Source: a virus. Taken from it: a stretch of DNA of 64,000 bases. How positions within the stretch are numbered: position 1 is the stretch's first letter; each line of letters starts with the position of its first letter. Of the stretch, positions 1 through 64,000 are shown in pieces. The stretch is from positions 1 to 64,000 of the IMG/VR virus record IMGVR_UViG_3300004369_000012; one strand, 5' to 3'. The notes below the pieces were generated by a model that saw only the letters and a list, made by a program, of their open reading frames with translations, was not told the origin of the DNA and ran no database searches. The position numbers and the translations under genes were made by a program.

Positions 1-54
1 GCACAAGGTGCCTTTGGAGGTTATAACTCTAAGCGTAAATTAGCAGTCGCTTGA
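1..54 (+). CDS. C-terminal end of a gene entering from the left (partial)
   Basis: Frame 1 is open from the first base to a TGA at 52-54 and encodes 17 residues ending in KRKLAVA. Most of the gene lies outside the window, so I cannot identify it. The tight packing of the region and the short gap to the next ORF suggest a real 3' end rather than chance. Confidence 0.45.
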   Translation, partial: AQGAFGGYNSKRKLAVA

Positions 55-100
55 CTGTTAATTAGTCGTCATTCATTTCGTGTATTCTTCACTCAAAACC

Positions 101-271
101 ATGGCAATCTCCACTCAAGAACCTCAAACAACTGGCAATCTCTTCTGGATTGTTTATACTTCACCCTATAAAGAAGGGTATCGTTACCAATCTTTTGAGA
201 CTAAAGATGAAGCAGATAGGATGATAGAATTCTATGCAACTTGTGGGACCTCTGCTACACTTATGGGGTGA
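101..271 (+). CDS. small hypothetical phage protein (56 aa)
   Basis: A 56-residue ORF of unknown function. An in-frame GTG lies at 80, but the ATG at 101 gives a more natural start (MAISTQEPQ). Neither has a clear Shine-Dalgarno sequence. The composition is soluble and mixed, with an aromatic core (FWIVYTSPYKEGYRYQSF) followed by an acidic helix-like stretch. That layout resembles short single-domain phage proteins of the kind that sense or present a side-chain pattern, but I recognise no family. It is followed at once by a strong hairpin and T run, so it is the last gene of its transcript. Confidence 0.55.
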   Translation: MAISTQEPQTTGNLFWIVYTSPYKEGYRYQSFETKDEADRMIEFYATCGTSATLMG

Positions 272-285
272 ACAGTTAGTATAAA

Positions 286-345
286 GAACCTCTGAAATGT
301 TGCTGACGAAGGTGTATGCCAGACAGCAGTATTTCGGGGGTTTTT
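286..345 (+). terminator. intrinsic terminator hairpin
   Basis: The arms 289-305 and 324-340 pair over 17 positions, counting G-U pairs, around an 18-base loop, and five T residues follow (341-345). It lies 18 bases past the stop of the 56-aa ORF. Its 3' arm and T run are shared with a second hairpin (336-391), described separately. Confidence 0.75.
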
Positions 346-391
346 ATATGTTTTGCCGTGGGTAAAGCGATGCCCGTATATAAAAACCCCT
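336..391 (+). other. long inverted repeat overlapping the terminator
   Basis: Bases 337-349 are an exact reverse complement of 378-390, and G-U pairs extend the match at both ends. A weaker inner stem (360-362 with 373-375) sits inside. The left arm reuses the G run and T run of the preceding terminator, so the RNA cannot form both structures fully at once. No poly-T follows it. The function is not evident: it could be a transcript-end stabiliser, a processing site or an alternative fold. Confidence 0.6.
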
Positions 392-488
392 AACTACCCT
401 AATCTATAACGAGCCAAAAACGAGAGAGTGATTTCGATTCCTTTGATTTTAAAAAATCCCCGCGGCCAAAAAAATCGCCCAGGGTCGC

Positions 489-496
489 CTAAATAT
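489..496 (+). promoter_or_regulatory. T4-like late promoter box (CTAAATAT)
   Basis: CTAAATAT lies 24 bases before the ATG at 520, a position matching the gp55-dependent late promoter boxes seen upstream of virion genes elsewhere in the window. Bases 392-488 between the hairpins and this box hold no ORF that I can support. Confidence 0.6.
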
Positions 497-519
497 CTGT
501 AGGACACCTTATAAGGGAA

Positions 520-837
520 ATGAGAGAGATTGTCGAGTACCTACTAGAGGAAGGAATCGCTGAAGATTATGAGAGTGCCGTAGTGATTGAGATGAACCTT
601 GGCGATAAGATGCGGTGTATGATTCAGAGGCATCTAAGTCTTCGCCCTGCGAAGTGTGTAGATGAACCCGAAAAAGGACCGATGGTATTAAAGATCAAGA
701 GATGTAAGATGGAAGGTTCAGAGGGTGGTAGTCCTTATAGGGAATGGAAACCGAAACCAGAGGATAAGAAGAAACCAACAAAACCAGAAGAGGGTTTTGA
801 TGAGTTCCGTAAACGCTGGGGGATTAAAAGTGTATGA
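520..837 (+). CDS. conserved-type cyanophage hypothetical protein (105 aa)
   Basis: A 105-residue protein. The N-terminal half (REIVEYLLEEGIAEDYESAV) reads as amphipathic helices, a pattern I associate with small hypothetical cyanomyovirus proteins. The C-terminal half is rich in Lys, Pro and Glu (about residues 75-95, EWKPKPEDKKKPTKPEE) and ends in FRKRWGI, suggesting a disordered linker with a short anchoring helix. It has a late promoter box upstream and a purine-rich AAGGGAA just before the ATG. Its stop overlaps the next start (ATGA), so the two are likely co-translated. I assign no function; virion-associated or assembly roles are possible because of the late promoter. Confidence 0.75.
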   Translation: MREIVEYLLEEGIAEDYESAVVIEMNLGDKMRCMIQRHLSLRPAKCVDEPEKGPMVLKIKRCKMEGSEGGSPYREWKPKPEDKKKPTKPEEGFDEFRKRWGIKSV

Positions 838-1004
838 GTTATTCTATCATTGGAAAGAAGAGGAAGGGAGTTGAGGTAGTATTTTTGAGTGATCTAAGTT
901 ATGAGCAAGCGAATCAGAATCTTACAATGATCAAACAGATGATACAAGCAGGGATTAATACGCAATATACAGAGGAAGATTTTAGGATAGAGAACGATGG
1001 TTGA
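834..1004 (+). CDS. small hypothetical protein (56 aa)
   Basis: The start codon overlaps the previous stop (ATGA) and the 3' end overlaps the next ORF by eight bases, so this is the middle gene of a three-gene overlapping string. The product begins MSYSIIGKKRKGVEVVF and ends in an acidic tail, with a predicted helix (SYEQANQNLTMIKQMIQAG) in between. The beta-strand/helix layout looks like a compact folded domain. I recognise no family. The overlaps at both ends are the main evidence that it is real. Confidence 0.6.
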   Translation: MSYSIIGKKRKGVEVVFLSDLSYEQANQNLTMIKQMIQAGINTQYTEEDFRIENDG

Positions 1005-1173
1005 GCAAAGATTTCATATTTACAAAAAAGGCGCGATTTTAAATGCAGACAAGGTAGTAGGAGTCATGGAATCTGTAGATGAAATTATTAATAAATTAAG
1101 AAGCAACGAAATCTCACTAGATACGCATGAAATTGAGCAACTTGACTGTGAGGATTGTGACGGATCGTATTGA
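997..1173 (+). CDS. small hypothetical protein (58 aa)
   Basis: It overlaps the previous ORF by eight bases and ends in a TGA that also forms part of a TTGACA promoter element (1170-1175). The product starts MVEQRFHIYKKGAI, carries a helical middle (ESVDEIINKLRSNEISL), and ends with two closely spaced cysteines in an acidic tail (DCEDCDGSY). A CxxC pair might bind a metal or form a disulphide, but the protein is too short to assign. Its position in an overlapping operon supports it. Confidence 0.6.
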   Translation: MVEQRFHIYKKGAILNADKVVGVMESVDEIINKLRSNEISLDTHEIEQLDCEDCDGSY

Positions 1174-1198
1174 CATTGTGATATATAAGTGGTAAGAT
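1170..1198 (+). promoter_or_regulatory. putative sigma-70-like promoter
   Basis: TTGACA at 1170-1175 is followed after exactly 17 bases by TAAGAT at 1193-1198, 51 bases before the glycosyltransferase ATG. The -35 box overlaps the stop codon of the preceding gene. A 6-bp hairpin with a GACG loop (1205-1220) would lie at the start of the transcript. The -10 box matches the consensus at only four of six positions. Confidence 0.45.
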
Positions 1199-1249
1199 GG
1201 ATTGAGAGACGACGGTCTCTGAATACCTACATTCATTTCTATAGAATTC

Positions 1250-1996
1250 ATGGCAAAAGGTTTTAGGATTGTTACAACTCCTCCGAAGGATAATTCAAAA
1301 GAGTTTGATATTGCAGCAGCGAAAGAGATGGTAAAAGGCAAGAGTATTGTCTTTTGTATGCCTGGGCGTGGATGTTCTTATATTTTTCTAAAGAACTTCG
1401 TTCAACTCTGTTTTGATCTGGTACAAGCGGGAGCGAGCATTCAGATTTCTCAGGATTATTCCTCGATGGTGAACTTTGCTCGTTGTAAGTGTTTGGGTGC
1501 TAATGTTCTTCGTGGACCCAATCAGAAACCTTGGGACGGCAAACTCGAATACGATTATCAACTTTGGATCGACTCTGATATTGTTTTTAACTCGGAGTCC
1601 TTCTGGCGGGTTCTCTCGATGGATAAGGATATTGCCTGCGGGTGGTATGTTACTGAGGACGGGAGTACGACCTCGGTTGCCCATTGGTTGGAAGAAGACG
1701 ACTTTAAGAGCAATGGCGGTGTGATGAACCATGAAACCATTGACACGATCACTAAGCGTCGTAAACCCTTCACTGTGGACTACACTGGTTTTGGTTGGAC
1801 TCTGATCAAGAAGGGCGTTTTTGAATCCCTTGAGTATCCCTGGTTTGCTCCTAAGATGCAAGTGTTTGACTCTGGTGAAGTTCAGGACATGTGTGGTGAA
1901 GACGTGTCGTTCTGTTTGGATGCCAAAGAGAAAGGTTACGAGATTTGGTGTGATCCCGTTATCCGTGTTGGTCACGAGAAGACTCGTATCCTCTGA
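1250..1996 (+). CDS. glycosyltransferase-like protein (248 aa)
   Basis: The protein has the layout of a GT-A fold nucleotide-sugar transferase: a KSIVFCMPGRGCSYIFLKNF strand-loop-helix near residues 31-50, then WIDSDIVF at 106-113. The DSD triplet (108-110) matches the DxD motif that holds the metal and sugar-nucleotide phosphate in this superfamily. A later GEDVSFCLDAKEKGYEIWCD stretch near the C terminus resembles the acidic catalytic-base region of GT2-type enzymes. It would act in the host cytoplasm, perhaps glycosylating virion proteins, DNA or host surface components; the acceptor cannot be read from sequence. It has its own putative promoter, and its stop overlaps the next ATG, pairing it with the following unknown gene. 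Confidence 0.7.
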   Translation: MAKGFRIVTTPPKDNSKEFDIAAAKEMVKGKSIVFCMPGRGCSYIFLKNFVQLCFDLVQAGASIQISQDYSSMVNFARCKCLGANVLRGPNQKPWDGKLEYDYQLWIDSDIVFNSESFWRVLSMDKDIACGWYVTEDGSTTSVAHWLEEDDFKSNGGVMNHETIDTITKRRKPFTVDYTGFGWTLIKKGVFESLEYPWFAPKMQVFDSGEVQDMCGEDVSFCLDAKEKGYEIWCDPVIRVGHEKTRIL

Positions 1997-2667
1997 TGCA
2001 GAAACTGTATTATGATTTTGGTTATGCTAGTAAGGCAGATCCCCTATGGGATTTGTCTTACGAATTAGAACCGCAGGAGTTTCCATTTCGTTCTGAACGG
2101 GTTGCGAAATGTCCTGCGTCTATTGCATCATATCAGCATACATTTATTGCACGTTCATCAATTGATTGTGACGTGTATTTTGACAAACCAAATAAGACCA
2201 TGCATAGTCCTACATTAGGACAGTATGGTTTTGACTGGGTGTTTACTTGTGATGACCTTGATCGCTTAGATGAGGTTGATGTCATCACAATGCAGATCAA
2301 TTCACCAAAGTTTATGTTCTGGACACCTCGTTTGGCACATAAGAAGAACATACAAATCTGGTTACATGATGTTCCTCAACAATATCTAACGGAATATCGT
2401 AACTGGTATGTGATTCAAGGGATGTTACCAAAGAACTTCATTCACCGTGAAGTCAATGGTGCCATTGCATTAAAACCAGGAGAGAATCATTTTTCATTGA
2501 AACGTGGTGAACCTCTATATGCGATCACCATCTTTTGTGATGAAAAGGTCAAACTAAAAAGAAAAGAAGTACCACAAGAGATTTGGGATAATCAACGTCG
2601 CAAATCTCTCATGAAAATGTTCTGTCCGTATACATATTCTAAGAAGATATATGAAAGATTTCTATAA
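1996..2667 (+). CDS. hypothetical protein, partner of the glycosyltransferase (223 aa)
   Basis: A 223-residue soluble protein with no signal peptide or membrane segment. I do not recognise it. It alternates hydrophobic strands and short helices, is rich in aromatic residues, and contains DVYFDKPNKTMHSPTLGQYG and a middle segment, WVFTCDDLDRLDEVDVITMQ, that could be a nucleotide- or sugar-binding strand-loop-helix. The ATG overlaps the upstream stop by one base and the stop overlaps the next ATG, so it is translationally coupled to the glycosyltransferase. A shared pathway, such as sugar supply or target recognition, is an inference from position only. Confidence 0.7.
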   Translation: MQKLYYDFGYASKADPLWDLSYELEPQEFPFRSERVAKCPASIASYQHTFIARSSIDCDVYFDKPNKTMHSPTLGQYGFDWVFTCDDLDRLDEVDVITMQINSPKFMFWTPRLAHKKNIQIWLHDVPQQYLTEYRNWYVIQGMLPKNFIHREVNGAIALKPGENHFSLKRGEPLYAITIFCDEKVKLKRKEVPQEIWDNQRRKSLMKMFCPYTYSKKIYERFL

Positions 2668-2834
2668 TGGACAAATATAACATTTTCATCTTTGGAGAAC
2701 TAGTACATGATGCGGTGGACGAAGAGACAATGCAAGATATTGTAGATGACCTTGCCCATCAGTATTATCAAGAGGGTACTCCACATCCCGACGAAATTGT
2801 GGTAGAATACGCAGGTAATGACACAGAGGACTGA
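2667..2834 (+). CDS. small acidic hypothetical protein (55 aa)
   Basis: The start overlaps the previous stop by one base. The 55-residue product begins with a hydrophobic strand (MDKYNIFIFGELVHDAV) followed by a strongly acidic region (DEETMQDIVDDLAHQYYQEG) and an acidic tail. I recognise no domain. Its overlap with the upstream gene and the next ATG two bases after its stop make it part of the same operon. Confidence 0.6.
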   Translation: MDKYNIFIFGELVHDAVDEETMQDIVDDLAHQYYQEGTPHPDEIVVEYAGNDTED

Positions 2835-2836
2835 TT

Positions 2837-2977
2837 ATGGCAAAAACATTGAGCGGCTCAAAGAAAAAAATTGAGTCCAAACCCAAACTCACCCGTCAAG
2901 GTTGTAGCAAGAATACCAAGTATGCTGCAACCTCCCGTAACAAAGCACGTAAAATGTATCGAGGACAAGGCAAATGA
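2837..2977 (+). CDS. small highly basic protein (46 aa)
   Basis: A 46-residue protein, almost a third Lys or Arg, with one cysteine (LTRQGCSKNTKYAATSRNKA) and a basic tail ending MYRGQGK. From memory, similar short basic proteins occur in several cyanomyoviruses, which supports the call. Its charge suggests nucleic-acid or RNA binding, or packing with DNA in the capsid; none of this is shown by the sequence. Its 3' end overlaps the next ORF by four bases (ATGA), and that next gene is also small and basic, so the two probably work or are made together. Confidence 0.65.
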   Translation: MAKTLSGSKKKIESKPKLTRQGCSKNTKYAATSRNKARKMYRGQGK

Positions 2978-3108
2978 GCAAATCCCCCTGGCGTTCATTT
3001 AAGACCAAAGGCGGCGGTTCCTGTCTCAGGCAGGACAAGCGTTACAGCACTGGTAACAACCGTTCTGCAGCACAAAAGAGAGCATCCTCCACTCGTAAAA
3101 AGAAGTAG
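2974..3108 (+). CDS. second small highly basic protein (44 aa)
   Basis: A 44-residue protein starting MSKSPWRSFKTKGGGSCLRQ and ending in RKKK, rich in Lys, Arg and Ser with a single cysteine. It overlaps the preceding basic ORF by four bases and is followed within seven bases by a clear intrinsic terminator, so it closes this operon. Nucleic-acid binding is plausible from charge alone. The two neighbours share composition but not an obvious common sequence, so I do not call them duplicates. Confidence 0.65.
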   Translation: MSKSPWRSFKTKGGGSCLRQDKRYSTGNNRSAAQKRASSTRKKK

Positions 3109-3114
3109 TCATCA

Positions 3115-3144
3115 AGCGTCTGAGAAACCCTCAGGCGCTTTTTT
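3115..3144 (+). terminator. intrinsic terminator
   Basis: A 10-bp stem with one G-U pair (3115-3124 with 3130-3139) around a 5-base loop runs directly into six T residues. It closes the operon of small genes and is followed at once by a late promoter box. Confidence 0.9.
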
Positions 3145-3145
3145 C

Positions 3146-3153
3146 ATAAATAC
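3146..3153 (+). promoter_or_regulatory. T4-like late promoter box (ATAAATAC)
   Basis: ATAAATAC lies directly behind the terminator T run and 23 bases before the ATG at 3177, marking the start of the baseplate transcription block. Confidence 0.7.
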
Positions 3154-3176
3154 ATCGCGTATACCTGTAGATCCCT

Positions 3177-3332
3177 ATGGACAACCAAGACCAGAAGATG
3201 CTACGTGAAGTTGTGGGAGACCACATCAATGACTTGAAAAGGCAAACAACTCTTCATGAGCAAATTCGTAATGACGAAGATTATGATGATTGGGAATACG
3301 GCACCGAACCATCCTTCGGAAAAGACCAATAA
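3177..3332 (+). CDS. small charged hypothetical protein (51 aa)
   Basis: A 51-residue, strongly charged protein (MDNQDQKMLREVVGDHINDL) with a helical N terminus and an acidic, tyrosine-rich middle (DEDYDDWEYGTEP). It sits between two late promoter boxes at the head of the baseplate genes. I recognise no family. The late-promoter context suggests a virion assembly role, but the sequence does not show one. Confidence 0.6.
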   Translation: MDNQDQKMLREVVGDHINDLKRQTTLHEQIRNDEDYDDWEYGTEPSFGKDQ

Positions 3333-3336
3333 ATAA
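3328..3336 (+). promoter_or_regulatory. T4-like late promoter box (AATAAATAA)
   Basis: AATAAATAA overlaps the TAA stop of the 51-aa ORF and lies 22 bases before the GTG start of gp25. Confidence 0.65.
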
Positions 3337-3358
3337 ACAATAAAAACTAGGTAATAAA

Positions 3359-3763
3359 GTGCCTCTCCAGAAAATATCCAGAGGTTTCAAAGACATATCG
3401 TTGTCTTTCAAACGTCATCCAGTTACAAACGATATTTTACCCCTAAAGAATGAGGATGCTATCAAGCGTTCTGTACAAAATCTTGTACGAACTACGGTTG
3501 GGGAGGTCTTTTTTAATAGATTGATTGGGACAAATATTAGTGATGCGCTGTTTGAGATAGCAGATTCGGCATTTCTTGACCCAATTCAGACACAGATTGA
3601 AACTACGATTGAAAACTTTGAACCAAGGGTCAGATTAACTGATGTTTTACTTGATGTTAGACCCGATGAGAACGCTTTGAGTGTTACCGTAAAGTATGAT
3701 ATTGTTGGATTGGAGTTTCCTGCACAGATTATTACGTTCGTACTACAACCAACTAGACTATAA
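3359..3763 (+). CDS. gp25: gp25-like baseplate wedge protein
   Basis: A 134-residue protein, close to the 132 of T4 gp25, the small lysozyme-fold-like wedge protein that joins gp6 and sheath-proximal parts of the baseplate and is shared with type VI secretion systems. The sequence has the family pattern: an N-terminal segment DISLSFKRHPVTNDILPLKN, a central EDAIKRSVQNLVRTTVGEVFFNRLIGTN-type helix region split around residue 45, and a C-terminal strand pair (LSVTVKYDIVGLEF). The start is GTG at 3359; no ATG fits the N-terminal family pattern. The stop overlaps the gp6 ATG (TAATGA), matching the usual 25-6 neighbour pair. Confidence 0.93.
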   Translation: MPLQKISRGFKDISLSFKRHPVTNDILPLKNEDAIKRSVQNLVRTTVGEVFFNRLIGTNISDALFEIADSAFLDPIQTQIETTIENFEPRVRLTDVLLDVRPDENALSVTVKYDIVGLEFPAQIITFVLQPTRL

Positions 3764-5706
3764 TGACCTTTACACAGTTCACGAATCTAAATTTTGAGGA
3801 CATTAAAGCGTCTATCAAGGACTATTTGAGGTCTAATAGTAATTTTACGGACTTTGACTTTGAAGGTTCTAACCTTTCTGTCATTATCAACACTCTAGCG
3901 TACAATACTTACCTGACTGCGTTCAATACGAACATGGCAGTCAATGAATCTTTCATTGATACAGCGACTCTAAGGGAAAATATTGTATCATTGGCGCGTA
4001 ATATTGGGTATGTACCCCGCTCAAAGCGTGCTGCAATCGCAAATATTAACCTTTCTATTGCAGGTATCTCTTCTAATACCTCTTTGGTGGCAATTCAACC
4101 AGGAATTGTGGCGCTTGGTAACGCCTCCGACGCCAATTACGTATTTTCTATCCCTGAAGAGATCACAATTAGCGCAAGTAATAGTACTGCCTTGGGTAAT
4201 ATGAACATTTACCAAGGTAATTTCATTACTCAAAACTTTGTTGTAGACACTTCGCAACCAAATCAGCGTTTTGTACTACCAAATGCCAATATTGACACCT
4301 CTACAATCCGCGTGAAAGTCAAAGATACTCAAGCAAGTACGACTTCTACCTCTTTTAGACTGGTTGATAACATTATTGGCATCAATTCTACGTCAAATAC
4401 ATACCTAATTCAAGAAACAACCGACGAAAAGTACGAACTTTTGTTCGGTGATGGTGTTTTTGGCAAGAAATTGCAGAATAATAACTATGTGACAGTTAGT
4501 TACATTGTCACAAACGGAAAAGAATCGAATGGGGTTAGTAATTTTACTTTCTCTGGCATCATTAATGACCAAGATGGGGCAGCAATTAGTTCATTTGTCG
4601 CTACTCCTACTGCAGTAACACCCGCATCTAACGGCGATGACATCGAGTCTGTGTCATCTATCAAGACTTATGCTCCAAGACTCTATTCCTCGCAGTACAG
4701 AGCGGTCACAGCGTCCGATTATGAGGCGATTCTGCCTACATTGTACCCAAATATTGACTCTGTTACTGCTTATGGTGGAGAAGAACTAGATCCTCCCCAA
4801 TATGGGCGCGTATTTTTGGCAGTAAAACCCAGAAACGGCACATTTTTGTCAAAATCGACCAAGGATAGTATCGTTCAGAGTCTAAAAAGTTACTCTGTTG
4901 CAGGAATTGTACCTCAACTCATCGATATTAAGTATTTGTATGTAGAACTTGACTCTTATGTTTACTACGATCCCAACTATACGGGTGATGTGGACACTCT
5001 AAAGAGTAATATTAACTACTCTTTGAGTCAATATGCGTCTAGTAATGAAGTGAATAGGTTTGGTGGTCGTTTTAGATATAGTAAGACGATCGGTCTCATT
5101 GATGATGTCTCCACATCGATTACTTCTAACATTACACACGTTAAGATTAGAAGGAATATGGTAGCAGCAATTGCTCAAAATGCTGCTTATGAACTATGTT
5201 TTGACAATGAATTCTACAGGCAGAAACCAAGACATAACATTAAGTCTTCTGGTTTCACGATTGCTGAGTTCCCCAACGATACTGTTTATATTAGTGATTC
5301 TATCGTTCCTAACAATATTAGTGCGACACTAACTACGCAAGGTGCTCTTGCGGCATCTGCCCCCGTTCAGCAAGGTGTAAAAACTGGAGCATTGTTCCTA
5401 TTTAAAATTCTGAATGGTGAAATGGTGATCATGATTAACAATATTGGTTCCGTTAATTATGAAAAAGGTGAGATCCTTTTGAACACGTTAAATATAATCA
5501 GCACCGCTAAACCAAACAACGTCATTGAAGTTGAAGCAGTTCCACTTTCTAATGATGTTGTTGCCAGAAAAGAATTGTATCTTCAACTGGATATTGCAAA
5601 TAGCAACATCTATATGAGAAAAGATTTGATTGCATCTGGTGCAAATGTATCTGGCACTACTTTTGAGTCCCAATCCAGTTATTCTAACGGAACGATAGTA
5701 AGATAA
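3763..5706 (+). CDS. gp6: baseplate wedge protein gp6
   Basis: A 647-residue protein, near the 660 of T4 gp6, which dimerises to form the continuous inner ring of the baseplate wedges. The N terminus (NLNFEDIKASIKDYLRSNSN, then NTLAYNTYLTAFNTNMAVNE near residues 45-65) is the typical gp6/J-protein opening, followed by ATLRENIVSLARNIGYVPRS. A central YRAVTASDYEAILPTLYPNI region near residues 310-330 is also typical of the family. It is translationally coupled to gp25 and followed three bases later by gp7, so the wedge proteins are made in assembly proximity. The C-terminal 100 residues are beta-rich and less conserved. Confidence 0.93.
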   Translation: MTFTQFTNLNFEDIKASIKDYLRSNSNFTDFDFEGSNLSVIINTLAYNTYLTAFNTNMAVNESFIDTATLRENIVSLARNIGYVPRSKRAAIANINLSIAGISSNTSLVAIQPGIVALGNASDANYVFSIPEEITISASNSTALGNMNIYQGNFITQNFVVDTSQPNQRFVLPNANIDTSTIRVKVKDTQASTTSTSFRLVDNIIGINSTSNTYLIQETTDEKYELLFGDGVFGKKLQNNNYVTVSYIVTNGKESNGVSNFTFSGIINDQDGAAISSFVATPTAVTPASNGDDIESVSSIKTYAPRLYSSQYRAVTASDYEAILPTLYPNIDSVTAYGGEELDPPQYGRVFLAVKPRNGTFLSKSTKDSIVQSLKSYSVAGIVPQLIDIKYLYVELDSYVYYDPNYTGDVDTLKSNINYSLSQYASSNEVNRFGGRFRYSKTIGLIDDVSTSITSNITHVKIRRNMVAAIAQNAAYELCFDNEFYRQKPRHNIKSSGFTIAEFPNDTVYISDSIVPNNISATLTTQGALAASAPVQQGVKTGALFLFKILNGEMVIMINNIGSVNYEKGEILLNTLNIISTAKPNNVIEVEAVPLSNDVVARKELYLQLDIANSNIYMRKDLIASGANVSGTTFESQSSYSNGTIVR

Positions 5707-5709
5707 GAG

Positions 5710-8700
5710 ATGATCGACACCTCCATCAACAGAGTTCAAGTCAATGAAGTAATTGATAATCAGATTCCTGATTTTATCGTAAACGATAATCCTGAATTTG
5801 TCGATTTCATGCGTCAATATTACATCTCTCAGGAATTCCAGGGGGGTGTAATTGATATTGCCGAGAGTCTGCAGGATTACAAAAATCTAGACTTTCTAAA
5901 CAATGTCAATTTAACAAAATCTACAAATCTTTCATCATCTGACTTGGGACAGTTTGATGATGTAGTGTATGTTGACTCTACTGATGGTTGGCCTCAGAAA
6001 TATGGTCTACTGAAGATTGGTGACGAGATTATTACGTACACGGGGATTACTACAAACTCGTTTACTGGATGTGTCCGTGGTTTTAGTGGTATTTCTAACT
6101 ACCACAAGACTAACGATCCCCAATCTCTAGTATTTTCTGAAACTTCAGCATCTTTTCACGCTGGATTAAGCACTGTAACTAATCTAAGCAGTCTTTTCCT
6201 GCAAGAGTTTTTTAAAAAGACTAAAGAACTCTTTTCTCCTGGGTTTGAAGACAGAGATTTTAATGAGAATGTTAGCAGATCTAACTTTATTCGTCAAGTA
6301 AAGGACTTTTATCGCACAAAAGGTACAGAAGAAGCGTTCAGAATCCTTTTCCGCGTACTCTACAACGAAGATGCGTCTATAATTAGACCACAGGATTTTC
6401 TTTTTAGACCATCTGAAGCAAAATGGGATAAGAAGACCGTTCTTATCGCAAGATCTGACAATGATGCAGGTATCACAACGGCAACTCTGATCGGTAAGTC
6501 CATTACACAGAGTTCTACAGGCGCATCTTGCCCAATTTCTGCACTTGACTCTGTTAGAATTCCTAATGGACCAATTTATTATAAGATCTTTACAAATGAA
6601 GAGAATATTGAAGGGATCTTTGTTCAGAACGGCATAACAAGGGTTACTAGTCCTGTTGCAGTTGGTGCAACTGTCATCACAGTTGATTCTACTGTTGGTT
6701 TTAGTACTTCTGGATCAATTCTACTCAATACTGAAGAAGTAACTTATACCTCAAAGAGTTATAACCAGTTTTTCGGGTGTTCTGGAATTACAACAACATC
6801 TGATGCAACTGCGGAAATATTTTCCTTTGACAGTCTGACTGTTGATGATGGTGTAAGTGTTCAAAAGTTTAGATTGACTGGTGTTCTTGACCAGTTCTAT
6901 TCTGATGCGGATGCTCAGAAGAAAGGAGATACATTTGGAGTTAAGGGGTTTGGTTCTAACGAAAAAGGATTACATTTCACTTCTTGGCTTGAAAATATCC
7001 CCACTAGAAGTAATGTAGATAGAGTTGTAAGTCTTGGATCGAATCAATATCGACTGGAGTGTAGTTCTGATCACTTCTTGATGATTGGAGATAAGATTCT
7101 TGTTATTGATAGCAGTACAGGCGCAGAACTTGAATTTACTGTTTCTGGTAATGGTGGTCCCGCAACTACTACTGTTATTGGCGGTTCTGTACTAGACGCT
7201 ACTGGTGTTACCAAGTATTACATCAGAACAAAGATTAAGTTTGCATTCAGTAGTGCAAACGGTTATTTGAATCAATACACTACTAATATCCAAAACATTT
7301 ACAACACAAAAAATGATGTATATGTCGCCACTACAGGTCTACCAAGTTATGATATCACAGTAACAAAGAGAGTAAGAACTTTCAATAACTCTGGTGTGAC
7401 TGGAATTAGTGCCCAGATTTCTTTGACTAACCACGGGTTCTTTGATGGTGATGAAGTTGTTTATTCGCCATCTGATGCAACAAAAGGTGCTGCTGGTCTT
7501 GAAACGGGTAGATCTTATGTTGTAAAGAAGGTTAATGGTGATAACCTGTATCTTACCATTTCCCCATCTGCGGCACGAAAGGGTCAGTATGTTAATGTTT
7601 ATGGTGAAGTAGACGCTTCATCTTTAGGGGCAAGAAATTATAAGTTGACTCCTAAGGAATTCTACGGTAAGGGTATTCAACCACAACATCAAATTAAGAG
7701 TTTCCCCAAAAAACAAACATTTGGATCTGAAAGACAAGAGTTCATTCAGGGCGATAGTGTTGGTCTGTTTTTGAACGGTATCGAAATTTCTACGCCAAAA
7801 TCTGATAACAAAGTCTACTACGGACCAATCACAAAAGTCAATGTACTGAATGGTGGATCTGATTATGGCATCCACGATAGACCTAGACTTTCTGTAACCC
7901 AAACTGGTCATACTGGTCTTGGTGCATCCATCATCCCACACGTCCTTGGAAGCATCTCTGGACTGCGTGTTTTAACTCCAGGTGTAGATTATCTAGAAGT
8001 GCCCAAACTAACGCTTCAGGGCGGCAATGGTAAGGGTTTCATTGGCGATGTACGAATGAAGTCCGTACATAAAAAAATCACCTTTGACTCTACTTCCACT
8101 GGTGGTGTTGTTAATACTGCTACAGATACATTTACCTTCCTCGAAACCCACGAGTTCAAGAATTACGAGAAAATCGTATATAATTCTCTGGGCAATAAAC
8201 AGATCGGTATTGGTACTGCTGAGCAGTTAGTTAGTGGTGCTACTTATTACGTCATTAAAGAGAACGACTACAGTATCAAACTTGCGGCATCTTTGGCAGA
8301 TGCTCAATTGGGTACTAACTTTATTGGCATCACAACAAACGGTATTGGTGACCATACTTTTGAAACAGTTGCTACTAGAAATGTAGTTGACAGCATCGTT
8401 GTTGTGAATGGTGGTTCTGGATATGCAAACCACGAAGTTACCTTTGGACCAGTAGGCGTTAATACTTTTACTAATACAATTAAAATCCAAGATCACGGAT
8501 ATCAAAATAGTGATATCGTAAACTATACTTCTAAGGGTGCTGCTATTAGTGGTCTATCCACTACCGTTGATTATTATATTAAAATAGTAGATAAAGATAA
8601 CCTCAGGTTGTCAATTTCGACAGATCTTTCTACAACCGTAGATCTAGTATCCGTTGGTGTTGGTACTCATCACCTCTATCACCCACCAATTGTTGCGACA

Positions 8701-11700
8701 CTTAAGGGTAGACAGGGTATTACAACCGCCAATGCAACTGTAGAAGTTTTGGCATCTGGTAAGATTGTTGGAACTCATGTTGTATATGGTCAGGAAGGAT
8801 CTGGTTGGGGTTCTCTAATTATTGATGACTATTATAGACCAGAAGTGAATGTTGTGACTGGTGAGAATGCCGTTCTCAGACCAGTGATCAATAATGGACG
8901 CATCACTAGTGTTAACGTTGCTAATGGCGGTAAAAATTACTTCTCTACAACCGTTATTACAGTTACTGGTATCGGTACTGGAGCAGAGATCGTTCCCACC
9001 ATTGAGAATGGCGTTATAACCGCCGCTACGGTCGCTAAAACGGGTATTGGGTACTCTACCCTTGGAACTGCACTTAGCGCCTCTGTGAGGGGTTCTGGGG
9101 CGGTTTTCTTGACTGATTTGGAAGAGTGGAGTATCAACCCCGTCAGCAAGAATTATGATTATACTTCTACCGATGATCTTTTCCCAGTTGGCGAAAGAGT
9201 AGATGGTAAAGAACTGCCTGTTGTTTCTTATTATGCACCTAGAAAACTTAGAGAGTCTGTATCAGATCTTTCTAGAGATGCGAATGGAGATGAAATCACT
9301 GATACCACGCACTCAAAAATTATTGGTTGGACGTATGATGGATCTCCAATCTATGGTCCTAGAGGATTTGCAAATCCCAATGGTACTGGTGGTGTAAAAT
9401 ACCTAGAGTCTAGTTATAGTAAGATTACTGGCAGTAGAAATGGTGGTCCTCCAACGGCAACCTTCAAAGCGGGTATGTTTATAGAGGATTTTACTTATAT
9501 TCCTGGAAGTGGCGACCTTGATCAGTACAATGGTAGATTCTGTGTTACACCAGAATATCCTAATGGAGTCTATGCATATTTTGCTTTGGTAGAATCTGCG
9601 ATCGATTCTGATACTAATGATCCATTCTACAGATCTAGAAAACCCGTTTATCCCTATGTTGTCGGTCCTTCTCTGAACTACTATGCTAATCCAGATAACT
9701 TTGTAGATAGATTAGACCAGCATGATGATGTGAGTAAACTTGAACTTACCAAAAATACTTATCGTTATAAGTTATCTGAGAATGGTTATGAGTTCTTGGA
9801 GCAGGTTAATCCCTCAACTAAAGTTGCAAAAATTACTGGATTAACCAAAGGCATCATTAACGACGTTGCGATTCTGCAACCTGGTATCGAATATAATGTT
9901 GGTGATAAATTAACTTTCACTGGTGGAGAAAGTGGATTTGGCGCAATCGCTGTTGTTGAAAGTGTTGTTGGTAATCAAATTAGTACGATTACTTCTACAT
10001 TAACTAATCTAGAGAACATTGTCTTCTCTTCTGATCGCGATACCGTCACTGGTATTCACACTTCCGCACCTCATGGGTTAAAGAACGCGGAATATGTCAA
10101 AATTAGTGGTATCTCTTCCGCTACTTATAGTGGGTATGAGGGAATCTTCCGCGTAAAAGTCGGTCTAACCACATCTGGTTTGACTACTTCTATGCAGAGT
10201 GTACTCAATGTTGATGAGATTACGATCTCCGACTCTCTCAATATTTTTGATATTGACGACATCATTCGCATCGACCATGAAGATATGCGTGTTGTCAACA
10301 AGGATATTGACAACAACATTCTGAGAGTAGAGCGTGCAGTAAATGGAACTTCTAAGGCAACACATGCCACAGGTTCTGTAATTACTAGACAAGAGAAAAA
10401 GTTCACTTACAGCAAGAAAAATCTACCTGGAACTACTCCTCCCACAGATAGTATTGTTTTCTTTGACCCCTCTCAAAGTGTTGGTCTAGGACTATCTTAT
10501 GGAGTTGGTATCGGTTCCACCGTGTCCTATATGGGTAATGGGGGTATTGCAACCGCATTTATTCCTACCAGAACCATTAGACTTCCTGACCATAGTTTTG
10601 CACACGGTGAATACGTTGGTTATAGCGCAAATGGCGGAGATAAGATTGTTATTTCTTATGACGGTAGTACTACTACTAATATGCCAGATGATTTGTACAT
10701 CGTTAAAGTCGGCAGTGATCTTGTTGGTCTAGTAACTACTAAAGCAGGCATTAACTCTGTAACAGACCGTCTGTTCTTCTCCACAGTTGGTGTTGGCAGC
10801 ACACACTTCTTTAGATCGAGAAGGGATGTTGTAACTGGTAACCTAAGAAAAGTTGATGTTGAAGTTACTACCGTTGGTAATCACGGACTTCAATTAAATG
10901 ATCAAGTCAAGATGAATGTTGTTTCTTCGGCAACTAGTGCCGTCTATACAACATATTCTACCGATTCGAGAAAGGTAAGTATTGGGTCCAGCATTAACCC
11001 ACCACTGTTTGTCACTAGAGGAGATAATTTAGAGTTCATTAGTACTAGCACTACTATGAGTAATTTGCATGTCAAATTCTATCGAGACAACAAATTCACC
11101 AAACAGTTTGTTGGTAGTGGTTCTACAACGATAGAAGTAAAGCGGAATAGTTCTGGAATTACAACAATCACCTTCTCTAAAGGTGTTCCTGATGAACTTT
11201 ACTATAGATTTGAAAGTGATATTAGTAATAAAGTTGTTAACGTAGACACTAATATTGTAGATTTCAATAAAATCATTGTAAGGGATAGTAAGTTTTCTGG
11301 TAAGGTGGCAATTACCACGATTACAGACACTACTTTCGGTTATAATATTTTTGATCTACCCGAAAGAGTTGGATACAGTTCCGATCCAGTTCTAAGAACT
11401 TATGACTCGCTCTCTAAGGTCACTAGAGGACCCATCAGCAGCATTCAAATTAAAGACGGTGGTAGGAACTATACGGTCCTTCCAACGGTCTCTGTCGCCT
11501 CTACAACGGGCACTGGCGCATCTCTGAAGGCAATCAGTCTGAAAGCAGAGCATATTGAGTCTGCGGATATCTTCAAATATGGTATTAACTACCCCTCCGA
11601 TCCCACACTGAGACCATATGCAAATCTACCTCAGATTGTAACTCTATCCGATAGTTATTATGTTTCTTCGGTTGGTGTTGTTACAACTGGTGGTAAGTAT

Positions 11701-13986
11701 TTGTCTGCCCCAGATTTGATCGTATTTAATGATATTACCAAAACAAAGAATACCTCTGCGTCGCTAAAAGCGAATATGAGAAGTTCTTCGGTAAATTCAG
11801 TGACTGTCGTTGATGGTGGAAACAACTTCAGTTTTGCAGGAAACAGAATTATCCCCGTTAATAATACCAATGGTGTTGGTATTATCACTGGTACATACTC
11901 TTCTGGTAGTTTGATTCTTACTCTAGAGACCCCTCTATCAGGATTCACTACGGACAATCCACTACCATTTGCAGTTGGCGATCAAGTCTTTGTTGAAAAT
12001 GCAGTAATTAATGCTGGTAGTGGCGATGGATATAACTCTGAAGATTATGACTTTACATACTTTACACTAACTGGCGTTAATACTAATTTCAGTAAGAGAA
12101 ATCAAGCGACTATTACATATGATGCTCCTTCCAATCCAGGAATTCTCACTTCCGTAAGTCAAACCGCTACGGTATCAAACGTTAAGAATCTACCAACATT
12201 TACATTAAATTTGAAAGAGGCATCTTTCATCCCAGGTGAGACTGTAACTAATGGTACTGTCGAGCATAAAGTTTCAGACTCTGATTCTAACTATGTCAGA
12301 GACATTGGTCTTGAGTCTATTTCTGGTCTAAGTACTGGCAATTACCTTTATGGTAAAGAGTCTAATTCCAAAGGAATTATCTCCAAGATTAATAGTAGTG
12401 AAGGTTATTTCAGCGTCAGTGCTACCAAACTAACTGCAAATGACTGGCTCACAAACACAGGTAAAACTAATGAGTTCTTTGAGCGTGTTGCTGATAATGA
12501 TTACTATCAGAACTTCTCTTACTCTGTCAAGAGTAGGGTAGGTATTGCAAGTTGGGGTGAACCTGTTGATTCTCTAGCACATACTACTGGTTTTGAGAAG
12601 TTTGGTGATATGCTCATCGCTTCAGATAGTCTTGGCATTTCCAGTGCCATGACTCCCAATGCCCTGAGTACATCTAGAACTGTTATTATCACAACTAATG
12701 AGGCAAGAGTATTTGCGGAAAATCATTATGATCTAGTAAGTGAAAACTTGAAAAATAATGGAACCGCATCTGATGAAATCACATTCAATTCTACGAGATT
12801 TGGTGATAGCATTAAAATTATTGGTAGTAGAGCGTATTCTTTTGATGACATATCTCCAGAATTTTTCAGTGATACGCTGAGATATCCTGATGCATTTATT
12901 GAACTTGATAGAATTAATACTGTCGGTGTTCCAACCAATCGCTCTGTTAAATATCATCTCTCTATCGCCATCTCTGGTACTGCTGGCGTTAGCACTTACA
13001 ATAGTAAGTATGGTGAACTGATGGTTACATTTGATAGAGATGATGTAATGAGTACTTCATATTCTGATCTTATTGAAGATCTTGATATTGGCGATTTTGA
13101 AGTTATTCAAGAGTCTAACTATTATAGTGTTAGATTTATTCCTAATAATCCTTTCTATGATTATTTCATCAACGATTATAGAGAAACGATTGACGGTATT
13201 GTTGGAGTGGGGTCTACATCATACGGTAACACCACAAAGATTGGTATTACATCCGAAATCGCATCTGCAGATCCATCTACATCTCATGTATTTGGCAGGT
13301 TTAGTACGGCAGATTACAGAAGCGGCACCTCAGTATTTGCGGGTGTTTCTACAAATGGGATTACTCAAGTCAAGGAAGTTACCTTCCTAGGTGTTGGTGA
13401 AACTGCTTTCCAATCCGTTTACTCTGATATTAATAGTGGTTCTTTGGGCACATGCTTCATTGATATGAGTGGTACTACGGAGATTCTACCAACCTTTATT
13501 CCACAGGCAGGATTGGGCGTAACAATGTCCGTTTTCACAACTGCTGTTGGAGTTGGGACTACGGTTCCTTCTGCTGGTATTAGTAGTCTTCCAGTTGGCG
13601 ATGTGGATCTAATCACTGATAGAGTTAATATTCCATCTAGTGGTAGTCCTGGCATTACATCCATTACAGCAATGCCATCAAGTCATTATAAAGCAACTAA
13701 GAGTCATGTTGAGGTTGAAAACGTAACTGATAATCAGTATTCAGTGTTTATTGTTACAACTGCTGCAAATGATCATGGCGTGAGCGTCAATAAATATAAT
13801 TCAGTTACTACTGACGCATCTGAACCCAAGCGTGACATGGATAATACTACTGTTGCGTACACCGCTGATGAGAATGTTATCCTCCAGTTCCTGCCCAAGG
13901 CAAATAAAGAGTATGTGGTAAGGGTAAGCAGTATTCGTATTAATAACCCAGATGATGCTGCCTCAAATGCGGTCGTCGAACTGTAA
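5710..13986 (+). CDS. gp7: giant baseplate wedge protein gp7 (2758 aa)
   Basis: It lies directly after gp6, where T4 has gp7, the peripheral wedge protein. Residues about 199-222 (DFYRTKGTEEAFRILFRVLY) closely resemble what I recall of a T4 gp7 segment around DFYSTKGIEASYKFLFKVLY, and FVDFMRQYYIS near residue 31 also fits. T4 gp7 is 1032 residues with this block near its C terminus; here it is N-terminal and about 2500 residues follow. Those contain an IGDEIITYTG...CVRG module (about 85-125, with two further copies), several GGxGY repeat units, and a YHYH-type segment near 1203-1300 (GWTYDGSPIYGP, then YNGRFCVTPEYPNG). The protein is probably an extended, fibre-like arm of the baseplate. The gp7 name is fairly firm for the N-terminal core; the function of the rest is inferred. 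Confidence 0.8.
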   Translation: MIDTSINRVQVNEVIDNQIPDFIVNDNPEFVDFMRQYYISQEFQGGVIDIAESLQDYKNLDFLNNVNLTKSTNLSSSDLGQFDDVVYVDSTDGWPQKYGLLKIGDEIITYTGITTNSFTGCVRGFSGISNYHKTNDPQSLVFSETSASFHAGLSTVTNLSSLFLQEFFKKTKELFSPGFEDRDFNENVSRSNFIRQVKDFYRTKGTEEAFRILFRVLYNEDASIIRPQDFLFRPSEAKWDKKTVLIARSDNDAGITTATLIGKSITQSSTGASCPISALDSVRIPNGPIYYKIFTNEENIEGIFVQNGITRVTSPVAVGATVITVDSTVGFSTSGSILLNTEEVTYTSKSYNQFFGCSGITTTSDATAEIFSFDSLTVDDGVSVQKFRLTGVLDQFYSDADAQKKGDTFGVKGFGSNEKGLHFTSWLENIPTRSNVDRVVSLGSNQYRLECSSDHFLMIGDKILVIDSSTGAELEFTVSGNGGPATTTVIGGSVLDATGVTKYYIRTKIKFAFSSANGYLNQYTTNIQNIYNTKNDVYVATTGLPSYDITVTKRVRTFNNSGVTGISAQISLTNHGFFDGDEVVYSPSDATKGAAGLETGRSYVVKKVNGDNLYLTISPSAARKGQYVNVYGEVDASSLGARNYKLTPKEFYGKGIQPQHQIKSFPKKQTFGSERQEFIQGDSVGLFLNGIEISTPKSDNKVYYGPITKVNVLNGGSDYGIHDRPRLSVTQTGHTGLGASIIPHVLGSISGLRVLTPGVDYLEVPKLTLQGGNGKGFIGDVRMKSVHKKITFDSTSTGGVVNTATDTFTFLETHEFKNYEKIVYNSLGNKQIGIGTAEQLVSGATYYVIKENDYSIKLAASLADAQLGTNFIGITTNGIGDHTFETVATRNVVDSIVVVNGGSGYANHEVTFGPVGVNTFTNTIKIQDHGYQNSDIVNYTSKGAAISGLSTTVDYYIKIVDKDNLRLSISTDLSTTVDLVSVGVGTHHLYHPPIVATLKGRQGITTANATVEVLASGKIVGTHVVYGQEGSGWGSLIIDDYYRPEVNVVTGENAVLRPVINNGRITSVNVANGGKNYFSTTVITVTGIGTGAEIVPTIENGVITAATVAKTGIGYSTLGTALSASVRGSGAVFLTDLEEWSINPVSKNYDYTSTDDLFPVGERVDGKELPVVSYYAPRKLRESVSDLSRDANGDEITDTTHSKIIGWTYDGSPIYGPRGFANPNGTGGVKYLESSYSKITGSRNGGPPTATFKAGMFIEDFTYIPGSGDLDQYNGRFCVTPEYPNGVYAYFALVESAIDSDTNDPFYRSRKPVYPYVVGPSLNYYANPDNFVDRLDQHDDVSKLELTKNTYRYKLSENGYEFLEQVNPSTKVAKITGLTKGIINDVAILQPGIEYNVGDKLTFTGGESGFGAIAVVESVVGNQISTITSTLTNLENIVFSSDRDTVTGIHTSAPHGLKNAEYVKISGISSATYSGYEGIFRVKVGLTTSGLTTSMQSVLNVDEITISDSLNIFDIDDIIRIDHEDMRVVNKDIDNNILRVERAVNGTSKATHATGSVITRQEKKFTYSKKNLPGTTPPTDSIVFFDPSQSVGLGLSYGVGIGSTVSYMGNGGIATAFIPTRTIRLPDHSFAHGEYVGYSANGGDKIVISYDGSTTTNMPDDLYIVKVGSDLVGLVTTKAGINSVTDRLFFSTVGVGSTHFFRSRRDVVTGNLRKVDVEVTTVGNHGLQLNDQVKMNVVSSATSAVYTTYSTDSRKVSIGSSINPPLFVTRGDNLEFISTSTTMSNLHVKFYRDNKFTKQFVGSGSTTIEVKRNSSGITTITFSKGVPDELYYRFESDISNKVVNVDTNIVDFNKIIVRDSKFSGKVAITTITDTTFGYNIFDLPERVGYSSDPVLRTYDSLSKVTRGPISSIQIKDGGRNYTVLPTVSVASTTGTGASLKAISLKAEHIESADIFKYGINYPSDPTLRPYANLPQIVTLSDSYYVSSVGVVTTGGKYLSAPDLIVFNDITKTKNTSASLKANMRSSSVNSVTVVDGGNNFSFAGNRIIPVNNTNGVGIITGTYSSGSLILTLETPLSGFTTDNPLPFAVGDQVFVENAVINAGSGDGYNSEDYDFTYFTLTGVNTNFSKRNQATITYDAPSNPGILTSVSQTATVSNVKNLPTFTLNLKEASFIPGETVTNGTVEHKVSDSDSNYVRDIGLESISGLSTGNYLYGKESNSKGIISKINSSEGYFSVSATKLTANDWLTNTGKTNEFFERVADNDYYQNFSYSVKSRVGIASWGEPVDSLAHTTGFEKFGDMLIASDSLGISSAMTPNALSTSRTVIITTNEARVFAENHYDLVSENLKNNGTASDEITFNSTRFGDSIKIIGSRAYSFDDISPEFFSDTLRYPDAFIELDRINTVGVPTNRSVKYHLSIAISGTAGVSTYNSKYGELMVTFDRDDVMSTSYSDLIEDLDIGDFEVIQESNYYSVRFIPNNPFYDYFINDYRETIDGIVGVGSTSYGNTTKIGITSEIASADPSTSHVFGRFSTADYRSGTSVFAGVSTNGITQVKEVTFLGVGETAFQSVYSDINSGSLGTCFIDMSGTTEILPTFIPQAGLGVTMSVFTTAVGVGTTVPSAGISSLPVGDVDLITDRVNIPSSGSPGITSITAMPSSHYKATKSHVEVENVTDNQYSVFIVTTAANDHGVSVNKYNSVTTDASEPKRDMDNTTVAYTADENVILQFLPKANKEYVVRVSSIRINNPDDAASNAVVEL

Positions 13987-13987
13987 C

Positions 13988-13995
13988 CTAAATAT
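13988..13995 (+). promoter_or_regulatory. T4-like late promoter box (CTAAATAT)
   Basis: CTAAATAT starts two bases after the gp7 stop and ends 12 bases before the next ATG, consistent with a late start site giving a very short leader. Confidence 0.65.
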
Positions 13996-14007
13996 CTAGA
14001 AACTATA

Positions 14008-17000
14008 ATGGCGGGATTTGAACTAAGATCTACCAACAAGAAGTTCAATGCTCTTGGAGACAATGTAAATTACTCTTTCAAACTGAAGCATGAGGGATTT
14101 CCCGTGTTCAGGAAAGAGTTTGATGCATCAAATTCTGATGTGGTAGATGTTACTGAGAATACCATTAAAATCCCCCAGCATTACATGGTTACTGGTGAGG
14201 AACTCATTTATAGTGCTAACTTGCCCACATCAGGTAATGAGATCCGCATCGATAGTAGCAGCCCTGGTGTTGGTGGCACAGATTTTTTGCCATCATCAGT
14301 TTTTGCAATCAAGGTAGCAGAAAATAAGATCAGAGTTGCTGCTGGTAGAACCTATGCTTTGAATGATGATTACATTACATTTACTAGTGTCGGAATTGGT
14401 ACAACACACACATTAAAATCGATCAAGGAAAATACTAGATCTATTATTTCTCTTGATGGTGTTGTTCAATCACCCATTACTGATAGCGCACATACTACTA
14501 CTGCTTATTATATTTCAAATACTGAAGTTGATCTTGATGATGTTAGTAATATAAAACCTAATGGTCTAATCCGCATTGGTGATGAAATTCTGCGTGTTAG
14601 AACTATTGGGTATGCAAACTCTGAAAATAAACTACTCGTTGATCGTGCTTGGGTAAACACTACAAGATTAAATCACTCCGTACCAATTACAGCAACTCTT
14701 CTCAACGGCAACTACAATATTGATGGCGATGTATTGACATTCTCTGACTTGCCTGTCGGATGGCAAGGTGCTCAAATCGGTATTAAATCAGATTTCTTTG
14801 ATGCCGCTACGAGTAGTTTTACATTCAAGAATGATGCTTTCCAGCAAGGAACTGGTGTAAAACTACTTTCTGGTTTTCCTCCACAACCACTAGAGAATAA
14901 TACAGATTATTTCCTTATCAGAAACTATCAAAATAACTTTGGTTTTACTACAGATAGGGGTGACGCCTTAGCGGGTATCAATACAATTCAACTTGCCAAC
15001 GTTGGTGTTGGTACACACGTTTTAATTGTTGATGGTGAGTTCCCCTCAGAAAGTAAGTTTAACGGGCGCTTCTTCATTAGATCTGATTACACAACAAATC
15101 TACTGATCGACGATATTTCTGGTCAATTTACTGGTGCTGCTACCACTTTCAGTATTAAGAGTAACGGTATTAACACCGTTGGTATGGCAACTGATAATGG
15201 AATTATTTTGATCAATAATATCTTCCAAAGACCTACTATTGATTATGATTTTGATGAGGTTGGAGCAGCAACTTCGATTACCTTTACTGGCGCTAAAAAC
15301 TTAGCAGGAACTTACATCACTAGTCATTACGAAGTAAATCAAAACGCCGTTCCCAGAAGAGGTATTATTGTATCTGTTGCATCTACTCCTGGCACAGGAT
15401 ATCAACCTCAATATGCGGGTGTTGGCACTGCGATTGTATCTGGATTGGGTACGGTAGCAAGTGTATCCATTGCTTATACGGGATCTGGATATAGAGATAA
15501 TACATATCAGATTCAATTTAACTCTAAATCTGGTTTAGGAACTGGAGCAGAGGGAACATTTACAGTTGTTGATGGATACATTGATGCAAGTTCTGTAATT
15601 ATTACCAGTCCTGGTACAGGATATACTTGGGCGAATGGTAAAGAACCAGAACCTGTCTTCCAATTCCCACTTCCTTACGATGATATGTCTCTGGAAGGAA
15701 GTTTGACTGGTATTGGTGCTTCTGTTGTTGCTACCGTTGGCATCGGATCTAGTGTCAATGACTTTAAACTCGGCAATCTGGGTTATAACTATCGAGTCGG
15801 TGATGAATTGACTATTGTTGGTATGAAGACCGATAGTAACGCTGGCGCTGATTTCATTCCCTTTAAATTAACAGTTACTGACGTACAGGATGATACTTTT
15901 ACAGGTTGGACTCCTGGTAAGTTGAAGTTGTTGGATGATTTGTCCAGTGAATTTGATGGTGGATCTAGAATCTTTACACTTAAGGAGACTACGGCGGGAG
16001 TTCAGAGAGTTTATAATATTGAAAAAGAACCAGGTTCTTCTGTTGAATTAGATTCTCATTTGGTCATTTTCCTGAATGATGTTTTGCAGGAACCTGGTGT
16101 TTCGTATGAGTTCAATGGTGGTAATGAATTAATCTTCAGTGAGGCACCCGTAGAAGGGTCTGAGATGCAGATCTTTGTTTATATTGGTACTGATGCCGAC
16201 GTTGAAGAAAGAACAGAACCACAGACCATTAAACCTGGCGATACGGTAGTAATTGAAAAGTCCACTGATAAGACTCTTCCCGTAACGCAGGATGAGAGAT
16301 ATATCAGCGGCATTGAAGATACGGTTACCTTAAATACACCTCTGTATGCTGGTGTTGGCATCTCATCGGTAACTAATCCACTGAGACCTATTAACTGGTA
16401 CAAACAGCAAAATGATGCTATCGTTGGCGGTGAAATTATCAGTAAGGCGAGAGATATTTACAAGGCCAGAATTAATCCAACTACCAGAATTATTCAGACT
16501 GTTGGCACAACAACAAGTCATCTATATGCACAAAATGCCGATCTTCTATTTGAAAAAGTAGAACAACCAGATATATCTGAGTTTGATATTAAAATTATTG
16601 ATAGTGAATTTGTAACACGTCAGGCGGCGATTGGTACTGCAACAATTTCTGGGTTCGGTACAGTTGCAAGTATCACACTGTCTAATCCTGGTGCAGGTTT
16701 CTGGAAAGCGCCTACGGTTGTCATTGCAGGACCAGGTATTGGTACAACTGCCATTGTTACTGCTGGTGTTTCTGCAGCAGGCACAGTCACTGATTTTGTA
16801 TTTACTAATCCTGGTGCAGGTTATACTTTCTCCGATGCTCCTGTTGTGTTTATTGACGCACCACCAGCAAGAATTGAAACTAGAAGGGGTGTTGCTGTAT
16901 CTGGTGATTTTGGTATTATCACTGGTGTTGGCACTACCGCAACGGGTCTACAATTAGATTTCTTCATTCCCTTCGATTCTCCAATCCGTGATGGATCATT

Positions 17001-17394
17001 GGGGAATCTCACTAGATCTGGTATTGCAACTCATGATTACTTTATTTTGTCCAGAACTAACGTTGGTGCTGGTGTAACTGCTCTTGATCGTGATGATGCG
17101 GTTATCGGTATTTCTACAGAAAATCTTGATGGCGTCTTCCAAGTTGCTCATTATGAGTATATAACGGCAGGTGCTATTTCAACTGTCAGAGTACATACAA
17201 AAGTTGCTACGGATCATGGTGTAAATACATCGGGGATGACATCTGGTATTGGTACAAGTTTTGGTGAATTTTCTTGGGCGAAGTTCCAAGTTTCCAGACC
17301 TACTAATGGTAAACAGTTTAATGTTAACACAAACAACGGATTGACTGGTCTCTCTACTGCACCCTCCATTATAAGATCGCACGTATTGCCATGA
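14008..17394 (+). CDS. large virion structural protein, baseplate/tail fibre type (1128 aa)
   Basis: An 1128-residue beta-rich protein between gp7 and gp8 in the baseplate cluster. The N terminus (MAGFELRSTNKKFNALGDN) is followed by repeated short modules: an IGDEILRV...VDRAW element near residues 190-215, GxGY solenoid-like units near 486-557 and 890-952 (NPGAGFWKAPTVVIAGPG), and a LNDVLQEPGVSYEF element near 690 of the type common in phage fibre proteins. The module content overlaps that of gp7 and the 2324-residue protein downstream, so it most likely belongs to the baseplate periphery or short fibres. T4 gp9/gp10/gp11 are not recognisable here, and this protein may replace one of them; that is inference from position. 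Confidence 0.75.
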   Translation: MAGFELRSTNKKFNALGDNVNYSFKLKHEGFPVFRKEFDASNSDVVDVTENTIKIPQHYMVTGEELIYSANLPTSGNEIRIDSSSPGVGGTDFLPSSVFAIKVAENKIRVAAGRTYALNDDYITFTSVGIGTTHTLKSIKENTRSIISLDGVVQSPITDSAHTTTAYYISNTEVDLDDVSNIKPNGLIRIGDEILRVRTIGYANSENKLLVDRAWVNTTRLNHSVPITATLLNGNYNIDGDVLTFSDLPVGWQGAQIGIKSDFFDAATSSFTFKNDAFQQGTGVKLLSGFPPQPLENNTDYFLIRNYQNNFGFTTDRGDALAGINTIQLANVGVGTHVLIVDGEFPSESKFNGRFFIRSDYTTNLLIDDISGQFTGAATTFSIKSNGINTVGMATDNGIILINNIFQRPTIDYDFDEVGAATSITFTGAKNLAGTYITSHYEVNQNAVPRRGIIVSVASTPGTGYQPQYAGVGTAIVSGLGTVASVSIAYTGSGYRDNTYQIQFNSKSGLGTGAEGTFTVVDGYIDASSVIITSPGTGYTWANGKEPEPVFQFPLPYDDMSLEGSLTGIGASVVATVGIGSSVNDFKLGNLGYNYRVGDELTIVGMKTDSNAGADFIPFKLTVTDVQDDTFTGWTPGKLKLLDDLSSEFDGGSRIFTLKETTAGVQRVYNIEKEPGSSVELDSHLVIFLNDVLQEPGVSYEFNGGNELIFSEAPVEGSEMQIFVYIGTDADVEERTEPQTIKPGDTVVIEKSTDKTLPVTQDERYISGIEDTVTLNTPLYAGVGISSVTNPLRPINWYKQQNDAIVGGEIISKARDIYKARINPTTRIIQTVGTTTSHLYAQNADLLFEKVEQPDISEFDIKIIDSEFVTRQAAIGTATISGFGTVASITLSNPGAGFWKAPTVVIAGPGIGTTAIVTAGVSAAGTVTDFVFTNPGAGYTFSDAPVVFIDAPPARIETRRGVAVSGDFGIITGVGTTATGLQLDFFIPFDSPIRDGSLGNLTRSGIATHDYFILSRTNVGAGVTALDRDDAVIGISTENLDGVFQVAHYEYITAGAISTVRVHTKVATDHGVNTSGMTSGIGTSFGEFSWAKFQVSRPTNGKQFNVNTNNGLTGLSTAPSIIRSHVLP

Positions 17395-18068
17395 ATTTTA
17401 AGATGACGGATCTCATTTATAGAGTTCCGAAATTTTTGTCAAAAGATGAATGTCAGTTTCTTATAGAGGAGTATGAATCTAGGGCAAGTGAAAGTGATTT
17501 AGAGCATTGCCCAGATTCTACTACAGGTATAGATACTTATTCAACGTTTAGTAGAGTAGTACTACAACTTGGTACTGAAGCAGGTGATTTGATGTTCAGG
17601 AAGACTGAACAAGCAGTAAATCAATATCTAGATTACCTAGATCGATTTGGTGCTTTTCATATGACAGGTTTGAGGGAATCATTGATGTATTCCCACGTTT
17701 ATAGACTACTTAAATATAGTGTTGGGGGTAAAATTCACCCACATACAGATCATGATGCTTTTGGTTACGGAAGCGTAACATTTAATCTAAATGAAGAGTA
17801 TACTGGCGGGGTTTTTAAGTTTTTTAATGGTCAACATAGCGTCCGATTAAAGCGTGGCGAGATGATGATATGGCCAGCAGATTATTTCTGGGTTCATGAA
17901 GTTACCCCAATTAAAAGTGGTGTTAGATATAGCACTAATAGTTTCTTACTTTCCATTCCTGTAGAAGTACGTGACGATATTTGTGCGAATATTAATGACT
18001 ATACCAATAGATGGTTTGAACACCACGGTAAGGTAAAACCAGACCCTTACGCAATCAACCCTAAATAG
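17391..18068 (+). CDS. 2-oxoglutarate/Fe(II)-dependent dioxygenase
   Basis: A 225-residue double-stranded beta-helix dioxygenase of the prolyl-4-hydroxylase type. The iron triad is visible as H118-T-D120 (KIHPHTDHD) and H169 (DYFWVHEV), and R179 in SGVRYSTNSF is well placed to bind the 2-oxoglutarate carboxylate. The domain is complete. It overlaps the end of the preceding structural gene by four bases (ATGA) and is followed by gp8, so it is embedded in the baseplate operon. Family members hydroxylate protein residues, nucleobases or small molecules; a virion-protein substrate is an inference from location only. It is one of three such enzymes in the window, and they differ from each other in sequence. 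Confidence 0.88.
   Translation: MNFKMTDLIYRVPKFLSKDECQFLIEEYESRASESDLEHCPDSTTGIDTYSTFSRVVLQLGTEAGDLMFRKTEQAVNQYLDYLDRFGAFHMTGLRESLMYSHVYRLLKYSVGGKIHPHTDHDAFGYGSVTFNLNEEYTGGVFKFFNGQHSVRLKRGEMMIWPADYFWVHEVTPIKSGVRYSTNSFLLSIPVEVRDDICANINDYTNRWFEHHGKVKPDPYAINPK
18061..18068 (+). promoter_or_regulatory. T4-like late promoter box (CTAAATAG)
   Basis: CTAAATAG coincides with the last codons and TAG stop of the dioxygenase gene, 18 bases before the gp8 ATG. Confidence 0.65.
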
Positions 18069-18086
18069 AAAAAAAATTGTCTAAAA

Positions 18087-19613
18087 ATGCCCGCAATAAT
18101 TACTGACCAAATTAAAATTTTGAACTGTGCAAATTTTGTCAGTGGCGTTTCGACTTCTGACAATAGTTACTATGTTTTTGTTGGTTTGCCAGATGCCACG
18201 GCAACCGATGGTGACTGGAATAGTAATACTCCTTCCCCAATTGATAACTTTGATAATTACAACAATATCTTTGATAATTGTCTTGCTGCTAAAAAATTGA
18301 CGCCCTCTGACGTAAAAAGGGTTGTCAGAAAACTTGATTGGTCTTCAGGCAGTATCTATGAGATGTATCGTCATGATTACAGTGTAACGAATTTGTCTCC
18401 CCAGACCAGTTCAACCAATTTGTACAGTGCAAACTATTATGTTGTAAACTCCGACTTTAGAGTTTATGAGTGTCTTTATAATGGTGCTTCGCCCGCAAAC
18501 AGTGGGAATGGTACTTTCTCCACTGAAGAACCAGTTCACACCGATCTAGAACCAAGACTAGAATCTGACGGTTATATTTGGAAATATCTTTATACTATTA
18601 GTCCTAGCGATATTATCAAATTTGATAGCGTTGATTATGTTCCAGTTCCTGAAAACTGGGGATCTACAACGGCAACTGGATCTGATGTCAAAAATGCTTC
18701 TGTAGATGGTAAAATTAGTGTCATTACAATTAATGACACATCTGCTGCTTCTTATCAATTTAGTGGTCTAAAGGAAAACGTACCTGTTAAAGGTGATGGT
18801 TTTGGTGCCACCGCAGCGGTATTTTTCACCAACGGTAAACCCACAAGTGTTACTGTTACTAACGGTGGTTCTGGATATACCTTTGCAACACTTGATCTTG
18901 ATAGCGTTGTGACTGGTAGTGGTGCCGTGTTTGATGTCATCATCCCACCCCCTGGTGGTCACGGTTATGACGTTTACAGAGAACTTGGTGCTTTCAGAGC
19001 ACTTCTCTATGCACGACTTGAAAATACCGATGCATCGAACCCCGACTTTTTTGTAGGGAACCAATTCGCACAAATCGGTATTCTGAAGAACCCCACACAA
19101 CCAGGTTCTAATACAATTCAGACACAATCCACCCTAAACACTACATATGCACTCAGATTAACTGGTGCAACTTCTGAAAATCTATCAGTTCAGATTGATG
19201 GTGATCTTACCCAAACTATTGGTGTTGGATCAACTGCAATCGGTAAGATTGTTAATTATGATAGCACCACCAAAATTCTATCATACTGGCAAGATAGGGA
19301 TGTTGCAACTGGAACACCCACCTATGGATACACACTAAATAGATTTACTAGCACTCCTGGTAGCGGGGGTTCTACAAACGTTACAGTTACAACAACTACA
19401 GGTACTGCGTCTGTTGGTATTGAAACTACGTTTACTGGACTATCCACAACTGTCAACTCTCGTGTTTATTATTTTGGTAGAACCGTAACTAATGGTCTTG
19501 CCTCTCCTGAATTTAAAAAATACTCAGGTGACATTGTTTACATTGATAACAGAGCGGAAATTACCAGGTCGCAAAACCAACGAGAAGATATCAAGATTGT
19601 TTTAGAGTTCTAA
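18087..19613 (+). CDS. gp8: baseplate wedge protein gp8
   Basis: Recognised as gp8 by its N-terminal pattern: an opening DQIKILNCANFVSG, then SYYVFVGLPDATATDGDW near residues 27-45, a DVKRVVRKLDWSSGSIYEMY block near 75-95, and DGYIWKYLYTISPSDIIKFD near 160-180. T4 gp8 is 334 residues and a wedge component sitting between gp7 and gp10; this version is 508 residues. The extra length includes a GxGY unit at about 250-285 (TNGGSGYTFATLDL) of the kind seen in gp7 and gp14, plus a Thr/Gly-rich C-terminal region. It is preceded by a late promoter box and followed four bases later by the next large structural gene. Confidence 0.9.
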   Translation: MPAIITDQIKILNCANFVSGVSTSDNSYYVFVGLPDATATDGDWNSNTPSPIDNFDNYNNIFDNCLAAKKLTPSDVKRVVRKLDWSSGSIYEMYRHDYSVTNLSPQTSSTNLYSANYYVVNSDFRVYECLYNGASPANSGNGTFSTEEPVHTDLEPRLESDGYIWKYLYTISPSDIIKFDSVDYVPVPENWGSTTATGSDVKNASVDGKISVITINDTSAASYQFSGLKENVPVKGDGFGATAAVFFTNGKPTSVTVTNGGSGYTFATLDLDSVVTGSGAVFDVIIPPPGGHGYDVYRELGAFRALLYARLENTDASNPDFFVGNQFAQIGILKNPTQPGSNTIQTQSTLNTTYALRLTGATSENLSVQIDGDLTQTIGVGSTAIGKIVNYDSTTKILSYWQDRDVATGTPTYGYTLNRFTSTPGSGGSTNVTVTTTTGTASVGIETTFTGLSTTVNSRVYYFGRTVTNGLASPEFKKYSGDIVYIDNRAEITRSQNQREDIKIVLEF

Positions 19614-19617
19614 TACG

Positions 19618-22600
19618 ATGCCCCAGAACACCAACTTCAACATCACACCATATTATGATGATTTTGACTCCTCAAAGAACTATTTCCAAGTTCTTTTTAA
19701 GGCAGGCACCCCAGTTCAAGCGCGAGAACTAAACAATCTACAATCGATCCTTCAGGATCAAGTAGAAAAGTTTGGTAAGCACATCTTCAAGGAAGGATCT
19801 GTTGTCCTACCTGGATCTGTCGCGTATGATAATTCTTACACATCAGTAGTTGTAAATTCAACGTTTTTTGGGGCAGACGTTGAATCCTACTATATGGGAC
19901 TTGTCGGTAGGGAGATTAGAGGTAAAACATCAGGTATTACCGCAATCGTAAAGGCAGTTCTTTCCTCTAATGACCCCACAACAAAGGGTACTACACTATT
20001 CATCAAATATAGAAAGTCTGCTACAGATTTTACATCTAGTGTATTTCTAGATGGTGAGACACTAATCACGAATGAACAGTTCACTGAGAACTTTACTACA
20101 TTTACAGTTGGCACTGAAGTTGCTTCCTGTATTACCGCTGAAGCGACTTCGATTGGTTCTGCCGTCACTGTAGATGAGGGTGTTTTCTTTGTAAGGGGGT
20201 ATTTTGTCAGTGTACCTTCTACAACACTTGTACTAGATCCTTATGCAAATGATACCTCGTACAGAGTTGGTTTCTTTGTAACCGAAGAGATTGTTACTGC
20301 GATTGATGATAACACTCTGTATGATAACGCTCAAGGATTTAATAACTATACTGCTCCTGGCGCAGATAGATTCAAACTTTCTTTGGGTCTAATTAAAAAA
20401 GAGATTGACGATTATAGAGACGAAAATTTCATTGAACTAGTCACCATTAGAAATGGTGAGGTAATAAAACTCAATAACAAGACTCAATATAGCATCATTT
20501 CTGATGAACTAGCAAGAAGAACTTATGATGAGTCTGGAAATTACTATATTAATAAGTTCCAGGTTAATCCTAAAGAATCTCTAAACAATAGATACGATAA
20601 TTTTGGCGTATTTTTCCCAGAAGAGACTACAATCCAAGGAAATACACCATCCGAAGACCTGATGCTAGCACAGGTCAGTCCTGGCAAAGCATATATCAAA
20701 GGTTATGAAACTGAATTGGTAGGTAACCAATTTGTTGACATTGAAAAACCAAGAACCACAAGAACAGTAAAGAGTGCTGCCATTCCTTTTGAGACAGGGA
20801 ATATTTTCCGTGTTAATAATGTTTATGGTGCTGCCTCTGTTGGTATCGGTACAACTCTTACCGTAGATCTGCGCGACGAAAGACTAGGCACCGATCAAGA
20901 TGGTACTCCTGGTTTTAGCATCGGTGTTGCTAGAGTTTATGATTATAAACTTCAAAATGCCGCTTATGCAGATGATGCTTCCGTATTTGAACTAGCATTG
21001 TTTGATGTTCAGACATTTACTGATCTTACACTAAATCAAGAGTTGGTAATTGATGCTCCTGCACTTATTCAAGGTAAAAACAGCGGTGCTAGGGGTTTCC
21101 TAAGGTCTAGAAATGGGGCAATACTAACTCTACAGGACACTGTAGGAACTTTCCTTGCCGATGAGCAGATCATTGTCAATGGTGTCAATAATGGTAGGGT
21201 TATTAGCACTGTCATCGCACATAGTCTAACAGATGCCAAATCTATCAGATCCGAATCTGGTATCACTACATTTGCTGCTGATTTTAGACTGAGCACACTT
21301 CATTCTTTCGGAGCACAAGCATTTAATATTACTCCAGGATCTGGTGCATCTGCAATCTCCACAATTACCAGTCAGAATAATGGTTGGCAATTAAATGCCA
21401 AAGTTGGCGATATTATTGCATATACTAATGTTGGCATTTCTTCAATCATTTACAATAGAGTTACTGCAGTTGCAACAAATAATGTTACTGTTGAAGCAAC
21501 AACCAGTGTCATTGGTGTTTCTCATGGTGGTCTTCCTGCATCAAGTGCAACTCTAAGCGGACTTTCGGTTGTAGGTTTGAGAGTCGTAAGTCCTAATTCT
21601 GGATATTTGTACTCTGCAATGCCAAATGAGTATATTTCCAATGTTGATCTCACCAACTCAGATCTATTCATTAGAAAAGAATATACAAATGAAACAGTCG
21701 CTGATAGCACCCTAAATCTAGATTCTTTGACTGGTTCTGATTTTGTATATGCACCATTCGATGAAGAAAGATATGTTATTTCGTATGCTGATGGAACTGT
21801 AGAACCTCTTACAAGCGATCAGATGAGGATCGTTGGTGCAGGTAAATCCGTAGTATTTGATGGTCTAAGCAAATCATCTGCATCGAATGTAAAGGTAATT
21901 ACTACACAGCAAACCAGCAAGATTAGTCATAAAGGCAAATTGCTGAATAAGTGCTCTTCTATTACTGTTTCGGGTTCTAGAGATCAATCCTCTGGTGTCA
22001 CAACTGCAACTCAGGATGGTCTAACTTATAATACGATTTATGGTACTAGAGTTCAAGATAGAGAGATCTCTCTAAATCTTCCTGATATTGTAAGAGTTCA
22101 CGCAGTATTTGAGTCTTCTACAACTTCTGCACCCACAATTCCTTCCATCACTTTCTCTTCTTTTGATGGACCATCTAGCAATAATGCTGATACAATTGTC
22201 GGTGAGGCATTTGTTGGTGAGACATCTGGCGCTTCTGGCATCATTCTAGAGAAGGATGGTACAACAACTCTGCGTTATATTGGTAAAAATCAGGAATCCT
22301 TTGAAGTTGCTGAAAGAGTTAAGTTCCAACAATCTGGCGTTCATGCAATCATTTCTTCTATTAATGCAGGTGATCAAAATATTGCAGATGACTTCAACCT
22401 AGACAATGGTCAGAGACTAGAGTTCTATGATTTTGGTAGACTAGTTCGTAAGAATGCTGCTCCTGCCCCATCTAGACAGATCAGAGTATTCTTTGATAAC
22501 TACACTGTTGATTCTGGTGATACTGGCGCATTCTTTACGAAGAATTCTTACGAACAAACCAGTTATTCTAAGGATGTTCCATCCTTCGGCGGACGTAGAA

Positions 22601-25600
22601 ATACTGATGTTATTGATCTAAGACCTAGGGTTTCTGCATATACTGGTAACAACTCCCCCTTTGAGTTTACCTCAAGAAACTTTGCTGGCAGTGGTCAATC
22701 TGTAGCAAACGTGGTTGTTTCTGGTGAAAACATTACCTTTGATTATAGTCACTATCTTGGAAGAGTTGATAAGATTGCTCTAAATCCAGATGCATCGATT
22801 AGTGTAACTAAGGGTATTCCTTCTCTAAATCCTATCGCTCCCCAAGGTAGTGGTGATGCTTCATTTGAAATGGGCACTATCCAATACAAACCTTATGTCT
22901 TCAATGCAGAAGATGATGTAACCATCACGCTGACTGACTTCAGAAGATACACGATGTCTGACATCGGTAAACTAGATCAGCGAATTGAGAATCTTGAGTT
23001 CTACACAAGTCTAAATCTCCTTGAAATTAATACTGCAAATCTTCTAATTGAAGATCCCGAAACTGGTTTGAACAGATTCAAATCTGGTTTCTTGGTTGAT
23101 AATTTTGGGACATTTGATGTTGCTGATGCAACAATTCCTGCAATTAAGTATGACATTGATAATAATGTCATGAGTGCAAGCACTGATGATGATACTGTAA
23201 ATCTACTAATCGGTTCTGAATCGATTATTGGTCTAAATCAAAATGCTGATGGTTCTGTTGATGCAGATTATGTAACTGACCTTCAATCTGAAAACATCAG
23301 AAAAAATAAAAATATTGTTACCCTAGATTATAGTGAGGTAACTCACACAAATCAACCCTTTGCTAGTAAACTAGTCAACGTTAACCCATATGATGTTGTA
23401 ACTTGGTCTGGTAGAATGTCCTTGAGTCCTTCTCAGGATAATTGGACTGTTAGAGAATTTAGAACTATTGATGGTGGTTGGGGCAACAGTGAAACTATCG
23501 TTACATCTCAGAGAATCGATAGACTAAGATCACAAAATATTGGTATTACGGCAACCAGACTGAAACCCAGAACCAACTTCTTTGCAAGTTTTGGTGATGT
23601 TGACATGTCTGATACTAGAAAGTTTACCATACCCAAACTTCTAGAAGTTACTCCCGTACTTGGTACTTTCCAGACAGGTGAAACAGTGGTTGGTGTTATG
23701 CCATCCACAAATGGTTCGCAGTCTAGTGTCAGAGTAAGATTTAGACTTGCACAAGCAGATCATAAGAGTGGTCCATATAATGGACCCACACTAACATTCT
23801 CCAGTAATCCATACGACGATAATGTTGGTCTGTCTTCACAGTACAGCGAAACTACTACGGTTTTGAATATCGATACCGCAAGTTTCAACATGAAGGCGGA
23901 TGAGAGATTCTATGGTTTTGTTAGAAAGGGTATGAAACTGGTTGGGGAAACCAGTGGAGCAGAAGCAACTATCTCTGATGTTCGTCTGATCTCTGATGAT
24001 AATGGTGCTCTTCTAGCATCTATGCATATTCCCAGCAGCAATCCATCTTTCAACAATGGTACAAACATTGTTAAGTTCTCTGCTGAAAAACTATCTTATG
24101 AACCTCTACCTGGTATATTTGTAAGTAATGCTGAGGCACCTTTCGACTCTTCTGCACAGAGAGTTATCACAACAAGAATTAACAGACGCCAACGTCCCAG
24201 ACCTGTTGATCCTCTAGCACAAACTTTCTTTGTTGAGGATGTGAATGGTGTATTCTACACCTCTATGGATGTATTCTTTGGAACTAAGAGTACCAGTGTT
24301 CCTATTCAACTAGAAATTGTTCTGGTTGAGAATGGAATTCCAAGTACAACTACAGTTCCAGGTTCTGTTGTAACTCTAGAACCATCACAAGTTACTACTT
24401 CCACAAATGCCTCTACGGCAACAACATTTACATTTGATGCTCCTGTTTTCTTAGAACCTGGTGAATATGCATTTGTCCTCAAGGCAGATACTGATGCATA
24501 CAATGTTTGGGTGTCTGAAGTTGGTTCTGAGGATATTTCCACTAAGGATCTACCTGAACTGGAGAAAGTTATCATTAACAAGCAACCTTCTCTAGGTTCT
24601 CTGTTCAAGTCTCAAAATGCTTCTACTTGGACTCCTGCCCAACTTGAGGATATTAAGTATGTTGCTAAGAAAGCAAAGTTTGTCACCAATCTTGGCACAC
24701 TAAGACTTTATAATCCCAAACTGGAGACATTTGGCGCTCGCAATGCTCTTGCTGCTAACGCAGTTGAAGTTCTACCTCAAAAGGTAACTGTTGGTCTTTC
24801 TTCCGATCTCAATAACGGATCTGTCGTTGTTGGTTCTGAAATTCGACAGGATAATGCAACTGGTAAGGGTATTATCGAATCCCTACAAGGTGCTCTTGAT
24901 CTATATGATGCTGGTCTAACCATCACAAATGCTGGTGTGGGGTATTCTAATGGAACATTCCAAAATGTAACTCTCAGCGCCCTAACTGGTATTGGTCAAG
25001 ATGCAGTTGGTATCATTACTGTCACAAGTGGAACCATTGATTCTATTTGCGTTACTGATAGTGGTTCTGGTTATAGTGTTGGTGATACTCTAACAGCAAC
25101 TTTAGGTGATAATAACCTTGGTAGAAATCTAGTTTTCACTGTTGGAGTTACCACTAATACCAACGCATTTGTTCTAACAAATGTTACTGGTACTTTCAAT
25201 GAGACTGACCCCATCCAGTATACCGTTGCTGGTGTTGGTTCCACCATGCCAGGAAGAATTCCTGATAGAATCAGTGTCAACTCTGGTGCAAACGACGGTA
25301 AGCACTTTAGGGTAACCCATCCTGCTCATGGTATGCAAGCAGCAAATAATAGGGTTAAGATCAGTGGTCTAGTTGGAGATACAATTCCCACTAAACTTAC
25401 TGTTGGTTATGCCTCCACAACTCTAGAGAATATTAGTGTTGCAAGCACTGCAAACTTCAACATGTTTGAAGGATCTCAGGTCAATGCGGGTAATCCTGGT
25501 TATTTGCTGATCGGTGATGAAGTAATTTCTTATACGGGTGTTTCTGGATCTGAAATTACAGGCATTTCCACTAGAGGTGTTGATTCTACTCTATCTAGAT

Positions 25601-26592
25601 CTTATGCTGTTGGTGAACTAGTACACAAGTATGAGTTTGCTGGTGTTAATCTTAGAAAAGTTAACACTGAGCATAGTTTCGCTAATGTCAGCACAAATAT
25701 TGAAAATCGTATCACCAATGATCAATATTATGTTAAGATTATGGGCACTCAAAACTTCACCAGTAATAAGCATGGCGGTGGTGTAGAGGCAAGGGCAACC
25801 AAGAACGTAAAATTTGATGCTATTGAACCAATTCTAGATACAACTATTCCAAACTCTACAAGTTTTGGTGGAAGAATCAGAACTATTTCTGCAACCAGCG
25901 TAGACGGTTCTGAAGTTTCGTTTGTTGATCAAGGATATCAGGAGATCGCTGTTGAGGGAACCACAAGATTCTCTACTCCTAGAATGATTGCTTCTAAGAT
26001 CAATGAAGATGCAAGACTAGCAGGTATGCCCGCTAATAAATCTCTAACTGTTGAATTGAACTTCTCTACTACCGACGAGAATGTTTCCCCAATGCTAGAT
26101 TTGTCTTCTGCATCTCTACTTACACACTCCAATAAGATCAACAATCCAGTTTCTAACTATATTACTGATAGTAGAACAAATACTGTTAATGAAGATCCTC
26201 ATGAGTATGTTTACATGACTAAAGTTGTGTCTCTTGAGAATCCTGCGTCTGCTTTGAAAGTTCTGCTTGCTGCTGATCGTCCCGCATCTTCTGATATTAG
26301 AGTCCTATATAGATTATTCAGAACAGACAATCCTGAAATTGAAAGAGTCTTTGAACTCTTCCCTGGTTATGACAACCTAGATGCAAGTGGTCAAGTCATT
26401 GATACCAATTTAAATAGTGGTCGCTCTGACAGACAAGTAGTTGCAAGTCAAGATGGTCAATTTATTGATTACGTCTTTACCGCTAACAACCTACCACAAT
26501 TCACTGGATATCAGATCAAGGTCGTAAGTTCTACAAGCAATCAAGCACTATCTCCCAGAATTAAAGACTTTAGATCTATCGCACTAGCATGA
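19618..26592 (+). CDS. giant tail/baseplate structural protein with DUF4815-type N terminus (2324 aa)
   Basis: A 2324-residue virion protein. The N terminus (TPYYDDFDSSKNYFQVLFK, then PVQARELNNLQSILQDQVEK near residues 35-55, then FGKHIFKEGSVVLPG) is the pattern of phage DUF4815 proteins, which attach large fibre-like proteins to the baseplate. About 1700 residues of beta-rich sequence follow, with GxGY units near 1766-1831 (TNAGVGYSNG, DSGSGYSVGD) and an IGDEVISYTG...STRGV module near 1965. The C terminus carries a long DPHEYVYMTKVVSLENPA region typical of such proteins. It lies in the position of T4 gp10-12 genes but is not recognisably any of them. The next small gene overlaps its stop (ATGA). 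Confidence 0.8.
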   Translation: MPQNTNFNITPYYDDFDSSKNYFQVLFKAGTPVQARELNNLQSILQDQVEKFGKHIFKEGSVVLPGSVAYDNSYTSVVVNSTFFGADVESYYMGLVGREIRGKTSGITAIVKAVLSSNDPTTKGTTLFIKYRKSATDFTSSVFLDGETLITNEQFTENFTTFTVGTEVASCITAEATSIGSAVTVDEGVFFVRGYFVSVPSTTLVLDPYANDTSYRVGFFVTEEIVTAIDDNTLYDNAQGFNNYTAPGADRFKLSLGLIKKEIDDYRDENFIELVTIRNGEVIKLNNKTQYSIISDELARRTYDESGNYYINKFQVNPKESLNNRYDNFGVFFPEETTIQGNTPSEDLMLAQVSPGKAYIKGYETELVGNQFVDIEKPRTTRTVKSAAIPFETGNIFRVNNVYGAASVGIGTTLTVDLRDERLGTDQDGTPGFSIGVARVYDYKLQNAAYADDASVFELALFDVQTFTDLTLNQELVIDAPALIQGKNSGARGFLRSRNGAILTLQDTVGTFLADEQIIVNGVNNGRVISTVIAHSLTDAKSIRSESGITTFAADFRLSTLHSFGAQAFNITPGSGASAISTITSQNNGWQLNAKVGDIIAYTNVGISSIIYNRVTAVATNNVTVEATTSVIGVSHGGLPASSATLSGLSVVGLRVVSPNSGYLYSAMPNEYISNVDLTNSDLFIRKEYTNETVADSTLNLDSLTGSDFVYAPFDEERYVISYADGTVEPLTSDQMRIVGAGKSVVFDGLSKSSASNVKVITTQQTSKISHKGKLLNKCSSITVSGSRDQSSGVTTATQDGLTYNTIYGTRVQDREISLNLPDIVRVHAVFESSTTSAPTIPSITFSSFDGPSSNNADTIVGEAFVGETSGASGIILEKDGTTTLRYIGKNQESFEVAERVKFQQSGVHAIISSINAGDQNIADDFNLDNGQRLEFYDFGRLVRKNAAPAPSRQIRVFFDNYTVDSGDTGAFFTKNSYEQTSYSKDVPSFGGRRNTDVIDLRPRVSAYTGNNSPFEFTSRNFAGSGQSVANVVVSGENITFDYSHYLGRVDKIALNPDASISVTKGIPSLNPIAPQGSGDASFEMGTIQYKPYVFNAEDDVTITLTDFRRYTMSDIGKLDQRIENLEFYTSLNLLEINTANLLIEDPETGLNRFKSGFLVDNFGTFDVADATIPAIKYDIDNNVMSASTDDDTVNLLIGSESIIGLNQNADGSVDADYVTDLQSENIRKNKNIVTLDYSEVTHTNQPFASKLVNVNPYDVVTWSGRMSLSPSQDNWTVREFRTIDGGWGNSETIVTSQRIDRLRSQNIGITATRLKPRTNFFASFGDVDMSDTRKFTIPKLLEVTPVLGTFQTGETVVGVMPSTNGSQSSVRVRFRLAQADHKSGPYNGPTLTFSSNPYDDNVGLSSQYSETTTVLNIDTASFNMKADERFYGFVRKGMKLVGETSGAEATISDVRLISDDNGALLASMHIPSSNPSFNNGTNIVKFSAEKLSYEPLPGIFVSNAEAPFDSSAQRVITTRINRRQRPRPVDPLAQTFFVEDVNGVFYTSMDVFFGTKSTSVPIQLEIVLVENGIPSTTTVPGSVVTLEPSQVTTSTNASTATTFTFDAPVFLEPGEYAFVLKADTDAYNVWVSEVGSEDISTKDLPELEKVIINKQPSLGSLFKSQNASTWTPAQLEDIKYVAKKAKFVTNLGTLRLYNPKLETFGARNALAANAVEVLPQKVTVGLSSDLNNGSVVVGSEIRQDNATGKGIIESLQGALDLYDAGLTITNAGVGYSNGTFQNVTLSALTGIGQDAVGIITVTSGTIDSICVTDSGSGYSVGDTLTATLGDNNLGRNLVFTVGVTTNTNAFVLTNVTGTFNETDPIQYTVAGVGSTMPGRIPDRISVNSGANDGKHFRVTHPAHGMQAANNRVKISGLVGDTIPTKLTVGYASTTLENISVASTANFNMFEGSQVNAGNPGYLLIGDEVISYTGVSGSEITGISTRGVDSTLSRSYAVGELVHKYEFAGVNLRKVNTEHSFANVSTNIENRITNDQYYVKIMGTQNFTSNKHGGGVEARATKNVKFDAIEPILDTTIPNSTSFGGRIRTISATSVDGSEVSFVDQGYQEIAVEGTTRFSTPRMIASKINEDARLAGMPANKSLTVELNFSTTDENVSPMLDLSSASLLTHSNKINNPVSNYITDSRTNTVNEDPHEYVYMTKVVSLENPASALKVLLAADRPASSDIRVLYRLFRTDNPEIERVFELFPGYDNLDASGQVIDTNLNSGRSDRQVVASQDGQFIDYVFTANNLPQFTGYQIKVVSSTSNQALSPRIKDFRSIALA

Positions 26593-26810
26593 TGAAGAAA
26601 GCAAAAGTTGAAGGTCACTCCAATCTTGAGAGAGACCTTCAAACAAACGCTATTATTGATACTGACAAACAAGCGTATCAACGGTATATTATGGATAGAC
26701 AACAAAGACAGTATCAATCTCAAACGATTGAAAATTTGAAGTCTGAGTTGGATGAAATTAAGTCTTTACTAAAGGAGTTTATCAATGGATCCAAATCAAA
26801 TATCACTTGA
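26589..26810 (+). CDS. small coiled-coil protein (73 aa)
   Basis: A 73-residue, highly charged protein. The N-terminal half is basic and Gln-rich (YQRYIMDRQQRQYQSQTIEN) and the C-terminal half (IENLKSELDEIKSLLKEFIN) has heptad spacing of Leu and Ile typical of a coiled coil. The start overlaps the preceding stop, and the 3' end overlaps the next ORF by 26 bases. A second in-frame ATG at 26592 is an equally possible start. Short coiled-coil proteins after large tail genes often serve as chaperones or trimerisation factors; that is an inference. Confidence 0.7.
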   Translation: MMKKAKVEGHSNLERDLQTNAIIDTDKQAYQRYIMDRQQRQYQSQTIENLKSELDEIKSLLKEFINGSKSNIT

Positions 26811-26967
26811 TTCAATGTCAAAGTTGTTTGAATACGAACGACAGGCAAGAATGATTGATGAATGCACTGATGTAAAGCAATTGCAAAATATTTGTAAATC
26901 CTTTGCTAAACTTTATTTTAAGCAGCAAGAGGTGATGACCTTGATTGGTCTTCCGCTAAATAGTTAA
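26785..26967 (+). CDS. small hypothetical protein (60 aa)
   Basis: A 60-residue helical protein (SMSKLFEYERQARMIDECTD, then VKQLQNICKSFAKLYFKQQE) with two cysteines and no membrane segment. It overlaps the previous ORF by 26 bases, and its last codons contain a late promoter box for the next gene. I do not recognise a family, although its size and position match the small ORFs commonly found between tail genes of cyanomyoviruses. Confidence 0.7.
   Translation: MDPNQISLDSMSKLFEYERQARMIDECTDVKQLQNICKSFAKLYFKQQEVMTLIGLPLNS
26956..26963 (+). promoter_or_regulatory. T4-like late promoter box (CTAAATAG)
   Basis: CTAAATAG lies in the last codons of the 60-aa ORF, 16 bases before the next ATG. The 17 bases from the box (CTAAATAGTTAAAAATA) are identical to those at 36684, upstream of gp15. 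Confidence 0.65.
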
Positions 26968-26979
26968 AAATATTAAACC

Positions 26980-27321
26980 ATGGCAGCACCAGTTGTAAAT
27001 CTGTCTGTAGATCAACATACTGATTTTGCGGCGACTTTTACTATTCGTCAGGCGGATGGTAGCGTCGTTGATTTAAGAGGTTATGATCTAGAGTCTAAAG
27101 TTAGAAAGTGGGAAGGATCTACAAATGTTGTTGCTATGGGCACCACTTATGGCGCTAATGCTGCCCTCGGTAAGATTACTGTAAGTTTAGCGTCTACTGT
27201 TACTGGCATTTTAACTGCTGGTAGATATAATTACGATATTATGATCATTAATCAAATTTCAAATAAGGTTAGTAAAGTAATTCAAGGGCAGATGATAGTT
27301 GCACCTTCGATGACAAGTTGA
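26980..27321 (+). CDS. small beta-rich structural-type protein (113 aa)
   Basis: A 113-residue protein starting MAAPVVNLSVDQHTDFAATF. Its strand-rich layout, with RQADGSVVDLRGYDLESKVR followed by ASTVTGILTAGRYNYDIMII, resembles the N-terminal beta-sandwich domains found on phage baseplate or fibre-attachment proteins. The family is uncertain. It has its own late promoter box and is followed by an overlapping ORF (TGATG), so the two are probably co-expressed as virion or assembly proteins just before the tail fibre genes. Confidence 0.7.
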   Translation: MAAPVVNLSVDQHTDFAATFTIRQADGSVVDLRGYDLESKVRKWEGSTNVVAMGTTYGANAALGKITVSLASTVTGILTAGRYNYDIMIINQISNKVSKVIQGQMIVAPSMTS

Positions 27322-27686
27322 TGGAAGAGTACGATGTTGTCTTATCTGATGTTATCAGTGGTCAAGTCGATTATGAAGCAGAGGTCGTAGTAGACACAGG
27401 CATTCAATTATTATCTGTAGATGTTACATTGGGGCAGGGGGGCTTACAGGTGGCAAATTTGAAGGACCTGGACGATGTAAGTATGTCAGGTGCGGGCAAC
27501 AAGTTTGTCCTGATTTATGATAGTGCAACTAACGGGTTTAAGTTGGTAAATCCTGACGATGTTCTAGATTCTGCTGTAGGTATTGTTCCTAGTGATCCTG
27601 CACCTGTAGGATTTTCTACGGACACAATTAACTATCTTGACGATGTTTTGGATAACAAAATTGATCTTGACGCGGGTGAATGGTAA
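27321..27686 (+). CDS. acidic hypothetical structural-type protein (121 aa)
   Basis: An acidic protein of 121 residues. A TTG three bases upstream could also serve, but the ATG at 27321 overlaps the previous stop and is the better start. It has a beta-rich first half (YDVVLSDVISGQVDYEAEVV), then LKDLDDVSMSGAGNKFVLIY followed by FKLVNPDDVLDS. That LxDLxDVxxxGxxxGxxLxY plus WVPxxxxx layout resembles a small tail-fibre-associated repeat common in marine phages. Position between a baseplate-type ORF and the fibre suggests a fibre connector; the sequence does not prove it. Confidence 0.7.
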   Translation: MEEYDVVLSDVISGQVDYEAEVVVDTGIQLLSVDVTLGQGGLQVANLKDLDDVSMSGAGNKFVLIYDSATNGFKLVNPDDVLDSAVGIVPSDPAPVGFSTDTINYLDDVLDNKIDLDAGEW

Positions 27687-27692
27687 AAAAGT

Positions 27693-27700
27693 AATAAATA
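27693..27700 (+). promoter_or_regulatory. T4-like late promoter box (AATAAATA)
   Basis: AATAAATA lies 37 bases before the first tail fibre ATG. A purine-rich AGGGGGC lies at 27726-27732, a plausible ribosome binding site for that start. Confidence 0.6.
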
Positions 27701-27737
27701 TTCTTAGGTTATAATTCGATAATTCAGGGGGCTTTAA

Positions 27738-30700
27738 ATGCCAGCGCCAGTTATACAGTTTAAAAGGGGTCAGTTTGCAAATCTACCTGGTCTAAGAGCA
27801 GGGGAACCTGGATTTACAACTGATAAATACGATCTATATGTTGGTATAAATTCTACCACTGATGGGAACAAATTTTTCGGTTCTCACCGTTATTGGACAA
27901 AAGAAACTGCAACAACAGGTTCTGGTCTAAGACTTGTTGAGGGTACTAATAATGGCGAAGAATATGTAGAATTGAGAGCGCCTGCATCAGTTGGTGCAGC
28001 AGTTACTTATACATTCCCTGCAGCAGCAGTTGATGGTGGTTACCTGCTAGTTGATGCAGATGGTAATCTATCTTGGGATACAACACTAGATGCAACAACA
28101 GTCAACGCTGCTGGTGTTGGTACTGTTGCATTCCTCCAGTCAACAACTGTAAACGTTTCTGCTGGTGCTACCGTTGGTGGTGCTCTAGACGTAAACGGTG
28201 GTCTAGAGGTAACAGGACAGACAACTCTCAACGATCATCTAAACGTTGTTGGAACCACAACCTCAGCAAACCTAACGGTTTCTGGTACATCCTTGTTCCA
28301 AGGTGGTGTTCAAGTAGATTCACTTATCGTTGCTAATGGCGGTGTTTCGGGTGATCTAACTGGCAACGTAACAGGTAACGTAACTTCGTCTGGAAGCAAT
28401 AGTTTCGGACAAGTTTCAGTTTCTGGTGTTACAACTTCCACAGGTGGTTTCGTTGGCGATCTAACTGGCAACGTAACAGGTAACGTAACAGGTAACGTAA
28501 CTGGTAACGTAACTGGTAACGTAACTGGCGCTCTAACTGGTAATGCTGATTCCGCTACCGCGCTAGAAACTGCACGTAACTTCTCCGCAAGTGGCGACGC
28601 TTCTGCTTCTGCTGTTTCCTTCGACGGTACAGGCAACGTTGATCTCGCGCTAACCCTAGCAACAGTCAACAGCGACACAGGTACGTTTGGTTCTCAGACA
28701 CAGATCCCAGTTGTTACAGTTAACGCTAAGGGTCTTGTTACTGCCGTAACAACCGCTGCTGTTGGTACTGCTCTAACCGTAACTGGTGATAGTGGTTCCG
28801 AGGATATCAATCTTCTAAACGAAACACTATCAATCTCTGGCGGTTCTAACGTAACCACTGGTGCTGCTTCTAATGGTGTTACGATCAACCTAGATCCCGA
28901 GATTAACCTAACAGCAGTAAATGCCTCTGGTATTATTACTGCTTCCTCCTTTAGTGGTTCTGGTTCGGGTCTATCTGCGGGTACAACACCTGTTACAACT
29001 CTAGATATTGATGGCGCTTCTGATATCGGCGCTGATCTTGATGATGCAGACCTAATCATTGTTGACGACGGTGCTGGCGGTACTAACCGCAAGTCCACCA
29101 TGCTTCGTGTTAAGGATTACGTCCTTGGAGGTGGTGCTGGTGCTAACTTTGAGCAGATCAATGTTACAGGTATTGCAACCGTAGCATTTGCTGATGCAAC
29201 AACCCTTAAGGTCGGTGCTGGTGCAACTTTCACTGGTGATGTCGATGCTAACGGCGGTCTAGACGTTGCAGGTGCTGCAGATTTCAACGGTGGTCTGACT
29301 GCTGATACTGCAATCATTGAAGATCTAACTGCTGGTCGTGTTCTAATCGCTGGTACTGGTGGTTCTGTTGAAGACGATGCAGGTCTAACCTATAATGCAG
29401 TAGACAACGCTCTTACTGTTGATGGTGATATTCAGTCTTCTGGTATCATCACTGCTACAACTAGACTTTCTACTGGTGCAATTGGTACTGGCATCAACAT
29501 TGATACCAACACCATCACTGGTCCTTCCTCCATCACTCTTGATCCCTCTGCTATCAACGATAACAGTGGTACTGTTTACATTCTTGGTGACCTACAGGTT
29601 AAGGGTACAACAACTCAGATCGATTCTACAGTTGTTAGTGTTGCTGACCTAGCGATCGAAGTTGCTAAAGGTGCTGCTAACGATGCTGCTGCAAACGGCG
29701 CAGGTTTTACCGTTGACTCTGGTGACGGCGACAAGACCTTCCACTTTGAAGCGGTTGGTGACAACTTCGGTTCTTCTGAGAACCTCAACCTTGCATCTGG
29801 TAAGGTTTATAAGATCAATAATACTGAGGTTCTAAGTGCATCTGCTCTAAGCAGTGCAGTTTCGGTTGACATCGACTCCCTAGATATCGATGGCGGCACA
29901 GATATTGGTGCTGATCTTTCTGATGCAGATCTAATCATCGTTGATGATGGTGCTGGCGGTACTAACCGCAAGTCCACCATGCTCCGTGTTAAGGACTATG
30001 TTCTTGGCGGTGGTGCTGGTGCTAACTTCGAGCAAATTAATGTCTCTGGCATTTCTACGGTTACATTTGCTGACGCAACAACCCTTAAGGTTGGCGCTGG
30101 CGCTACTGTAACTGGTGCTCTAGACGTTGATGGTGGTGCAGATATCTCTGGTGGCGAAACCACCCTATCCTCTGCAACCGTTAGCGATCTAACCGCTACT
30201 CGCCTGGTTATCGCTGGTTCTGGTGGTGCTCTAGAAGATGACGCTAACGTCACCTTCTCTAACGATCGCCTGGTACTTGGTGGTTCTGGTCTAAGTGCAA
30301 CTGAGGTTTCTGTCTCTGGTATCGTTACAGCATCTGATGTTCGTAACTCCAGTGGCGGTCTTCTCCCCTTGGTCGGTGTTTCGACTCAATTGGGTGATGC
30401 AGGTCTGGTCACTGCCTTCAAGTTCCGTGGTTCTGGTCTAGAGTCCTTCACTCTGGCAAATGGTATCGCAGACGTTGAACTGACTGGTATTGCTGCTACA
30501 ACCTTCACCACAAGTGAGGTCTTCACCGCAACTTCTGGTCAAACTTCCTTCACCTTCAATTCTGGTTACAGCGAAGGTTTCCTAGATGTTTATCAGAACG
30601 GTGTTCGCCTAATCACTGGCGTTGACTACACTGCACAAGATTCTTCTAATGGCACCTTCACCCTTGCGGTTGGTGCTAACCTCAACGACGAAATCGAAGC

Positions 30701-31973
30701 AGTTGCATGGAAGTCTCTTGGTGATATCGTTCATATTCAGTCCCTCAAGACTGTTAGCGATCTAACGGTTTCGGGTATTGCTACTATCTCTGGTGGCATC
30801 AACGGTGCAATTAACTTCACTGGTGTTTCGACCACTGGTCAACTACAAACCACTGATGTTAATGCTACTGGTATCATAACCGCAACTAGTGGTTTCTTTG
30901 GCGACCTAACAGGTAACGTAACTGGTGATCTAACTGGTAACGCTGATTCCGCTACCGCACTTGAGACTGCTCGTAACTTCTCTGCAAGTGGCGACGCAAG
31001 TGCTTCTGCTGTTTCCTTCGACGGCACTGGTAACGTTGATCTAGCACTAACTCTAGCAACCGTTAACAGCGACACTGGATCATTCGGTTCTTCAACCACA
31101 ATCCCCGTCGTTACCGTTAACGCTAAGGGTCTTGTTACTGCAGTCACAACCGCAAGCGTCGGTACGGCACTAACCGTAACTGGCGACAGTGGTACAGAGC
31201 AGATTGATCTTCTAACCGAAGCACTAGCAATCACTGGTGGTGCTAACGTAACCACTTCAGCTGCTGCTAACGGTGTTGAGGTTGCTCTAGACAGCGACAT
31301 CAGCGTAACCAGCGTTAACGCTTCTACAGTTAACGTTTCCGCAGGTGCAACCGTAGGTGGTGCTCTTGATGTTAACGGAGGTGCCGATATTAGCGGCGGT
31401 GAGACGGTTCTATCGTCTGCTACGGTTTCTGACCTAACTCAAGGTCGCGTCGTCCTTGCAGGCGCTTCTGGTGCCCTTGAGGACAGCGGAAACCTAACCT
31501 TCGGTGCTAACGGTCTAACCGTAACTGGCGGTGCTCTGGTTGCTGCCGCATCTACCTTCAGCGATGACTTGGCAGTCGGCGGTGACGTGGTTATCACAGG
31601 TAACCTAACCGTTAATGGTACGACCACTCAAGTCAATACCAACAACACCACGATTGAGGACGTTCTACTTGAACTCCAAGTCGTAGATGGTGGTGCTCTA
31701 ACTGGCGACACCAATAAGGACGTTGGTCTGGTACTGAACTACTTTGATGGTTCTGCCAAGAAGGCAGCAATCTACTGGGATGATTCCGCTTCTCGCTTCG
31801 CACTAACGGGCGACGCAAGCGAGTCCAGTGGCGTTCTAACTGCTGCTTCATACGCTTCCCTAGAAGTCGGTGGATTGTTCCTCAACGACTGTGCAGGCGC
31901 TTCGCAGGTTATCTCCTGCAGCGGCACCACACGTTCGCTAGAGAACATCACAATCGACGGCGGATTCTTCTGA
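27738..31973 (+). CDS. repeat-rich tail fibre/adhesin (1411 aa)
   Basis: A 1411-residue protein almost devoid of Cys, rich in Gly, Thr, Val, Ala and Asp. The N terminus (MPAPVIQFKRGQFANLPGLR, then GEPGFTTDKYDLYVG) is the baseplate-attachment opening common to cyanophage and marine-phage fibres. The shaft is built of beta-repeats: five GNVT units, two copies of a roughly 85-residue block (LTGNADSATALETARNFS...) and two copies of a roughly 75-residue block (IGADL.DADLIIVDDGAGG...). A FTATSGQTSFTFNSGYSEGF domain near residue 930 is a typical fibre module. The C terminus (SCSGTTRSLENITIDGGFF) contains the only two cysteines that I noticed near the tip. It most likely binds the host surface, so block rearrangement could change host range. 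Confidence 0.85.
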   Translation: MPAPVIQFKRGQFANLPGLRAGEPGFTTDKYDLYVGINSTTDGNKFFGSHRYWTKETATTGSGLRLVEGTNNGEEYVELRAPASVGAAVTYTFPAAAVDGGYLLVDADGNLSWDTTLDATTVNAAGVGTVAFLQSTTVNVSAGATVGGALDVNGGLEVTGQTTLNDHLNVVGTTTSANLTVSGTSLFQGGVQVDSLIVANGGVSGDLTGNVTGNVTSSGSNSFGQVSVSGVTTSTGGFVGDLTGNVTGNVTGNVTGNVTGNVTGALTGNADSATALETARNFSASGDASASAVSFDGTGNVDLALTLATVNSDTGTFGSQTQIPVVTVNAKGLVTAVTTAAVGTALTVTGDSGSEDINLLNETLSISGGSNVTTGAASNGVTINLDPEINLTAVNASGIITASSFSGSGSGLSAGTTPVTTLDIDGASDIGADLDDADLIIVDDGAGGTNRKSTMLRVKDYVLGGGAGANFEQINVTGIATVAFADATTLKVGAGATFTGDVDANGGLDVAGAADFNGGLTADTAIIEDLTAGRVLIAGTGGSVEDDAGLTYNAVDNALTVDGDIQSSGIITATTRLSTGAIGTGINIDTNTITGPSSITLDPSAINDNSGTVYILGDLQVKGTTTQIDSTVVSVADLAIEVAKGAANDAAANGAGFTVDSGDGDKTFHFEAVGDNFGSSENLNLASGKVYKINNTEVLSASALSSAVSVDIDSLDIDGGTDIGADLSDADLIIVDDGAGGTNRKSTMLRVKDYVLGGGAGANFEQINVSGISTVTFADATTLKVGAGATVTGALDVDGGADISGGETTLSSATVSDLTATRLVIAGSGGALEDDANVTFSNDRLVLGGSGLSATEVSVSGIVTASDVRNSSGGLLPLVGVSTQLGDAGLVTAFKFRGSGLESFTLANGIADVELTGIAATTFTTSEVFTATSGQTSFTFNSGYSEGFLDVYQNGVRLITGVDYTAQDSSNGTFTLAVGANLNDEIEAVAWKSLGDIVHIQSLKTVSDLTVSGIATISGGINGAINFTGVSTTGQLQTTDVNATGIITATSGFFGDLTGNVTGDLTGNADSATALETARNFSASGDASASAVSFDGTGNVDLALTLATVNSDTGSFGSSTTIPVVTVNAKGLVTAVTTASVGTALTVTGDSGTEQIDLLTEALAITGGANVTTSAAANGVEVALDSDISVTSVNASTVNVSAGATVGGALDVNGGADISGGETVLSSATVSDLTQGRVVLAGASGALEDSGNLTFGANGLTVTGGALVAAASTFSDDLAVGGDVVITGNLTVNGTTTQVNTNNTTIEDVLLELQVVDGGALTGDTNKDVGLVLNYFDGSAKKAAIYWDDSASRFALTGDASESSGVLTAASYASLEVGGLFLNDCAGASQVISCSGTTRSLENITIDGGFF
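28467..28526 (+). repeat. 12-bp tandem repeat (five units)
   Basis: Five adjacent units of GGTAACGTAAC(A/T) with at most one other change encode GNVT five times within the tail fibre. The near-identity at DNA level allows slippage in steps of four residues. Confidence 0.9.
28534..28800 (+). repeat. tail fibre block A, copy 1
   Basis: This encodes the block starting LTGNADSATALETARNFSAS and running through VTVNAKGLVTAVTTAAVGTA. It is matched by 30930-31196 with few residue changes but many synonymous differences, so the duplication is not recent. Confidence 0.85.
29001..29225 (+). repeat. tail fibre block B, copy 1
   Basis: This encodes the block around DADLIIVDDGAGGTNRKSTM and GGGAGANFEQINVTGIATV. 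The second copy is at 29880-30104. The central part is nearly identical in both protein and DNA. Confidence 0.85.
29880..30104 (+). repeat. tail fibre block B, copy 2
   Basis: Second copy of the block at 29001-29225. A run through the GTNRKSTMLR codons is almost unchanged in DNA, unlike the flanks, which points to gene conversion or strong constraint there. Confidence 0.85.
30930..31196 (+). repeat. tail fibre block A, copy 2
   Basis: Second copy of the block at 28534-28800, preceded here by only one GNVT unit and a GDLT unit instead of five GNVT units. Confidence 0.85.
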
Positions 31974-31990
31974 TAGGATTCTAAAAACCA

Positions 31991-31998
31991 AATAAATA
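31991..31998 (+). promoter_or_regulatory. T4-like late promoter box (AATAAATA)
   Basis: AATAAATA directly abuts the G run of the following terminator hairpin and lies 25 bases before the ATG at 32023. A late transcript started here would begin inside or next to the hairpin. Confidence 0.6.
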
Positions 31999-32022
31999 GG
32001 GGGGCATACGCCCCCTTTTTTT
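31998..32022 (+). terminator. intrinsic terminator, overlapping a late promoter
   Basis: A GGGGGC/GCCCCC stem with an ATAC loop (32000-32015) is followed by seven T residues (32016-32022). It ends the tail fibre transcript. The next gene's ATG starts at the base after the T run. Confidence 0.85.
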
Positions 32023-32241
32023 ATGGCATCCGAACAAGAATTTCAAGCACTATTGAACGTGTATCAAAGAAAAGTATCAGACCTCACTTCTCAAACAATT
32101 GCATTAGAAGCAAGAGTTATAGTACTTTCTTCTCAACTAAATAGTTTACAACAAGGTACTACTGTACCTAATGAACAACCACAGAAAACAGGCCGACGAG
32201 TAAATACTAAGAAGTCTGATATGGATTCTGGGGAGTTCTGA
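32023..32241 (+). CDS. small coiled-coil protein (72 aa)
   Basis: A 72-residue protein with a long heptad-type helix (ALLNVYQRKVSDLTSQTIAL, then LSSQLNSLQ) and a basic, disordered tail ending KKSDMDSGEF. The start lies immediately behind a terminator T run and leaves almost no room for a ribosome binding site, so initiation may be weak or leaderless-like. It sits between the two tail fibre genes, as does the coiled-coil ORF after the DUF4815 protein, and a fibre assembly role is possible but unproved. Confidence 0.7.
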   Translation: MASEQEFQALLNVYQRKVSDLTSQTIALEARVIVLSSQLNSLQQGTTVPNEQPQKTGRRVNTKKSDMDSGEF

Positions 32242-32266
32242 ACGCTTCATAGCATATTGTAATTAG

Positions 32267-34429
32267 ATGGCAAATCCAAAGATTAAAATTAAGCGATCAG
32301 CGATCGCTGGGAAGGTTCCTCATTACCCAGATAATATTGGGTTGGGCGAATTTGCAATTAACCATGCAGACGGTAAGGTATTCATTGCTGCAGGTCAAGC
32401 GGGTGTGGGTGTTGGAACCACCGTCATAGAGGTTGGTATTAGTACAGCACGTATCCTCTCTGGTATTGCCACTGTCACAACGCTACAAGTAACTAATCTT
32501 ACAGCAACAAACGAAATCACTGGCATTTCTAGTGGTGCTGCAAAGGTTGAAACCGCAACTGATGGCGGTAACCAGTGGCACCATGTTGGATTTTTAGATA
32601 ATAGAACAGGATACCAAAAAATTAAAACTAATGGGTTAACTTATAACCCAAGTACAGGAAAACTATATGCAGGTATTGGTAGTTTTCATACAATCACTGG
32701 TGATCTAACTGGTGATGTTACTGGCGATCTAACTGGTGATGTAACTGCAGGTCAACTAAGCGTCACTGGTGTTTCTACATTCCAAGGTAATGTATATCTT
32801 GGTGATGGTAAAAAATTATATTTTGGAGATGGTCCAGACTTAGATATTTACCATAATGGTGGAGAATCTTATATTAGAGATATTGGATCTGGAAACCTAA
32901 GAATAGAAACTCAAGGTGCAGCAGTTGTTCTTGCTTCCACAGAAGGTGAGGACATGGGCAAATTCTTTAGAAATGCCCAAGTAGAACTCTACTATGATAA
33001 CTCCAAAAAATTTGAAACCATCGGCACTGGTGCCACAGTAACTGGTGACCTTTATGCCACAACATTCTATGGTAATGTAACTGCAGGTCAACTAAGCGTC
33101 ACTGGCGTTTCTACTGTTGGACTTGTTAATTATGAAGGACTTGCAAGCAAATATTCATTATCACGCCAATATTCAACATATTACGTTGGATCAAGTTACT
33201 TAGTTCCTGACGAATATCAAAAGGTTGTTACTATTATTCCATCTGGTAGTTTTCAAAACTATCAGATTGTTGGAAGAATGGTTGCTCAGTCTGGATCTAA
33301 TTCTCAGACAATTAACTTTAATGCTCTTCTTCGTGCAAATTCTCTACCAGATCTAAGTTGGAATATTACTTACAATGAAGAGTTAGCAGGTAGTAGTGCA
33401 TATATTACTCCTCAACTTTGGACAAAGGAAACAACAACTGCTGGATTTGTTCTAGCATTTAAAGTAAATGTTCAAATTTTCGGTAATGTTACTTGCGATT
33501 TTGTAGTTATTCCTCGCAGTGCATCACAGCATAATAATGTTACTCTAAATACAAGTTCTTCAAGTGAACAGTCTATTGTAGATACTGGTTATACTGCTAA
33601 TGACTTCACTAAGGTTACATCTTTAGGTGGTGCAAATATTACCTACACTGGTAATGTTACTGCAACAAACTTTACTGGAAATATCTATTCTACTGGAATT
33701 TCAACAATCAGTGGATTTAGATTTCCTTCCACAGATGGAACAAGTGGGCAAGTTCTGGGCACAGATGGTGCAGGTCAACTAGCATTTATTACTGCGTCCT
33801 CCGCAGGTTCTGGAACTACGATTACAAATTTGCATTGGACCGTTGGTGTTGGATCTACAGCATTTCAATCTCCTCATGATATTGAAGATAGAACTGCACT
33901 AGTATTCAATAACGGTTTAAAATTATCATTAGATGAGGATTATTATATCGAATCTAATACAGTATACATTAAGAATGGTCCGTTAGATGAGGGGGATCGT
34001 GTACATGTTACCATTCATTATGACACTTCTTACAATAGTGAATTTTTCACTGCGACTGATGGGCAAACCACATTCAATTTGGCAGCAACTCTACTAAGTA
34101 GTCAAGATAGAGCAAAGGTATATTTGAACGGTGCAAAATTACGAGGCACTATTGACTATGGAATTTCCCAAACAGTTAATTTAAATATTGGCGCTACTGA
34201 AGGTGATTTGATTAATATCAGTGCTGACGCAGGAGAAAGTTATACTTCGGCATCATCTGGTCAGACAGCATTTAGTTATACCTCATCTGGAATTACTGCC
34301 AGCAATCTAATTGTTTACCAAAATGGTATTAGGTTAGAACCTACTGATTATACTGTTGGATCTCTATCTCTTGTTCTTACACAAGGAACAGAGGCGGGTG
34401 ACTCTTTGGATGTCTTACTTTACGCTTGA
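32267..34429 (+). CDS. second tail fibre-like protein (720 aa)
   Basis: A 720-residue fibre-type protein starting MANPKIKIKRSAIAGKVPHY, then LGEFAINHADGKVFIAAG, the usual attachment-type opening. The shaft has four GDLT/GDVT units and two copies of a VTAGQLSVTGVST unit. A YFGDGPDLDIYHNGGESYIR segment near residue 190 is a motif common in marine phage fibres. The C-terminal third holds two FFTATDGQTTFNL / YTSASSGQTAFSY modules followed by YQNGIRLEPTDYTVG-type strands. The module set overlaps with the larger fibre upstream, but the sequences differ enough that they are not recent duplicates. Likely a second receptor-binding or accessory fibre. Confidence 0.8.
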   Translation: MANPKIKIKRSAIAGKVPHYPDNIGLGEFAINHADGKVFIAAGQAGVGVGTTVIEVGISTARILSGIATVTTLQVTNLTATNEITGISSGAAKVETATDGGNQWHHVGFLDNRTGYQKIKTNGLTYNPSTGKLYAGIGSFHTITGDLTGDVTGDLTGDVTAGQLSVTGVSTFQGNVYLGDGKKLYFGDGPDLDIYHNGGESYIRDIGSGNLRIETQGAAVVLASTEGEDMGKFFRNAQVELYYDNSKKFETIGTGATVTGDLYATTFYGNVTAGQLSVTGVSTVGLVNYEGLASKYSLSRQYSTYYVGSSYLVPDEYQKVVTIIPSGSFQNYQIVGRMVAQSGSNSQTINFNALLRANSLPDLSWNITYNEELAGSSAYITPQLWTKETTTAGFVLAFKVNVQIFGNVTCDFVVIPRSASQHNNVTLNTSSSSEQSIVDTGYTANDFTKVTSLGGANITYTGNVTATNFTGNIYSTGISTISGFRFPSTDGTSGQVLGTDGAGQLAFITASSAGSGTTITNLHWTVGVGSTAFQSPHDIEDRTALVFNNGLKLSLDEDYYIESNTVYIKNGPLDEGDRVHVTIHYDTSYNSEFFTATDGQTTFNLAATLLSSQDRAKVYLNGAKLRGTIDYGISQTVNLNIGATEGDLINISADAGESYTSASSGQTAFSYTSSGITASNLIVYQNGIRLEPTDYTVGSLSLVLTQGTEAGDSLDVLLYA
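32699..32746 (+). repeat. 12-bp tandem repeat (four units)
   Basis: Four units of the type GGTGATSTNACT encode GDLT, GDVT, GDLT, GDVT. This is the same 12-base period and Gly-x-x-Thr logic as the five-unit array in the first fibre, with Asp in place of Asn. Confidence 0.85.
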
Positions 34430-34436
34430 TAAATAA
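34429..34436 (+). promoter_or_regulatory. T4-like late promoter box (ATAAATAA)
   Basis: ATAAATAA overlaps the TGA of the second fibre gene and precedes a clear ribosome binding sequence (CGGAGG, 34439-34444) for gp13. Confidence 0.7.
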
Positions 34437-34453
34437 ATCGGAGGCATATTAAC

Positions 34454-35296
34454 ATGGCAAAACCCTCAACTAGACACGAACTAGTTCAATACTGCAAAAG
34501 ACAGTTAGGTTATCCTGTCTTGGAAATTAATGTTGCCGATGAGCAGATCGATGATCTAGTTGATGATGCGATTCAATATTTTAATGAGCGTCATTATGAT
34601 GGCATCGAAAAGATGTATTTGAAGCACAAAATCGATGAGGATTTTGTCAATAGAATTAAAGCAAGAGGTGGTAATCAAGCAGCAGGTATTACCACAACCA
34701 CTGCAACCAGTACAATTGTTGGTACAGCAGTAACTTTTAATTACGAAGAGAATAGTAATTATATTCAAGTTCCTGATGCTGTTATTGGCATTGAGAAAGT
34801 TTTTAAGATTGATAACCGTGCTATTAGCACAAACATGTTCAGTGTCAACTATCAGTTGTTCTTGAATGAGATCTATTGGTTTAGTTCTACTGAACTTTTG
34901 AACTACACTATGACAAAGAGATATCTGGAAGATATCGATTTTATTTTGCATCCCGATAAGCAAATTCGCTTTAATAAGAGGCAAGGAAGACTTTATATTG
35001 ATACTGATGCGGCATCGTTTCAGGCAGATGATTATCTAGTTATTGAGTGCTACAGAGCGGTTGATCCAGAAGATTTCTCAAAAGTATATAACGATAGTTT
35101 CCTAAAGAAATATCTCACTGCTCTAATTAAGAAGCAATGGGGTATGAATATGATGAAATTTACTGGTGTTAAACTTCCTGGTGGAGTTGAACTCAATGGT
35201 CGTCAGATGTATGACGATGCTATGCGTGATCTAGAAATCATCCAAGAGAAGATGATGACAGAATATGAAACTCCACCCCTAGATCTTATTGGTTAA
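34454..35296 (+). CDS. gp13: neck protein gp13
   Basis: A 280-residue protein (T4 gp13 is 309) that, with gp14, seals the filled head and joins it to the tail. The family pattern is clear: an N-terminal STRHELVQYCKRQLGYPVLE, then EQIDDLVDDAIQYFNERHYD near residues 28-50, FLNEIYWFSSTELLNYTMTK near 136-155, and DPEDFSKVYNDSFLKKYLTA near 205-225. A strong CGGAGG lies upstream. It is followed three bases later by gp14, as in T4. Confidence 0.93.
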   Translation: MAKPSTRHELVQYCKRQLGYPVLEINVADEQIDDLVDDAIQYFNERHYDGIEKMYLKHKIDEDFVNRIKARGGNQAAGITTTTATSTIVGTAVTFNYEENSNYIQVPDAVIGIEKVFKIDNRAISTNMFSVNYQLFLNEIYWFSSTELLNYTMTKRYLEDIDFILHPDKQIRFNKRQGRLYIDTDAASFQADDYLVIECYRAVDPEDFSKVYNDSFLKKYLTALIKKQWGMNMMKFTGVKLPGGVELNGRQMYDDAMRDLEIIQEKMMTEYETPPLDLIG

Positions 35297-35298
35297 TA

Positions 35299-36687
35299 AT
35301 GTTAAACCCATTTTTTCTACAAGGACAAAGTTCTGAGCAAAATCTCATCCAAGACTTGATCAATGAGCAGATCAAGATGTATGGGATTGAAGTGATCTAC
35401 ATGCCCAGAACTTTTGTTAATGTAAAGACAATTATGAGAGAGGTAACTACCTCCAAATTTACAAGGTCTTTCCCAATTGAAGCATATGTAGAAAATTATG
35501 ATGGGTATGTTGGTAACGACATCACTCTGTCAAAGTTTGGCATCAGAACGCAAGACCAAACAACTTTAATTATATCACAAGATCGTTATGATACTTATAT
35601 TAGGTCACTGCTGACTGGTAGTTCTGGTGAGATGAGACTCACTAACAGACCAAAAGAGGGTGATCTAGTGTATTTCCCGCTGAGCAAAAGTCTCATGGAA
35701 ATTAAGTTTGTTGAAGATAGAGATCCTTTCTTTCAACTGCAAAAAAATTATATCTATAAGTTGACTTGCGAAGTCTTTGAATACGAGGATGAGGAAATTG
35801 ATGGACTCGTTGACGAAGTCAATGATATTGTTGACGAAAAAGGTTATCTAACTACATTAACTCTCGCGGGTGTTGGTACAACTGCTGCGGCAGTTGCAAC
35901 ATTTAGAGATGGTGGTATTTTTGCTCTAACACTTACAAATGATGGTTCTGGGTATGAAACAACCCCAACGATTAGAATTGAACCCCCAGATAGTGGATCT
36001 ACGGCAAGTGCAGTTGCTATTACAACTGCAAATCAGATGGGTTCCAAGTCTATTCGAAGAATTGAAATAACAAATCCTGGATTTGGATATACTCAAGTCC
36101 CAAGTGTTACATTTGTTGGCGGTTTGAACAACGGTAATGCGCCAACAAACGCTGCTACAGCAGTTGCTGGTGTTGGTACAACTGGTGTTGTTGGTGTTGT
36201 TACTGTAACTTCTGGAAGTTCCAATTATGGAATCGCTCCTTCGATCACATTCTCTGCACCAGATCTTGGTTATGGTATCACTGCAACTGGATATGCAGTT
36301 ATTGATAATCTTGGTGCGGTTTCTCAGATTAAAGTCACCAACGCTGGTTACGGATACACTCAACCCCCAACAATCACGATTGGTATGGGGCAAACAGTTG
36401 GTGTTGGCACATTTGTATATGGCAATTTTGTCAAGGGTGTTAGTAGTCTTACCACAGCGTTTGCTAAGGACTGGGATGTCAGAACTATGCTACTCAGAGT
36501 TAATAATGTTACTGGCAACTTTGAGGTTGGTGAAGTTATCAATACCACAGCATCTGATGCGGCGTACACCATCAAGGCAATTAATTATGATGATGAAGTA
36601 GATCCATTCGCAGATAATGATACATTTGAGACTGAGGCAGATGCAATTCTAGACTTTACAGAATCTAACCCATTTGGTGAGATCTAA
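35299..36687 (+). CDS. gp14: neck protein gp14, with an inserted repeat region
   Basis: The first 175 residues match gp14 well (NPFFLQGQSSEQNLIQDLIN, then KMYGIEVIYMPRTFVN near residues 28-45, and PFFQLQKNYIYKLTCEVFEY near 145-165). T4 gp14 is 256 residues; this one is 462. About 180 extra residues at 195-375 are made of at least three beta-repeats of the form NxGxGYxxxPxIxI (NDGSGYETTPTIRI, NPGFGYTQVPSVTF, NAGYGYTQPPTITI). The native C-terminal end (acidic, DPFADNDTFETEADA) follows. The same unit occurs in gp7, gp8 and two other structural proteins here, which suggests an accessory decoration on the neck. Confidence 0.92.
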   Translation: MLNPFFLQGQSSEQNLIQDLINEQIKMYGIEVIYMPRTFVNVKTIMREVTTSKFTRSFPIEAYVENYDGYVGNDITLSKFGIRTQDQTTLIISQDRYDTYIRSLLTGSSGEMRLTNRPKEGDLVYFPLSKSLMEIKFVEDRDPFFQLQKNYIYKLTCEVFEYEDEEIDGLVDEVNDIVDEKGYLTTLTLAGVGTTAAAVATFRDGGIFALTLTNDGSGYETTPTIRIEPPDSGSTASAVAITTANQMGSKSIRRIEITNPGFGYTQVPSVTFVGGLNNGNAPTNAATAVAGVGTTGVVGVVTVTSGSSNYGIAPSITFSAPDLGYGITATGYAVIDNLGAVSQIKVTNAGYGYTQPPTITIGMGQTVGVGTFVYGNFVKGVSSLTTAFAKDWDVRTMLLRVNNVTGNFEVGEVINTTASDAAYTIKAINYDDEVDPFADNDTFETEADAILDFTESNPFGEI

Positions 36688-36691
36688 ATAG
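36684..36691 (+). promoter_or_regulatory. T4-like late promoter box (CTAAATAG)
   Basis: CTAAATAG overlaps the gp14 TAA stop and lies 16 bases before the gp15 ATG. The 17-base sequence from the box is the same as at 26956. Confidence 0.65.
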
Positions 36692-36707
36692 TTAAAAATA
36701 TAATGTC

Positions 36708-37769
36708 ATGTTAGGTAATTATTTCTACTATGAAATTGTAAGGAAAACCGTTATTGGTTTCGGTTCCTTGTTTAATAATATTGAAGTTCGCCACAAAGCG
36801 GACAATACCGACCAGCTTTTGAGTAGGATTAAAGTTCCTATCGCATATGGTCCTATTCAAAAATTTCTAGCACGAATTGATCAGCAACCAAATTTAACTG
36901 ATGGTAGAGCAATTGCACTAACTCTGCCACGACTTGCTTTTGATATTATTAGTTATCAATATGATCCTTCAAGAAAAGCAAGTCCAATCACATCTTTTTG
37001 TGCAACAGACTCCGATGATAGTAATAAAATCAAGAAAGTTTTCTTGCCAGTACCATACAATATTTCCTTTAGACTGAGTTTTGCAACTAAGTTGCAAGAT
37101 GATGCTCTACAGATTCTTGAGCAGATTCTACCATACTTTCAACCATCCTACACGATGACCATCAACTTGATGAGTTCTATCGGACAAAAGAGAGATATTC
37201 CCGTTACACTAAACAATATTGACTTTCAAGATCAGTACGAAGGTGACTTTAGTACTAGAAGATTTATCCAATATGATTTGACTTTTACTGCCAAAACATA
37301 TTTCTACACTGAACTACCCACTGATGAATCTGGTGGTCTTATTAAGAAAGTTCAAATTGATTATCGCACCACCACACACGTTCCTGCACCAAGGGAAGTT
37401 CGTTACATCGCAGAACCTTTGGCAACAAAGGATTACAACGATGATGCTACAACAACAGTTGCCGAAGAGTTTACTGTTAAGAAGACTGCACTCAAGGTCG
37501 TAGACGCTGCAAATATTGCTGAACAATCTTATATTCAAGTTGATGAAGAGGTTATGTATGTCAAGTCTAAGTCTGGTAATACACTAACTGTTAATAGGGG
37601 CGTTTATGATAGTCCAATTCAACCACACTATGAAAACGCTGTTGTTAATCTCGTCAATAATGCTGATGCGGCGTTGATTGAACTTGGTGATGACTTTGGT
37701 TTCAGCGAAAGTACCACACTGTTCAATGATGGTAGATCCTATAGTGCTTCACAAGGGAGTGATGTATGA
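36708..37769 (+). CDS. gp15: gp15 tail completion/sheath terminator protein
   Basis: Recognised by an N terminus close to T4 gp15 (NYFYYEIVRKTVIGFGSLFN, then IKVPIAYGPIQKFLARID near residues 40-58) and by LQILEQILPYFQPSYTMTIN near 133-155, where T4 has a very similar QIVEQILPYFQP. The protein forms the hexameric ring on top of the tail that binds the neck. T4 gp15 is 272 residues; this one is 353. The extra C-terminal part contains IQVDEEVMYV followed by LTVNRGVYDS and a histidine (about 275-308), a module also seen in gp7 and other tail proteins here. The stop overlaps the gp16 start (ATGA). Confidence 0.92.
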   Translation: MLGNYFYYEIVRKTVIGFGSLFNNIEVRHKADNTDQLLSRIKVPIAYGPIQKFLARIDQQPNLTDGRAIALTLPRLAFDIISYQYDPSRKASPITSFCATDSDDSNKIKKVFLPVPYNISFRLSFATKLQDDALQILEQILPYFQPSYTMTINLMSSIGQKRDIPVTLNNIDFQDQYEGDFSTRRFIQYDLTFTAKTYFYTELPTDESGGLIKKVQIDYRTTTHVPAPREVRYIAEPLATKDYNDDATTTVAEEFTVKKTALKVVDAANIAEQSYIQVDEEVMYVKSKSGNTLTVNRGVYDSPIQPHYENAVVNLVNNADAALIELGDDFGFSESTTLFNDGRSYSASQGSDV

Positions 37770-38185
37770 GTGAAAAGTATGATGCAATCAACAAAGCATT
37801 AGATATTGATGCTGAGATTGTAGAGACCAAAAAAGAGGTGGTCAAAAAAGTCGAACGTCCTGATGATCCCCAAAAGGACTATGAGTATAGTAGAGGACAA
37901 TTGTATAACTTGATTGAAAAAGGTCAAGAAGCACTTAGTGGAATCATTGAGTTAGCACAGGAAACTGAATCTCCCAGAGCATTTGAAGTTGCTGGTCAAC
38001 TTGTTAAGTCTGTTGGTGATGTAACTGATAAGTTACTAGACCTTCAAAAGAAAATGAAAGACCTTGATGCACCCACTAAAAACGGTCCTCAGACTGTTAA
38101 TAATGCTTTGTTTGTAGGTAGTACAAAAGAATTACAAAAACTATTAAAGCAAGGTGTTCTAAATAATACTACGGATACTGAGTAA
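37766..38185 (+). CDS. gp16: terminase small subunit gp16
   Basis: A 139-residue, highly charged helical protein at the expected place between gp15 and gp17 (T4 gp16 is 164). It binds the concatemer and stimulates the gp17 motor. Visible features are the central coiled-coil-forming helices (YNLIEKGQEALSGIIELAQE, then AFEVAGQLVKSVGDVTDKLL) and the C-terminal ALFVGSTKELQKLLKQ, which matches the typical end of T4-type small terminases. It starts with ATGA overlap to gp15 and is followed three bases later by the 642-aa modular protein. Confidence 0.92.
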   Translation: MSEKYDAINKALDIDAEIVETKKEVVKKVERPDDPQKDYEYSRGQLYNLIEKGQEALSGIIELAQETESPRAFEVAGQLVKSVGDVTDKLLDLQKKMKDLDAPTKNGPQTVNNALFVGSTKELQKLLKQGVLNNTTDTE

Positions 38186-38187
38186 CC

Positions 38188-40116
38188 ATGAAGGATAAGG
38201 ATCACGAAGTGTCGATGGCCAAGACACAGGTGAAAAAATCTATTGCTAATCTTCAGAAAGTTGCAAGGGTACTTGCATCAAAAACTGATGATGACAATCT
38301 TCCTGCGTGGTTACAAGCAAAGTTGACCGACACTGAGCATAATAGTAGTGCTGCCGCCGATTATATGGGCGAAGGTAAAAAGGTGTGCGGTAAAGGTCAG
38401 TATTGGTGTAAAAAAGACGAGAAGTGCAAAAAAATCCCTGCAGGTATGCATGTCATGCCTAATGGAGACCTAATGTCAGATTCTGAGCATAGTGATGTCA
38501 GTGAAGCGAACAAAAGTGGTGATAGTTCTTTGCGTGACTGGTTTACTAAGAGTCGCTCTTCTGATGGGAAGCCTGGTTGGGTTCAACTGGGCGGTAAATA
38601 CGCAGGAAAGCCCTGTGCAAAACAACCAGGACAAAAAACAAAACCAAAGTGCGGTTCCTCAAAAATGGCAGCAAACCTAGATCCAGATGAGGAAGAAGCA
38701 GCGTTTGAACGTAAACAAAGAAAAGACAAAAATCCAGATCGTAAAGGACAGGCAATTAACGTGAAGACCGAAGAAAGAAAACCTGAAGTTGAAGCACAGG
38801 GTAGGAAAGTTGCTGGTTACGAAAAGGAAGGTAAGTATAAGGGAATCACTGATAAGTTCCGCAGGGAAAATCCTGGTTCACGCCAATCCAAGAAGGATCG
38901 TGGTGCAAAACCTTCCGAAGGTGAACGTCAAGCAGCACAAAGATCGACAATGAATAGACTTCAGGCAAAGTATGGTAGAACTACCAAACAGAAGCGTGAA
39001 GCTGAAATCATGGCAAAGCACACTTCTACACGTGATCATTTTGAACCTCAGGGTGAACAGATTGATGAACTTGCTCCACTAGCAGGTCTTGCTATTAGGG
39101 CAGGTCTTGCTGCTGGTACTGCGCTTGCAGGTAAAGCAGTCTATGATAAGGCAAAGGGTGTTGCTAATAAAATTAAAGATCAAAATCAGCAAAAATCTGA
39201 TGCCATTAAAAATATTCTAAGAAACTCTTATGATGCTAGTGGCGAAGTAGTTACTGAAGCAGGCAAGAAGTGCTGGAAGGGTTATAAGAAAGTTGGCACA
39301 CAAAAACTTTTTGGTAAGACTTATAATCGCTGCGAAAAAGAAAATTATAATTACTCCAACTGGAGAGATGATTTTGAACCAACCGTAATTCAATCAGTTG
39401 ATCTGATTAAAGCAGAACCTCTGGTTAGTGAGGAGGAGAAAAAGAAGAAGGATGCTTGCTATCACAAAGTCAAGTCTCGTTACTCTATTTGGCCCTCTGC
39501 TTATGCATCGGGTGCTCTAGTTAAGTGTCGCAAGGTTGGTGCTAAGAACTGGGGCAATTCTAAACAAGAAGAGTACGTAGCAGAAGTAGCACCAAAGGGT
39601 GATAAGTATGAAAGAATGATCAAGTATATCAAAAGAAATTATGCTAAAGATGGCAAACTAACTGATCGTGAGCGTTCTATTGCATATGCTACTGCATGGA
39701 AGCAGAAGGGTAGAGAGGAGCAAATTGCACCCAAAGGAGTTCCTGCTATTAGAGGTATTAGTGGTAAAAAACTTATGTCTGCACCTTTAGATCTTCGCAC
39801 TCCCGCTGAAAAAATGCAGAGTGTAAAAGATCAAGCAAGAAGGAGGTTTGGAGAAGGTGTACAAGAAGCATCAGCAGCATGGACCAGAAAGGCAGGAAAG
39901 GATCCCAGCGGAGGACTTAACGAGAAGGGTAGAAAGTCCTATGAGGATGAGAATCCAGGAAGCGATCTTAAGAGACCTTCAAAGAAAGTTGGGAACAAGC
40001 GTAGAGCGTCTTTTTGTGCGCGAATGAGGGGCATGAAAATTCAACTAACTAGTAAGAAGACTGCTAATGATCCTAATAGCAGGATCAACAAATCACTAAG
40101 AGCCTGGAACTGTTAA
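38188..40116 (+). CDS. modular basic, cysteine-bearing protein between terminase subunits (642 aa)
   Basis: A 642-residue, Lys-rich protein made of several short modules joined by charged linkers. Module 1, near 64-85, has VCGKGQYWCKKDEKCKKIPA. Module 2, near 103-160, has SSLRDWFTKSRSSDGKPGWV and two cysteines, resembling DUF5872. Module 3, about 359-384, is a KCWKGYKK...YNRCEK pair. Module 4, about 420-458, has CYHKVKSRYSIWPSAYASGA followed by KCRKVG. Module 5, near 471-510, is helical (YERMIKYIKRNYAKDGKLTD). Module 6, about 575-642, has RRASFCARMRGMKIQLTSKK and an ...AWNC end, resembling DUF6321. A hydrophobic Ala/Gly segment lies near 303-325. From memory, similar modules occur in marine phages and giant viruses, without known function. 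DNA binding or packaging with the genome is my inference. Confidence 0.75.
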   Translation: MKDKDHEVSMAKTQVKKSIANLQKVARVLASKTDDDNLPAWLQAKLTDTEHNSSAAADYMGEGKKVCGKGQYWCKKDEKCKKIPAGMHVMPNGDLMSDSEHSDVSEANKSGDSSLRDWFTKSRSSDGKPGWVQLGGKYAGKPCAKQPGQKTKPKCGSSKMAANLDPDEEEAAFERKQRKDKNPDRKGQAINVKTEERKPEVEAQGRKVAGYEKEGKYKGITDKFRRENPGSRQSKKDRGAKPSEGERQAAQRSTMNRLQAKYGRTTKQKREAEIMAKHTSTRDHFEPQGEQIDELAPLAGLAIRAGLAAGTALAGKAVYDKAKGVANKIKDQNQQKSDAIKNILRNSYDASGEVVTEAGKKCWKGYKKVGTQKLFGKTYNRCEKENYNYSNWRDDFEPTVIQSVDLIKAEPLVSEEEKKKKDACYHKVKSRYSIWPSAYASGALVKCRKVGAKNWGNSKQEEYVAEVAPKGDKYERMIKYIKRNYAKDGKLTDRERSIAYATAWKQKGREEQIAPKGVPAIRGISGKKLMSAPLDLRTPAEKMQSVKDQARRRFGEGVQEASAAWTRKAGKDPSGGLNEKGRKSYEDENPGSDLKRPSKKVGNKRRASFCARMRGMKIQLTSKKTANDPNSRINKSLRAWNC

Positions 40117-40123
40117 TTAAATT

Positions 40124-41839
40124 ATGTCTGATAATGTATACCTTGGCAACCCGAATCTAAAAAAAGCAAATACTGCGATTGAATTTACACAAGAGCAAAT
40201 TATTGAGTTTATCAAGTGTAAAGAAGATCCTGTCTATTTTGCAAAAAACTATATTCAAATCGTCTCTCTGGATGCGGGTCTTGTACCTTTTGAAATGTAT
40301 AAGTTCCAAGAGAAACTTATTAAAAGATTCCACAACAATCGATTTAATATCTGTAAAATGCCACGACAGACTGGTAAGTCTACCACATGCGTGTCATATT
40401 TGCTACACTATGCAATTTTTAATGACAACGTAAATATTGCTATTCTAGCAAACAAAGCATCCACTGCAAGAGACCTGCTTGGAAGGTTACAACTTGCTTA
40501 CGAGAACTTGCCAAAATGGATGCAACAAGGTATCCTAGTATGGAATAAAGGTAGTGTCGAACTCGAAAATGGATCAAAGATTCTTGCAGCGTCTACATCT
40601 GCATCTGCTGTCCGAGGCGGATCCTATAATATCATCTTTCTTGACGAGTTCGCCTTTATCCCGAATCACATTGCTGACTCGTTTTTTGCCTCTGTTTATC
40701 CTACTATCTCTTCTGGTAAAAGCACAAAGGTCATCATAGTCTCAACGCCTCATGGCATGAACCACTTCTACAGGATGTGGCACAATGCTGAGCGGGGCAA
40801 AAATGAGTATGTACCTACAGAGGTACATTGGTCAGAAGTACCTGGTAGAAATAAAAAGTGGAAAGAGCAAACCATTGCCAACACTAGCGAAGAACAGTTC
40901 AAAGTTGAGTTTGAATGTGAATTCCTAGGGTCTGTTGATACTCTAATTAGCAGTAGTAAACTTAAGACATTAGTTTTTGAAGAACCTGTTCGTAGAAACA
41001 AGGGTATGGATATTTTTGTCCCTCCCGCACCAGAAAATAATTATCTGATCACCGCTGACGTTGCAAGAGGTATCGGTAAAGACTATTCTGCATTTATCGT
41101 ATTTGATATTACTCAATTTCCATATAAAGTTGTAGCAAAGTATAGAAATAATGAAATAAAACCGATGCTATTCCCATCGGTCATCCAAGAAATTGCCGTG
41201 GCATATAACAACGCCTATGTACTATGCGAAGTCAATGATATTGGTGACCAGGTTGCTAGTATTCTACACTTTGATTTGGAATATGACAACATTCTGATGT
41301 GTGCGATGCGTGGTCGTGCTGGTCAGATTGTTGGTTCTGGGTTCTCAGGTAAGAAATCTCAACTTGGTGTCCGAATGACATCGGCAGTTAAAAAGTTGGG
41401 GTGTTCTAACCTAAAAACTTTAGTTGAGGATGATAAGTTATTGGTTTGTGACTATGACATCATTAGCGAACTAACAACTTTTATTCAAAGGAAGCAATCC
41501 TTTGAGGCAGAAGAGGGGTGTAATGATGACTTGGCAATGTGCCTTGTCATATTCTCTTGGTTGGTTGCACAAGATTACTTCAAAGAAATGACGGACAATG
41601 ATGTTCGTAAAAGAATTTATGAAGAGCAAAAGAATCAAATCGAACAAGATATGGCACCATTTGGATTTGTTTCAGATGGTTTGAGTGATATTGAAGGTGA
41701 AGTTGATTCTGTAGGTGACGTGTGGGTAATTGCTGATAAAAAGCAACGAGATTCTTGGTATGGCGAACCATCAATGCCAGATGGTGGATGGAATGTTGAT
41801 GAATATGGTGATAGATCATTTATGTGGGATTATAGATGA
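40124..41839 (+). CDS. gp17: terminase large subunit gp17
   Basis: The DNA-packaging motor ATPase and headful nuclease, 571 residues (T4 gp17 is 610). The N-terminal ATPase has Walker A RQTGKST at 81-87 and Walker B IIFLDEFAF at about 170-178 (D174, E175), with a coupling motif VSTPHGMNHFYRMW near 206-222. The C-terminal RNase H-like nuclease shows its acidic residues in ITADVARGIGKDYSAF (near 311-325), CEVNDIGDQVA (near 367-377) and CNDDLAMCLVIF (near 466-476). The gene is complete. It is separated from gp16 by the modular protein, unlike in T4, where 16 and 17 adjoin. Its stop overlaps the start of the small zinc protein. Confidence 0.97.
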   Translation: MSDNVYLGNPNLKKANTAIEFTQEQIIEFIKCKEDPVYFAKNYIQIVSLDAGLVPFEMYKFQEKLIKRFHNNRFNICKMPRQTGKSTTCVSYLLHYAIFNDNVNIAILANKASTARDLLGRLQLAYENLPKWMQQGILVWNKGSVELENGSKILAASTSASAVRGGSYNIIFLDEFAFIPNHIADSFFASVYPTISSGKSTKVIIVSTPHGMNHFYRMWHNAERGKNEYVPTEVHWSEVPGRNKKWKEQTIANTSEEQFKVEFECEFLGSVDTLISSSKLKTLVFEEPVRRNKGMDIFVPPAPENNYLITADVARGIGKDYSAFIVFDITQFPYKVVAKYRNNEIKPMLFPSVIQEIAVAYNNAYVLCEVNDIGDQVASILHFDLEYDNILMCAMRGRAGQIVGSGFSGKKSQLGVRMTSAVKKLGCSNLKTLVEDDKLLVCDYDIISELTTFIQRKQSFEAEEGCNDDLAMCLVIFSWLVAQDYFKEMTDNDVRKRIYEEQKNQIEQDMAPFGFVSDGLSDIEGEVDSVGDVWVIADKKQRDSWYGEPSMPDGGWNVDEYGDRSFMWDYR

Positions 41840-42051
41840 TGGAAGAAGATTTTCAATTTGATAGTCTATTTCTATCAGAAAGAAAATGTAAAACTTGTGG
41901 TTTAGTAAAGGACCTAATGAGTGAATTCTATGCCACTCATAGGCACAGTTCTAATGCATACTCATCTGAATGTAAACAGTGTGCTATTAAAAGAGCATCA
42001 AAAAATAGAAAAAAACGCATAAGAAATATTTCTGACTATCCAGACTGGTAA
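41836..42051 (+). CDS. small zinc-ribbon-like protein (71 aa)
   Basis: A 71-residue protein with two CxxC pairs, C18-KT-C21 and C46-KQ-C49, 24 residues apart, which could hold one zinc ion. The C-terminal part is strongly basic (RASKNRKKRIRN). This KxCxxCGxxK...FY...CKxC layout is common in small phage zinc ribbons and in the zinc part of HNH endonucleases, but no HNH catalytic motif is present. It overlaps the gp17 stop by four bases (ATGA), so it may be co-translated with the terminase; a second ATG at 41839 is also possible. A role in DNA binding during packaging is an inference. Confidence 0.7.
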   Translation: MMEEDFQFDSLFLSERKCKTCGLVKDLMSEFYATHRHSSNAYSSECKQCAIKRASKNRKKRIRNISDYPDW

Positions 42052-42089
42052 ATGTTTTCCCGTGATTTCCCTCTGAAGCACTCGTAATT

Positions 42090-42097
42090 TATAAATA
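42090..42097 (+). promoter_or_regulatory. T4-like late promoter box (TATAAATA)
   Basis: An exact T4 consensus TATAAATA lies 36 bases before the gp18 ATG at 42134. With initiation about ten bases downstream, an upstream ATG at 42110 would have almost no leader. Confidence 0.85.
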
Positions 42098-42133
42098 TTT
42101 CTAGATTACATGAGTACCTATAGAGGAGTCCAA

Positions 42134-44293
42134 ATGGCGCTTGGATTAGCATCCCCAGGGATTAAAGTAAGAGAGGTTGATCTTACTAGAGGTGGTATCA
42201 ATGCGGGGACTAACGTCACTGCAGGTATTAGCGCACCATATCAGAAAGGACCTGTAGAGGAAATTACTAGAGTTACTTCGGAAGCAGAACTTGTAGATAA
42301 TTTCGGTAAACCAGGTCTAGGAACTACCGATTACCATTATGAATCGTGGTATGCAGGTTCTAATTTCCTGTCTTATGGTGGTCAACTAGATGTTGTTCGT
42401 TGTGATGGTGCAAACCTGAAGAACGCTAACGCTGGTGTTGGTATTGCATCGACTACAACCCTCAAGATTAAGAACTATTCTGATTATCAGAATACTCACA
42501 GCAACGCTACAAATTTCTACTGGGCGGCAAAGAACCCAGGATCTTGGGCAAACGATCTCAGAGTTGCAGTTATTGATAACTTTGCTGATCAGGAACTAAC
42601 TGTTGTTGATAGCACAAACCTAAGAGTTGGTTATGGTGTTTCTCAAGAACTTTCTGGAGTAACAATTGGTATTGGTACTACAGCAGCAGCAACTGGATTC
42701 CTAGATGGTATTATTTCTGGTATTTCTTCTACCAAGATTTATGTCAAGGTTCTAAGAACATTGGTTGGTATAAGCAGAACCGATGTTACTTATCAAGAAA
42801 ACGGTTTGCACGCATTTAAAGTTGGCGTCACTTCCTTCTTCGATAATAGTTCTGCACTAGTCTCTGGTGTTGGTACAGTCACAGCAATTTCTGATTGGTA
42901 TAACAATCAGAATGTTACAACTTCTGTTGCCGAAGGTGGTGATGATGCAACCACAATTAAGTGGAGAGCAGTTCTACCCAAACCACAATCCAATGCATAT
43001 GTAACTGATCGTGGTGGCAGAAATGATGCTCTAAACATCGCTATCATTGATAACTCTGGTTCTGTATCTGGTCAACCTGGTACTATTCTAGAGACCTTTG
43101 GTAACCTATCTAAGGCAGAAGACGCTAAAGTTTCTGCTGCTGAGAATGTTTACTATAAGGATATTCTCGCAGATAACTCTCAATATATCTACGCTGGTAC
43201 ATCTCCTGCGGTTTGGGATAGTTATCATGGCACTGAGGCGGTTCCTGGTGGTTTCAATACTGGTTTTAGTACTTCCACCTCTGGTTCCTGGGGTCAAGAT
43301 TCTCCCCGCATCTTTGATTCTGTTGGTAACCAAACCTACACCTTGATGTATGGTAAAGATTACAGCGGCACCAACAACGAAGGTCAGTATAAAGCAGAAC
43401 TTGGCAACCTAATTAATGGTTATGCCATGTTTGAAGATCCTAATGAGTCTGACATTAGATTCCTTCTACAAGGTGGCGGTTCTCTATCTAAGGAAGAGGA
43501 GCAAGCAAAAGCACAAAAACTGATCAACATTGCTGAGAACAGAAAGGACTGTGTTGCATTTATCTCCCCCAGCAGAGATGCTCTGGTTGGTAAGACTCTT
43601 GCACAGCAATTGACTAACACACTTTCTTTCCATGCTCCACTAGCATCTTCCTCTTATGCAGTTCTAGATTCTGGTTATCAGTACGTCTATGATCGCTGGA
43701 ATAAGCAGTTTATCTACATGCCAACCAGTAATGATGTTGCTGGTCTCTGCGTAAGAACTGACCTCAACCAGTTCCCCTGGTTCTCTCCTGCTGGTACTGC
43801 TAGAGGTACGCTTCTTAACACAATCAAACTGGCATACAACCCCAGTCAGGCAGATAGAGATAGACTCTATTCTAACAGAATTAATGCTATCACTGCGGTT
43901 CCTGGTTCTGGTATTGTATTGTTTGGTGACAAGACTGCACTTGCATATCAGTCCGCATTTGACAGAATCAACGTTCGCCGCCTGTTCATTACGATCGAGA
44001 AGGCAATCGAGTCTGCTGGTCGCGATCAACTCTTTGAATTCAACGATGCTGGCACAAGAGCAAACTTTGTAAATATCGTTGAACCTTACCTCCGTGATGT
44101 TCAAGCAAAGAGAGGCATTACAGATTTCCGACTGATCTGTGATGAGTCTAATAATACCCCCGATGTTATCGACAGAAATGAGTTTGTCGCAGACATCTAT
44201 GTGAAACCTGCACGTTCGATCAACTTCGTTGGTCTGACATTTGTTGCTACGAGAACTGGGGTCTCGTTTGAAGAAGTAATCGGCAACGTTTGA
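42134..44293 (+). CDS. gp18: tail sheath protein gp18
   Basis: The contractile sheath subunit, 719 residues from the chosen start (T4 gp18 is 659). The opening MALGLASPGIKVREVDLTRG is the usual cyanophage gp18 N terminus, and GAGGAG at 42123-42128 is well spaced for this ATG; an in-frame ATG at 42110 adds eight residues but lies too near the promoter. The C-terminal sheath core is conserved in pattern: QFPWFSPAGTARGTLLNTIK near residue 555, LYSNRINAITAVPGSGIVLF near 585-605, then NVRRLFITIEKAIESAGRD. The middle part is variable, as usual for surface-exposed sheath domains. Confidence 0.96.
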   Translation: MALGLASPGIKVREVDLTRGGINAGTNVTAGISAPYQKGPVEEITRVTSEAELVDNFGKPGLGTTDYHYESWYAGSNFLSYGGQLDVVRCDGANLKNANAGVGIASTTTLKIKNYSDYQNTHSNATNFYWAAKNPGSWANDLRVAVIDNFADQELTVVDSTNLRVGYGVSQELSGVTIGIGTTAAATGFLDGIISGISSTKIYVKVLRTLVGISRTDVTYQENGLHAFKVGVTSFFDNSSALVSGVGTVTAISDWYNNQNVTTSVAEGGDDATTIKWRAVLPKPQSNAYVTDRGGRNDALNIAIIDNSGSVSGQPGTILETFGNLSKAEDAKVSAAENVYYKDILADNSQYIYAGTSPAVWDSYHGTEAVPGGFNTGFSTSTSGSWGQDSPRIFDSVGNQTYTLMYGKDYSGTNNEGQYKAELGNLINGYAMFEDPNESDIRFLLQGGGSLSKEEEQAKAQKLINIAENRKDCVAFISPSRDALVGKTLAQQLTNTLSFHAPLASSSYAVLDSGYQYVYDRWNKQFIYMPTSNDVAGLCVRTDLNQFPWFSPAGTARGTLLNTIKLAYNPSQADRDRLYSNRINAITAVPGSGIVLFGDKTALAYQSAFDRINVRRLFITIEKAIESAGRDQLFEFNDAGTRANFVNIVEPYLRDVQAKRGITDFRLICDESNNTPDVIDRNEFVADIYVKPARSINFVGLTFVATRTGVSFEEVIGNV

Positions 44294-44313
44294 TCTAAGG
44301 AGGAACCCAACTA

Positions 44314-44937
44314 ATGGCACTACAAAACACGCAACAAATTTTAAGCAGCGCAAGAACTATTGATTCCTTCAAGAACAGGTTGACTCAGGGCGGCGCTCGC
44401 CCCAACCTGTTCGAGGTTGAACTCAATTTCCCTGCGGCAATTCCTGGTCTTGACGAGATCAAGAAAGATACTTCTTATAGAATGATGATTAAGGCAGCAC
44501 AGTTGCCTGCATCTAACCTGGTTAGCATCCCCGTTGCTTTCCGTGGTCGTCAGTTGAAAGTTTCTGGTGACAGAACTTTTGATCCCTGGCAGATTCAAGT
44601 CGTCAACGATGGTGACTTCAAAATTCGTGAAGCATTTGAAAAGTGGGCAAACTACATTGTTAAAGTTTCTGATGGTTCGGGTACTGTAAACCCCGCTGAC
44701 TATCAGGTTGACTGGGTTGTTCATCAATTGGGTAGAGCACCCTTTACTGATGATGCAGTAAATAATAATGAAATCCCCAAACTGAGATCTTATAAATTCT
44801 CTGGTTGCTGGCCTTCCACCGTTGGTGCTATTGATCTAAGTTATGAAAGTGTTGATACAATTGAAGAATTCCCTGTAACTCTAGAAGTTCAATATTGGGA
44901 AGCATTCAATGCAAATCAGCAGGATTCTGTGGTCTGA
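44314..44937 (+). CDS. gp19: tail tube protein gp19
   Basis: The tail tube subunit through which DNA passes, 207 residues (T4 gp19 is 163). A strong ribosome binding site (AAGGAGG, 44298-44304) precedes the ATG. The central part has the tube beta-sandwich pattern with LPASNLVSIPVAFRGRQLKV near residues 67-87, DRTFDPWQIQVVNDGDFKIR near 91-110 and FEKWANYIV. The C-terminal part carries FSGCWPSTVGAIDLSYESVD, the usual gp19 ending. Placement directly after gp18 and before gp20 agrees with T4. Confidence 0.95.
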   Translation: MALQNTQQILSSARTIDSFKNRLTQGGARPNLFEVELNFPAAIPGLDEIKKDTSYRMMIKAAQLPASNLVSIPVAFRGRQLKVSGDRTFDPWQIQVVNDGDFKIREAFEKWANYIVKVSDGSGTVNPADYQVDWVVHQLGRAPFTDDAVNNNEIPKLRSYKFSGCWPSTVGAIDLSYESVDTIEEFPVTLEVQYWEAFNANQQDSVV

Positions 44938-44944
44938 TAAATAG
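44937..44944 (+). promoter_or_regulatory. T4-like late promoter box (ATAAATAG)
   Basis: ATAAATAG overlaps the gp19 TGA stop and lies 31 bases before the portal ATG. Confidence 0.7.
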
Positions 44945-44975
44945 ATCATAAGCAAACATCAGAGTCCATTAGACT

Positions 44976-46634
44976 ATGGCAAAACTATTTGGTTTTGATA
45001 TTGAAGACGATAGCAGTCTACCTAAATCTGCAGTGTCCCCCGTTCCTCAGAATAATGAGGACGGGGTTGACTATTATCTAAGTAGCGGATTTTTTGGTCA
45101 GTACGTTGATATTGAAGGCGTATACAAAAACGAGTTTGATCTAATTAGAAAATATAGGGACATGGCGTTGCACCCTGAGTGCGACACCGCGATCGAAAAT
45201 GTTGTTAACGAAGCGATCGTTTCGGATCTTAATGATTCTCCTGTTGATATTGATCTTGAAAATCTAAACGCCAGTGATAACCTAAAAAGTGTTATCCGTA
45301 AAGAATTCAAGTACATTAAAGATCTTCTTCAATTCGACAAAAAATCACACGAAATTTTTCGCAATTGGTATATTGACGGAAGAGTATATTACCACAAGGT
45401 TATTGATCTCAAGAAACCTGATGAAGGAATTCAGGATCTGAGATATATTGATCCCATGAAAATTAAATTCATGAGGGTCAAACCAAATAATAAGGACAAG
45501 TTCCAGACTGCACCAGTTAATGGTGCTAATGGGCAAGCAAATCCTGTTGTTGATGCAGACATTCAGGAATATTTTGTTTACTACCCTCAAGGTTCTGTTC
45601 AGAAGTATTCTTCTCAGTCGAAGGGTATCCCCATTGCTAAAGATGCAATTACCCATGTTACTTCTGGTCTTGTAGATAGAAACAAGTTTCTAACTTTATC
45701 ATATCTGCACAAAGCGATCAAGTCTCTCAATCAACTCCGCATGATTGAAGACTCCTTGGTTATCTACAGATTGTCTCGTGCTCCTGAGCGTAGAATTTTC
45801 TACATCGACGTTGGTAATCTACCTAAAGTCAAAGCGGAGCAATACCTCCGCGATGTCATGAATCGTTATAGAAATAAACTAGTCTATAACGCAGATACTG
45901 GTGAGATTAAGGATGATAAAAAGTTCATGTCTATGCTGGAAGACTTCTGGCTTCCTAGACGTGAAGGTGGTCGTGGTACGGAAATCTCCACGCTACCTGG
46001 TGGTCAGAACCTTGGTGAACTGACTGACGTTGATTATTTCCAAAAGAAACTCTATAGATCTCTGAATATTCCCGACACCAGAGTCGGTGGTAATGATGGA
46101 TTTAACCTGGGTCGTTCCAGTGAAATTCTACGTGATGAACTAATGTTCAGTAAGTTCGTTGGTCGTCTCCGCAAGAGATTCAGTATGATCTTCCTAGATA
46201 TGCTGAAAACTCAACTCATTCTGAAAAACATCTGCACTCCCCAAGACTGGGAGAAGATGGCAGAACATATTCAGTTTGATTATCTATATGATAATCACTT
46301 TGCCGAATTGAAAGAAACTGAGTTGATGACTGAAAGATTGAACCTTATGGTTGCAATCGAACCTTATATCGGTACTTATTATTCCAGAGATTACGTTAAG
46401 CGTAAAGTTCTCCGTCAAACCGATCAAGAGATCGTTGATATGGAGAAGGAAATGGAAGATGAGAATGAGCAAGGTATCGGTGTCCCTCTTGAAACTCAAA
46501 ATCAAATTATGCAAGGTCGCATGAATAATTTGGGTAACGATCAAAAGGAACCTGATCTAGAATCTCAGGGCAGAAGAGCAGATGCGGAAGATGATAGAAA
46601 AACTTCTGTAGACATCAAGAAAGCGAAGATATAA
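44976..46634 (+). CDS. gp20: portal protein gp20
   Basis: The portal vertex protein, 552 residues (T4 gp20 is 524), forming the dodecameric ring that nucleates the prohead and holds the packaging motor. Typical stretches are YKNEFDLIRKYRDMALHPEC near residues 50-70 followed by DTAIENVVNEAIVSD, RIFYIDVGNLPKVKAEQYLR near 270-290, and MLEDFWLPRREGGRGTEIST followed by LPGGQNLGELTDVDYF near 320-355. The C-terminal 60 residues are acidic and probably exposed. It has its own late promoter box and is followed by the small acidic prohead-type gene. Confidence 0.97.
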   Translation: MAKLFGFDIEDDSSLPKSAVSPVPQNNEDGVDYYLSSGFFGQYVDIEGVYKNEFDLIRKYRDMALHPECDTAIENVVNEAIVSDLNDSPVDIDLENLNASDNLKSVIRKEFKYIKDLLQFDKKSHEIFRNWYIDGRVYYHKVIDLKKPDEGIQDLRYIDPMKIKFMRVKPNNKDKFQTAPVNGANGQANPVVDADIQEYFVYYPQGSVQKYSSQSKGIPIAKDAITHVTSGLVDRNKFLTLSYLHKAIKSLNQLRMIEDSLVIYRLSRAPERRIFYIDVGNLPKVKAEQYLRDVMNRYRNKLVYNADTGEIKDDKKFMSMLEDFWLPRREGGRGTEISTLPGGQNLGELTDVDYFQKKLYRSLNIPDTRVGGNDGFNLGRSSEILRDELMFSKFVGRLRKRFSMIFLDMLKTQLILKNICTPQDWEKMAEHIQFDYLYDNHFAELKETELMTERLNLMVAIEPYIGTYYSRDYVKRKVLRQTDQEIVDMEKEMEDENEQGIGVPLETQNQIMQGRMNNLGNDQKEPDLESQGRRADAEDDRKTSVDIKKAKI

Positions 46635-46646
46635 ATAAATAAATAC
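46630..46646 (+). promoter_or_regulatory. triple overlapping late promoter box
   Basis: TATAAATAAATAAATAC contains three ATAAATA-type boxes with a period of four and overlaps the gp20 TAA stop, 22 bases before the next ATG. GGAG at 46656-46659 supplies a ribosome binding site. Confidence 0.65.
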
Positions 46647-46667
46647 AGGAAAATTGGAGTTTTTTTA

Positions 46668-46847
46668 ATGGAATCTACCGTTGATTTGGTTAATATGATG
46701 CTGGGCGATGCTTCATCTTCTGAAGTTTCCGACAAAATTAAAGAAATTTTGTACAGCAAATCATCTGAAAAATTGGATAATGCGAAACCTCATATTGCTA
46801 ATGCAATGTTTGGTAATGAAGTTCCCAATGAGACCGAAGAAGAATGA
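46668..46847 (+). CDS. small acidic prohead core-type protein (gp67-like position)
   Basis: A 59-residue protein (MESTVDLVNMMLGDASSSEV, a helix with SDKIKEILYSKSSEKL, then KPHIANAMFGN and an acidic tail ending TEEE). T4 has the 80-residue acidic core protein gp67 here, between gp20 and gp21, and I recall the pattern of a helix followed by KxxIAxxMF from gp67-like proteins of other phages. It probably shapes the prohead scaffold and may be cut by gp21. The homology is weak, so the name rests mainly on position. Its stop overlaps the next start (ATGA). Confidence 0.7.
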   Translation: MESTVDLVNMMLGDASSSEVSDKIKEILYSKSSEKLDNAKPHIANAMFGNEVPNETEEE

Positions 46848-47416
46848 GCGCATCACAACCACTTAAAGTTTTTAGTATTGTCGGACCAATTTCTAGTAAT
46901 AACTCTACTCGTGTTACTGGGGATCGATACATTGTTAGAACTGGTCTACTACACGTTTCTGCTGCCGCAGGTAATGATGGTGGACTAGTTGGTGTTTGTA
47001 ACACTACGACTTCCAATGTAGGTGTTACTTCTATCCACGTGAATAAGGCGGATGACGTTCTTCTTAGATACGCTCACCCAAAACAAGCGAAGATTACTGG
47101 TATCACAACTGGAGCACAAACCACTCTGATTATTGATAGTCAGGATACTAAGTTTACTGTAGAGGATAGAATTACTATTCTTGGTTCTTCGGTTGGTATT
47201 TACAATACTACTCTACAGCATGTACAGGTCGTATCTGTAATTGGAAGTCAACTTTCTAATAATTACCAAACCAAGATTGTTGTTGACGCAGATACTAGTT
47301 CGGGTCATGCAGCATTTACTGGTGTTGCAACAGCATATAAATCGGTAATTCCAGTTGTAAAACCAGAGTCCAGCAACGGTTGTGAAGCATACTTCGCAGA
47401 GGTACAACTAGCATGA
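46844..47416 (+). CDS. hypothetical structural-type protein in the prohead cluster (190 aa)
   Basis: A 190-residue, beta-rich protein (MSASQPLKVFSIVGPISSNN, then RVTGDRYIVRTGLLHVSAAA near residues 22-42) with no membrane segment. It lies between the gp67-like ORF and gp21 and overlaps both by four bases, so its amount is tied to prohead assembly proteins. T4 has gp68 in this area, but this protein is larger and beta-rich rather than helical. A head decoration or vertex-associated role is a reasonable guess from its beta content and location. I do not recognise a family. Confidence 0.75.
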   Translation: MSASQPLKVFSIVGPISSNNSTRVTGDRYIVRTGLLHVSAAAGNDGGLVGVCNTTTSNVGVTSIHVNKADDVLLRYAHPKQAKITGITTGAQTTLIIDSQDTKFTVEDRITILGSSVGIYNTTLQHVQVVSVIGSQLSNNYQTKIVVDADTSSGHAAFTGVATAYKSVIPVVKPESSNGCEAYFAEVQLA

Positions 47417-48060
47417 AACTAATCACAGAAGAAATCGAATCGGTAGAAATTATTACCGAAGAACAAAACGGCAAAAAAACTCTGTATATTCAGGGTCCTT
47501 TTCTGCAGTGCGAAATCACTAACCGCAATGGTCGCATGTATCCCATGCAAACCATGGCAAAGGAAGTTGCTCGTTATACTGAATCTTTTGTGAATAAGGG
47601 TCGTGCTCTAGGTGAACTTGGTCACCCCGATGGTCCTTCCATCAACCTTGATAGAGTATCTCATAAAATTGTTGGTCTTTATCAAGAAGGTAACAATTTT
47701 ATCGGTAAGGCGCAAATTCTTTCCACACCCATGGGTAAGATTGCATCTTCTCTTCTTGGTGAAGGTGTAAAACTCGGTGTCTCTTCTAGAGGCATGGGTT
47801 CCATCTCTTCTAAAAATGGCGTGAACATCGTTGGCGAAGACTTTATGCTGGCAACTGCTGCTGATATTGTAGCAGATCCTTCCGCACCTGATGCATTTGT
47901 TGACGGCATCATGGAAGGTAAAGAGTGGGTTTGGGAAGGAGGAATCCTTCGCGAAGCACGTTGTGAGCAAGTTAAGAAGCAAATTAATACCCTAGTTGAC
48001 CAGAAAATGCTTGAGGCAAATAAACTCCGCCTCTTTGGCAATTTCTTGTCAGATATCTAG
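47413..48060 (+). CDS. gp21: prohead protease gp21
   Basis: The serine protease that matures the prohead by cutting scaffold and capsid proteins, 215 residues (T4 gp21 is 212). The catalytic pair is visible: H71 in GELGHPDGPS and S124 or S125 in GVSSRGMGS, in the order known for T4-type and herpesvirus-like prohead proteases. The start matches EIESVEIITEEQNGKKTLYI-like openings of the family. It lies directly before its main substrates, gp22 and gp23. The upstream gene overlaps its ATG. Confidence 0.96.
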   Translation: MKLITEEIESVEIITEEQNGKKTLYIQGPFLQCEITNRNGRMYPMQTMAKEVARYTESFVNKGRALGELGHPDGPSINLDRVSHKIVGLYQEGNNFIGKAQILSTPMGKIASSLLGEGVKLGVSSRGMGSISSKNGVNIVGEDFMLATAADIVADPSAPDAFVDGIMEGKEWVWEGGILREARCEQVKKQINTLVDQKMLEANKLRLFGNFLSDI

Positions 48061-48063
48061 GTT

Positions 48064-48071
48064 TATAAATA
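48064..48071 (+). promoter_or_regulatory. T4-like late promoter box (TATAAATA)
   Basis: An exact TATAAATA follows the gp21 stop by three bases and lies 45 bases before the gp22 ATG. I find no equally good box before gp23, so gp23 is probably transcribed from here too; TTATAATTA at 49154-49162 is a weak alternative. Confidence 0.8.
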
Positions 48072-48116
48072 ACTTAAGAACAATAACGGAATAATTACTT
48101 CGGAGCAGTTCATCAG

Positions 48117-49154
48117 ATGAGTAACGATCTACACGAAATGGAGAACCAGGTAACAAGAGGCGCTGCAGCCGCTGAACCTATGCAAAAAGTTTCGGGTTAT
48201 GTTCCCGATGCTGGCAGTATTGAAGATCTGGGTGGTCCTACTCCCCAGAACAGCAAGCCTACTGATGATAGCAACAAGTTGGCAACCCCAACCAAAACTA
48301 TCAAGCAGGTTAAAGATGTTGTAAACAAGGGTGCAAAACCCGCTGACCCCATGCCCAAGGCTCCTGCTTATGCAGAAGAGACCGAAGAGGAAGAGGGTAC
48401 AGAAGAGGAAGTCTTTGCAGAACAGCAAGAAGAAACTCTAGAACTTGACCTCGAAGAAGATGTAAATGCACTTCTTGAAGGCGAAGAACTCTCCGAAGAG
48501 TTTAAAGAAAAAGCAACTATCGTCTTTGAAGCAGCAGTCCGTTCTAAGATTGCTGGTATTCAAGAGGCACTTGAAGCGCAGTACAATGCTGCACTTCAAG
48601 AAGAGATCGAATCTATGAAGAGCGATCTAGTTGAGCGTGTTGACGCTTACCTAGAGTACGTTTCTGAAGAGTGGATCTCCGAAAATGAACTCCAGATCGA
48701 ATCTGGAATCAAGGCCCAAGTAGCAGAAGACTTCATGTCTGGTCTCAAGGGTCTTTTTGAAGAACATTATGTGTACATCCCTGAAGATAAATACAATGTG
48801 CTAGATGCTATGGTAACCAAGCTTGATGAGATGGAAACCAAACTCAACGAGCAGATTGATAGAAACGTTGCACTGAACAAACAACTTTCTGAGTCTGTCT
48901 CTGGCAATATCCTCGATGAAGTATCTGGGGGTCTTGCACTGTCCCAAAAGGACAAACTCGCTTCTCTTGCAGAGGGCGTTGAGTTTGCTAGTGAGGAACA
49001 GTATCGTGAGAAACTGGTGACTCTACGTGAGTCATATTTTCCAACCCAGACTGCAACGGAGACTTCTGAGCAAGTCCTTACCGAGGAGGCAGTCGTAGAT
49101 CATGGTTCGACAATGAATGCTTATCTGAGAGCACTCACTAAGTATTCTAAGTGA
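48117..49154 (+). CDS. gp22: prohead scaffold protein gp22
   Basis: A 345-residue, very acidic, helical protein just before gp23, the expected scaffold core protein (T4 gp22 is 269). Residues 85-125 hold a dense Glu region (ETEEEEGTEEEVF), followed by long coiled-coil helices (IESMKSDLVERVDAYLEYVS and VTKLDEMETKLNEQIDRNVA). The C terminus (STMNAYLRALTKYSK) is the usual end of the family. It would assemble around the portal and be degraded by gp21. The N-terminal 85 residues are Pro- and Lys-containing and probably disordered, explaining much of the extra length. Confidence 0.94.
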   Translation: MSNDLHEMENQVTRGAAAAEPMQKVSGYVPDAGSIEDLGGPTPQNSKPTDDSNKLATPTKTIKQVKDVVNKGAKPADPMPKAPAYAEETEEEEGTEEEVFAEQQEETLELDLEEDVNALLEGEELSEEFKEKATIVFEAAVRSKIAGIQEALEAQYNAALQEEIESMKSDLVERVDAYLEYVSEEWISENELQIESGIKAQVAEDFMSGLKGLFEEHYVYIPEDKYNVLDAMVTKLDEMETKLNEQIDRNVALNKQLSESVSGNILDEVSGGLALSQKDKLASLAEGVEFASEEQYREKLVTLRESYFPTQTATETSEQVLTEEAVVDHGSTMNAYLRALTKYSK

Positions 49155-49196
49155 TTATAATTAACACTTTCAAGTAAAAAACGGAGACACAAAGCA

Positions 49197-50603
49197 ATGT
49201 TCATGTCTGAACAGTTGCAGAAAAAGTGGGAACCTCTCCTTAACGCTGAAGGTCTTGAGCATATCAAAGATCCTCATCGTAGAGCGGTTACCGCAGTTCT
49301 GCTAGAAAACCAAGAATCTTTCCTTCGCCAGGAGCGTGCGCTTCTAAGCGAAACCCCTACAGTCAACACCGACCCCGCAGGTAGCGGCAACCCTGGTTTC
49401 TCGGGTAGTGCAGCAACCTCCCCCGTCGCTGGTTTTGACCCCGTTCTGATCTCCCTGATCAGACGTTCTATGCCCAACCTGGTTGCTTATGACCTGGCTG
49501 GTGTTCAACCAATGAACGGTCCTACTGGACTGATCTTCGCAATGCGTTCCCGCTACTCTTCCCAGAGTGGCACCGAAGCACTGTTCAACGAACCCGATTC
49601 GGCGTTCTCTGCACAGAACAACAATGCTTACAACCTCACCCAAGGTGATTACACTGGCGGTACTGATGGTGGCAGCAGCGTTGGTTTCGGTACAACTGCA
49701 CAGAGCGGTGTAAACCCTGCAGCACTAAATGGTGGCGCTGCAAACTCGTATAACGTTGGTCAAGGTTTCAGAACTTCTGAACTAGAAGCACTAGGTGACA
49801 ACACCACCACCAACGACTTCAACGAGATGGCTTTCTCGATCGAGAAAGTTACCGTTACTGCAAGATCCAGAGCACTCAAGGCTGAGTACTCCTTGGAACT
49901 AGCACAAGACCTTAAGGCAATCCATGGTCTAGATGCTGAAGCGGAACTCGCAAACATTCTCTCCACAGAGATTCTTGCTGAGATCAACCGCGAAGTCATC
50001 AGAACCATCTACAAGGTTGCTGAAGCTGGTGCTCAGCAGAACGTTGCAACTCAGGGTGTATTTGACCTTGACGTTGACTCCAACGGTCGCTGGATGGCAG
50101 AGAAGTTCAAAGGTCTTCTGTTCCAACTAGAGCGCGATGCTAACGCAATCGCACAAAGAACTCGTAGAGGGAAGGGCAACATCATCCTCTGCTCCGCAGA
50201 CGTTGCTTCCGCACTCTCCATGAGCGGTGTTCTAGACTACTCCCCCGCACTCAACACTGGTCTCCAGGTTGATGACACTGGTAATACCTTCGCTGGTACT
50301 ATCAACGGTAAGTATAGAGTCTACATCGACCCCTATGCTGCTAACCTAAGTGCTGATCAGTACTACGTTATCGGTTATAAGGGTACTACTCCTTACGACG
50401 CAGGTCTCTTCTACTGCCCCTACGTTCCTCTCCAAATGGTTCGCGCCGTTGGTCAGGACACCTTCCAACCCAAGATTGGTTTCAAGACCCGCTACGGCAT
50501 GGTCGCGAACCCCTTCGCACAGGGCACAGAGCAAGGTTTCGGTGCAATTGCTGCAAGCAGCAACCGTTACTACAGACGTGTCAAGGTTGCAAACCTCATG
50601 TGA
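49197..50603 (+). CDS. gp23: major capsid protein gp23
   Basis: The HK97-fold major capsid protein, 468 residues (T4 gp23 is 521). Signature stretches include SLIRRSMPNLVAYDLAGVQP near residues 85-105 and GPTGLIFAMRSRY, FSIEKVTVTARSRALKAEYS near 212-232, and ILSTEILAEINREVIRTIYK near 255-275. The C terminus ends YYRRVKVANLM, typical of the family. An N-terminal propeptide of about 50 residues is expected to be removed by gp21; LLSE at 49-52 fits an LxE cleavage site. ATG at 49203 is a possible alternative start. Codon use is more GC-rich and even than in neighbouring genes, consistent with very high expression. No gp24 paralogue is present in the window. Confidence 0.98.
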   Translation: MFMSEQLQKKWEPLLNAEGLEHIKDPHRRAVTAVLLENQESFLRQERALLSETPTVNTDPAGSGNPGFSGSAATSPVAGFDPVLISLIRRSMPNLVAYDLAGVQPMNGPTGLIFAMRSRYSSQSGTEALFNEPDSAFSAQNNNAYNLTQGDYTGGTDGGSSVGFGTTAQSGVNPAALNGGAANSYNVGQGFRTSELEALGDNTTTNDFNEMAFSIEKVTVTARSRALKAEYSLELAQDLKAIHGLDAEAELANILSTEILAEINREVIRTIYKVAEAGAQQNVATQGVFDLDVDSNGRWMAEKFKGLLFQLERDANAIAQRTRRGKGNIILCSADVASALSMSGVLDYSPALNTGLQVDDTGNTFAGTINGKYRVYIDPYAANLSADQYYVIGYKGTTPYDAGLFYCPYVPLQMVRAVGQDTFQPKIGFKTRYGMVANPFAQGTEQGFGAIAASSNRYYRRVKVANLM

Positions 50604-50622
50604 TATCGGGTCACATACTTTC

Positions 50623-50648
50623 AGGACTCCTTCGGGAGTCCTTTTTTT
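50623..50648 (+). terminator. intrinsic terminator with UUCG loop
   Basis: An 8-bp perfect stem (50623-50630 with 50635-50642) closed by a TTCG tetraloop runs into seven T residues. It ends the capsid transcript 20 bases after the gp23 stop. Confidence 0.95.
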
Positions 50649-50654
50649 ATGTCC

Positions 50655-50662
50655 ATAAATAA
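50655..50662 (+). promoter_or_regulatory. T4-like late promoter box (ATAAATAA)
   Basis: ATAAATAA follows the gp23 terminator and lies 14 bases before the ATG of a 31-aa ORF and further upstream of gp3, starting a new late unit. Confidence 0.7.
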
Positions 50663-50676
50663 TCAAAAAAGTTGTT

Positions 50677-50772
50677 ATGAGGTACGTAGTAACTGGTGTC
50701 ATAGATAATATAGATTATCCTACTTTTAAATCTGCCTGGGAGATTGCAGATAATCATCAAAAACGCAAATAG
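50677..50772 (+). CDS. very small ORF before gp3 (31 aa)
   Basis: A 31-residue ORF (MRYVVTGVIDNIDYPTFKSA, then WEIADNHQKRK) that fills the gap between a late promoter and gp3, ending five bases before the gp3 start. The sequence reads like a small folded domain (strand-turn-helix) rather than random frame. It could be a real microprotein or a leader ORF that passes ribosomes to gp3. I do not recognise it. Confidence 0.45.
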   Translation: MRYVVTGVIDNIDYPTFKSAWEIADNHQKRK

Positions 50773-50777
50773 TACTA

Positions 50778-51365
50778 ATGGCGCTCGATCAACCAAGTCC
50801 TAAATCATCTTCATGTATCTCTAATCATCCAGAAAGTCCCAACTTTCTAGCAATTACGGGATTTAGATTTATTATCCATAAAGCAAGAAAAGTATCGTTC
50901 TATTGCAACTCCGCCAATCTACCTGGAATCAATCTAGGAAGTGCTATTCAAGCAACCTATTTGAAAAACATTGATGTTCCTGGTGATAAAATAACTTATC
51001 AAGATTTGGTAATTAGATTTCTAGTAGATGAAAATATGGAGAACTATCTCCAAATTTATGACTGGATGACTGGACTTGGTTATCCCGAAGAAGTTAAGCA
51101 ATATCAAGACTTGAAAGGCAATTCAAAATATTTCCCATCTAGATCATCTAGGGATCCTTTCAATGAGCGTTCGGATGCAACTCTGCAGATTTTGACCAGC
51201 AATTATAATGTTAACACAGAAGTCATTTTTAAAGACGTTTTTCCTTCTGCTTTAACACCACTAACATTTGATGCGACTGTTCAAGATCAGCAATACTTGA
51301 CAGCAGAAGCAACATTCAAGTATACTATTTACGATATCTACAATAGTGACGGTGAAAAAGTATGA
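50778..51365 (+). CDS. gp3: tail terminator protein gp3
   Basis: A 195-residue protein (T4 gp3 is 176) that caps the tail tube and fixes its length, binding gp15 above. The diagnostic stretch LVIRFLVDENMENYLQIYDW near residues 77-97 is very like T4 gp3 around VRFIVDEELKSWIGMYEWM, preceded by AKNLPGI-type SANLPGINLGSAIQATYLK near 46-65. It follows gp23 rather than other tail genes, an arrangement I associate with cyanomyoviruses. The stop overlaps the uvsY start (ATGA). Confidence 0.9.
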   Translation: MALDQPSPKSSSCISNHPESPNFLAITGFRFIIHKARKVSFYCNSANLPGINLGSAIQATYLKNIDVPGDKITYQDLVIRFLVDENMENYLQIYDWMTGLGYPEEVKQYQDLKGNSKYFPSRSSRDPFNERSDATLQILTSNYNVNTEVIFKDVFPSALTPLTFDATVQDQQYLTAEATFKYTIYDIYNSDGEKV

Positions 51366-51796
51366 GCGTAAACCTTGACACCATCCAATCGATGTGGTCA
51401 AAGGATTCTGTAATGAACGAGGATGATCTAGGGTTTGAGTCCTTAAGGATACCACAACTTCATGCAAAATACTTTGATCTTTATAATACACTAACACTAC
51501 TACGCAAGCAGGCAGAAAAAAGAAGACAGCAAATTGACCTAGAGAGATATAAGTACTACACTGGTAAAGCAGACGCAGAAGTTTATGTTGAAGAACCATT
51601 TCCTTACAAAGTAAGGGAAAAGGATGCTATTCAACGTTACATGCTCAGTGATGAAAAACTTTCAGATGCAAAGTTAAAAGTGGAATACTTTGACGTAATG
51701 CTTTCATATCTTGAAGAGATTATTAAACAGTTGTCTAATAGGACTTTTCAGATTAAGAACGCGATTGAATGGGCACGCTTCCAGACAGGCGGATAG
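51362..51796 (+). CDS. uvsY: recombination mediator UvsY
   Basis: A 144-residue helical protein (T4 UvsY is 137) that loads the recombinase UvsX onto single-stranded DNA coated by gp32. The family pattern is seen in TIQSMWSKDSVMNEDDLGFE near the N terminus, LRIPQLHAKYFDLYNTLTLL near 28-48, RKQAEKRRQQIDLERYKYYT and a C-terminal SYLEEIIKQLSNRTFQIKNA ending in a helix that mediates the ring assembly. It overlaps gp3 by four bases. The genes for UvsX and gp32 are not in this window. Confidence 0.93.
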   Translation: MSVNLDTIQSMWSKDSVMNEDDLGFESLRIPQLHAKYFDLYNTLTLLRKQAEKRRQQIDLERYKYYTGKADAEVYVEEPFPYKVREKDAIQRYMLSDEKLSDAKLKVEYFDVMLSYLEEIIKQLSNRTFQIKNAIEWARFQTGG

Positions 51797-51805
51797 ACGG
51801 TCTAA

Positions 51806-51813
51806 CTAAATAC
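51806..51813 (+). promoter_or_regulatory. T4-like late promoter box (CTAAATAC)
   Basis: CTAAATAC lies 23 bases before the uvsW ATG. This would place uvsW under late control, which agrees with its late expression in T4. Confidence 0.6.
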
Positions 51814-51835
51814 CTTTAGGTGAATTTTATGATTG

Positions 51836-53296
51836 ATGTCTGATCTAGTCATAACTAAGAAAAACGAAGTATTCCTAAAGGTTGAAGCAGAACCTCACGT
51901 CTACTACGAACTATCTGATCAATTTACTTTTGATGTACCTGGGGCTAAATTTATGCCTCAGTATAGAAATAAGTATTGGGATGGAAAGATCAGGTTATTT
52001 AATGTTCAGACTGGAGAAATATACGCTGGACTAATCGACAAGTTAGTATATTTCTGCAAAAATCATAATTATAAGTTTGAATTCGTCGAGAACAAGTATT
52101 ACGGACTACCCTACGAAGAGACTGAGATCGTATCTAGGGAAGGTGTGGAAGAATATATTAAAAGTATTTCTAAGTATAGTCCAAGAGAATATCAGGTTGA
52201 TGGTGTCTATGATGCACTAAAGAGCAACCGTAGATTGATTGTATCACCAACTGGTAGTGGTAAGTCAATGATGATTTACTCTGTCACAAGATATCATGTG
52301 GAGAAAGGTAGAAGGGTTCTACTGGTTGTCCCCACTACATCTCTTGTTGAGCAGATGTACAAGGACTTTGAAGACTACGGATGGGATGCCGAGGAGCATT
52401 GTAACAAGATCTATTCGGGTAAAGAAAAAGACACCAATCATGATGTCACTATTACAACGTGGCAGTCTATCTACAAACTAGATCGTAAGTGGTTTGCTAA
52501 GTATGATGTAGTGATCGGTGACGAGGCGCATCTTTTTAAGTCTAAGTCGTTGATCAGCATCATGACCAAGTTAGCAGATGCTAAGTATCGATATGGATTT
52601 ACTGGAACACTTGATGGCACACAGACTCATAAATGGGTGCTAGAGGGACTGTTTGGACCATCATACAAGACTGTCAATACTTCTGAGTTGCAGGAAGCAG
52701 GTCATCTTGCAAAATTAAATATTCGCATTTTACTACTACAGCATCACCCTCAAAAATTTGAAACGTATGAGGATGAGGTTCAGTATCTTATCGGTCATGA
52801 GGTAAGGAATAAGTTTATTAGAAATCTAGCATTAGATCTGAAGGGAAATACTTTGATTCTCTACAGTAGGGTTGCTGCTCACGGACAGCAATTATATGAC
52901 TTGATAAATAATCAACAGGAAGGACAAAAGGTGTTCTTCATTCATGGTGGTGTAGACGTTGAGGAACGAGAAGAAGTAAGAAGAATCACGGAAGAAGAAA
53001 ACAACGCGATTATCATTGCATCTTACGGAACTTTTTCAACTGGAATCAACATTAAAAACCTACACAATTTGATCTTTGCATCACCCTCTAAATCTAGAGT
53101 CCGAAATCTACAGTCAATCGGCAGAGCACTAAGAAAAAGCAATTCAAAAACCAAAGCAGTTCTTTATGATATTGCTGATGACTGTACCCATCAGTCGAGA
53201 AAAAACTATACTCTCAATCATCTTATAGAACGAGTAAAAATTTATAACGAAGAAAACTTTAATTATGATATTGTCAAAATCAATCTCAAAAAATAG
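51836..53296 (+). CDS. uvsW: recombination helicase UvsW
   Basis: A 486-residue superfamily 2 helicase (T4 UvsW is about 500) that unwinds branched DNA and R-loops and ends origin-dependent replication late in infection. Motif I PTGSGKS is at 138-144, the DEAH box at 229-232 (VVIGDEAHLF), motif III-like GFTGTLDG near 254-261, and C-terminal motifs ASYGTFSTGINIKNL and LQSIGRALRK near 402-442. The N-terminal 95 residues (PQYRNKYWDGKIRLFNVQTG) match the UvsW DNA-binding region. A TTG three bases upstream is in frame, but the ATG is more likely. The next gene starts at the base after its stop. Confidence 0.96.
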   Translation: MSDLVITKKNEVFLKVEAEPHVYYELSDQFTFDVPGAKFMPQYRNKYWDGKIRLFNVQTGEIYAGLIDKLVYFCKNHNYKFEFVENKYYGLPYEETEIVSREGVEEYIKSISKYSPREYQVDGVYDALKSNRRLIVSPTGSGKSMMIYSVTRYHVEKGRRVLLVVPTTSLVEQMYKDFEDYGWDAEEHCNKIYSGKEKDTNHDVTITTWQSIYKLDRKWFAKYDVVIGDEAHLFKSKSLISIMTKLADAKYRYGFTGTLDGTQTHKWVLEGLFGPSYKTVNTSELQEAGHLAKLNIRILLLQHHPQKFETYEDEVQYLIGHEVRNKFIRNLALDLKGNTLILYSRVAAHGQQLYDLINNQQEGQKVFFIHGGVDVEEREEVRRITEEENNAIIIASYGTFSTGINIKNLHNLIFASPSKSRVRNLQSIGRALRKSNSKTKAVLYDIADDCTHQSRKNYTLNHLIERVKIYNEENFNYDIVKINLKK

Positions 53297-53740
53297 ATGG
53301 AAGACAACAACTTAGAGTTCTATGGTTCTATTAAACTAGTCACTGGAGAGGAAATCTTCGGTAGTATCTACGTGGATGAATCTGAAAATCCCCCAGAACA
53401 ATTAGTCATTACAGATCCTATCTGTTTGAAAATGATTAATGCTGGTGGTGTAGATGTAGGATTCAAAATAGAACCATGGATGAAATTTACTACAGAAGAT
53501 ATCTTTGTAATTAAGATGACTCAAGTAATTACTATCTCTGAAGTTACAGATAGTAAAATACTAGATACTTATCAAAGGTATCTAAATAGTTCATCTTTTA
53601 CAACCAAGTCTTTATCCAATAAGACTTCTAGTAGATCTAATCCTGATATTACTAAGGATATGGGTTATGTATCCTCTGTAGAGTCTGCTAGAGAGTTATT
53701 AGAAAAGATCTATGATGCTGAGGACTCTAAAGAGCTTTAA
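53297..53740 (+). CDS. small beta-rich, possibly Sm-like protein (147 aa)
   Basis: A 147-residue protein directly abutting uvsW (its ATG follows the TAG stop). The first 90 residues alternate strands (GSIKLVTGEEIFGSIYVDES, then LVITDPICLKMINAGGVDVG) in a way that recalls an Sm/LSm-type beta-barrel, and the remaining part is Ser-rich and probably disordered before a short C-terminal helix (VESARELLEKIYDAED). From memory, similar proteins are common in cyanomyoviruses at this place. RNA binding would fit an Sm-like fold but is not shown. It is the last gene before the sigma-70-type promoter of gp55. Confidence 0.7.
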   Translation: MEDNNLEFYGSIKLVTGEEIFGSIYVDESENPPEQLVITDPICLKMINAGGVDVGFKIEPWMKFTTEDIFVIKMTQVITISEVTDSKILDTYQRYLNSSSFTTKSLSNKTSSRSNPDITKDMGYVSSVESARELLEKIYDAEDSKEL

Positions 53741-53794
53741 AGCTAATATTCATCTTTACCCCTGACAGAGTAATTCTACTGAAGTTCAGAGGAG

Positions 53795-53824
53795 TTGTCA
53801 AGCCCCTTGAAAGTGTGTTATAAT
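53795..53824 (+). promoter_or_regulatory. sigma-70-like promoter for gp55-47-46
   Basis: TTGTCA at 53795-53800 and a perfect TATAAT at 53819-53824 are separated by 18 bases, 31 bases before the gp55 ATG. A host-type promoter here makes sense because gp55 must be made before late promoters can work. The rest of the 115-base gap before gp55 holds nothing else that I can identify. Confidence 0.75.
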
Positions 53825-53855
53825 AAGATCATGAACTGTGTGAACCCAAAGGACA

Positions 53856-54332
53856 ATGAAAGTAATGGCAAGAAAGCGTTCAGAGCATTACGTTGACAAC
53901 AAACAGTTTCTTACTGCACTGATCGTGTACAAGAAAAAGGTTGCTGAGTGTAAAGAGTTGAATCAGGATCCTCCTAGGATCGACAACTACTTGGGTGAGT
54001 GCTTCTTGAAGATCGCCACACACCTATCATACAAACCAAATTTCGTCAACTACATGTTCAAGGATGACATGATCTGTGATGGGATTCAGAACTGTGTGCA
54101 ATACATCAATAACTTTGATCCAGCAAAGTCTACAAATCCATTTGCTTATTTTACGCAGATTATCAACTATGCTTTCTTGAGAAGAATTCAGAAAGAGAAA
54201 AAGCAACTAGATATTAAACAAAAAATTATTGAGCGTTCAGGATACGACGAAGTATTCACCTCTGATGAGCATGGTGATTACTCTAGTTACAACACCATCA
54301 AAGATTCTGTCCAGCATAGATTTGGTAAGTAA
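53856..54332 (+). CDS. gp55: late-transcription sigma factor gp55
   Basis: A 158-residue protein (T4 gp55 is 185), the phage sigma factor that redirects host RNA polymerase to TATAAATA-type late promoters with gp45 and gp33. The conserved region 2-like block is clear: YLGECFLKIATHLSYKPNFV near residues 45-65, MFKDDMICDGIQNCVQYINN, then FDPAKSTNPFAYFTQIINYA FLRRI near 88-112. The start at 53856 has AAGGACA immediately upstream; ATG at 53865 is possible. It has its own host-type promoter and heads the block with gp47 and gp46. Late boxes found throughout the window are its expected targets. Confidence 0.95.
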   Translation: MKVMARKRSEHYVDNKQFLTALIVYKKKVAECKELNQDPPRIDNYLGECFLKIATHLSYKPNFVNYMFKDDMICDGIQNCVQYINNFDPAKSTNPFAYFTQIINYAFLRRIQKEKKQLDIKQKIIERSGYDEVFTSDEHGDYSSYNTIKDSVQHRFGK

Positions 54333-54335
54333 TTT

Positions 54336-55376
54336 ATGAAGATTGCCATTATTAGTGATCAACATTTTGGGTTTAAAAAAGGTTCTAAAATTTATCATGA
54401 CTTCTTCTTAAAATTTTATGAAGAAGTCTTTTTTCCTGTAATCGATAAACTGGGAATCACCACGATTGTTGACATGGGTGATACTTTTGATAGTCGTAAG
54501 GGTATTGATTTTGGTGCTCTTGCTTGGGCAAAGGATAATTACTATGATCCCCTAGCACAACGTAACATTACAATCCATACTATTGTTGGTAATCACACTG
54601 CATACTACAAAAATACGAATGAGGTCAACGCTGTTGATTTGTTGTTGAGAGAATATGATAATGTCAAAATCTATGCTGAGGCAGAAGAAGTTAAACTTGG
54701 AAATCTGAATACACTATTCATTCCCTGGATTAACTCAGACAACTCTCAGAGCACCTACAAGACCATCAAACAGAGTGATTGTAGGATTGCTATGGGTCAC
54801 CTTGAATTAAACGGTTTCAGGGCGCACAGAGGGCATATCATGGAAGATGGTCATGATGCTAAGATCTATGAGAAGTTTGATAAAGTCTTCAGCGGTCACT
54901 ATCACACGAGATCTGATGATGGCAGAATTTTCTATCTAGGAAATCCATATCAAATGTTTTGGAGTGATGTCAATGACAAACGTGGATTTGTTATTTTTGA
55001 CACAGAAACACTAGAACATAAGTATCTCAATAACCCAAATGAGTTGTACAAGATTGTAAGATACAACAACACTCCAAGACAAACATTTAAGTATCAAGAG
55101 TATGCTGGGAAAATTGTCAAGTTAATTGTTGAACAGAGAGATAGTCATAAAGAGTATGAAAAATTTGTTGACGGATTTGATAAAGTTGATCTTGTAGATC
55201 TAAACATAGTTGACCAGACAGTTAATATTGCTGACGCTGAGTTGAATGTTGATGAGTTTGAAGATACACTGTCTATCTTGGACAAGTATGTTGATGAACT
55301 GGAATTTTCTCTAAGTAAATCAACTCTAAAAAGTATCTTGAGAGAGACATATCAGGAGGCATGTAATGTCACCTAA
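54336..55376 (+). CDS. gp47: recombination endonuclease subunit gp47 (Mre11/SbcD-like)
   Basis: The nuclease subunit of the gp46/47 complex that resects DNA ends for recombination-dependent replication and helps degrade host DNA; 346 residues (T4 gp47 is 339). Calcineurin-like phosphoesterase motifs appear in order: SDQHFG at 7-12, DMGDTFD at 46-52, VGNHT at 84-88, GHLELNG near 156-162, and SGHYHTRS near 188-195. All metal ligands are present. It is followed with a short overlap by a 2OG oxygenase gene, so gp47 and gp46 are separated by two inserted genes. Confidence 0.96.
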   Translation: MKIAIISDQHFGFKKGSKIYHDFFLKFYEEVFFPVIDKLGITTIVDMGDTFDSRKGIDFGALAWAKDNYYDPLAQRNITIHTIVGNHTAYYKNTNEVNAVDLLLREYDNVKIYAEAEEVKLGNLNTLFIPWINSDNSQSTYKTIKQSDCRIAMGHLELNGFRAHRGHIMEDGHDAKIYEKFDKVFSGHYHTRSDDGRIFYLGNPYQMFWSDVNDKRGFVIFDTETLEHKYLNNPNELYKIVRYNNTPRQTFKYQEYAGKIVKLIVEQRDSHKEYEKFVDGFDKVDLVDLNIVDQTVNIADAELNVDEFEDTLSILDKYVDELEFSLSKSTLKSILRETYQEACNVT

Positions 55377-55971
55377 TTTTATTTCGGGGTCTTTTATAGA
55401 CCATGATGTCTGTGATGGAGTTATTGATTTTTTTGAGAGTAATGTAGAGCACCAGTTTCCTGGTCTAATGGGTTGCGGCCATGTTCCAGAATGGAAAGAT
55501 TCTACGGACATACAGATTCATCCAGAGAATAATGATCCTCGTATAATTGACTACAAAAATGCCCTGGAATTGGTCATGCTGGGATATGTTAATCAGTTTC
55601 CCTGGGCAAGTAATGATCACGGCGCATGGAGAATAAACGAATCGTTTAATATCCAAAGATATTTTCCAAATCAAGGATTTCATAAGTGGCACACAGAAAG
55701 AAACTGTGCTGATGGATCAAACCCATTTCGCCATCTAGTCTTCATGACATATCTAAATGATGTCGCTGATGGGGGAGAGACTGAATTTTTACATCAGGAA
55801 TTGAAAGTAAAACCTGAAAAAGGTCTAACGATTTTATGGCCTGCTGATTGGACTCACGTTCATAGAGGCATTCCTTCTCCAACACAAACTAAATACATCA
55901 CCACAGGTTGGTATGGATATGATTCTGATAGATATGATTACGAATACCACAACGAACTCTCATTGAGATAA
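55366..55971 (+). CDS. 2-oxoglutarate/Fe(II) dioxygenase between gp47 and gp46
   Basis: A 201-residue dioxygenase of the prolyl-hydroxylase type. The first iron ligands are H109-T-E111 (FHKWHTERN), an HxE rather than HxD form, and the distal histidine is H164 or H166 in DWTHVHRGIP; K176 followed by YITTGWY is positioned to bind 2-oxoglutarate. GGETEFLHQE near 136-145 is the typical strand between them. The gene overlaps the end of gp47 by 11 bases and abuts the DUF3110 gene. Substrates of phage enzymes of this type are mostly unknown; nucleic acid or protein are both possible. It is distinct from the two other oxygenases in the window. Confidence 0.88.
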   Translation: MSPNFISGSFIDHDVCDGVIDFFESNVEHQFPGLMGCGHVPEWKDSTDIQIHPENNDPRIIDYKNALELVMLGYVNQFPWASNDHGAWRINESFNIQRYFPNQGFHKWHTERNCADGSNPFRHLVFMTYLNDVADGGETEFLHQELKVKPEKGLTILWPADWTHVHRGIPSPTQTKYITTGWYGYDSDRYDYEYHNELSLR

Positions 55972-56237
55972 TGTATATACTAACTCTCCAGGGAAAAGAA
56001 GATGAAGGTGCATACGCAGTTAAGAACTCCCTAGGGGAGAAGGTTCTGTTTATGTTTGAGGAGATGGATGATGCTGTTCGATATGCTCTTCAATTGGAGG
56101 ACATGAATGGTGAGAAGATGCATGTATTGGAAGTTGAGGGAAAAAATGCTATAATGAGTTGTGAGAAGGCAGGATATGAGTACGCTATTATTACACCTAA
56201 TGACATTGTGATTCCACCTGACGATCTAGATGATTAA
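55971..56237 (+). CDS. DUF3110-family protein (88 aa)
   Basis: An 88-residue acidic protein matching the pattern of the cyanobacterial DUF3110 family: an opening strand (MYILTLQGKEDEGAYAVKNS), VLFMFEEMDDAVRYALQLED near residues 25-45, a cysteine in IMSCEKAGYEYAIITP near 62-78, and a C-terminal PPDDLDD. The family is found in cyanobacteria and their phages and has no known function. The start overlaps the previous stop by one base and its end overlaps gp46 by eight bases. Presence of this family supports a cyanobacterial host. Confidence 0.8.
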   Translation: MYILTLQGKEDEGAYAVKNSLGEKVLFMFEEMDDAVRYALQLEDMNGEKMHVLEVEGKNAIMSCEKAGYEYAIITPNDIVIPPDDLDD

Positions 56238-57948
56238 ATTTACCTGCATCAAGTACAAAAACTTTCTTTCCTCAGGAAACCAGTTTACGACCATCCCATT
56301 AGATAAGCATTCTAATACTTTGATTATTGGTGCTAATGGCGCTGGTAAGTCTAGTATTTTGGATGCTCTTACCTTTTCGCTTTTTGGAAAAGCGTTTCGT
56401 AAGATCAACAAACCCCAATTGGTCAACAGTACGAATGATAAGGACTGCTTGACTGAGATTGAATTTACGATTTCCAACACTGAATGGAAAGTTCGCAGGG
56501 GAATTAAACCTGCAATTTTTGAGATCTATCGAGATGGTAATCTTCTAGATCAGGAATCTAGTTCGCGTGATCAGCAGACTTGGTTGGAACAGAATGTTCT
56601 GAAGATGAATTACAAGTCTTTTACGCAGATTGTAATCTTGGGTAGTGCATCTTTCGTCCCGTTCATGCAACTCACCTCACAGAACCGTAGAGAGGTCATT
56701 GAGGATCTTTTGGATATTGGGGTGTTCTCCAATATGAACGCTATTGTTAAAGATAAACTAAAAGAACAAAAAGATCAGGTTAAGCAATTAAATCTAAAGA
56801 AGCAAACTATCGAAGAAAAGGAGGAGATGCAGAGAAACTTCATCGCAGAGATGGAGAGACTTAGTTCTGATAACATCACAACTAATAAAAACAAGATCAT
56901 CGAACTTCAAAATGAAGCAGAAGGATATGTTAGTGACAACTCCGATATTCAAAAACGGGTTGACACTCTTGTAGAGGATCAGAAAGTTTTTTTAAACGTA
57001 TCTGAAAAAATTCAGAAGTTGAATACTTTCAAAGGACAGATTAGGCAAAAAGCGATTACGCTTCAGGATGAGCATAAGTTTTTTAAAGATAATACGGTTT
57101 GCCCAACATGCACTCAAAGTTTAGAGGATGATTTTAGGTTAAATAAGATTAGCGACGTTCAAAATAAGATAGGGGAACTCAAGAAGGGGTATGAAGACCT
57201 GGAGAGCGCCATCAAGTCAGAGAAGGAAAGAGAACGTCAATTTAATACTCTTTCTCAGGAGATTGTAAAACTCAACCATGAGATTTCTCAAAACAATACT
57301 AGAACTAACCACATTCAACGACAAATCGGAGATCTTGAATCAGAAATTCAAACTATTACCGAACGACTTGAAAATGGAAATCTTGAGTATGACAAGTTAA
57401 CAGAGTTTACTAGAAATCTCAAAATCACGGCAGATGAACTCTCAAGGCGTAAAGAACAAATCGTCTATTACGATTTCGCCTACTCACTCCTTAAGGATGA
57501 CGGCGTAAAAACTAAAATCATTCACAAATACCTCCCATTCATTAATCAGCAGATTAATCACTACCTACAGTTGATGGATTTTTACATCAACTTCAGTTTA
57601 GATGAAGAGTTTAACGAGTCTATTCACTCCCCAGTTCACGAAAAATTTAGTTACGATTCGTTCTCTGAGGGTGAAAAGATGAGGATAGACCTCTCCCTCC
57701 TTTTTACATGGCGGGAAGTCGCCAGAGTCAAAAACTCAATCAGCACTAATCTGTTGGTTATGGATGAAGTCTTTGACAGTTCGCTCGACGGTTTTGGGAC
57801 GGAAGAGTTTCTCAAGATCATTCGGTTCGTAGTAAAGGACGCTAACATTTTCGTCATATCACACAAATCCGAACTGCATGATAAATTTGAAAACGTTATC
57901 AAGTTTGAGAAGTCTAAGAATTTTTCTAGTATCGTAAAAACCAACTGA
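56230..57948 (+). CDS. gp46: recombination endonuclease subunit gp46 (Rad50/SbcC-like)
   Basis: The ATPase partner of gp47, 572 residues (T4 gp46 is 560). Walker A GANGAGKSS is at 34-42, the zinc-hook CPTC near 292-295 in the middle of two long coiled-coil arms, the ABC signature FSEGEKMRIDLSLLF near 476-490, and Walker B LLVMDEVFDSSLD near 507-519. All catalytic elements are intact. It overlaps the DUF3110 gene by eight bases and is followed immediately by a terminator whose stem begins in the stop codon. With gp47 it supplies 3' single-stranded ends for UvsY/UvsX-driven recombination. Confidence 0.97.
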   Translation: MIKFTCIKYKNFLSSGNQFTTIPLDKHSNTLIIGANGAGKSSILDALTFSLFGKAFRKINKPQLVNSTNDKDCLTEIEFTISNTEWKVRRGIKPAIFEIYRDGNLLDQESSSRDQQTWLEQNVLKMNYKSFTQIVILGSASFVPFMQLTSQNRREVIEDLLDIGVFSNMNAIVKDKLKEQKDQVKQLNLKKQTIEEKEEMQRNFIAEMERLSSDNITTNKNKIIELQNEAEGYVSDNSDIQKRVDTLVEDQKVFLNVSEKIQKLNTFKGQIRQKAITLQDEHKFFKDNTVCPTCTQSLEDDFRLNKISDVQNKIGELKKGYEDLESAIKSEKERERQFNTLSQEIVKLNHEISQNNTRTNHIQRQIGDLESEIQTITERLENGNLEYDKLTEFTRNLKITADELSRRKEQIVYYDFAYSLLKDDGVKTKIIHKYLPFINQQINHYLQLMDFYINFSLDEEFNESIHSPVHEKFSYDSFSEGEKMRIDLSLLFTWREVARVKNSISTNLLVMDEVFDSSLDGFGTEEFLKIIRFVVKDANIFVISHKSELHDKFENVIKFEKSKNFSSIVKTN

Positions 57949-57969
57949 GACCCTTCGGGGTCTTTTTTT
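57948..57969 (+). terminator. intrinsic terminator with UUCG loop
   Basis: AGACCC and GGGTCT (57948-57953 with 57958-57963) enclose a TTCG tetraloop, followed by seven T residues. The stem starts at the last base of the gp46 stop codon. Confidence 0.92.
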
Positions 57970-57991
57970 GTCAGTGTATTCTCACGAACTC

Positions 57992-58022
57992 TTGACAAAA
58001 ATCTTTATATTTGCTATATAAT
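57992..58022 (+). promoter_or_regulatory. sigma-70-like promoter for the hli-petF block
   Basis: A perfect TTGACA at 57992-57997 is followed by TATATA (17-base spacer, 58015-58020) or TATAAT (19-base spacer, 58017-58022). Transcription would start about 20 bases before the hli ATG, so the photosynthesis genes can be expressed early by the host polymerase. Confidence 0.8.
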
Positions 58023-58047
58023 ACTGTAACAGTTCTTTACAAACATT

Positions 58048-58257
58048 ATGACTGTAACTACAAATGATCGCGGACAACAGAATATGTTCGCTAATGAACC
58101 CGCTATGTACATGACGGATGAAGATCGTCTCAAGTATGGTCTTGAGTCCCATGCTGAGCGTGCTGAAAAGATGAATGGGCGTTGGGCAATGATGGGTTTT
58201 GTCGCTGCCTTGACATCCTACGCGATTACTGGTAAACTATTCTTTGGAATTCTTTAG
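58048..58257 (+). CDS. hli: high-light-inducible protein (Hli), first copy
   Basis: A 69-residue single-helix chlorophyll-binding protein. Residues 39-51 (AEKMNGRWAMMGF) carry the chlorophyll a/b-binding ExxNGRxAMxGF motif, followed by a membrane helix (VAALTSYAITGKLFFGIL). Proteins of this type protect photosystem II in the thylakoid membrane under stress; in cyanophages they are thought to sustain host photosynthesis during infection. It has a host-type promoter and is followed 11 bases later by petF. The 38-residue N-terminal extension is longer than in the second copy and is soluble. Confidence 0.96.
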   Translation: MTVTTNDRGQQNMFANEPAMYMTDEDRLKYGLESHAERAEKMNGRWAMMGFVAALTSYAITGKLFFGIL

Positions 58258-58268
58258 GAAACTAAATA

Positions 58269-58562
58269 ATGGCATTTAACATTGTCCTACGATCCCCCGA
58301 TGGAACTGAGCAAACCATTCAGTGTGAAGACGATGAGTACATCCTTGCTGCTGCTGAAGAACAGGGTGTTGACCTCAGTTACTCGTGTCGCGCAGGCGCT
58401 TGTTCGTCGTGCGCGGGAAAACTCATCTCTGGTTCCGTAGACCAGGGGGATCAGTCGTTCCTTGATGATGACCAGATTGATGCTGGTTTCATTCTAACTT
58501 GTGTTTCTTATCCCACAAGTGATTGTGTGATTGAGACTGGACAGGAAGAGAATCTGTATTAA
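58269..58562 (+). CDS. petF: plant-type [2Fe-2S] ferredoxin
   Basis: A 97-residue ferredoxin with all four cluster cysteines: C40, C45 and C48 in [14 protein letters not shown], and C78 in ILTCVSYP. The length and the acidic surface match photosynthetic ferredoxins that accept electrons from photosystem I. In the phage it could feed nucleotide reduction or bilin reductases, as proposed for other cyanophages. It lies between two hli genes, and its stop overlaps the next ATG by one base. The CTAAATAA before its ATG is too close to act as a late promoter. Confidence 0.97.
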
Positions 58563-58711
58563 TGTCGAATCCAGATCAACTCTATGAGGACATGGAGAAA
58601 CTGAATGCCCTATACGAAGAACTCTGCTGGGGCCACGATGATGAATTAGTATTCACTCACGAAAATGGTAGAGTCATAGTTTATAACAAAACTTTGGAGC
58701 AAAAACAATGA
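58562..58711 (+). CDS. small acidic cyanophage protein (49 aa)
   Basis: A 49-residue protein ([20 protein letters not shown], then LCWGHDDELVFTHENGRV), helical at the N terminus and strand-rich at the end. From memory, closely similar short proteins are widespread in cyanomyoviruses. The function is unknown. It overlaps petF by one base and the second hli by four bases, so it is expressed with both. Confidence 0.75.
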   Translation: MSNPDQLYEDMEKLNALYEELCWGHDDELVFTHENGRVIVYNKTLEQKQ

Positions 58712-58815
58712 ACGAAAAAGCAGAACGTATTAATGGTTGGGCAGCAATGATCGGTGTGATCGCTGCTATGGGATCTTATGCAGTCACAGGTCAAATCATT
58801 CCAGGTATCTGGTGA
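58708..58815 (+). CDS. hli: high-light-inducible protein (Hli), second short copy
   Basis: A 35-residue minimal Hli: residues 5-18 (AERINGWAAMIGVI) retain the Glu and Asn of the chlorophyll-binding ExxNGRxAM motif, but Arg is replaced by Trp (NGW), followed by the membrane helix (AAMGSYAVTGQIIPGIW). The GQIIPGIW ending is typical of host Hli proteins. It is about half the length of the first copy and lacks its N-terminal extension, so the two are different Hli types rather than a tandem duplicate. It overlaps genes on both sides by one to four bases. Confidence 0.9.
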   Translation: MNEKAERINGWAAMIGVIAAMGSYAVTGQIIPGIW

Positions 58816-58940
58816 TGCTGTTGTTGTCAACTATGATGCTAGGGATGTGGATATTAATCAGTGTCCTTGGTAGTAATGATGCTGACGACGATGACGACCT
58901 TGGCGGCGGTATGATGATTCCCGCACACAACCCAATTTAA
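58815..58940 (+). CDS. small membrane protein with acidic tail (41 aa)
   Basis: A 41-residue protein with one N-terminal hydrophobic helix (MLLLSTMMLGMWILISVLG) and a strongly acidic segment (NDADDDDDLGGG) before a short tail (MMIPAHNPI). The ATG at 58815 overlaps the hli stop by one base; a longer in-frame ORF starts at 58737 but would run through hli, so it is not likely. A membrane-anchored role in the thylakoid or plasma membrane is likely. I do not recognise a family. A terminator follows six bases later. Confidence 0.65.
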   Translation: MLLLSTMMLGMWILISVLGSNDADDDDDLGGGMMIPAHNPI

Positions 58941-58945
58941 AAAGT

Positions 58946-58979
58946 AAACCTTGTTCTATATAAAGGACAAGGTTTTTTT
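58946..58979 (+). terminator. intrinsic terminator
   Basis: An 11-bp stem with one G-U pair (58946-58956 with 58965-58975) around an 8-base loop leads into seven T residues. It ends the hli-petF-hli block. Confidence 0.9.
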
Positions 58980-58984
58980 GTGTT

Positions 58985-59140
58985 ATGCCTAGAGGACAAA
59001 TTGACAAAGACGAGATGATTTGTTATGTACTTAAATTAAAACACCAGGTAGATAGTGAACGTGCATATCCTGGAGAGAAGGATATGGTCCAAAAATACCT
59101 GAACAGGGTCTTGGGCAGGATCTCTGAGTACCGCTATTGA
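58985..59140 (+). CDS. small conserved-type cyanophage protein (51 aa)
   Basis: A 51-residue helical protein (MPRGQIDKDEMICYVLKLKH, then KYLNRVLGRISEYRY). From memory, proteins starting MPRGQ with this KDEMICYVxKLKH pattern are common in cyanomyoviruses next to the sliding clamp. The function is unknown. The gene starts just behind a terminator, and its TGA stop is part of the -35 box of the next promoter. No promoter of its own is obvious, so it may depend on read-through. Confidence 0.75.
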   Translation: MPRGQIDKDEMICYVLKLKHQVDSERAYPGEKDMVQKYLNRVLGRISEYRY

Positions 59141-59165
59141 CATCCCAAGATTTTTGTAGTATCAT
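59137..59165 (+). promoter_or_regulatory. sigma-70-like promoter for the clamp cluster
   Basis: A perfect TTGACA (59137-59142) and TATCAT (59160-59165) are spaced by exactly 17 bases, 25 bases before the ATG at 59191. The -35 box contains the stop codon of the preceding gene. Confidence 0.8.
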
Positions 59166-59190
59166 GGATATGATTCCTTTACTATGAATC

Positions 59191-59502
59191 ATGAGTGAAC
59201 AGCAAAATCACCTTTGGAAATATGAAGAAGGTGAAACTTTACAAGAAGTAAGAGATTATATTTCTCAGACATATCAGGGGCATTACACCAGTAAGGAAAA
59301 TAGAACACAGACCTTGGATCTGCTAGAATCCATTGGGACTGCTCCTGCTTTCTGTCAAGCGAACATCATCAAGTATGCTTCTCGCTTTAACAAGAAGGGT
59401 CAGGAAAAAAGTGACCTGCTGAAGGTCATTCACTACGCTATCCTCTTGTATCATTTCTCTGGACTTCACAAGAAAACTGATGGAACTTATGAAACTTTCT
59501 GA
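59191..59502 (+). CDS. DUF3310-family protein (103 aa)
   Basis: A 103-residue protein with the DUF3310 layout: HYTSKENRTQTLDLLESIGT near residues 31-50, then FCQANIIKYASRFNKKGQEK, and SDLLKVIHYAILLYHFSG near 73-90. The family is widespread in phages and is sometimes labelled as a nucleotide kinase-like protein, but its biochemical role is not firmly known. It is the first gene of the clamp operon and overlaps the sliding clamp gene by 14 bases, which suggests a link to DNA replication or nucleotide supply. Confidence 0.85.
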   Translation: MSEQQNHLWKYEEGETLQEVRDYISQTYQGHYTSKENRTQTLDLLESIGTAPAFCQANIIKYASRFNKKGQEKSDLLKVIHYAILLYHFSGLHKKTDGTYETF

Positions 59503-60148
59503 TTCTACTCTCAATATTCTTGAGAACTTTTCGACTATCAATCAGTCGATCCTGATCAAAGAAGGTTCTAAGATCAAGACCATTTCTGTCATGCGTAATA
59601 TCTTGGCAGAAGCAAACGTCCCTGAAGAGTTCCCTAAGGATTTTGCCATCTATGATCTCAAGCAGTTTCTGAATGGTGTAAAACTCCACAGAAATCCTGA
59701 TCTTGGATTTGACAATGATTCCTTTGTCACTATCAGTGAGGGTAAACTCAAAGCAAAATATTTCTTTGCTGATCCTTCTGTGATTGTTGCACCCCCAGAC
59801 AAAGAACTTTCTCTTCCCAGCAAGGATGTTTGCTTCCAATTGGAAAGTCAGCAGTTGAATTCTCTGTTGAAAGCGTCTGCTGTCTATGGTCTTCCCGATC
59901 TTTCTGCTATTGGTGACGGGGAAAACATCAGTCTAGTTGTTCGTGACAAAGCAAACGACACATCTAACGAGTATTCAATCGTTGTTGGCGAGACTGATGC
60001 TACGTTTGAGTTCAATTTCAAAATGGAGAATATTAAGATTCTTCCTGGTTCTTACAACGTCGTGATTTCCGAGAAACTTCTTTCTCAGTTTTTCAACGAT
60101 TCTATTAACTACTATATCGCTTTGGAACCTGATTCTACATTCGGATGA
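59489..60148 (+). CDS. gp45: sliding clamp gp45
   Basis: The DNA polymerase processivity clamp, which also activates late transcription by contacting gp55; 219 residues from the chosen ATG (T4 gp45 is 228). The opening MKLSDSTLNILENFSTINQS is very close to that of T4 gp45, which favours this ATG over one nine bases upstream. FAIYDLKQFLNGVKL near residues 52-66, ADPSVIVAPPDKEL near 94-107, and the C-terminal YYIALEPDSTFG also match the family. It overlaps the DUF3310 gene by 14 bases and speD by four bases. Confidence 0.95.
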   Translation: MKLSDSTLNILENFSTINQSILIKEGSKIKTISVMRNILAEANVPEEFPKDFAIYDLKQFLNGVKLHRNPDLGFDNDSFVTISEGKLKAKYFFADPSVIVAPPDKELSLPSKDVCFQLESQQLNSLLKASAVYGLPDLSAIGDGENISLVVRDKANDTSNEYSIVVGETDATFEFNFKMENIKILPGSYNVVISEKLLSQFFNDSINYYIALEPDSTFG

Positions 60149-60480
60149 GACACATTCTTTTTACTCTAAAAGGTTGCTCTGAAAAACTTCTAGATGATGA
60201 GTCACACATCCGCAATGTACTTGTTCATGCGGCACATCTCTGCAAAAGTACATTGTTGGATGTCTCATCACACAAGTTTGATCCTCAAGGTGTGACTGCT
60301 ATCGCTCTCCTTGCCGAGAGTCATATCAGTATTCATACCTGGCCAGAGAATGGTATGGCAGTGTGTGATGTCTTTACCTGTGGTGAGCATACAGTGCCTC
60401 GTGCTGGTGTTACTTACATGTATGAGATGTTTGATGCCAATGACATTGTTTCAAATGAGTTTGTGAGACCCTTAGAATGA
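60145..60480 (+). CDS. speD: S-adenosylmethionine decarboxylase proenzyme
   Basis: A 111-residue prokaryote-type AdoMet decarboxylase that makes the aminopropyl donor for spermidine synthesis. The self-cleavage site is E58-S59 in LLAESHISIHTWPE; S59 becomes the pyruvoyl group, and H64 and C79 fit the conserved processing and catalytic residues. The length matches bacterial SpeD. It is placed between gp45 and gp44 and overlaps both neighbours in ATGA fashion, so it is tightly coupled to the replication genes. Polyamines may help DNA condensation; that role is inferred. speD occurs in many cyanomyoviruses. Confidence 0.95.
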   Translation: MRHILFTLKGCSEKLLDDESHIRNVLVHAAHLCKSTLLDVSSHKFDPQGVTAIALLAESHISIHTWPENGMAVCDVFTCGEHTVPRAGVTYMYEMFDANDIVSNEFVRPLE

Positions 60481-60632
60481 CTTGGACTATTCCTGTTGAA
60501 GAAGATGAAAATGGGGAGTTGTTCCTCACATTTCCTGAAGATCTACTACAAGAATCTGGTCTAGAACCAGGAGATGATGTAGAGTGGATTGACAATAATG
60601 ATGGATCATTTACTCTCAAAAAACTGAACTGA
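60477..60632 (+). CDS. AbrB/MazE-like swapped-hairpin protein (51 aa)
   Basis: A 51-residue acidic protein with the AbrB-type layout: MTWTIPVEEDENGELFLTFP, then LLQESGLEPGDDVEWIDNND, ending GSFTLKKLN. The strand, PxxLL helix, GLxxGDxVEW strand and terminal strand match the swapped-hairpin fold of DNA-binding AbrB and antitoxin MazE proteins. No toxin gene adjoins, and the protein is unusually acidic for a DNA binder. It overlaps speD by four bases and precedes gp44. It may be a small transcription regulator, but no target is evident. Confidence 0.8.
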   Translation: MTWTIPVEEDENGELFLTFPEDLLQESGLEPGDDVEWIDNNDGSFTLKKLN

Positions 60633-60635
60633 CTT

Positions 60636-61589
60636 ATGTCTTCTCGTGATGATTTTATTTGGGTCGAAAAATATCGCCCCAAAACTATTGAAGAATGTAT
60701 TCTCCCAGAACGAATCAAGAAAACTTTTCAAGAGTTTTTGGTTAAGGGAGAGATTCCTAATATGCTTTTGTCTGGACCCCCTGGCATCGGCAAAACTACC
60801 GTTGCAAAAGCACTTTGTAGCGAACTGGGGGTTGACGTTTATGTGATCAATGGATCAGATGAAGGACGATTTCTTGATACGGTTAGGAACCAAGCAAAGA
60901 ACTTTGCTTCGACCGTCTCACTTCAAGGACTGGGTTCAAAGCACAAAGTCATCATTATTGATGAGGCTGACAACACGACCCACGACGTACAACTCCTCCT
61001 ACGGGCAAATATTGAGGCATTTTATAAAAACTGCCGATTTATCTTCACGTGTAATTACAAAAACAAAATCATTCAACCACTCCACTCCAGGTGTAGTGTC
61101 GTCGATTTTGCCTTCACGGGAGAAGAAAAACAAGACCTTGCCGCCAAATTCTTTAGGAGACTCAAAGAGATCCTGGTTGCAGAAGGTATTGAATCTGATC
61201 CAAAAGTACTGGTAGAACTAATCAAGAATCACTTCCCAGATTGGCGTCGTGTTCTTAATGAATGCCAACGCTACTCTGTAAGTGGTAGTATTGATACTGG
61301 TATTCTGTCAACTTTTGGTGAAGTTCAGGTCAATGAGTTGGTTAAGAACCTGAAGCAAAAGAATTTTACTGAAGTTCGTAAGTGGATTGTTTCTAACCTA
61401 GACAATGATCCTAACCAACTACTTAGAAAAATCTATGACAACCTGCACCAGAGTTTAGTTCCCTCCACAATTCCTGCGGCGGTATTGATCATTGCAAAGT
61501 ATCAATATCAATCTGCGTTTGTCGCTGATCAAGAGATCAATCTCCTTGCCGCACTAACTGAGATTATGGTTGACTGTCAATTCAAATGA
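60636..61589 (+). CDS. gp44: clamp loader ATPase gp44
   Basis: The AAA+ large subunit of the clamp loader, 317 residues (T4 gp44 is 319). The N terminus DFIWVEKYRPKTIEECILPE is the usual opening, Walker A GPPGIGKTT is at 47-55, Walker B IIIDEADN at 106-113, and the arginine-finger SRC motif SRCSVVDFAF at about 151-160. It opens the gp45 ring and loads it at primer ends with gp62. In T4, gp62 follows directly; here three other genes and a small membrane gene intervene. The stop overlaps the next start (ATGA). Confidence 0.97.
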   Translation: MSSRDDFIWVEKYRPKTIEECILPERIKKTFQEFLVKGEIPNMLLSGPPGIGKTTVAKALCSELGVDVYVINGSDEGRFLDTVRNQAKNFASTVSLQGLGSKHKVIIIDEADNTTHDVQLLLRANIEAFYKNCRFIFTCNYKNKIIQPLHSRCSVVDFAFTGEEKQDLAAKFFRRLKEILVAEGIESDPKVLVELIKNHFPDWRRVLNECQRYSVSGSIDTGILSTFGEVQVNELVKNLKQKNFTEVRKWIVSNLDNDPNQLLRKIYDNLHQSLVPSTIPAAVLIIAKYQYQSAFVADQEINLLAALTEIMVDCQFK

Positions 61590-62158
61590 GATATCAACAA
61601 GTATCTAACTACGTTTATCAGTTTCCATCAGTACTTCCGCCAAAGTTATTTTTGCAGGGATATGATGAGTTTTCTCTTTCCAACAATAGTTGGATGGTAA
61701 AACAGGAACGACAACGTATCACAGAGTATGACCGCCATCCATACTGGTTTGGTATTGAAAAAGTCAGAGGCGATACTCTAGGTTGGTCTAATTCTTTGAT
61801 TGACATTGGAGCATCGCTAAAACTGATAGCAGAGCATACGCTCAAAACAAAATTGAGATTGGGAAGGATAAACACCAACATCCAGGCATATGGCATGGAG
61901 TCTTCTTTTCATAAAGATGGCACCGACAAAGATTGGACCTTTATGGTCTTCTTTAATCCTACATGGAATGCTGAATGGGGTGGTGATCTTCGCATTCAAA
62001 TTGATGAAGGAGATTACATCGGGTTTACACCATTTCCGAATAGTGGTATACTATTCAAAGCAGATCTTGAACATAAAGGTGATCCTCCAAACAGACTGTG
62101 CAACTTTTTGAGATACAGCGCAGCATTTACATTTTTTGATTATGAATCTTCCTTTTGA
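61586..62158 (+). CDS. 2-oxoglutarate/Fe(II) dioxygenase after gp44
   Basis: A 190-residue dioxygenase. The iron triad is visible as H109-K-D111 (SSFHKDGTD) and H163 (DLEHKGDPP), with R170 or R176 in PNRLCNFLRYSAAF available for 2-oxoglutarate. AYGMESSFHKDG followed by TFMVFFNPTWNAEWGGDLRI is typical of the class that includes small phage and cyanobacterial oxygenases. It overlaps gp44 by four bases, and its 3' end overlaps the next ORF by 17 bases. It is the third oxygenase of the window and the most divergent, with its distal motif EHKGDPP more like alkylation or collagen-type small oxygenases than the other two. Confidence 0.85.
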   Translation: MRYQQVSNYVYQFPSVLPPKLFLQGYDEFSLSNNSWMVKQERQRITEYDRHPYWFGIEKVRGDTLGWSNSLIDIGASLKLIAEHTLKTKLRLGRINTNIQAYGMESSFHKDGTDKDWTFMVFFNPTWNAEWGGDLRIQIDEGDYIGFTPFPNSGILFKADLEHKGDPPNRLCNFLRYSAAFTFFDYESSF

Positions 62159-62741
62159 TAACGACAAAGTTGATTGGCAACTGGTCGCAAACACTGTTCA
62201 CTGGTATAAGGATAGTGGCAAACCCATGGAAAGAGCATTTGCCTCTCTTCTGTTTGAGGTTGGCATTTCCGAAGCATCTGGTGGGCAGTTTCGTTATGTT
62301 GGCAACGAAGAAGTTGGTGTTGATCTAAGAATCAATTCCAATAATGAAGGACTGGAAATTAAGTCTCAGTTCGATCTATTCCCCAAAACAAACCGTGGGA
62401 AAAGGACCAAAAAAATGGGATACACTTCATTCCACTCTGCAGAAAAAACCTGTGATGATTTTGACATTCATTGCGATCATTTGATTTTGATCGACAAGAA
62501 TGTGGATCGCTTTAGGTGTGCATACATCTCCAAGGAGACCATGGAGAAGCATAGAACTGAGATTTTTACTGAAAACAAATCTGGTATCTTTGCACAGTTC
62601 TCTATGGATCATCTGACTTTTATTACTGACAAGTTAGTTTCTCATCCGACTCATGACTTCCAACCCATTGAAGTCATTCAAAACATCGTTCGTGAAGAAG
62701 TCCTGAAACTATACAATGAAAGAAACCAAACTGACACCTGA
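62142..62741 (+). CDS. putative PD-(D/E)XK nuclease-like protein (199 aa)
   Basis: A 199-residue protein that I do not recognise by family. It contains GVDLRINSNNEGLEIKSQ at about 59-76, which gives D61-x10-E72-x-K74, the spacing and strand context of PD-(D/E)XK nucleases; the preceding helix has a suitable glutamate (E30 or E39 in MERAFASLLFEVG). Downstream are a Gly/Lys-rich loop (PKTNRGKRTKKMG) and HCDHLILIDKNVDRFRCAYI, which looks like the last core strands of a restriction-enzyme fold. An in-frame TTG lies six bases upstream; the ATG is preferred. It overlaps its neighbours by 17 and 26 bases, suggesting joint function with the DruA-like gene. Restriction-type or repair-type cutting of DNA is an inference. 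Confidence 0.6.
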   Translation: MNLPFDNDKVDWQLVANTVHWYKDSGKPMERAFASLLFEVGISEASGGQFRYVGNEEVGVDLRINSNNEGLEIKSQFDLFPKTNRGKRTKKMGYTSFHSAEKTCDDFDIHCDHLILIDKNVDRFRCAYISKETMEKHRTEIFTENKSGIFAQFSMDHLTFITDKLVSHPTHDFQPIEVIQNIVREEVLKLYNERNQTDT

Positions 62742-63786
62742 TAATGCTGTCTTGGCAGCAGATAAATTCATTGACTATTACTCTGGATTCAATCGGATTG
62801 ATGATTATCTTCGTCATGTGAAGAAGAGTCGTGTCTCAAAACGTCCTGGTGTTTTGTTTGGTGCAGAGACGGAGATGTTTAGTAACTTCTCCATGAGACC
62901 TGAAGACTTTAAGATTCGTATTCATACAGTTGATACTAATCCTAAGACTACATCCAGGTACAATCAGAATTTATATTCTGATACTCTTAATCTCACAGCA
63001 TCAAATGCAGTTGAAGAGGCGATTCCTGGTCGCACTCTTAAGTGGATCGTAGAAGAAGAAACCACAAAGACTATCCTAGGTGTAGTCAGGTTTGGATCTC
63101 CAACAATCAATTCTAAACCTAGGAATGATTACTTTGGGGAAATCTTACCTCTATCGCAAATCAACAAAGAGTTTGTGATGGGTTTCAACATTGTTCCAGT
63201 TCAACCTTTTGGTTACAACTATCTGGGCGGTAAACTTCTTGCTCTTCTTGCCTGCTCTCAAGAACTGAAGCATCAGTTTGATGAGAAGTATGGAACAGAT
63301 CTCAAGTACTTTGAAACTACATCACTATATGGAACTACTAAAGGAGTGTCCATGTACGACGGTCTAAAACCGCTTCTAAGGCACATTGGAGACACTGAGA
63401 GTAACTTTCTACCTTTGTTCCACGACGAGTACTTTAGAGACCTTTTCTGGTGGTTTAATGATAATGCCAATCAAGGTGAACGATTGATTGCTGCAGACAA
63501 GTCATCAAAGAAGTTAAAGATTCAAACCAAGATGATCTCCATCATTAGGAACTCTTTGACTGATAGTGACAAACTTAAGCAGTTCAATGATTGTATTGAC
63601 CATGCTAAATCACTTACAGAAAAGAAACGATACTATCTTGGAGATTTTCGTCACACCGCTGATCAAGCGATTGAGTGGTGGGTCAAGAAAGCAACTAAGA
63701 GGTATGACAAGTTGAAGACTGAAGGAAGACTGAGGTCTGAACTTGAAATCTGGTCACCTGGTGTTGATTTGGAGATCATTAGATAA
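62716..63786 (+). CDS. divergent DUF4338 (DruA-like) protein (356 aa)
   Basis: A 356-residue protein. The core at about residues 108-215 follows the order of DUF4338, the family that includes DruA of the Druantia defence system: ILGVVRFGSPTI near 117-128, a KPRNDYFGE near 132-141 (where the family has an RDxxIGW), a GFNIVPVQPFGYNYLGGKLL stretch followed by ALLACSQELK near 155-184, KYG, and ETTSLYGTTKGVSMYDGL near 199-217. The match is from memory and by pattern only. The C-terminal 130 residues are helical and basic (KSLTEKKRYYLGDFRHTADQ). It overlaps the nuclease-like gene by 26 bases and lies in the gp44-gp62 gap. Function of DruA itself is not fully known. Confidence 0.55.
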   Translation: MKETKLTPDNAVLAADKFIDYYSGFNRIDDYLRHVKKSRVSKRPGVLFGAETEMFSNFSMRPEDFKIRIHTVDTNPKTTSRYNQNLYSDTLNLTASNAVEEAIPGRTLKWIVEEETTKTILGVVRFGSPTINSKPRNDYFGEILPLSQINKEFVMGFNIVPVQPFGYNYLGGKLLALLACSQELKHQFDEKYGTDLKYFETTSLYGTTKGVSMYDGLKPLLRHIGDTESNFLPLFHDEYFRDLFWWFNDNANQGERLIAADKSSKKLKIQTKMISIIRNSLTDSDKLKQFNDCIDHAKSLTEKKRYYLGDFRHTADQAIEWWVKKATKRYDKLKTEGRLRSELEIWSPGVDLEIIR

Positions 63787-63986
63787 TGTGGAGAATCTGG
63801 GCAAAAGCACTGGGGCAGAAAGATGGACGAAATGACAGAGAAGCAGATACTGTTGCTGGCATACGCACCCTTATTTTTGTTTCTTACTTGGCTACCAACC
63901 TTTTTATTATTAGTGGAGTGATTAGGCACTGGAATGACGTACCAACTAAAAGACTGGTTGAACAGCATCAACCATCAAAAAAATGA
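63786..63986 (+). CDS. small membrane protein next to gp62 (66 aa)
   Basis: A 66-residue protein with a polar N terminus (MWRIWAKALGQKDGRNDREA), one membrane helix (IRTLIFVSYLATNLFIISGV) and a short basic tail. From memory, close relatives starting MWRIWAKALG occur in many cyanomyoviruses just before gp62. The start overlaps the previous stop by one base; its last 53 bases overlap the start of gp62. Function unknown; it may anchor the replication complex to the membrane, but that is speculation. Confidence 0.8.
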   Translation: MWRIWAKALGQKDGRNDREADTVAGIRTLIFVSYLATNLFIISGVIRHWNDVPTKRLVEQHQPSKK

Positions 63987-64000
63987 TCTGTTTGAAGAGG
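63934..64000 (+). CDS. gp62: clamp loader small subunit gp62 (5' part)
   Basis: An ATG at 63934 opens a frame to the end of the window (22 residues: MTYQLKDWLNSINHQKNDLF, then EE). This is the typical N terminus of cyanomyovirus gp62, the second clamp-loader subunit, and the frame lies in the expected order after gp44. The gene starts inside the last 53 bases of the small membrane protein gene, in another frame. Only the beginning is present, so no motif can be checked. Confidence 0.8.
   Translation, partial: MTYQLKDWLNSINHQKNDLFEE

Follow-up and report, generated by a model that had tools for sequence, protein, structure and literature searches.

A multi-module protein encoded between the terminase genes of a T4-like virus is probably a prohead-targeted precursor of internal head peptides

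The window, by which we mean the whole 64,000-nucleotide stretch of DNA analysed here, belongs to a virus record of 69,163 bases, and its late genes are arranged in a T4-like order. Between the terminase genes lies an intact open reading frame for 642 amino acids on the + strand (38188-40116; ATG at 38188, stop at 40116), the product of which has a net charge of +53 and a pI of 9.8. The gp16 gene (37766-38185) ends 2 bases before this ORF and gp17 (40124-41839) begins 7 bases past its stop. The protein matches phrog_727 (8.6e-128), a family named T4-GC 119 in cyanophages (Sullivan et al. 2010, PMC3037559), and tblastn revealed relatives in 492 phage records, chiefly of Synechococcus and Prochlorococcus phages. 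In the literature searched, T4-GC 119 was labelled only as hypothetical or as a “structural protein”, and no processing or function was proposed. Comparison by sequence with solved structures gave a single match at chance level (E 0.27), and no tandem repeats of note were found at the DNA level. Elsewhere in the window, we noted a zinc-finger-like 71-aa ORF with two Cys pairs (CKTCG...CKQC) in the gap between gp17 and gp18 (41836-42051), and GxGYxxxPxVxI repeats that recur within several tail/neck proteins (35299-36687, gp14-like; 5710-13986; and 14008-17394).

A sequence-only reading of this DNA had described a modular protein between gp16 and gp17, and both the intact ORF and the recurrence of its modules in relatives bear this out. 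The features of the protein are as follows, with predicted cuts marked by an arrow.

38188..40116, + strand: proposed precursor, T4-GC 119 / phrog_727 family, 642 aa
38200..38370, + strand: module HEVSMA, residues 5-61, no Cys, found at other places in relatives
38365..38373, + strand: predicted gp21 site MGE↓GKKVCG, P1 = E62, motif at border
38374..38490, + strand: module CGKGQYWC, residues 63-101, 3 Cys, recurs in relatives
38497..38505, + strand: predicted gp21 site VSE↓ANKSGD, P1 = E106, motif at border
38506..38772, + strand: module LRDWF, residues 107-195, 2 Cys, recurs in relatives
38803..39030, + strand: basic segment FRREN, residues 206-281, close relatives only
39061..39069, + strand: predicted gp21 site IDE↓LAPLAG, P1 = E294, motif at border
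39070..39183, + strand: LAPLAG segment, Ala/Gly-rich and helix-like, residues 295-332, from sequence and relatives
39250..39258, + strand: predicted gp21 site VTE↓AGKKCW, P1 = E357, motif at border
39259..39348, + strand: module KCWKGY, residues 358-387, 2 Cys, recurs in relatives
39424..39432, + strand: predicted gp21 site VSE↓EEKKKKDACYH, P1 = E415, motif at border
39433..39567, + strand: module ACYHK, residues 416-460, 2 Cys, recurs in relatives
39577..39585, + strand: predicted gp21 site VAE↓VAPKGD, P1 = E466, motif at border
39586..39723, + strand: basic segment KYERMI, residues 467-512, close relatives only
39859..39867, + strand: predicted gp21 site VQE↓ASAAWT, P1 = E560, motif at border
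39868..40113, + strand: C-terminal module DUF6321 / PF19846, residues 561-642, 2 Cys (Pfam 1.8e-21; AlphaFold)

Five of these modules (CGKGQYWC, LRDWF, KCWKGY, ACYHK and DUF6321) recur in many of ~90 related loci, and because of this homology we regard them as real rather than as products of chance. The comparison drew on 79 related contigs and reference phages, plus 79 further contigs reached via DUF6321; among the related loci the recurring modules differed in number, order and neighbours, with DUF6321 the last module in nearly all relatives. The “at least six” modules of the earlier reading, which had suggested comparing their number and order in related phages, prove to be more than six once the HEVSMA N-terminal domain and the FRREN, LAPLAG and KYERMI segments are counted, the latter three recurring only in a few close relatives. 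The stretches it quoted (of the KCWKGYKK, CYHKVKSRY and SFCARMRGMK types) are all present in the protein. The Cys modules are mostly basic (median pI 9.0-10.7 for the five modules, with 2-3 Cys each), as are the predicted pieces of the 642-aa protein (pI mostly 7.9-10.7). Not every piece in the family is basic: a DUF192 domain (PF02643), which is acidic (pI about 4) unlike the modules adjoining it, is one module of the S-SM2 precursor (L004:5701-7827) and of ~25 others. Modules are also found as separate genes, for example SCREM1_179 of phage S-CREM1, which is DUF6321 alone, and at one related locus (L044) they are divided over two ORFs.

Only the C-terminal module has a Pfam name. DUF6321 matched residues 570-640 with 76.9 bits, well over the gathering cut-off of 28.5, in agreement with the likeness to DUF6321 suggested earlier; the likeness to DUF5872 suggested alongside it was not recovered, as neither the 642-aa protein nor six full-length homologues gave a DUF5872 match at E<=1. 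No other Pfam family was matched by the 642-aa protein at that threshold. The AlphaFold model of DUF6321 (mean pLDDT 85) is mostly helical and matched no PDB fold at E<=10, nor did the module match any solved structure by sequence, and a literature search that covered few subscription journals found no paper on it. The model of LRDWF was of low confidence (pLDDT 62), and its fold was therefore left unused.

The T4 prohead protease gp21 cuts after L/I-X-E, and an Asp in the P1 position prevents the processing of T4 IPIII (PMC9026906). Eight [ILVM]-x-E motifs occur in the 642-aa protein, and seven of the eight coincide with module borders. Such a motif lies within 10 residues upstream of each of the five modules recognised by homology, an arrangement reached by random placement with a Monte Carlo p of 5e-6; the FRREN segment has no site ahead of it. 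Predicted gp21-type sites are present ahead of the mature parts, with V (five sites) or M (one site) at P3 in 6/7 cases where the T4 rule wants L or I. These joints were absent from the earlier reading, and they supply a mechanism for its idea of head cargo.

The same motif marks module junctions across the family. In a set of 153 non-redundant junctions from 41 non-redundant homologues, which share ancestry and are not independent of each other, [ILVM]xE was present at 123 (80%), in comparison to 15% of random positions in the same proteins (5.3-fold), and the enrichment taken module by module had p values from 7e-9 to 2e-31. Control motifs showed no gain at junctions over random positions ([ILVM]xD, 11% vs 10%; [ILVM]xK, 5% vs 17%; [KRDN]xE, 24% vs 21%), and replacement of Glu by Gln or Asn gave no enrichment. 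The spacing variants [ILVM]E, [ILVM]xxE and [ILVM]xxxE rose about threefold, below the value for [ILVM]xE, and a rise of this kind is expected because Glu and hydrophobic residues cluster there. At KCWKGY junctions with a site, P3 was I or L in 55/58 and P1' was mostly Ala, although these rows were picked to contain the motif, a selection that partly dictates P3 and P1. Conservation at this joint starts at P3, with P9-P4 near random (~3.3 bits of residue entropy), and the P1 Glu is encoded by both GAA and GAG. DUF6321 junctions fit more poorly (53% strict), and variants such as LQTE↓G and HAE↓G were seen.

The modules are shuffled and their junctions have common ancestry, and the protein could on that account be an uncut structural or DNA-binding head protein in which the Glu motifs are merely linkers inherited through module shuffling. 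We consider this very improbable, given that unrelated modules have the motif in common at differing distances, that the enrichment is seen with Glu but not with Asp, and that the positions above P3 are near random.

The window also encodes a candidate cutter and a candidate docking partner, and its major capsid protein has a predicted site of the same type.

47413..48060, + strand: gp21-type head maturation protease, proposed cutter (phrog_207, 3.6e-82)
48117..49154, + strand: gp22-type head scaffold (prohead core), proposed docking partner (phrog_237, 1.9e-107)
49344..49352, + strand: predicted gp21 site LSE↓TPTV in the major capsid protein gp23, motif at the expected place

The gp23 proteins of S-SM1, S-SSM5, S-CREM1 and S-CREM2 have LTE or LSE at the place that matches the window's LSE. 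A precursor cut by gp21 might itself be a prohead core protein, scaffold-like in the manner of gp22, gp67 or gp68, most of whose pieces exit before DNA entry, and the T4 core proteins are indeed also cut by gp21 into several fragments that are mostly removed (PMC9026906). The sites in the 642-aa protein are few and stand at module borders, unlike those of cyanophage gp22, which has 18-20 scattered [ILVM]xE motifs, and the variable module content suits cargo more than scaffold. These differences, together with the virion data described below, make a scaffold-like role unlikely.

Free copies of DUF6321 provide a natural comparison. Where a locus has no T4 head genes, DUF6321 occurs as a short gene of its own (~84 aa) with a start like MAKSPAWQRKEGK, and these short genes had no cleavage site in 41/41 cases and no capsid-targeting sequence (CTS) either. 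In T4-like loci, nearly all copies have a Glu directly ahead, with the strict motif in 41/71 multi-module copies, and comparison of the two groups shows that the free protein begins near the position of the predicted cut. The absence of the motif from the free copies outside T4-like loci is a further point against the inherited-linker explanation. The free genes sit among portal, scaffold and capsid genes (in podoviruses, by scaffold and capsid). In HTVC033P, P-SCSP1d and S-RIP2, a mini-gene adjoining free DUF6321 encodes GLYANIHAKRKR..., and in a T4-like relative (locus L097) a single ORF unites the two modules, which HTVC033P encodes in separate adjacent genes; this ORF begins with a CTS-like sequence and has ELTQE where the modules meet (MKNFREFRELAE↓AKRGLYANIHAKRKR...ELTQE↓AAAWTRK). 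The mini-protein (GLYANIHAKRKR...GAKGAPTxANFKRAA.TAKK; L088:5855-5986, L086:8201-8377 and L087:6196-6708) is very basic and adjoins free DUF6321 in podovirus-like genomes of cyanophages and pelagiphages; in S-RIP2 a longer protein comes after it in the same frame.

In T4, IPII and IPIII both begin with the CTS MKTYQEFIAE↓A. The stand-alone DUF6321 protein SCREM1_179 (91 aa) begins MKTYNDFITE↓V, a two-module relative (L130) begins MKTYSQFIVE↓H, its CTS-like start preceding the CGKGQYWC module, and the L044 locus has a CTS-like MKSFKQFME ahead of the same module. In S-CREM1, L130 and L097, a canonical CTS stands in the place of a linker, which again tells against inherited linkers. The 642-aa protein begins MKDKDHEVSMAKTQ and has no CTS-like start of the MKTYxxFIxE type, and S-CREM2 ORF137, a homologue located between the terminase genes, is also without an N-terminal CTS. 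A strict CTS pattern, applied to the 6936 Met positions of the first loci, had 16 distinct matches, and all of them were genes neighbouring the T4-GC 119 family. The pattern was also recast at the DNA level and applied to T4, the window's record and eight cyanophage records; there were one to three matches per genome, except for the window's record, which had none, and a reversed control had none either. In six cyanophages, the match was the cytidylyltransferase gene GC190 or an unnamed gene for a comparable protein in a comparable position; the product of GC190 is among the virion proteins of both S-SM1 and S-CREM2. Over the whole S-CREM2 genome the strict pattern had 2 matches, both of them virion proteins by mass spectrometry, and a looser pattern, chosen partly after the virion list was known, had 5, all virion proteins (p = 3e-8) and including a SAM hydrolase and a kinase. 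A CTS start thus predicts virion proteins in S-CREM2. Our searches, which covered few subscription journals, found no paper on capsid targeting or internal head proteins in T4-like cyanophages.

Several further CTS-like starts were observed. In S-CREM2 (OR473000; L005/L189-L198), the virion-associated ORF6, ORF13, ORF14, ORF136 and ORF154 have T4-type CTS starts (MKDFDSFLEE, MKDLHSFLTE, MKRFDAFLTE, MQTFSMFFSE and MKNFSSFLTE), and host-directed functions (SAM hydrolase, kinase, cytidylyltransferase) are found among its CTS-bearing virion proteins; ORF12 and ORF15 have weaker likeness, the Cas9-annotated ORF12 having LRFASFMAE near its start. The main text of the S-CREM2 paper reported the virion presence of these proteins without a targeting explanation (PMC10665884). 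A small family, phrog_1742 (MKSFKQFLSESVNIAGDFNGTL...; e.g., L083:7076-7402, L007:6493-6774 and L090:5283-5609), has a CTS start and, in many relatives, sits next to the precursor gene; beside the window precursor, where gp17 comes immediately after, it is absent. T4 gp61.1 (L184, T4 19101-19130), annotated as hypothetical, begins MKTFKEFIKED, closely like the IPII/IPIII targeting sequence.

S-CREM2 ORF137 was detected by mass spectrometry in the CsCl-purified virion from 4 unique peptides, at a coverage of 4.1% (PMC10665884); this homologue holds few of the modules. The low coverage would suit a scaffold-like protein that mostly leaves the head, while the presence of the homologue in finished virions speaks against one. 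A second indication comes from GenBank, where the note “similar to Synechococcus phage S-SM1 protein” sits on GC119 in S-SSM5 and S-SM2. In the stretches examined of these two genomes, the note is also on virion-type proteins (gp13-15, 18-21, 23, 3, GC190, GC402 and GC403), and it is not on terminase, scaffold or replication genes; S-SSM5 gp22 is without it, a difference from GC119 that also argues against a scaffold-like role. From this pattern we infer that the GC119 protein is in the S-SM1 virion.

The virion data bear equally on the suggestion, made in the earlier reading, that the protein acts in DNA packaging. A location between gp16 and gp17 is a known trait of T4-GC 119, seen in many cyanophages, and would fit a packaging factor that works with the terminase, but finished virions, in which a homologue is found, have shed the motor. 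In several phages, metabolic genes stand between the T4-GC 119 gene and gp17, the podovirus DUF6321 genes adjoin scaffold and capsid genes, and the 642-aa protein has no similarity to terminase families, its PHROG matches being families of unknown function and one weak tail-fibre match. We found no support for a packaging role besides gene position; it is extremely improbable, and head cargo is favoured.

Overall, our data support a reading that we hold to be likely, namely that the 642-aa protein is a prohead-targeted precursor from which gp21 cuts small internal head peptides, most of them basic, and that these are probably ejected along with the DNA. The precursor would be made late, as in T4, and would enter the prohead core; as the window protein is without a CTS, its N-terminal domain or its basic modules may dock to gp22. 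On activation, the gp21-type protease would cut after [I/L/V/M]-x-E at the joints and release the small, mostly basic and mostly Cys-bearing modules. By analogy with T4, the basic peptides would be retained in the head, where they probably bind DNA, and together with the genome would probably be ejected into the next host, like IPI-IPIII. We infer cutting at the joints, head retention and ejection alike, with the first step and the last two of this scheme drawn from T4. The earlier reading had the protein carried into the head and injected; the first half is supported by the virion homologue, the border sites, the CTS of relatives and the head-cluster DUF6321 genes, and the second half would hold by analogy with T4. 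Given that T4 IPI acts against a nuclease of the host, some modules may plausibly serve in counter-defence. More tentatively, and as something we hold to be less likely than not, marine T4-like phages may possess an exchangeable multi-peptide cargo, in which one precursor with gp21 sites places a chosen set of small Cys-bearing peptides in the head at equal copy, and the peptides, once ejected, differ in their targets in host defence or take-over.

If correct, this reading would give a mechanism and exact predicted cut sites to a family that occurs in hundreds of cyanophage records and has hitherto been termed hypothetical. The T4 capsid-targeting/internal-protein system would thereby extend to cyanophages and gain a format in which a single gene loads several head peptides together. 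The reading would also furnish a usable rule, whereby cyanophage proteins carried in the head could be recognised by a CTS start plus a Glu site; applied to S-CREM2, the CTS rule picks out the SAM hydrolase, kinase and cytidylyltransferase, virion proteins previously without explanation.

The closest known system is that of T4 IPI, IPII and IPIII, small basic head-internal proteins with a Glu cleavage rule, which the predicted pieces of the window protein would resemble. The CTS of the T4 proteins (MKTYQEFIAE) and those of relatives with one or two modules (MKTYNDFITE, MKTYSQFIVE) are almost the same. The window protein differs in that a single precursor holds many modules and has sites within it, an arrangement in several parts that has not been described for T4, and in having no N-terminal CTS, whereas SCREM1_179, L130 and L097 have one. 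The mature parts have no similarity to the T4 proteins, and IPII and IPIII match other PHROG families than the window protein does. With T4-GC 119 / phrog_727 the window protein shares both family and, in many phages, gene place, and its last 82 residues are DUF6321 (PF19846), elsewhere usually a free ~84-aa gene. In giant phages, ejection proteins of the SPN3US gp53 and PhiKZ type are carried in the head and cleaved behind x-x-E by a related protease, and some of their propeptides are cut several times (PMC10052503). Those cuts strip N-terminal propeptides, whereas the cuts in the window protein would separate successive functional modules.
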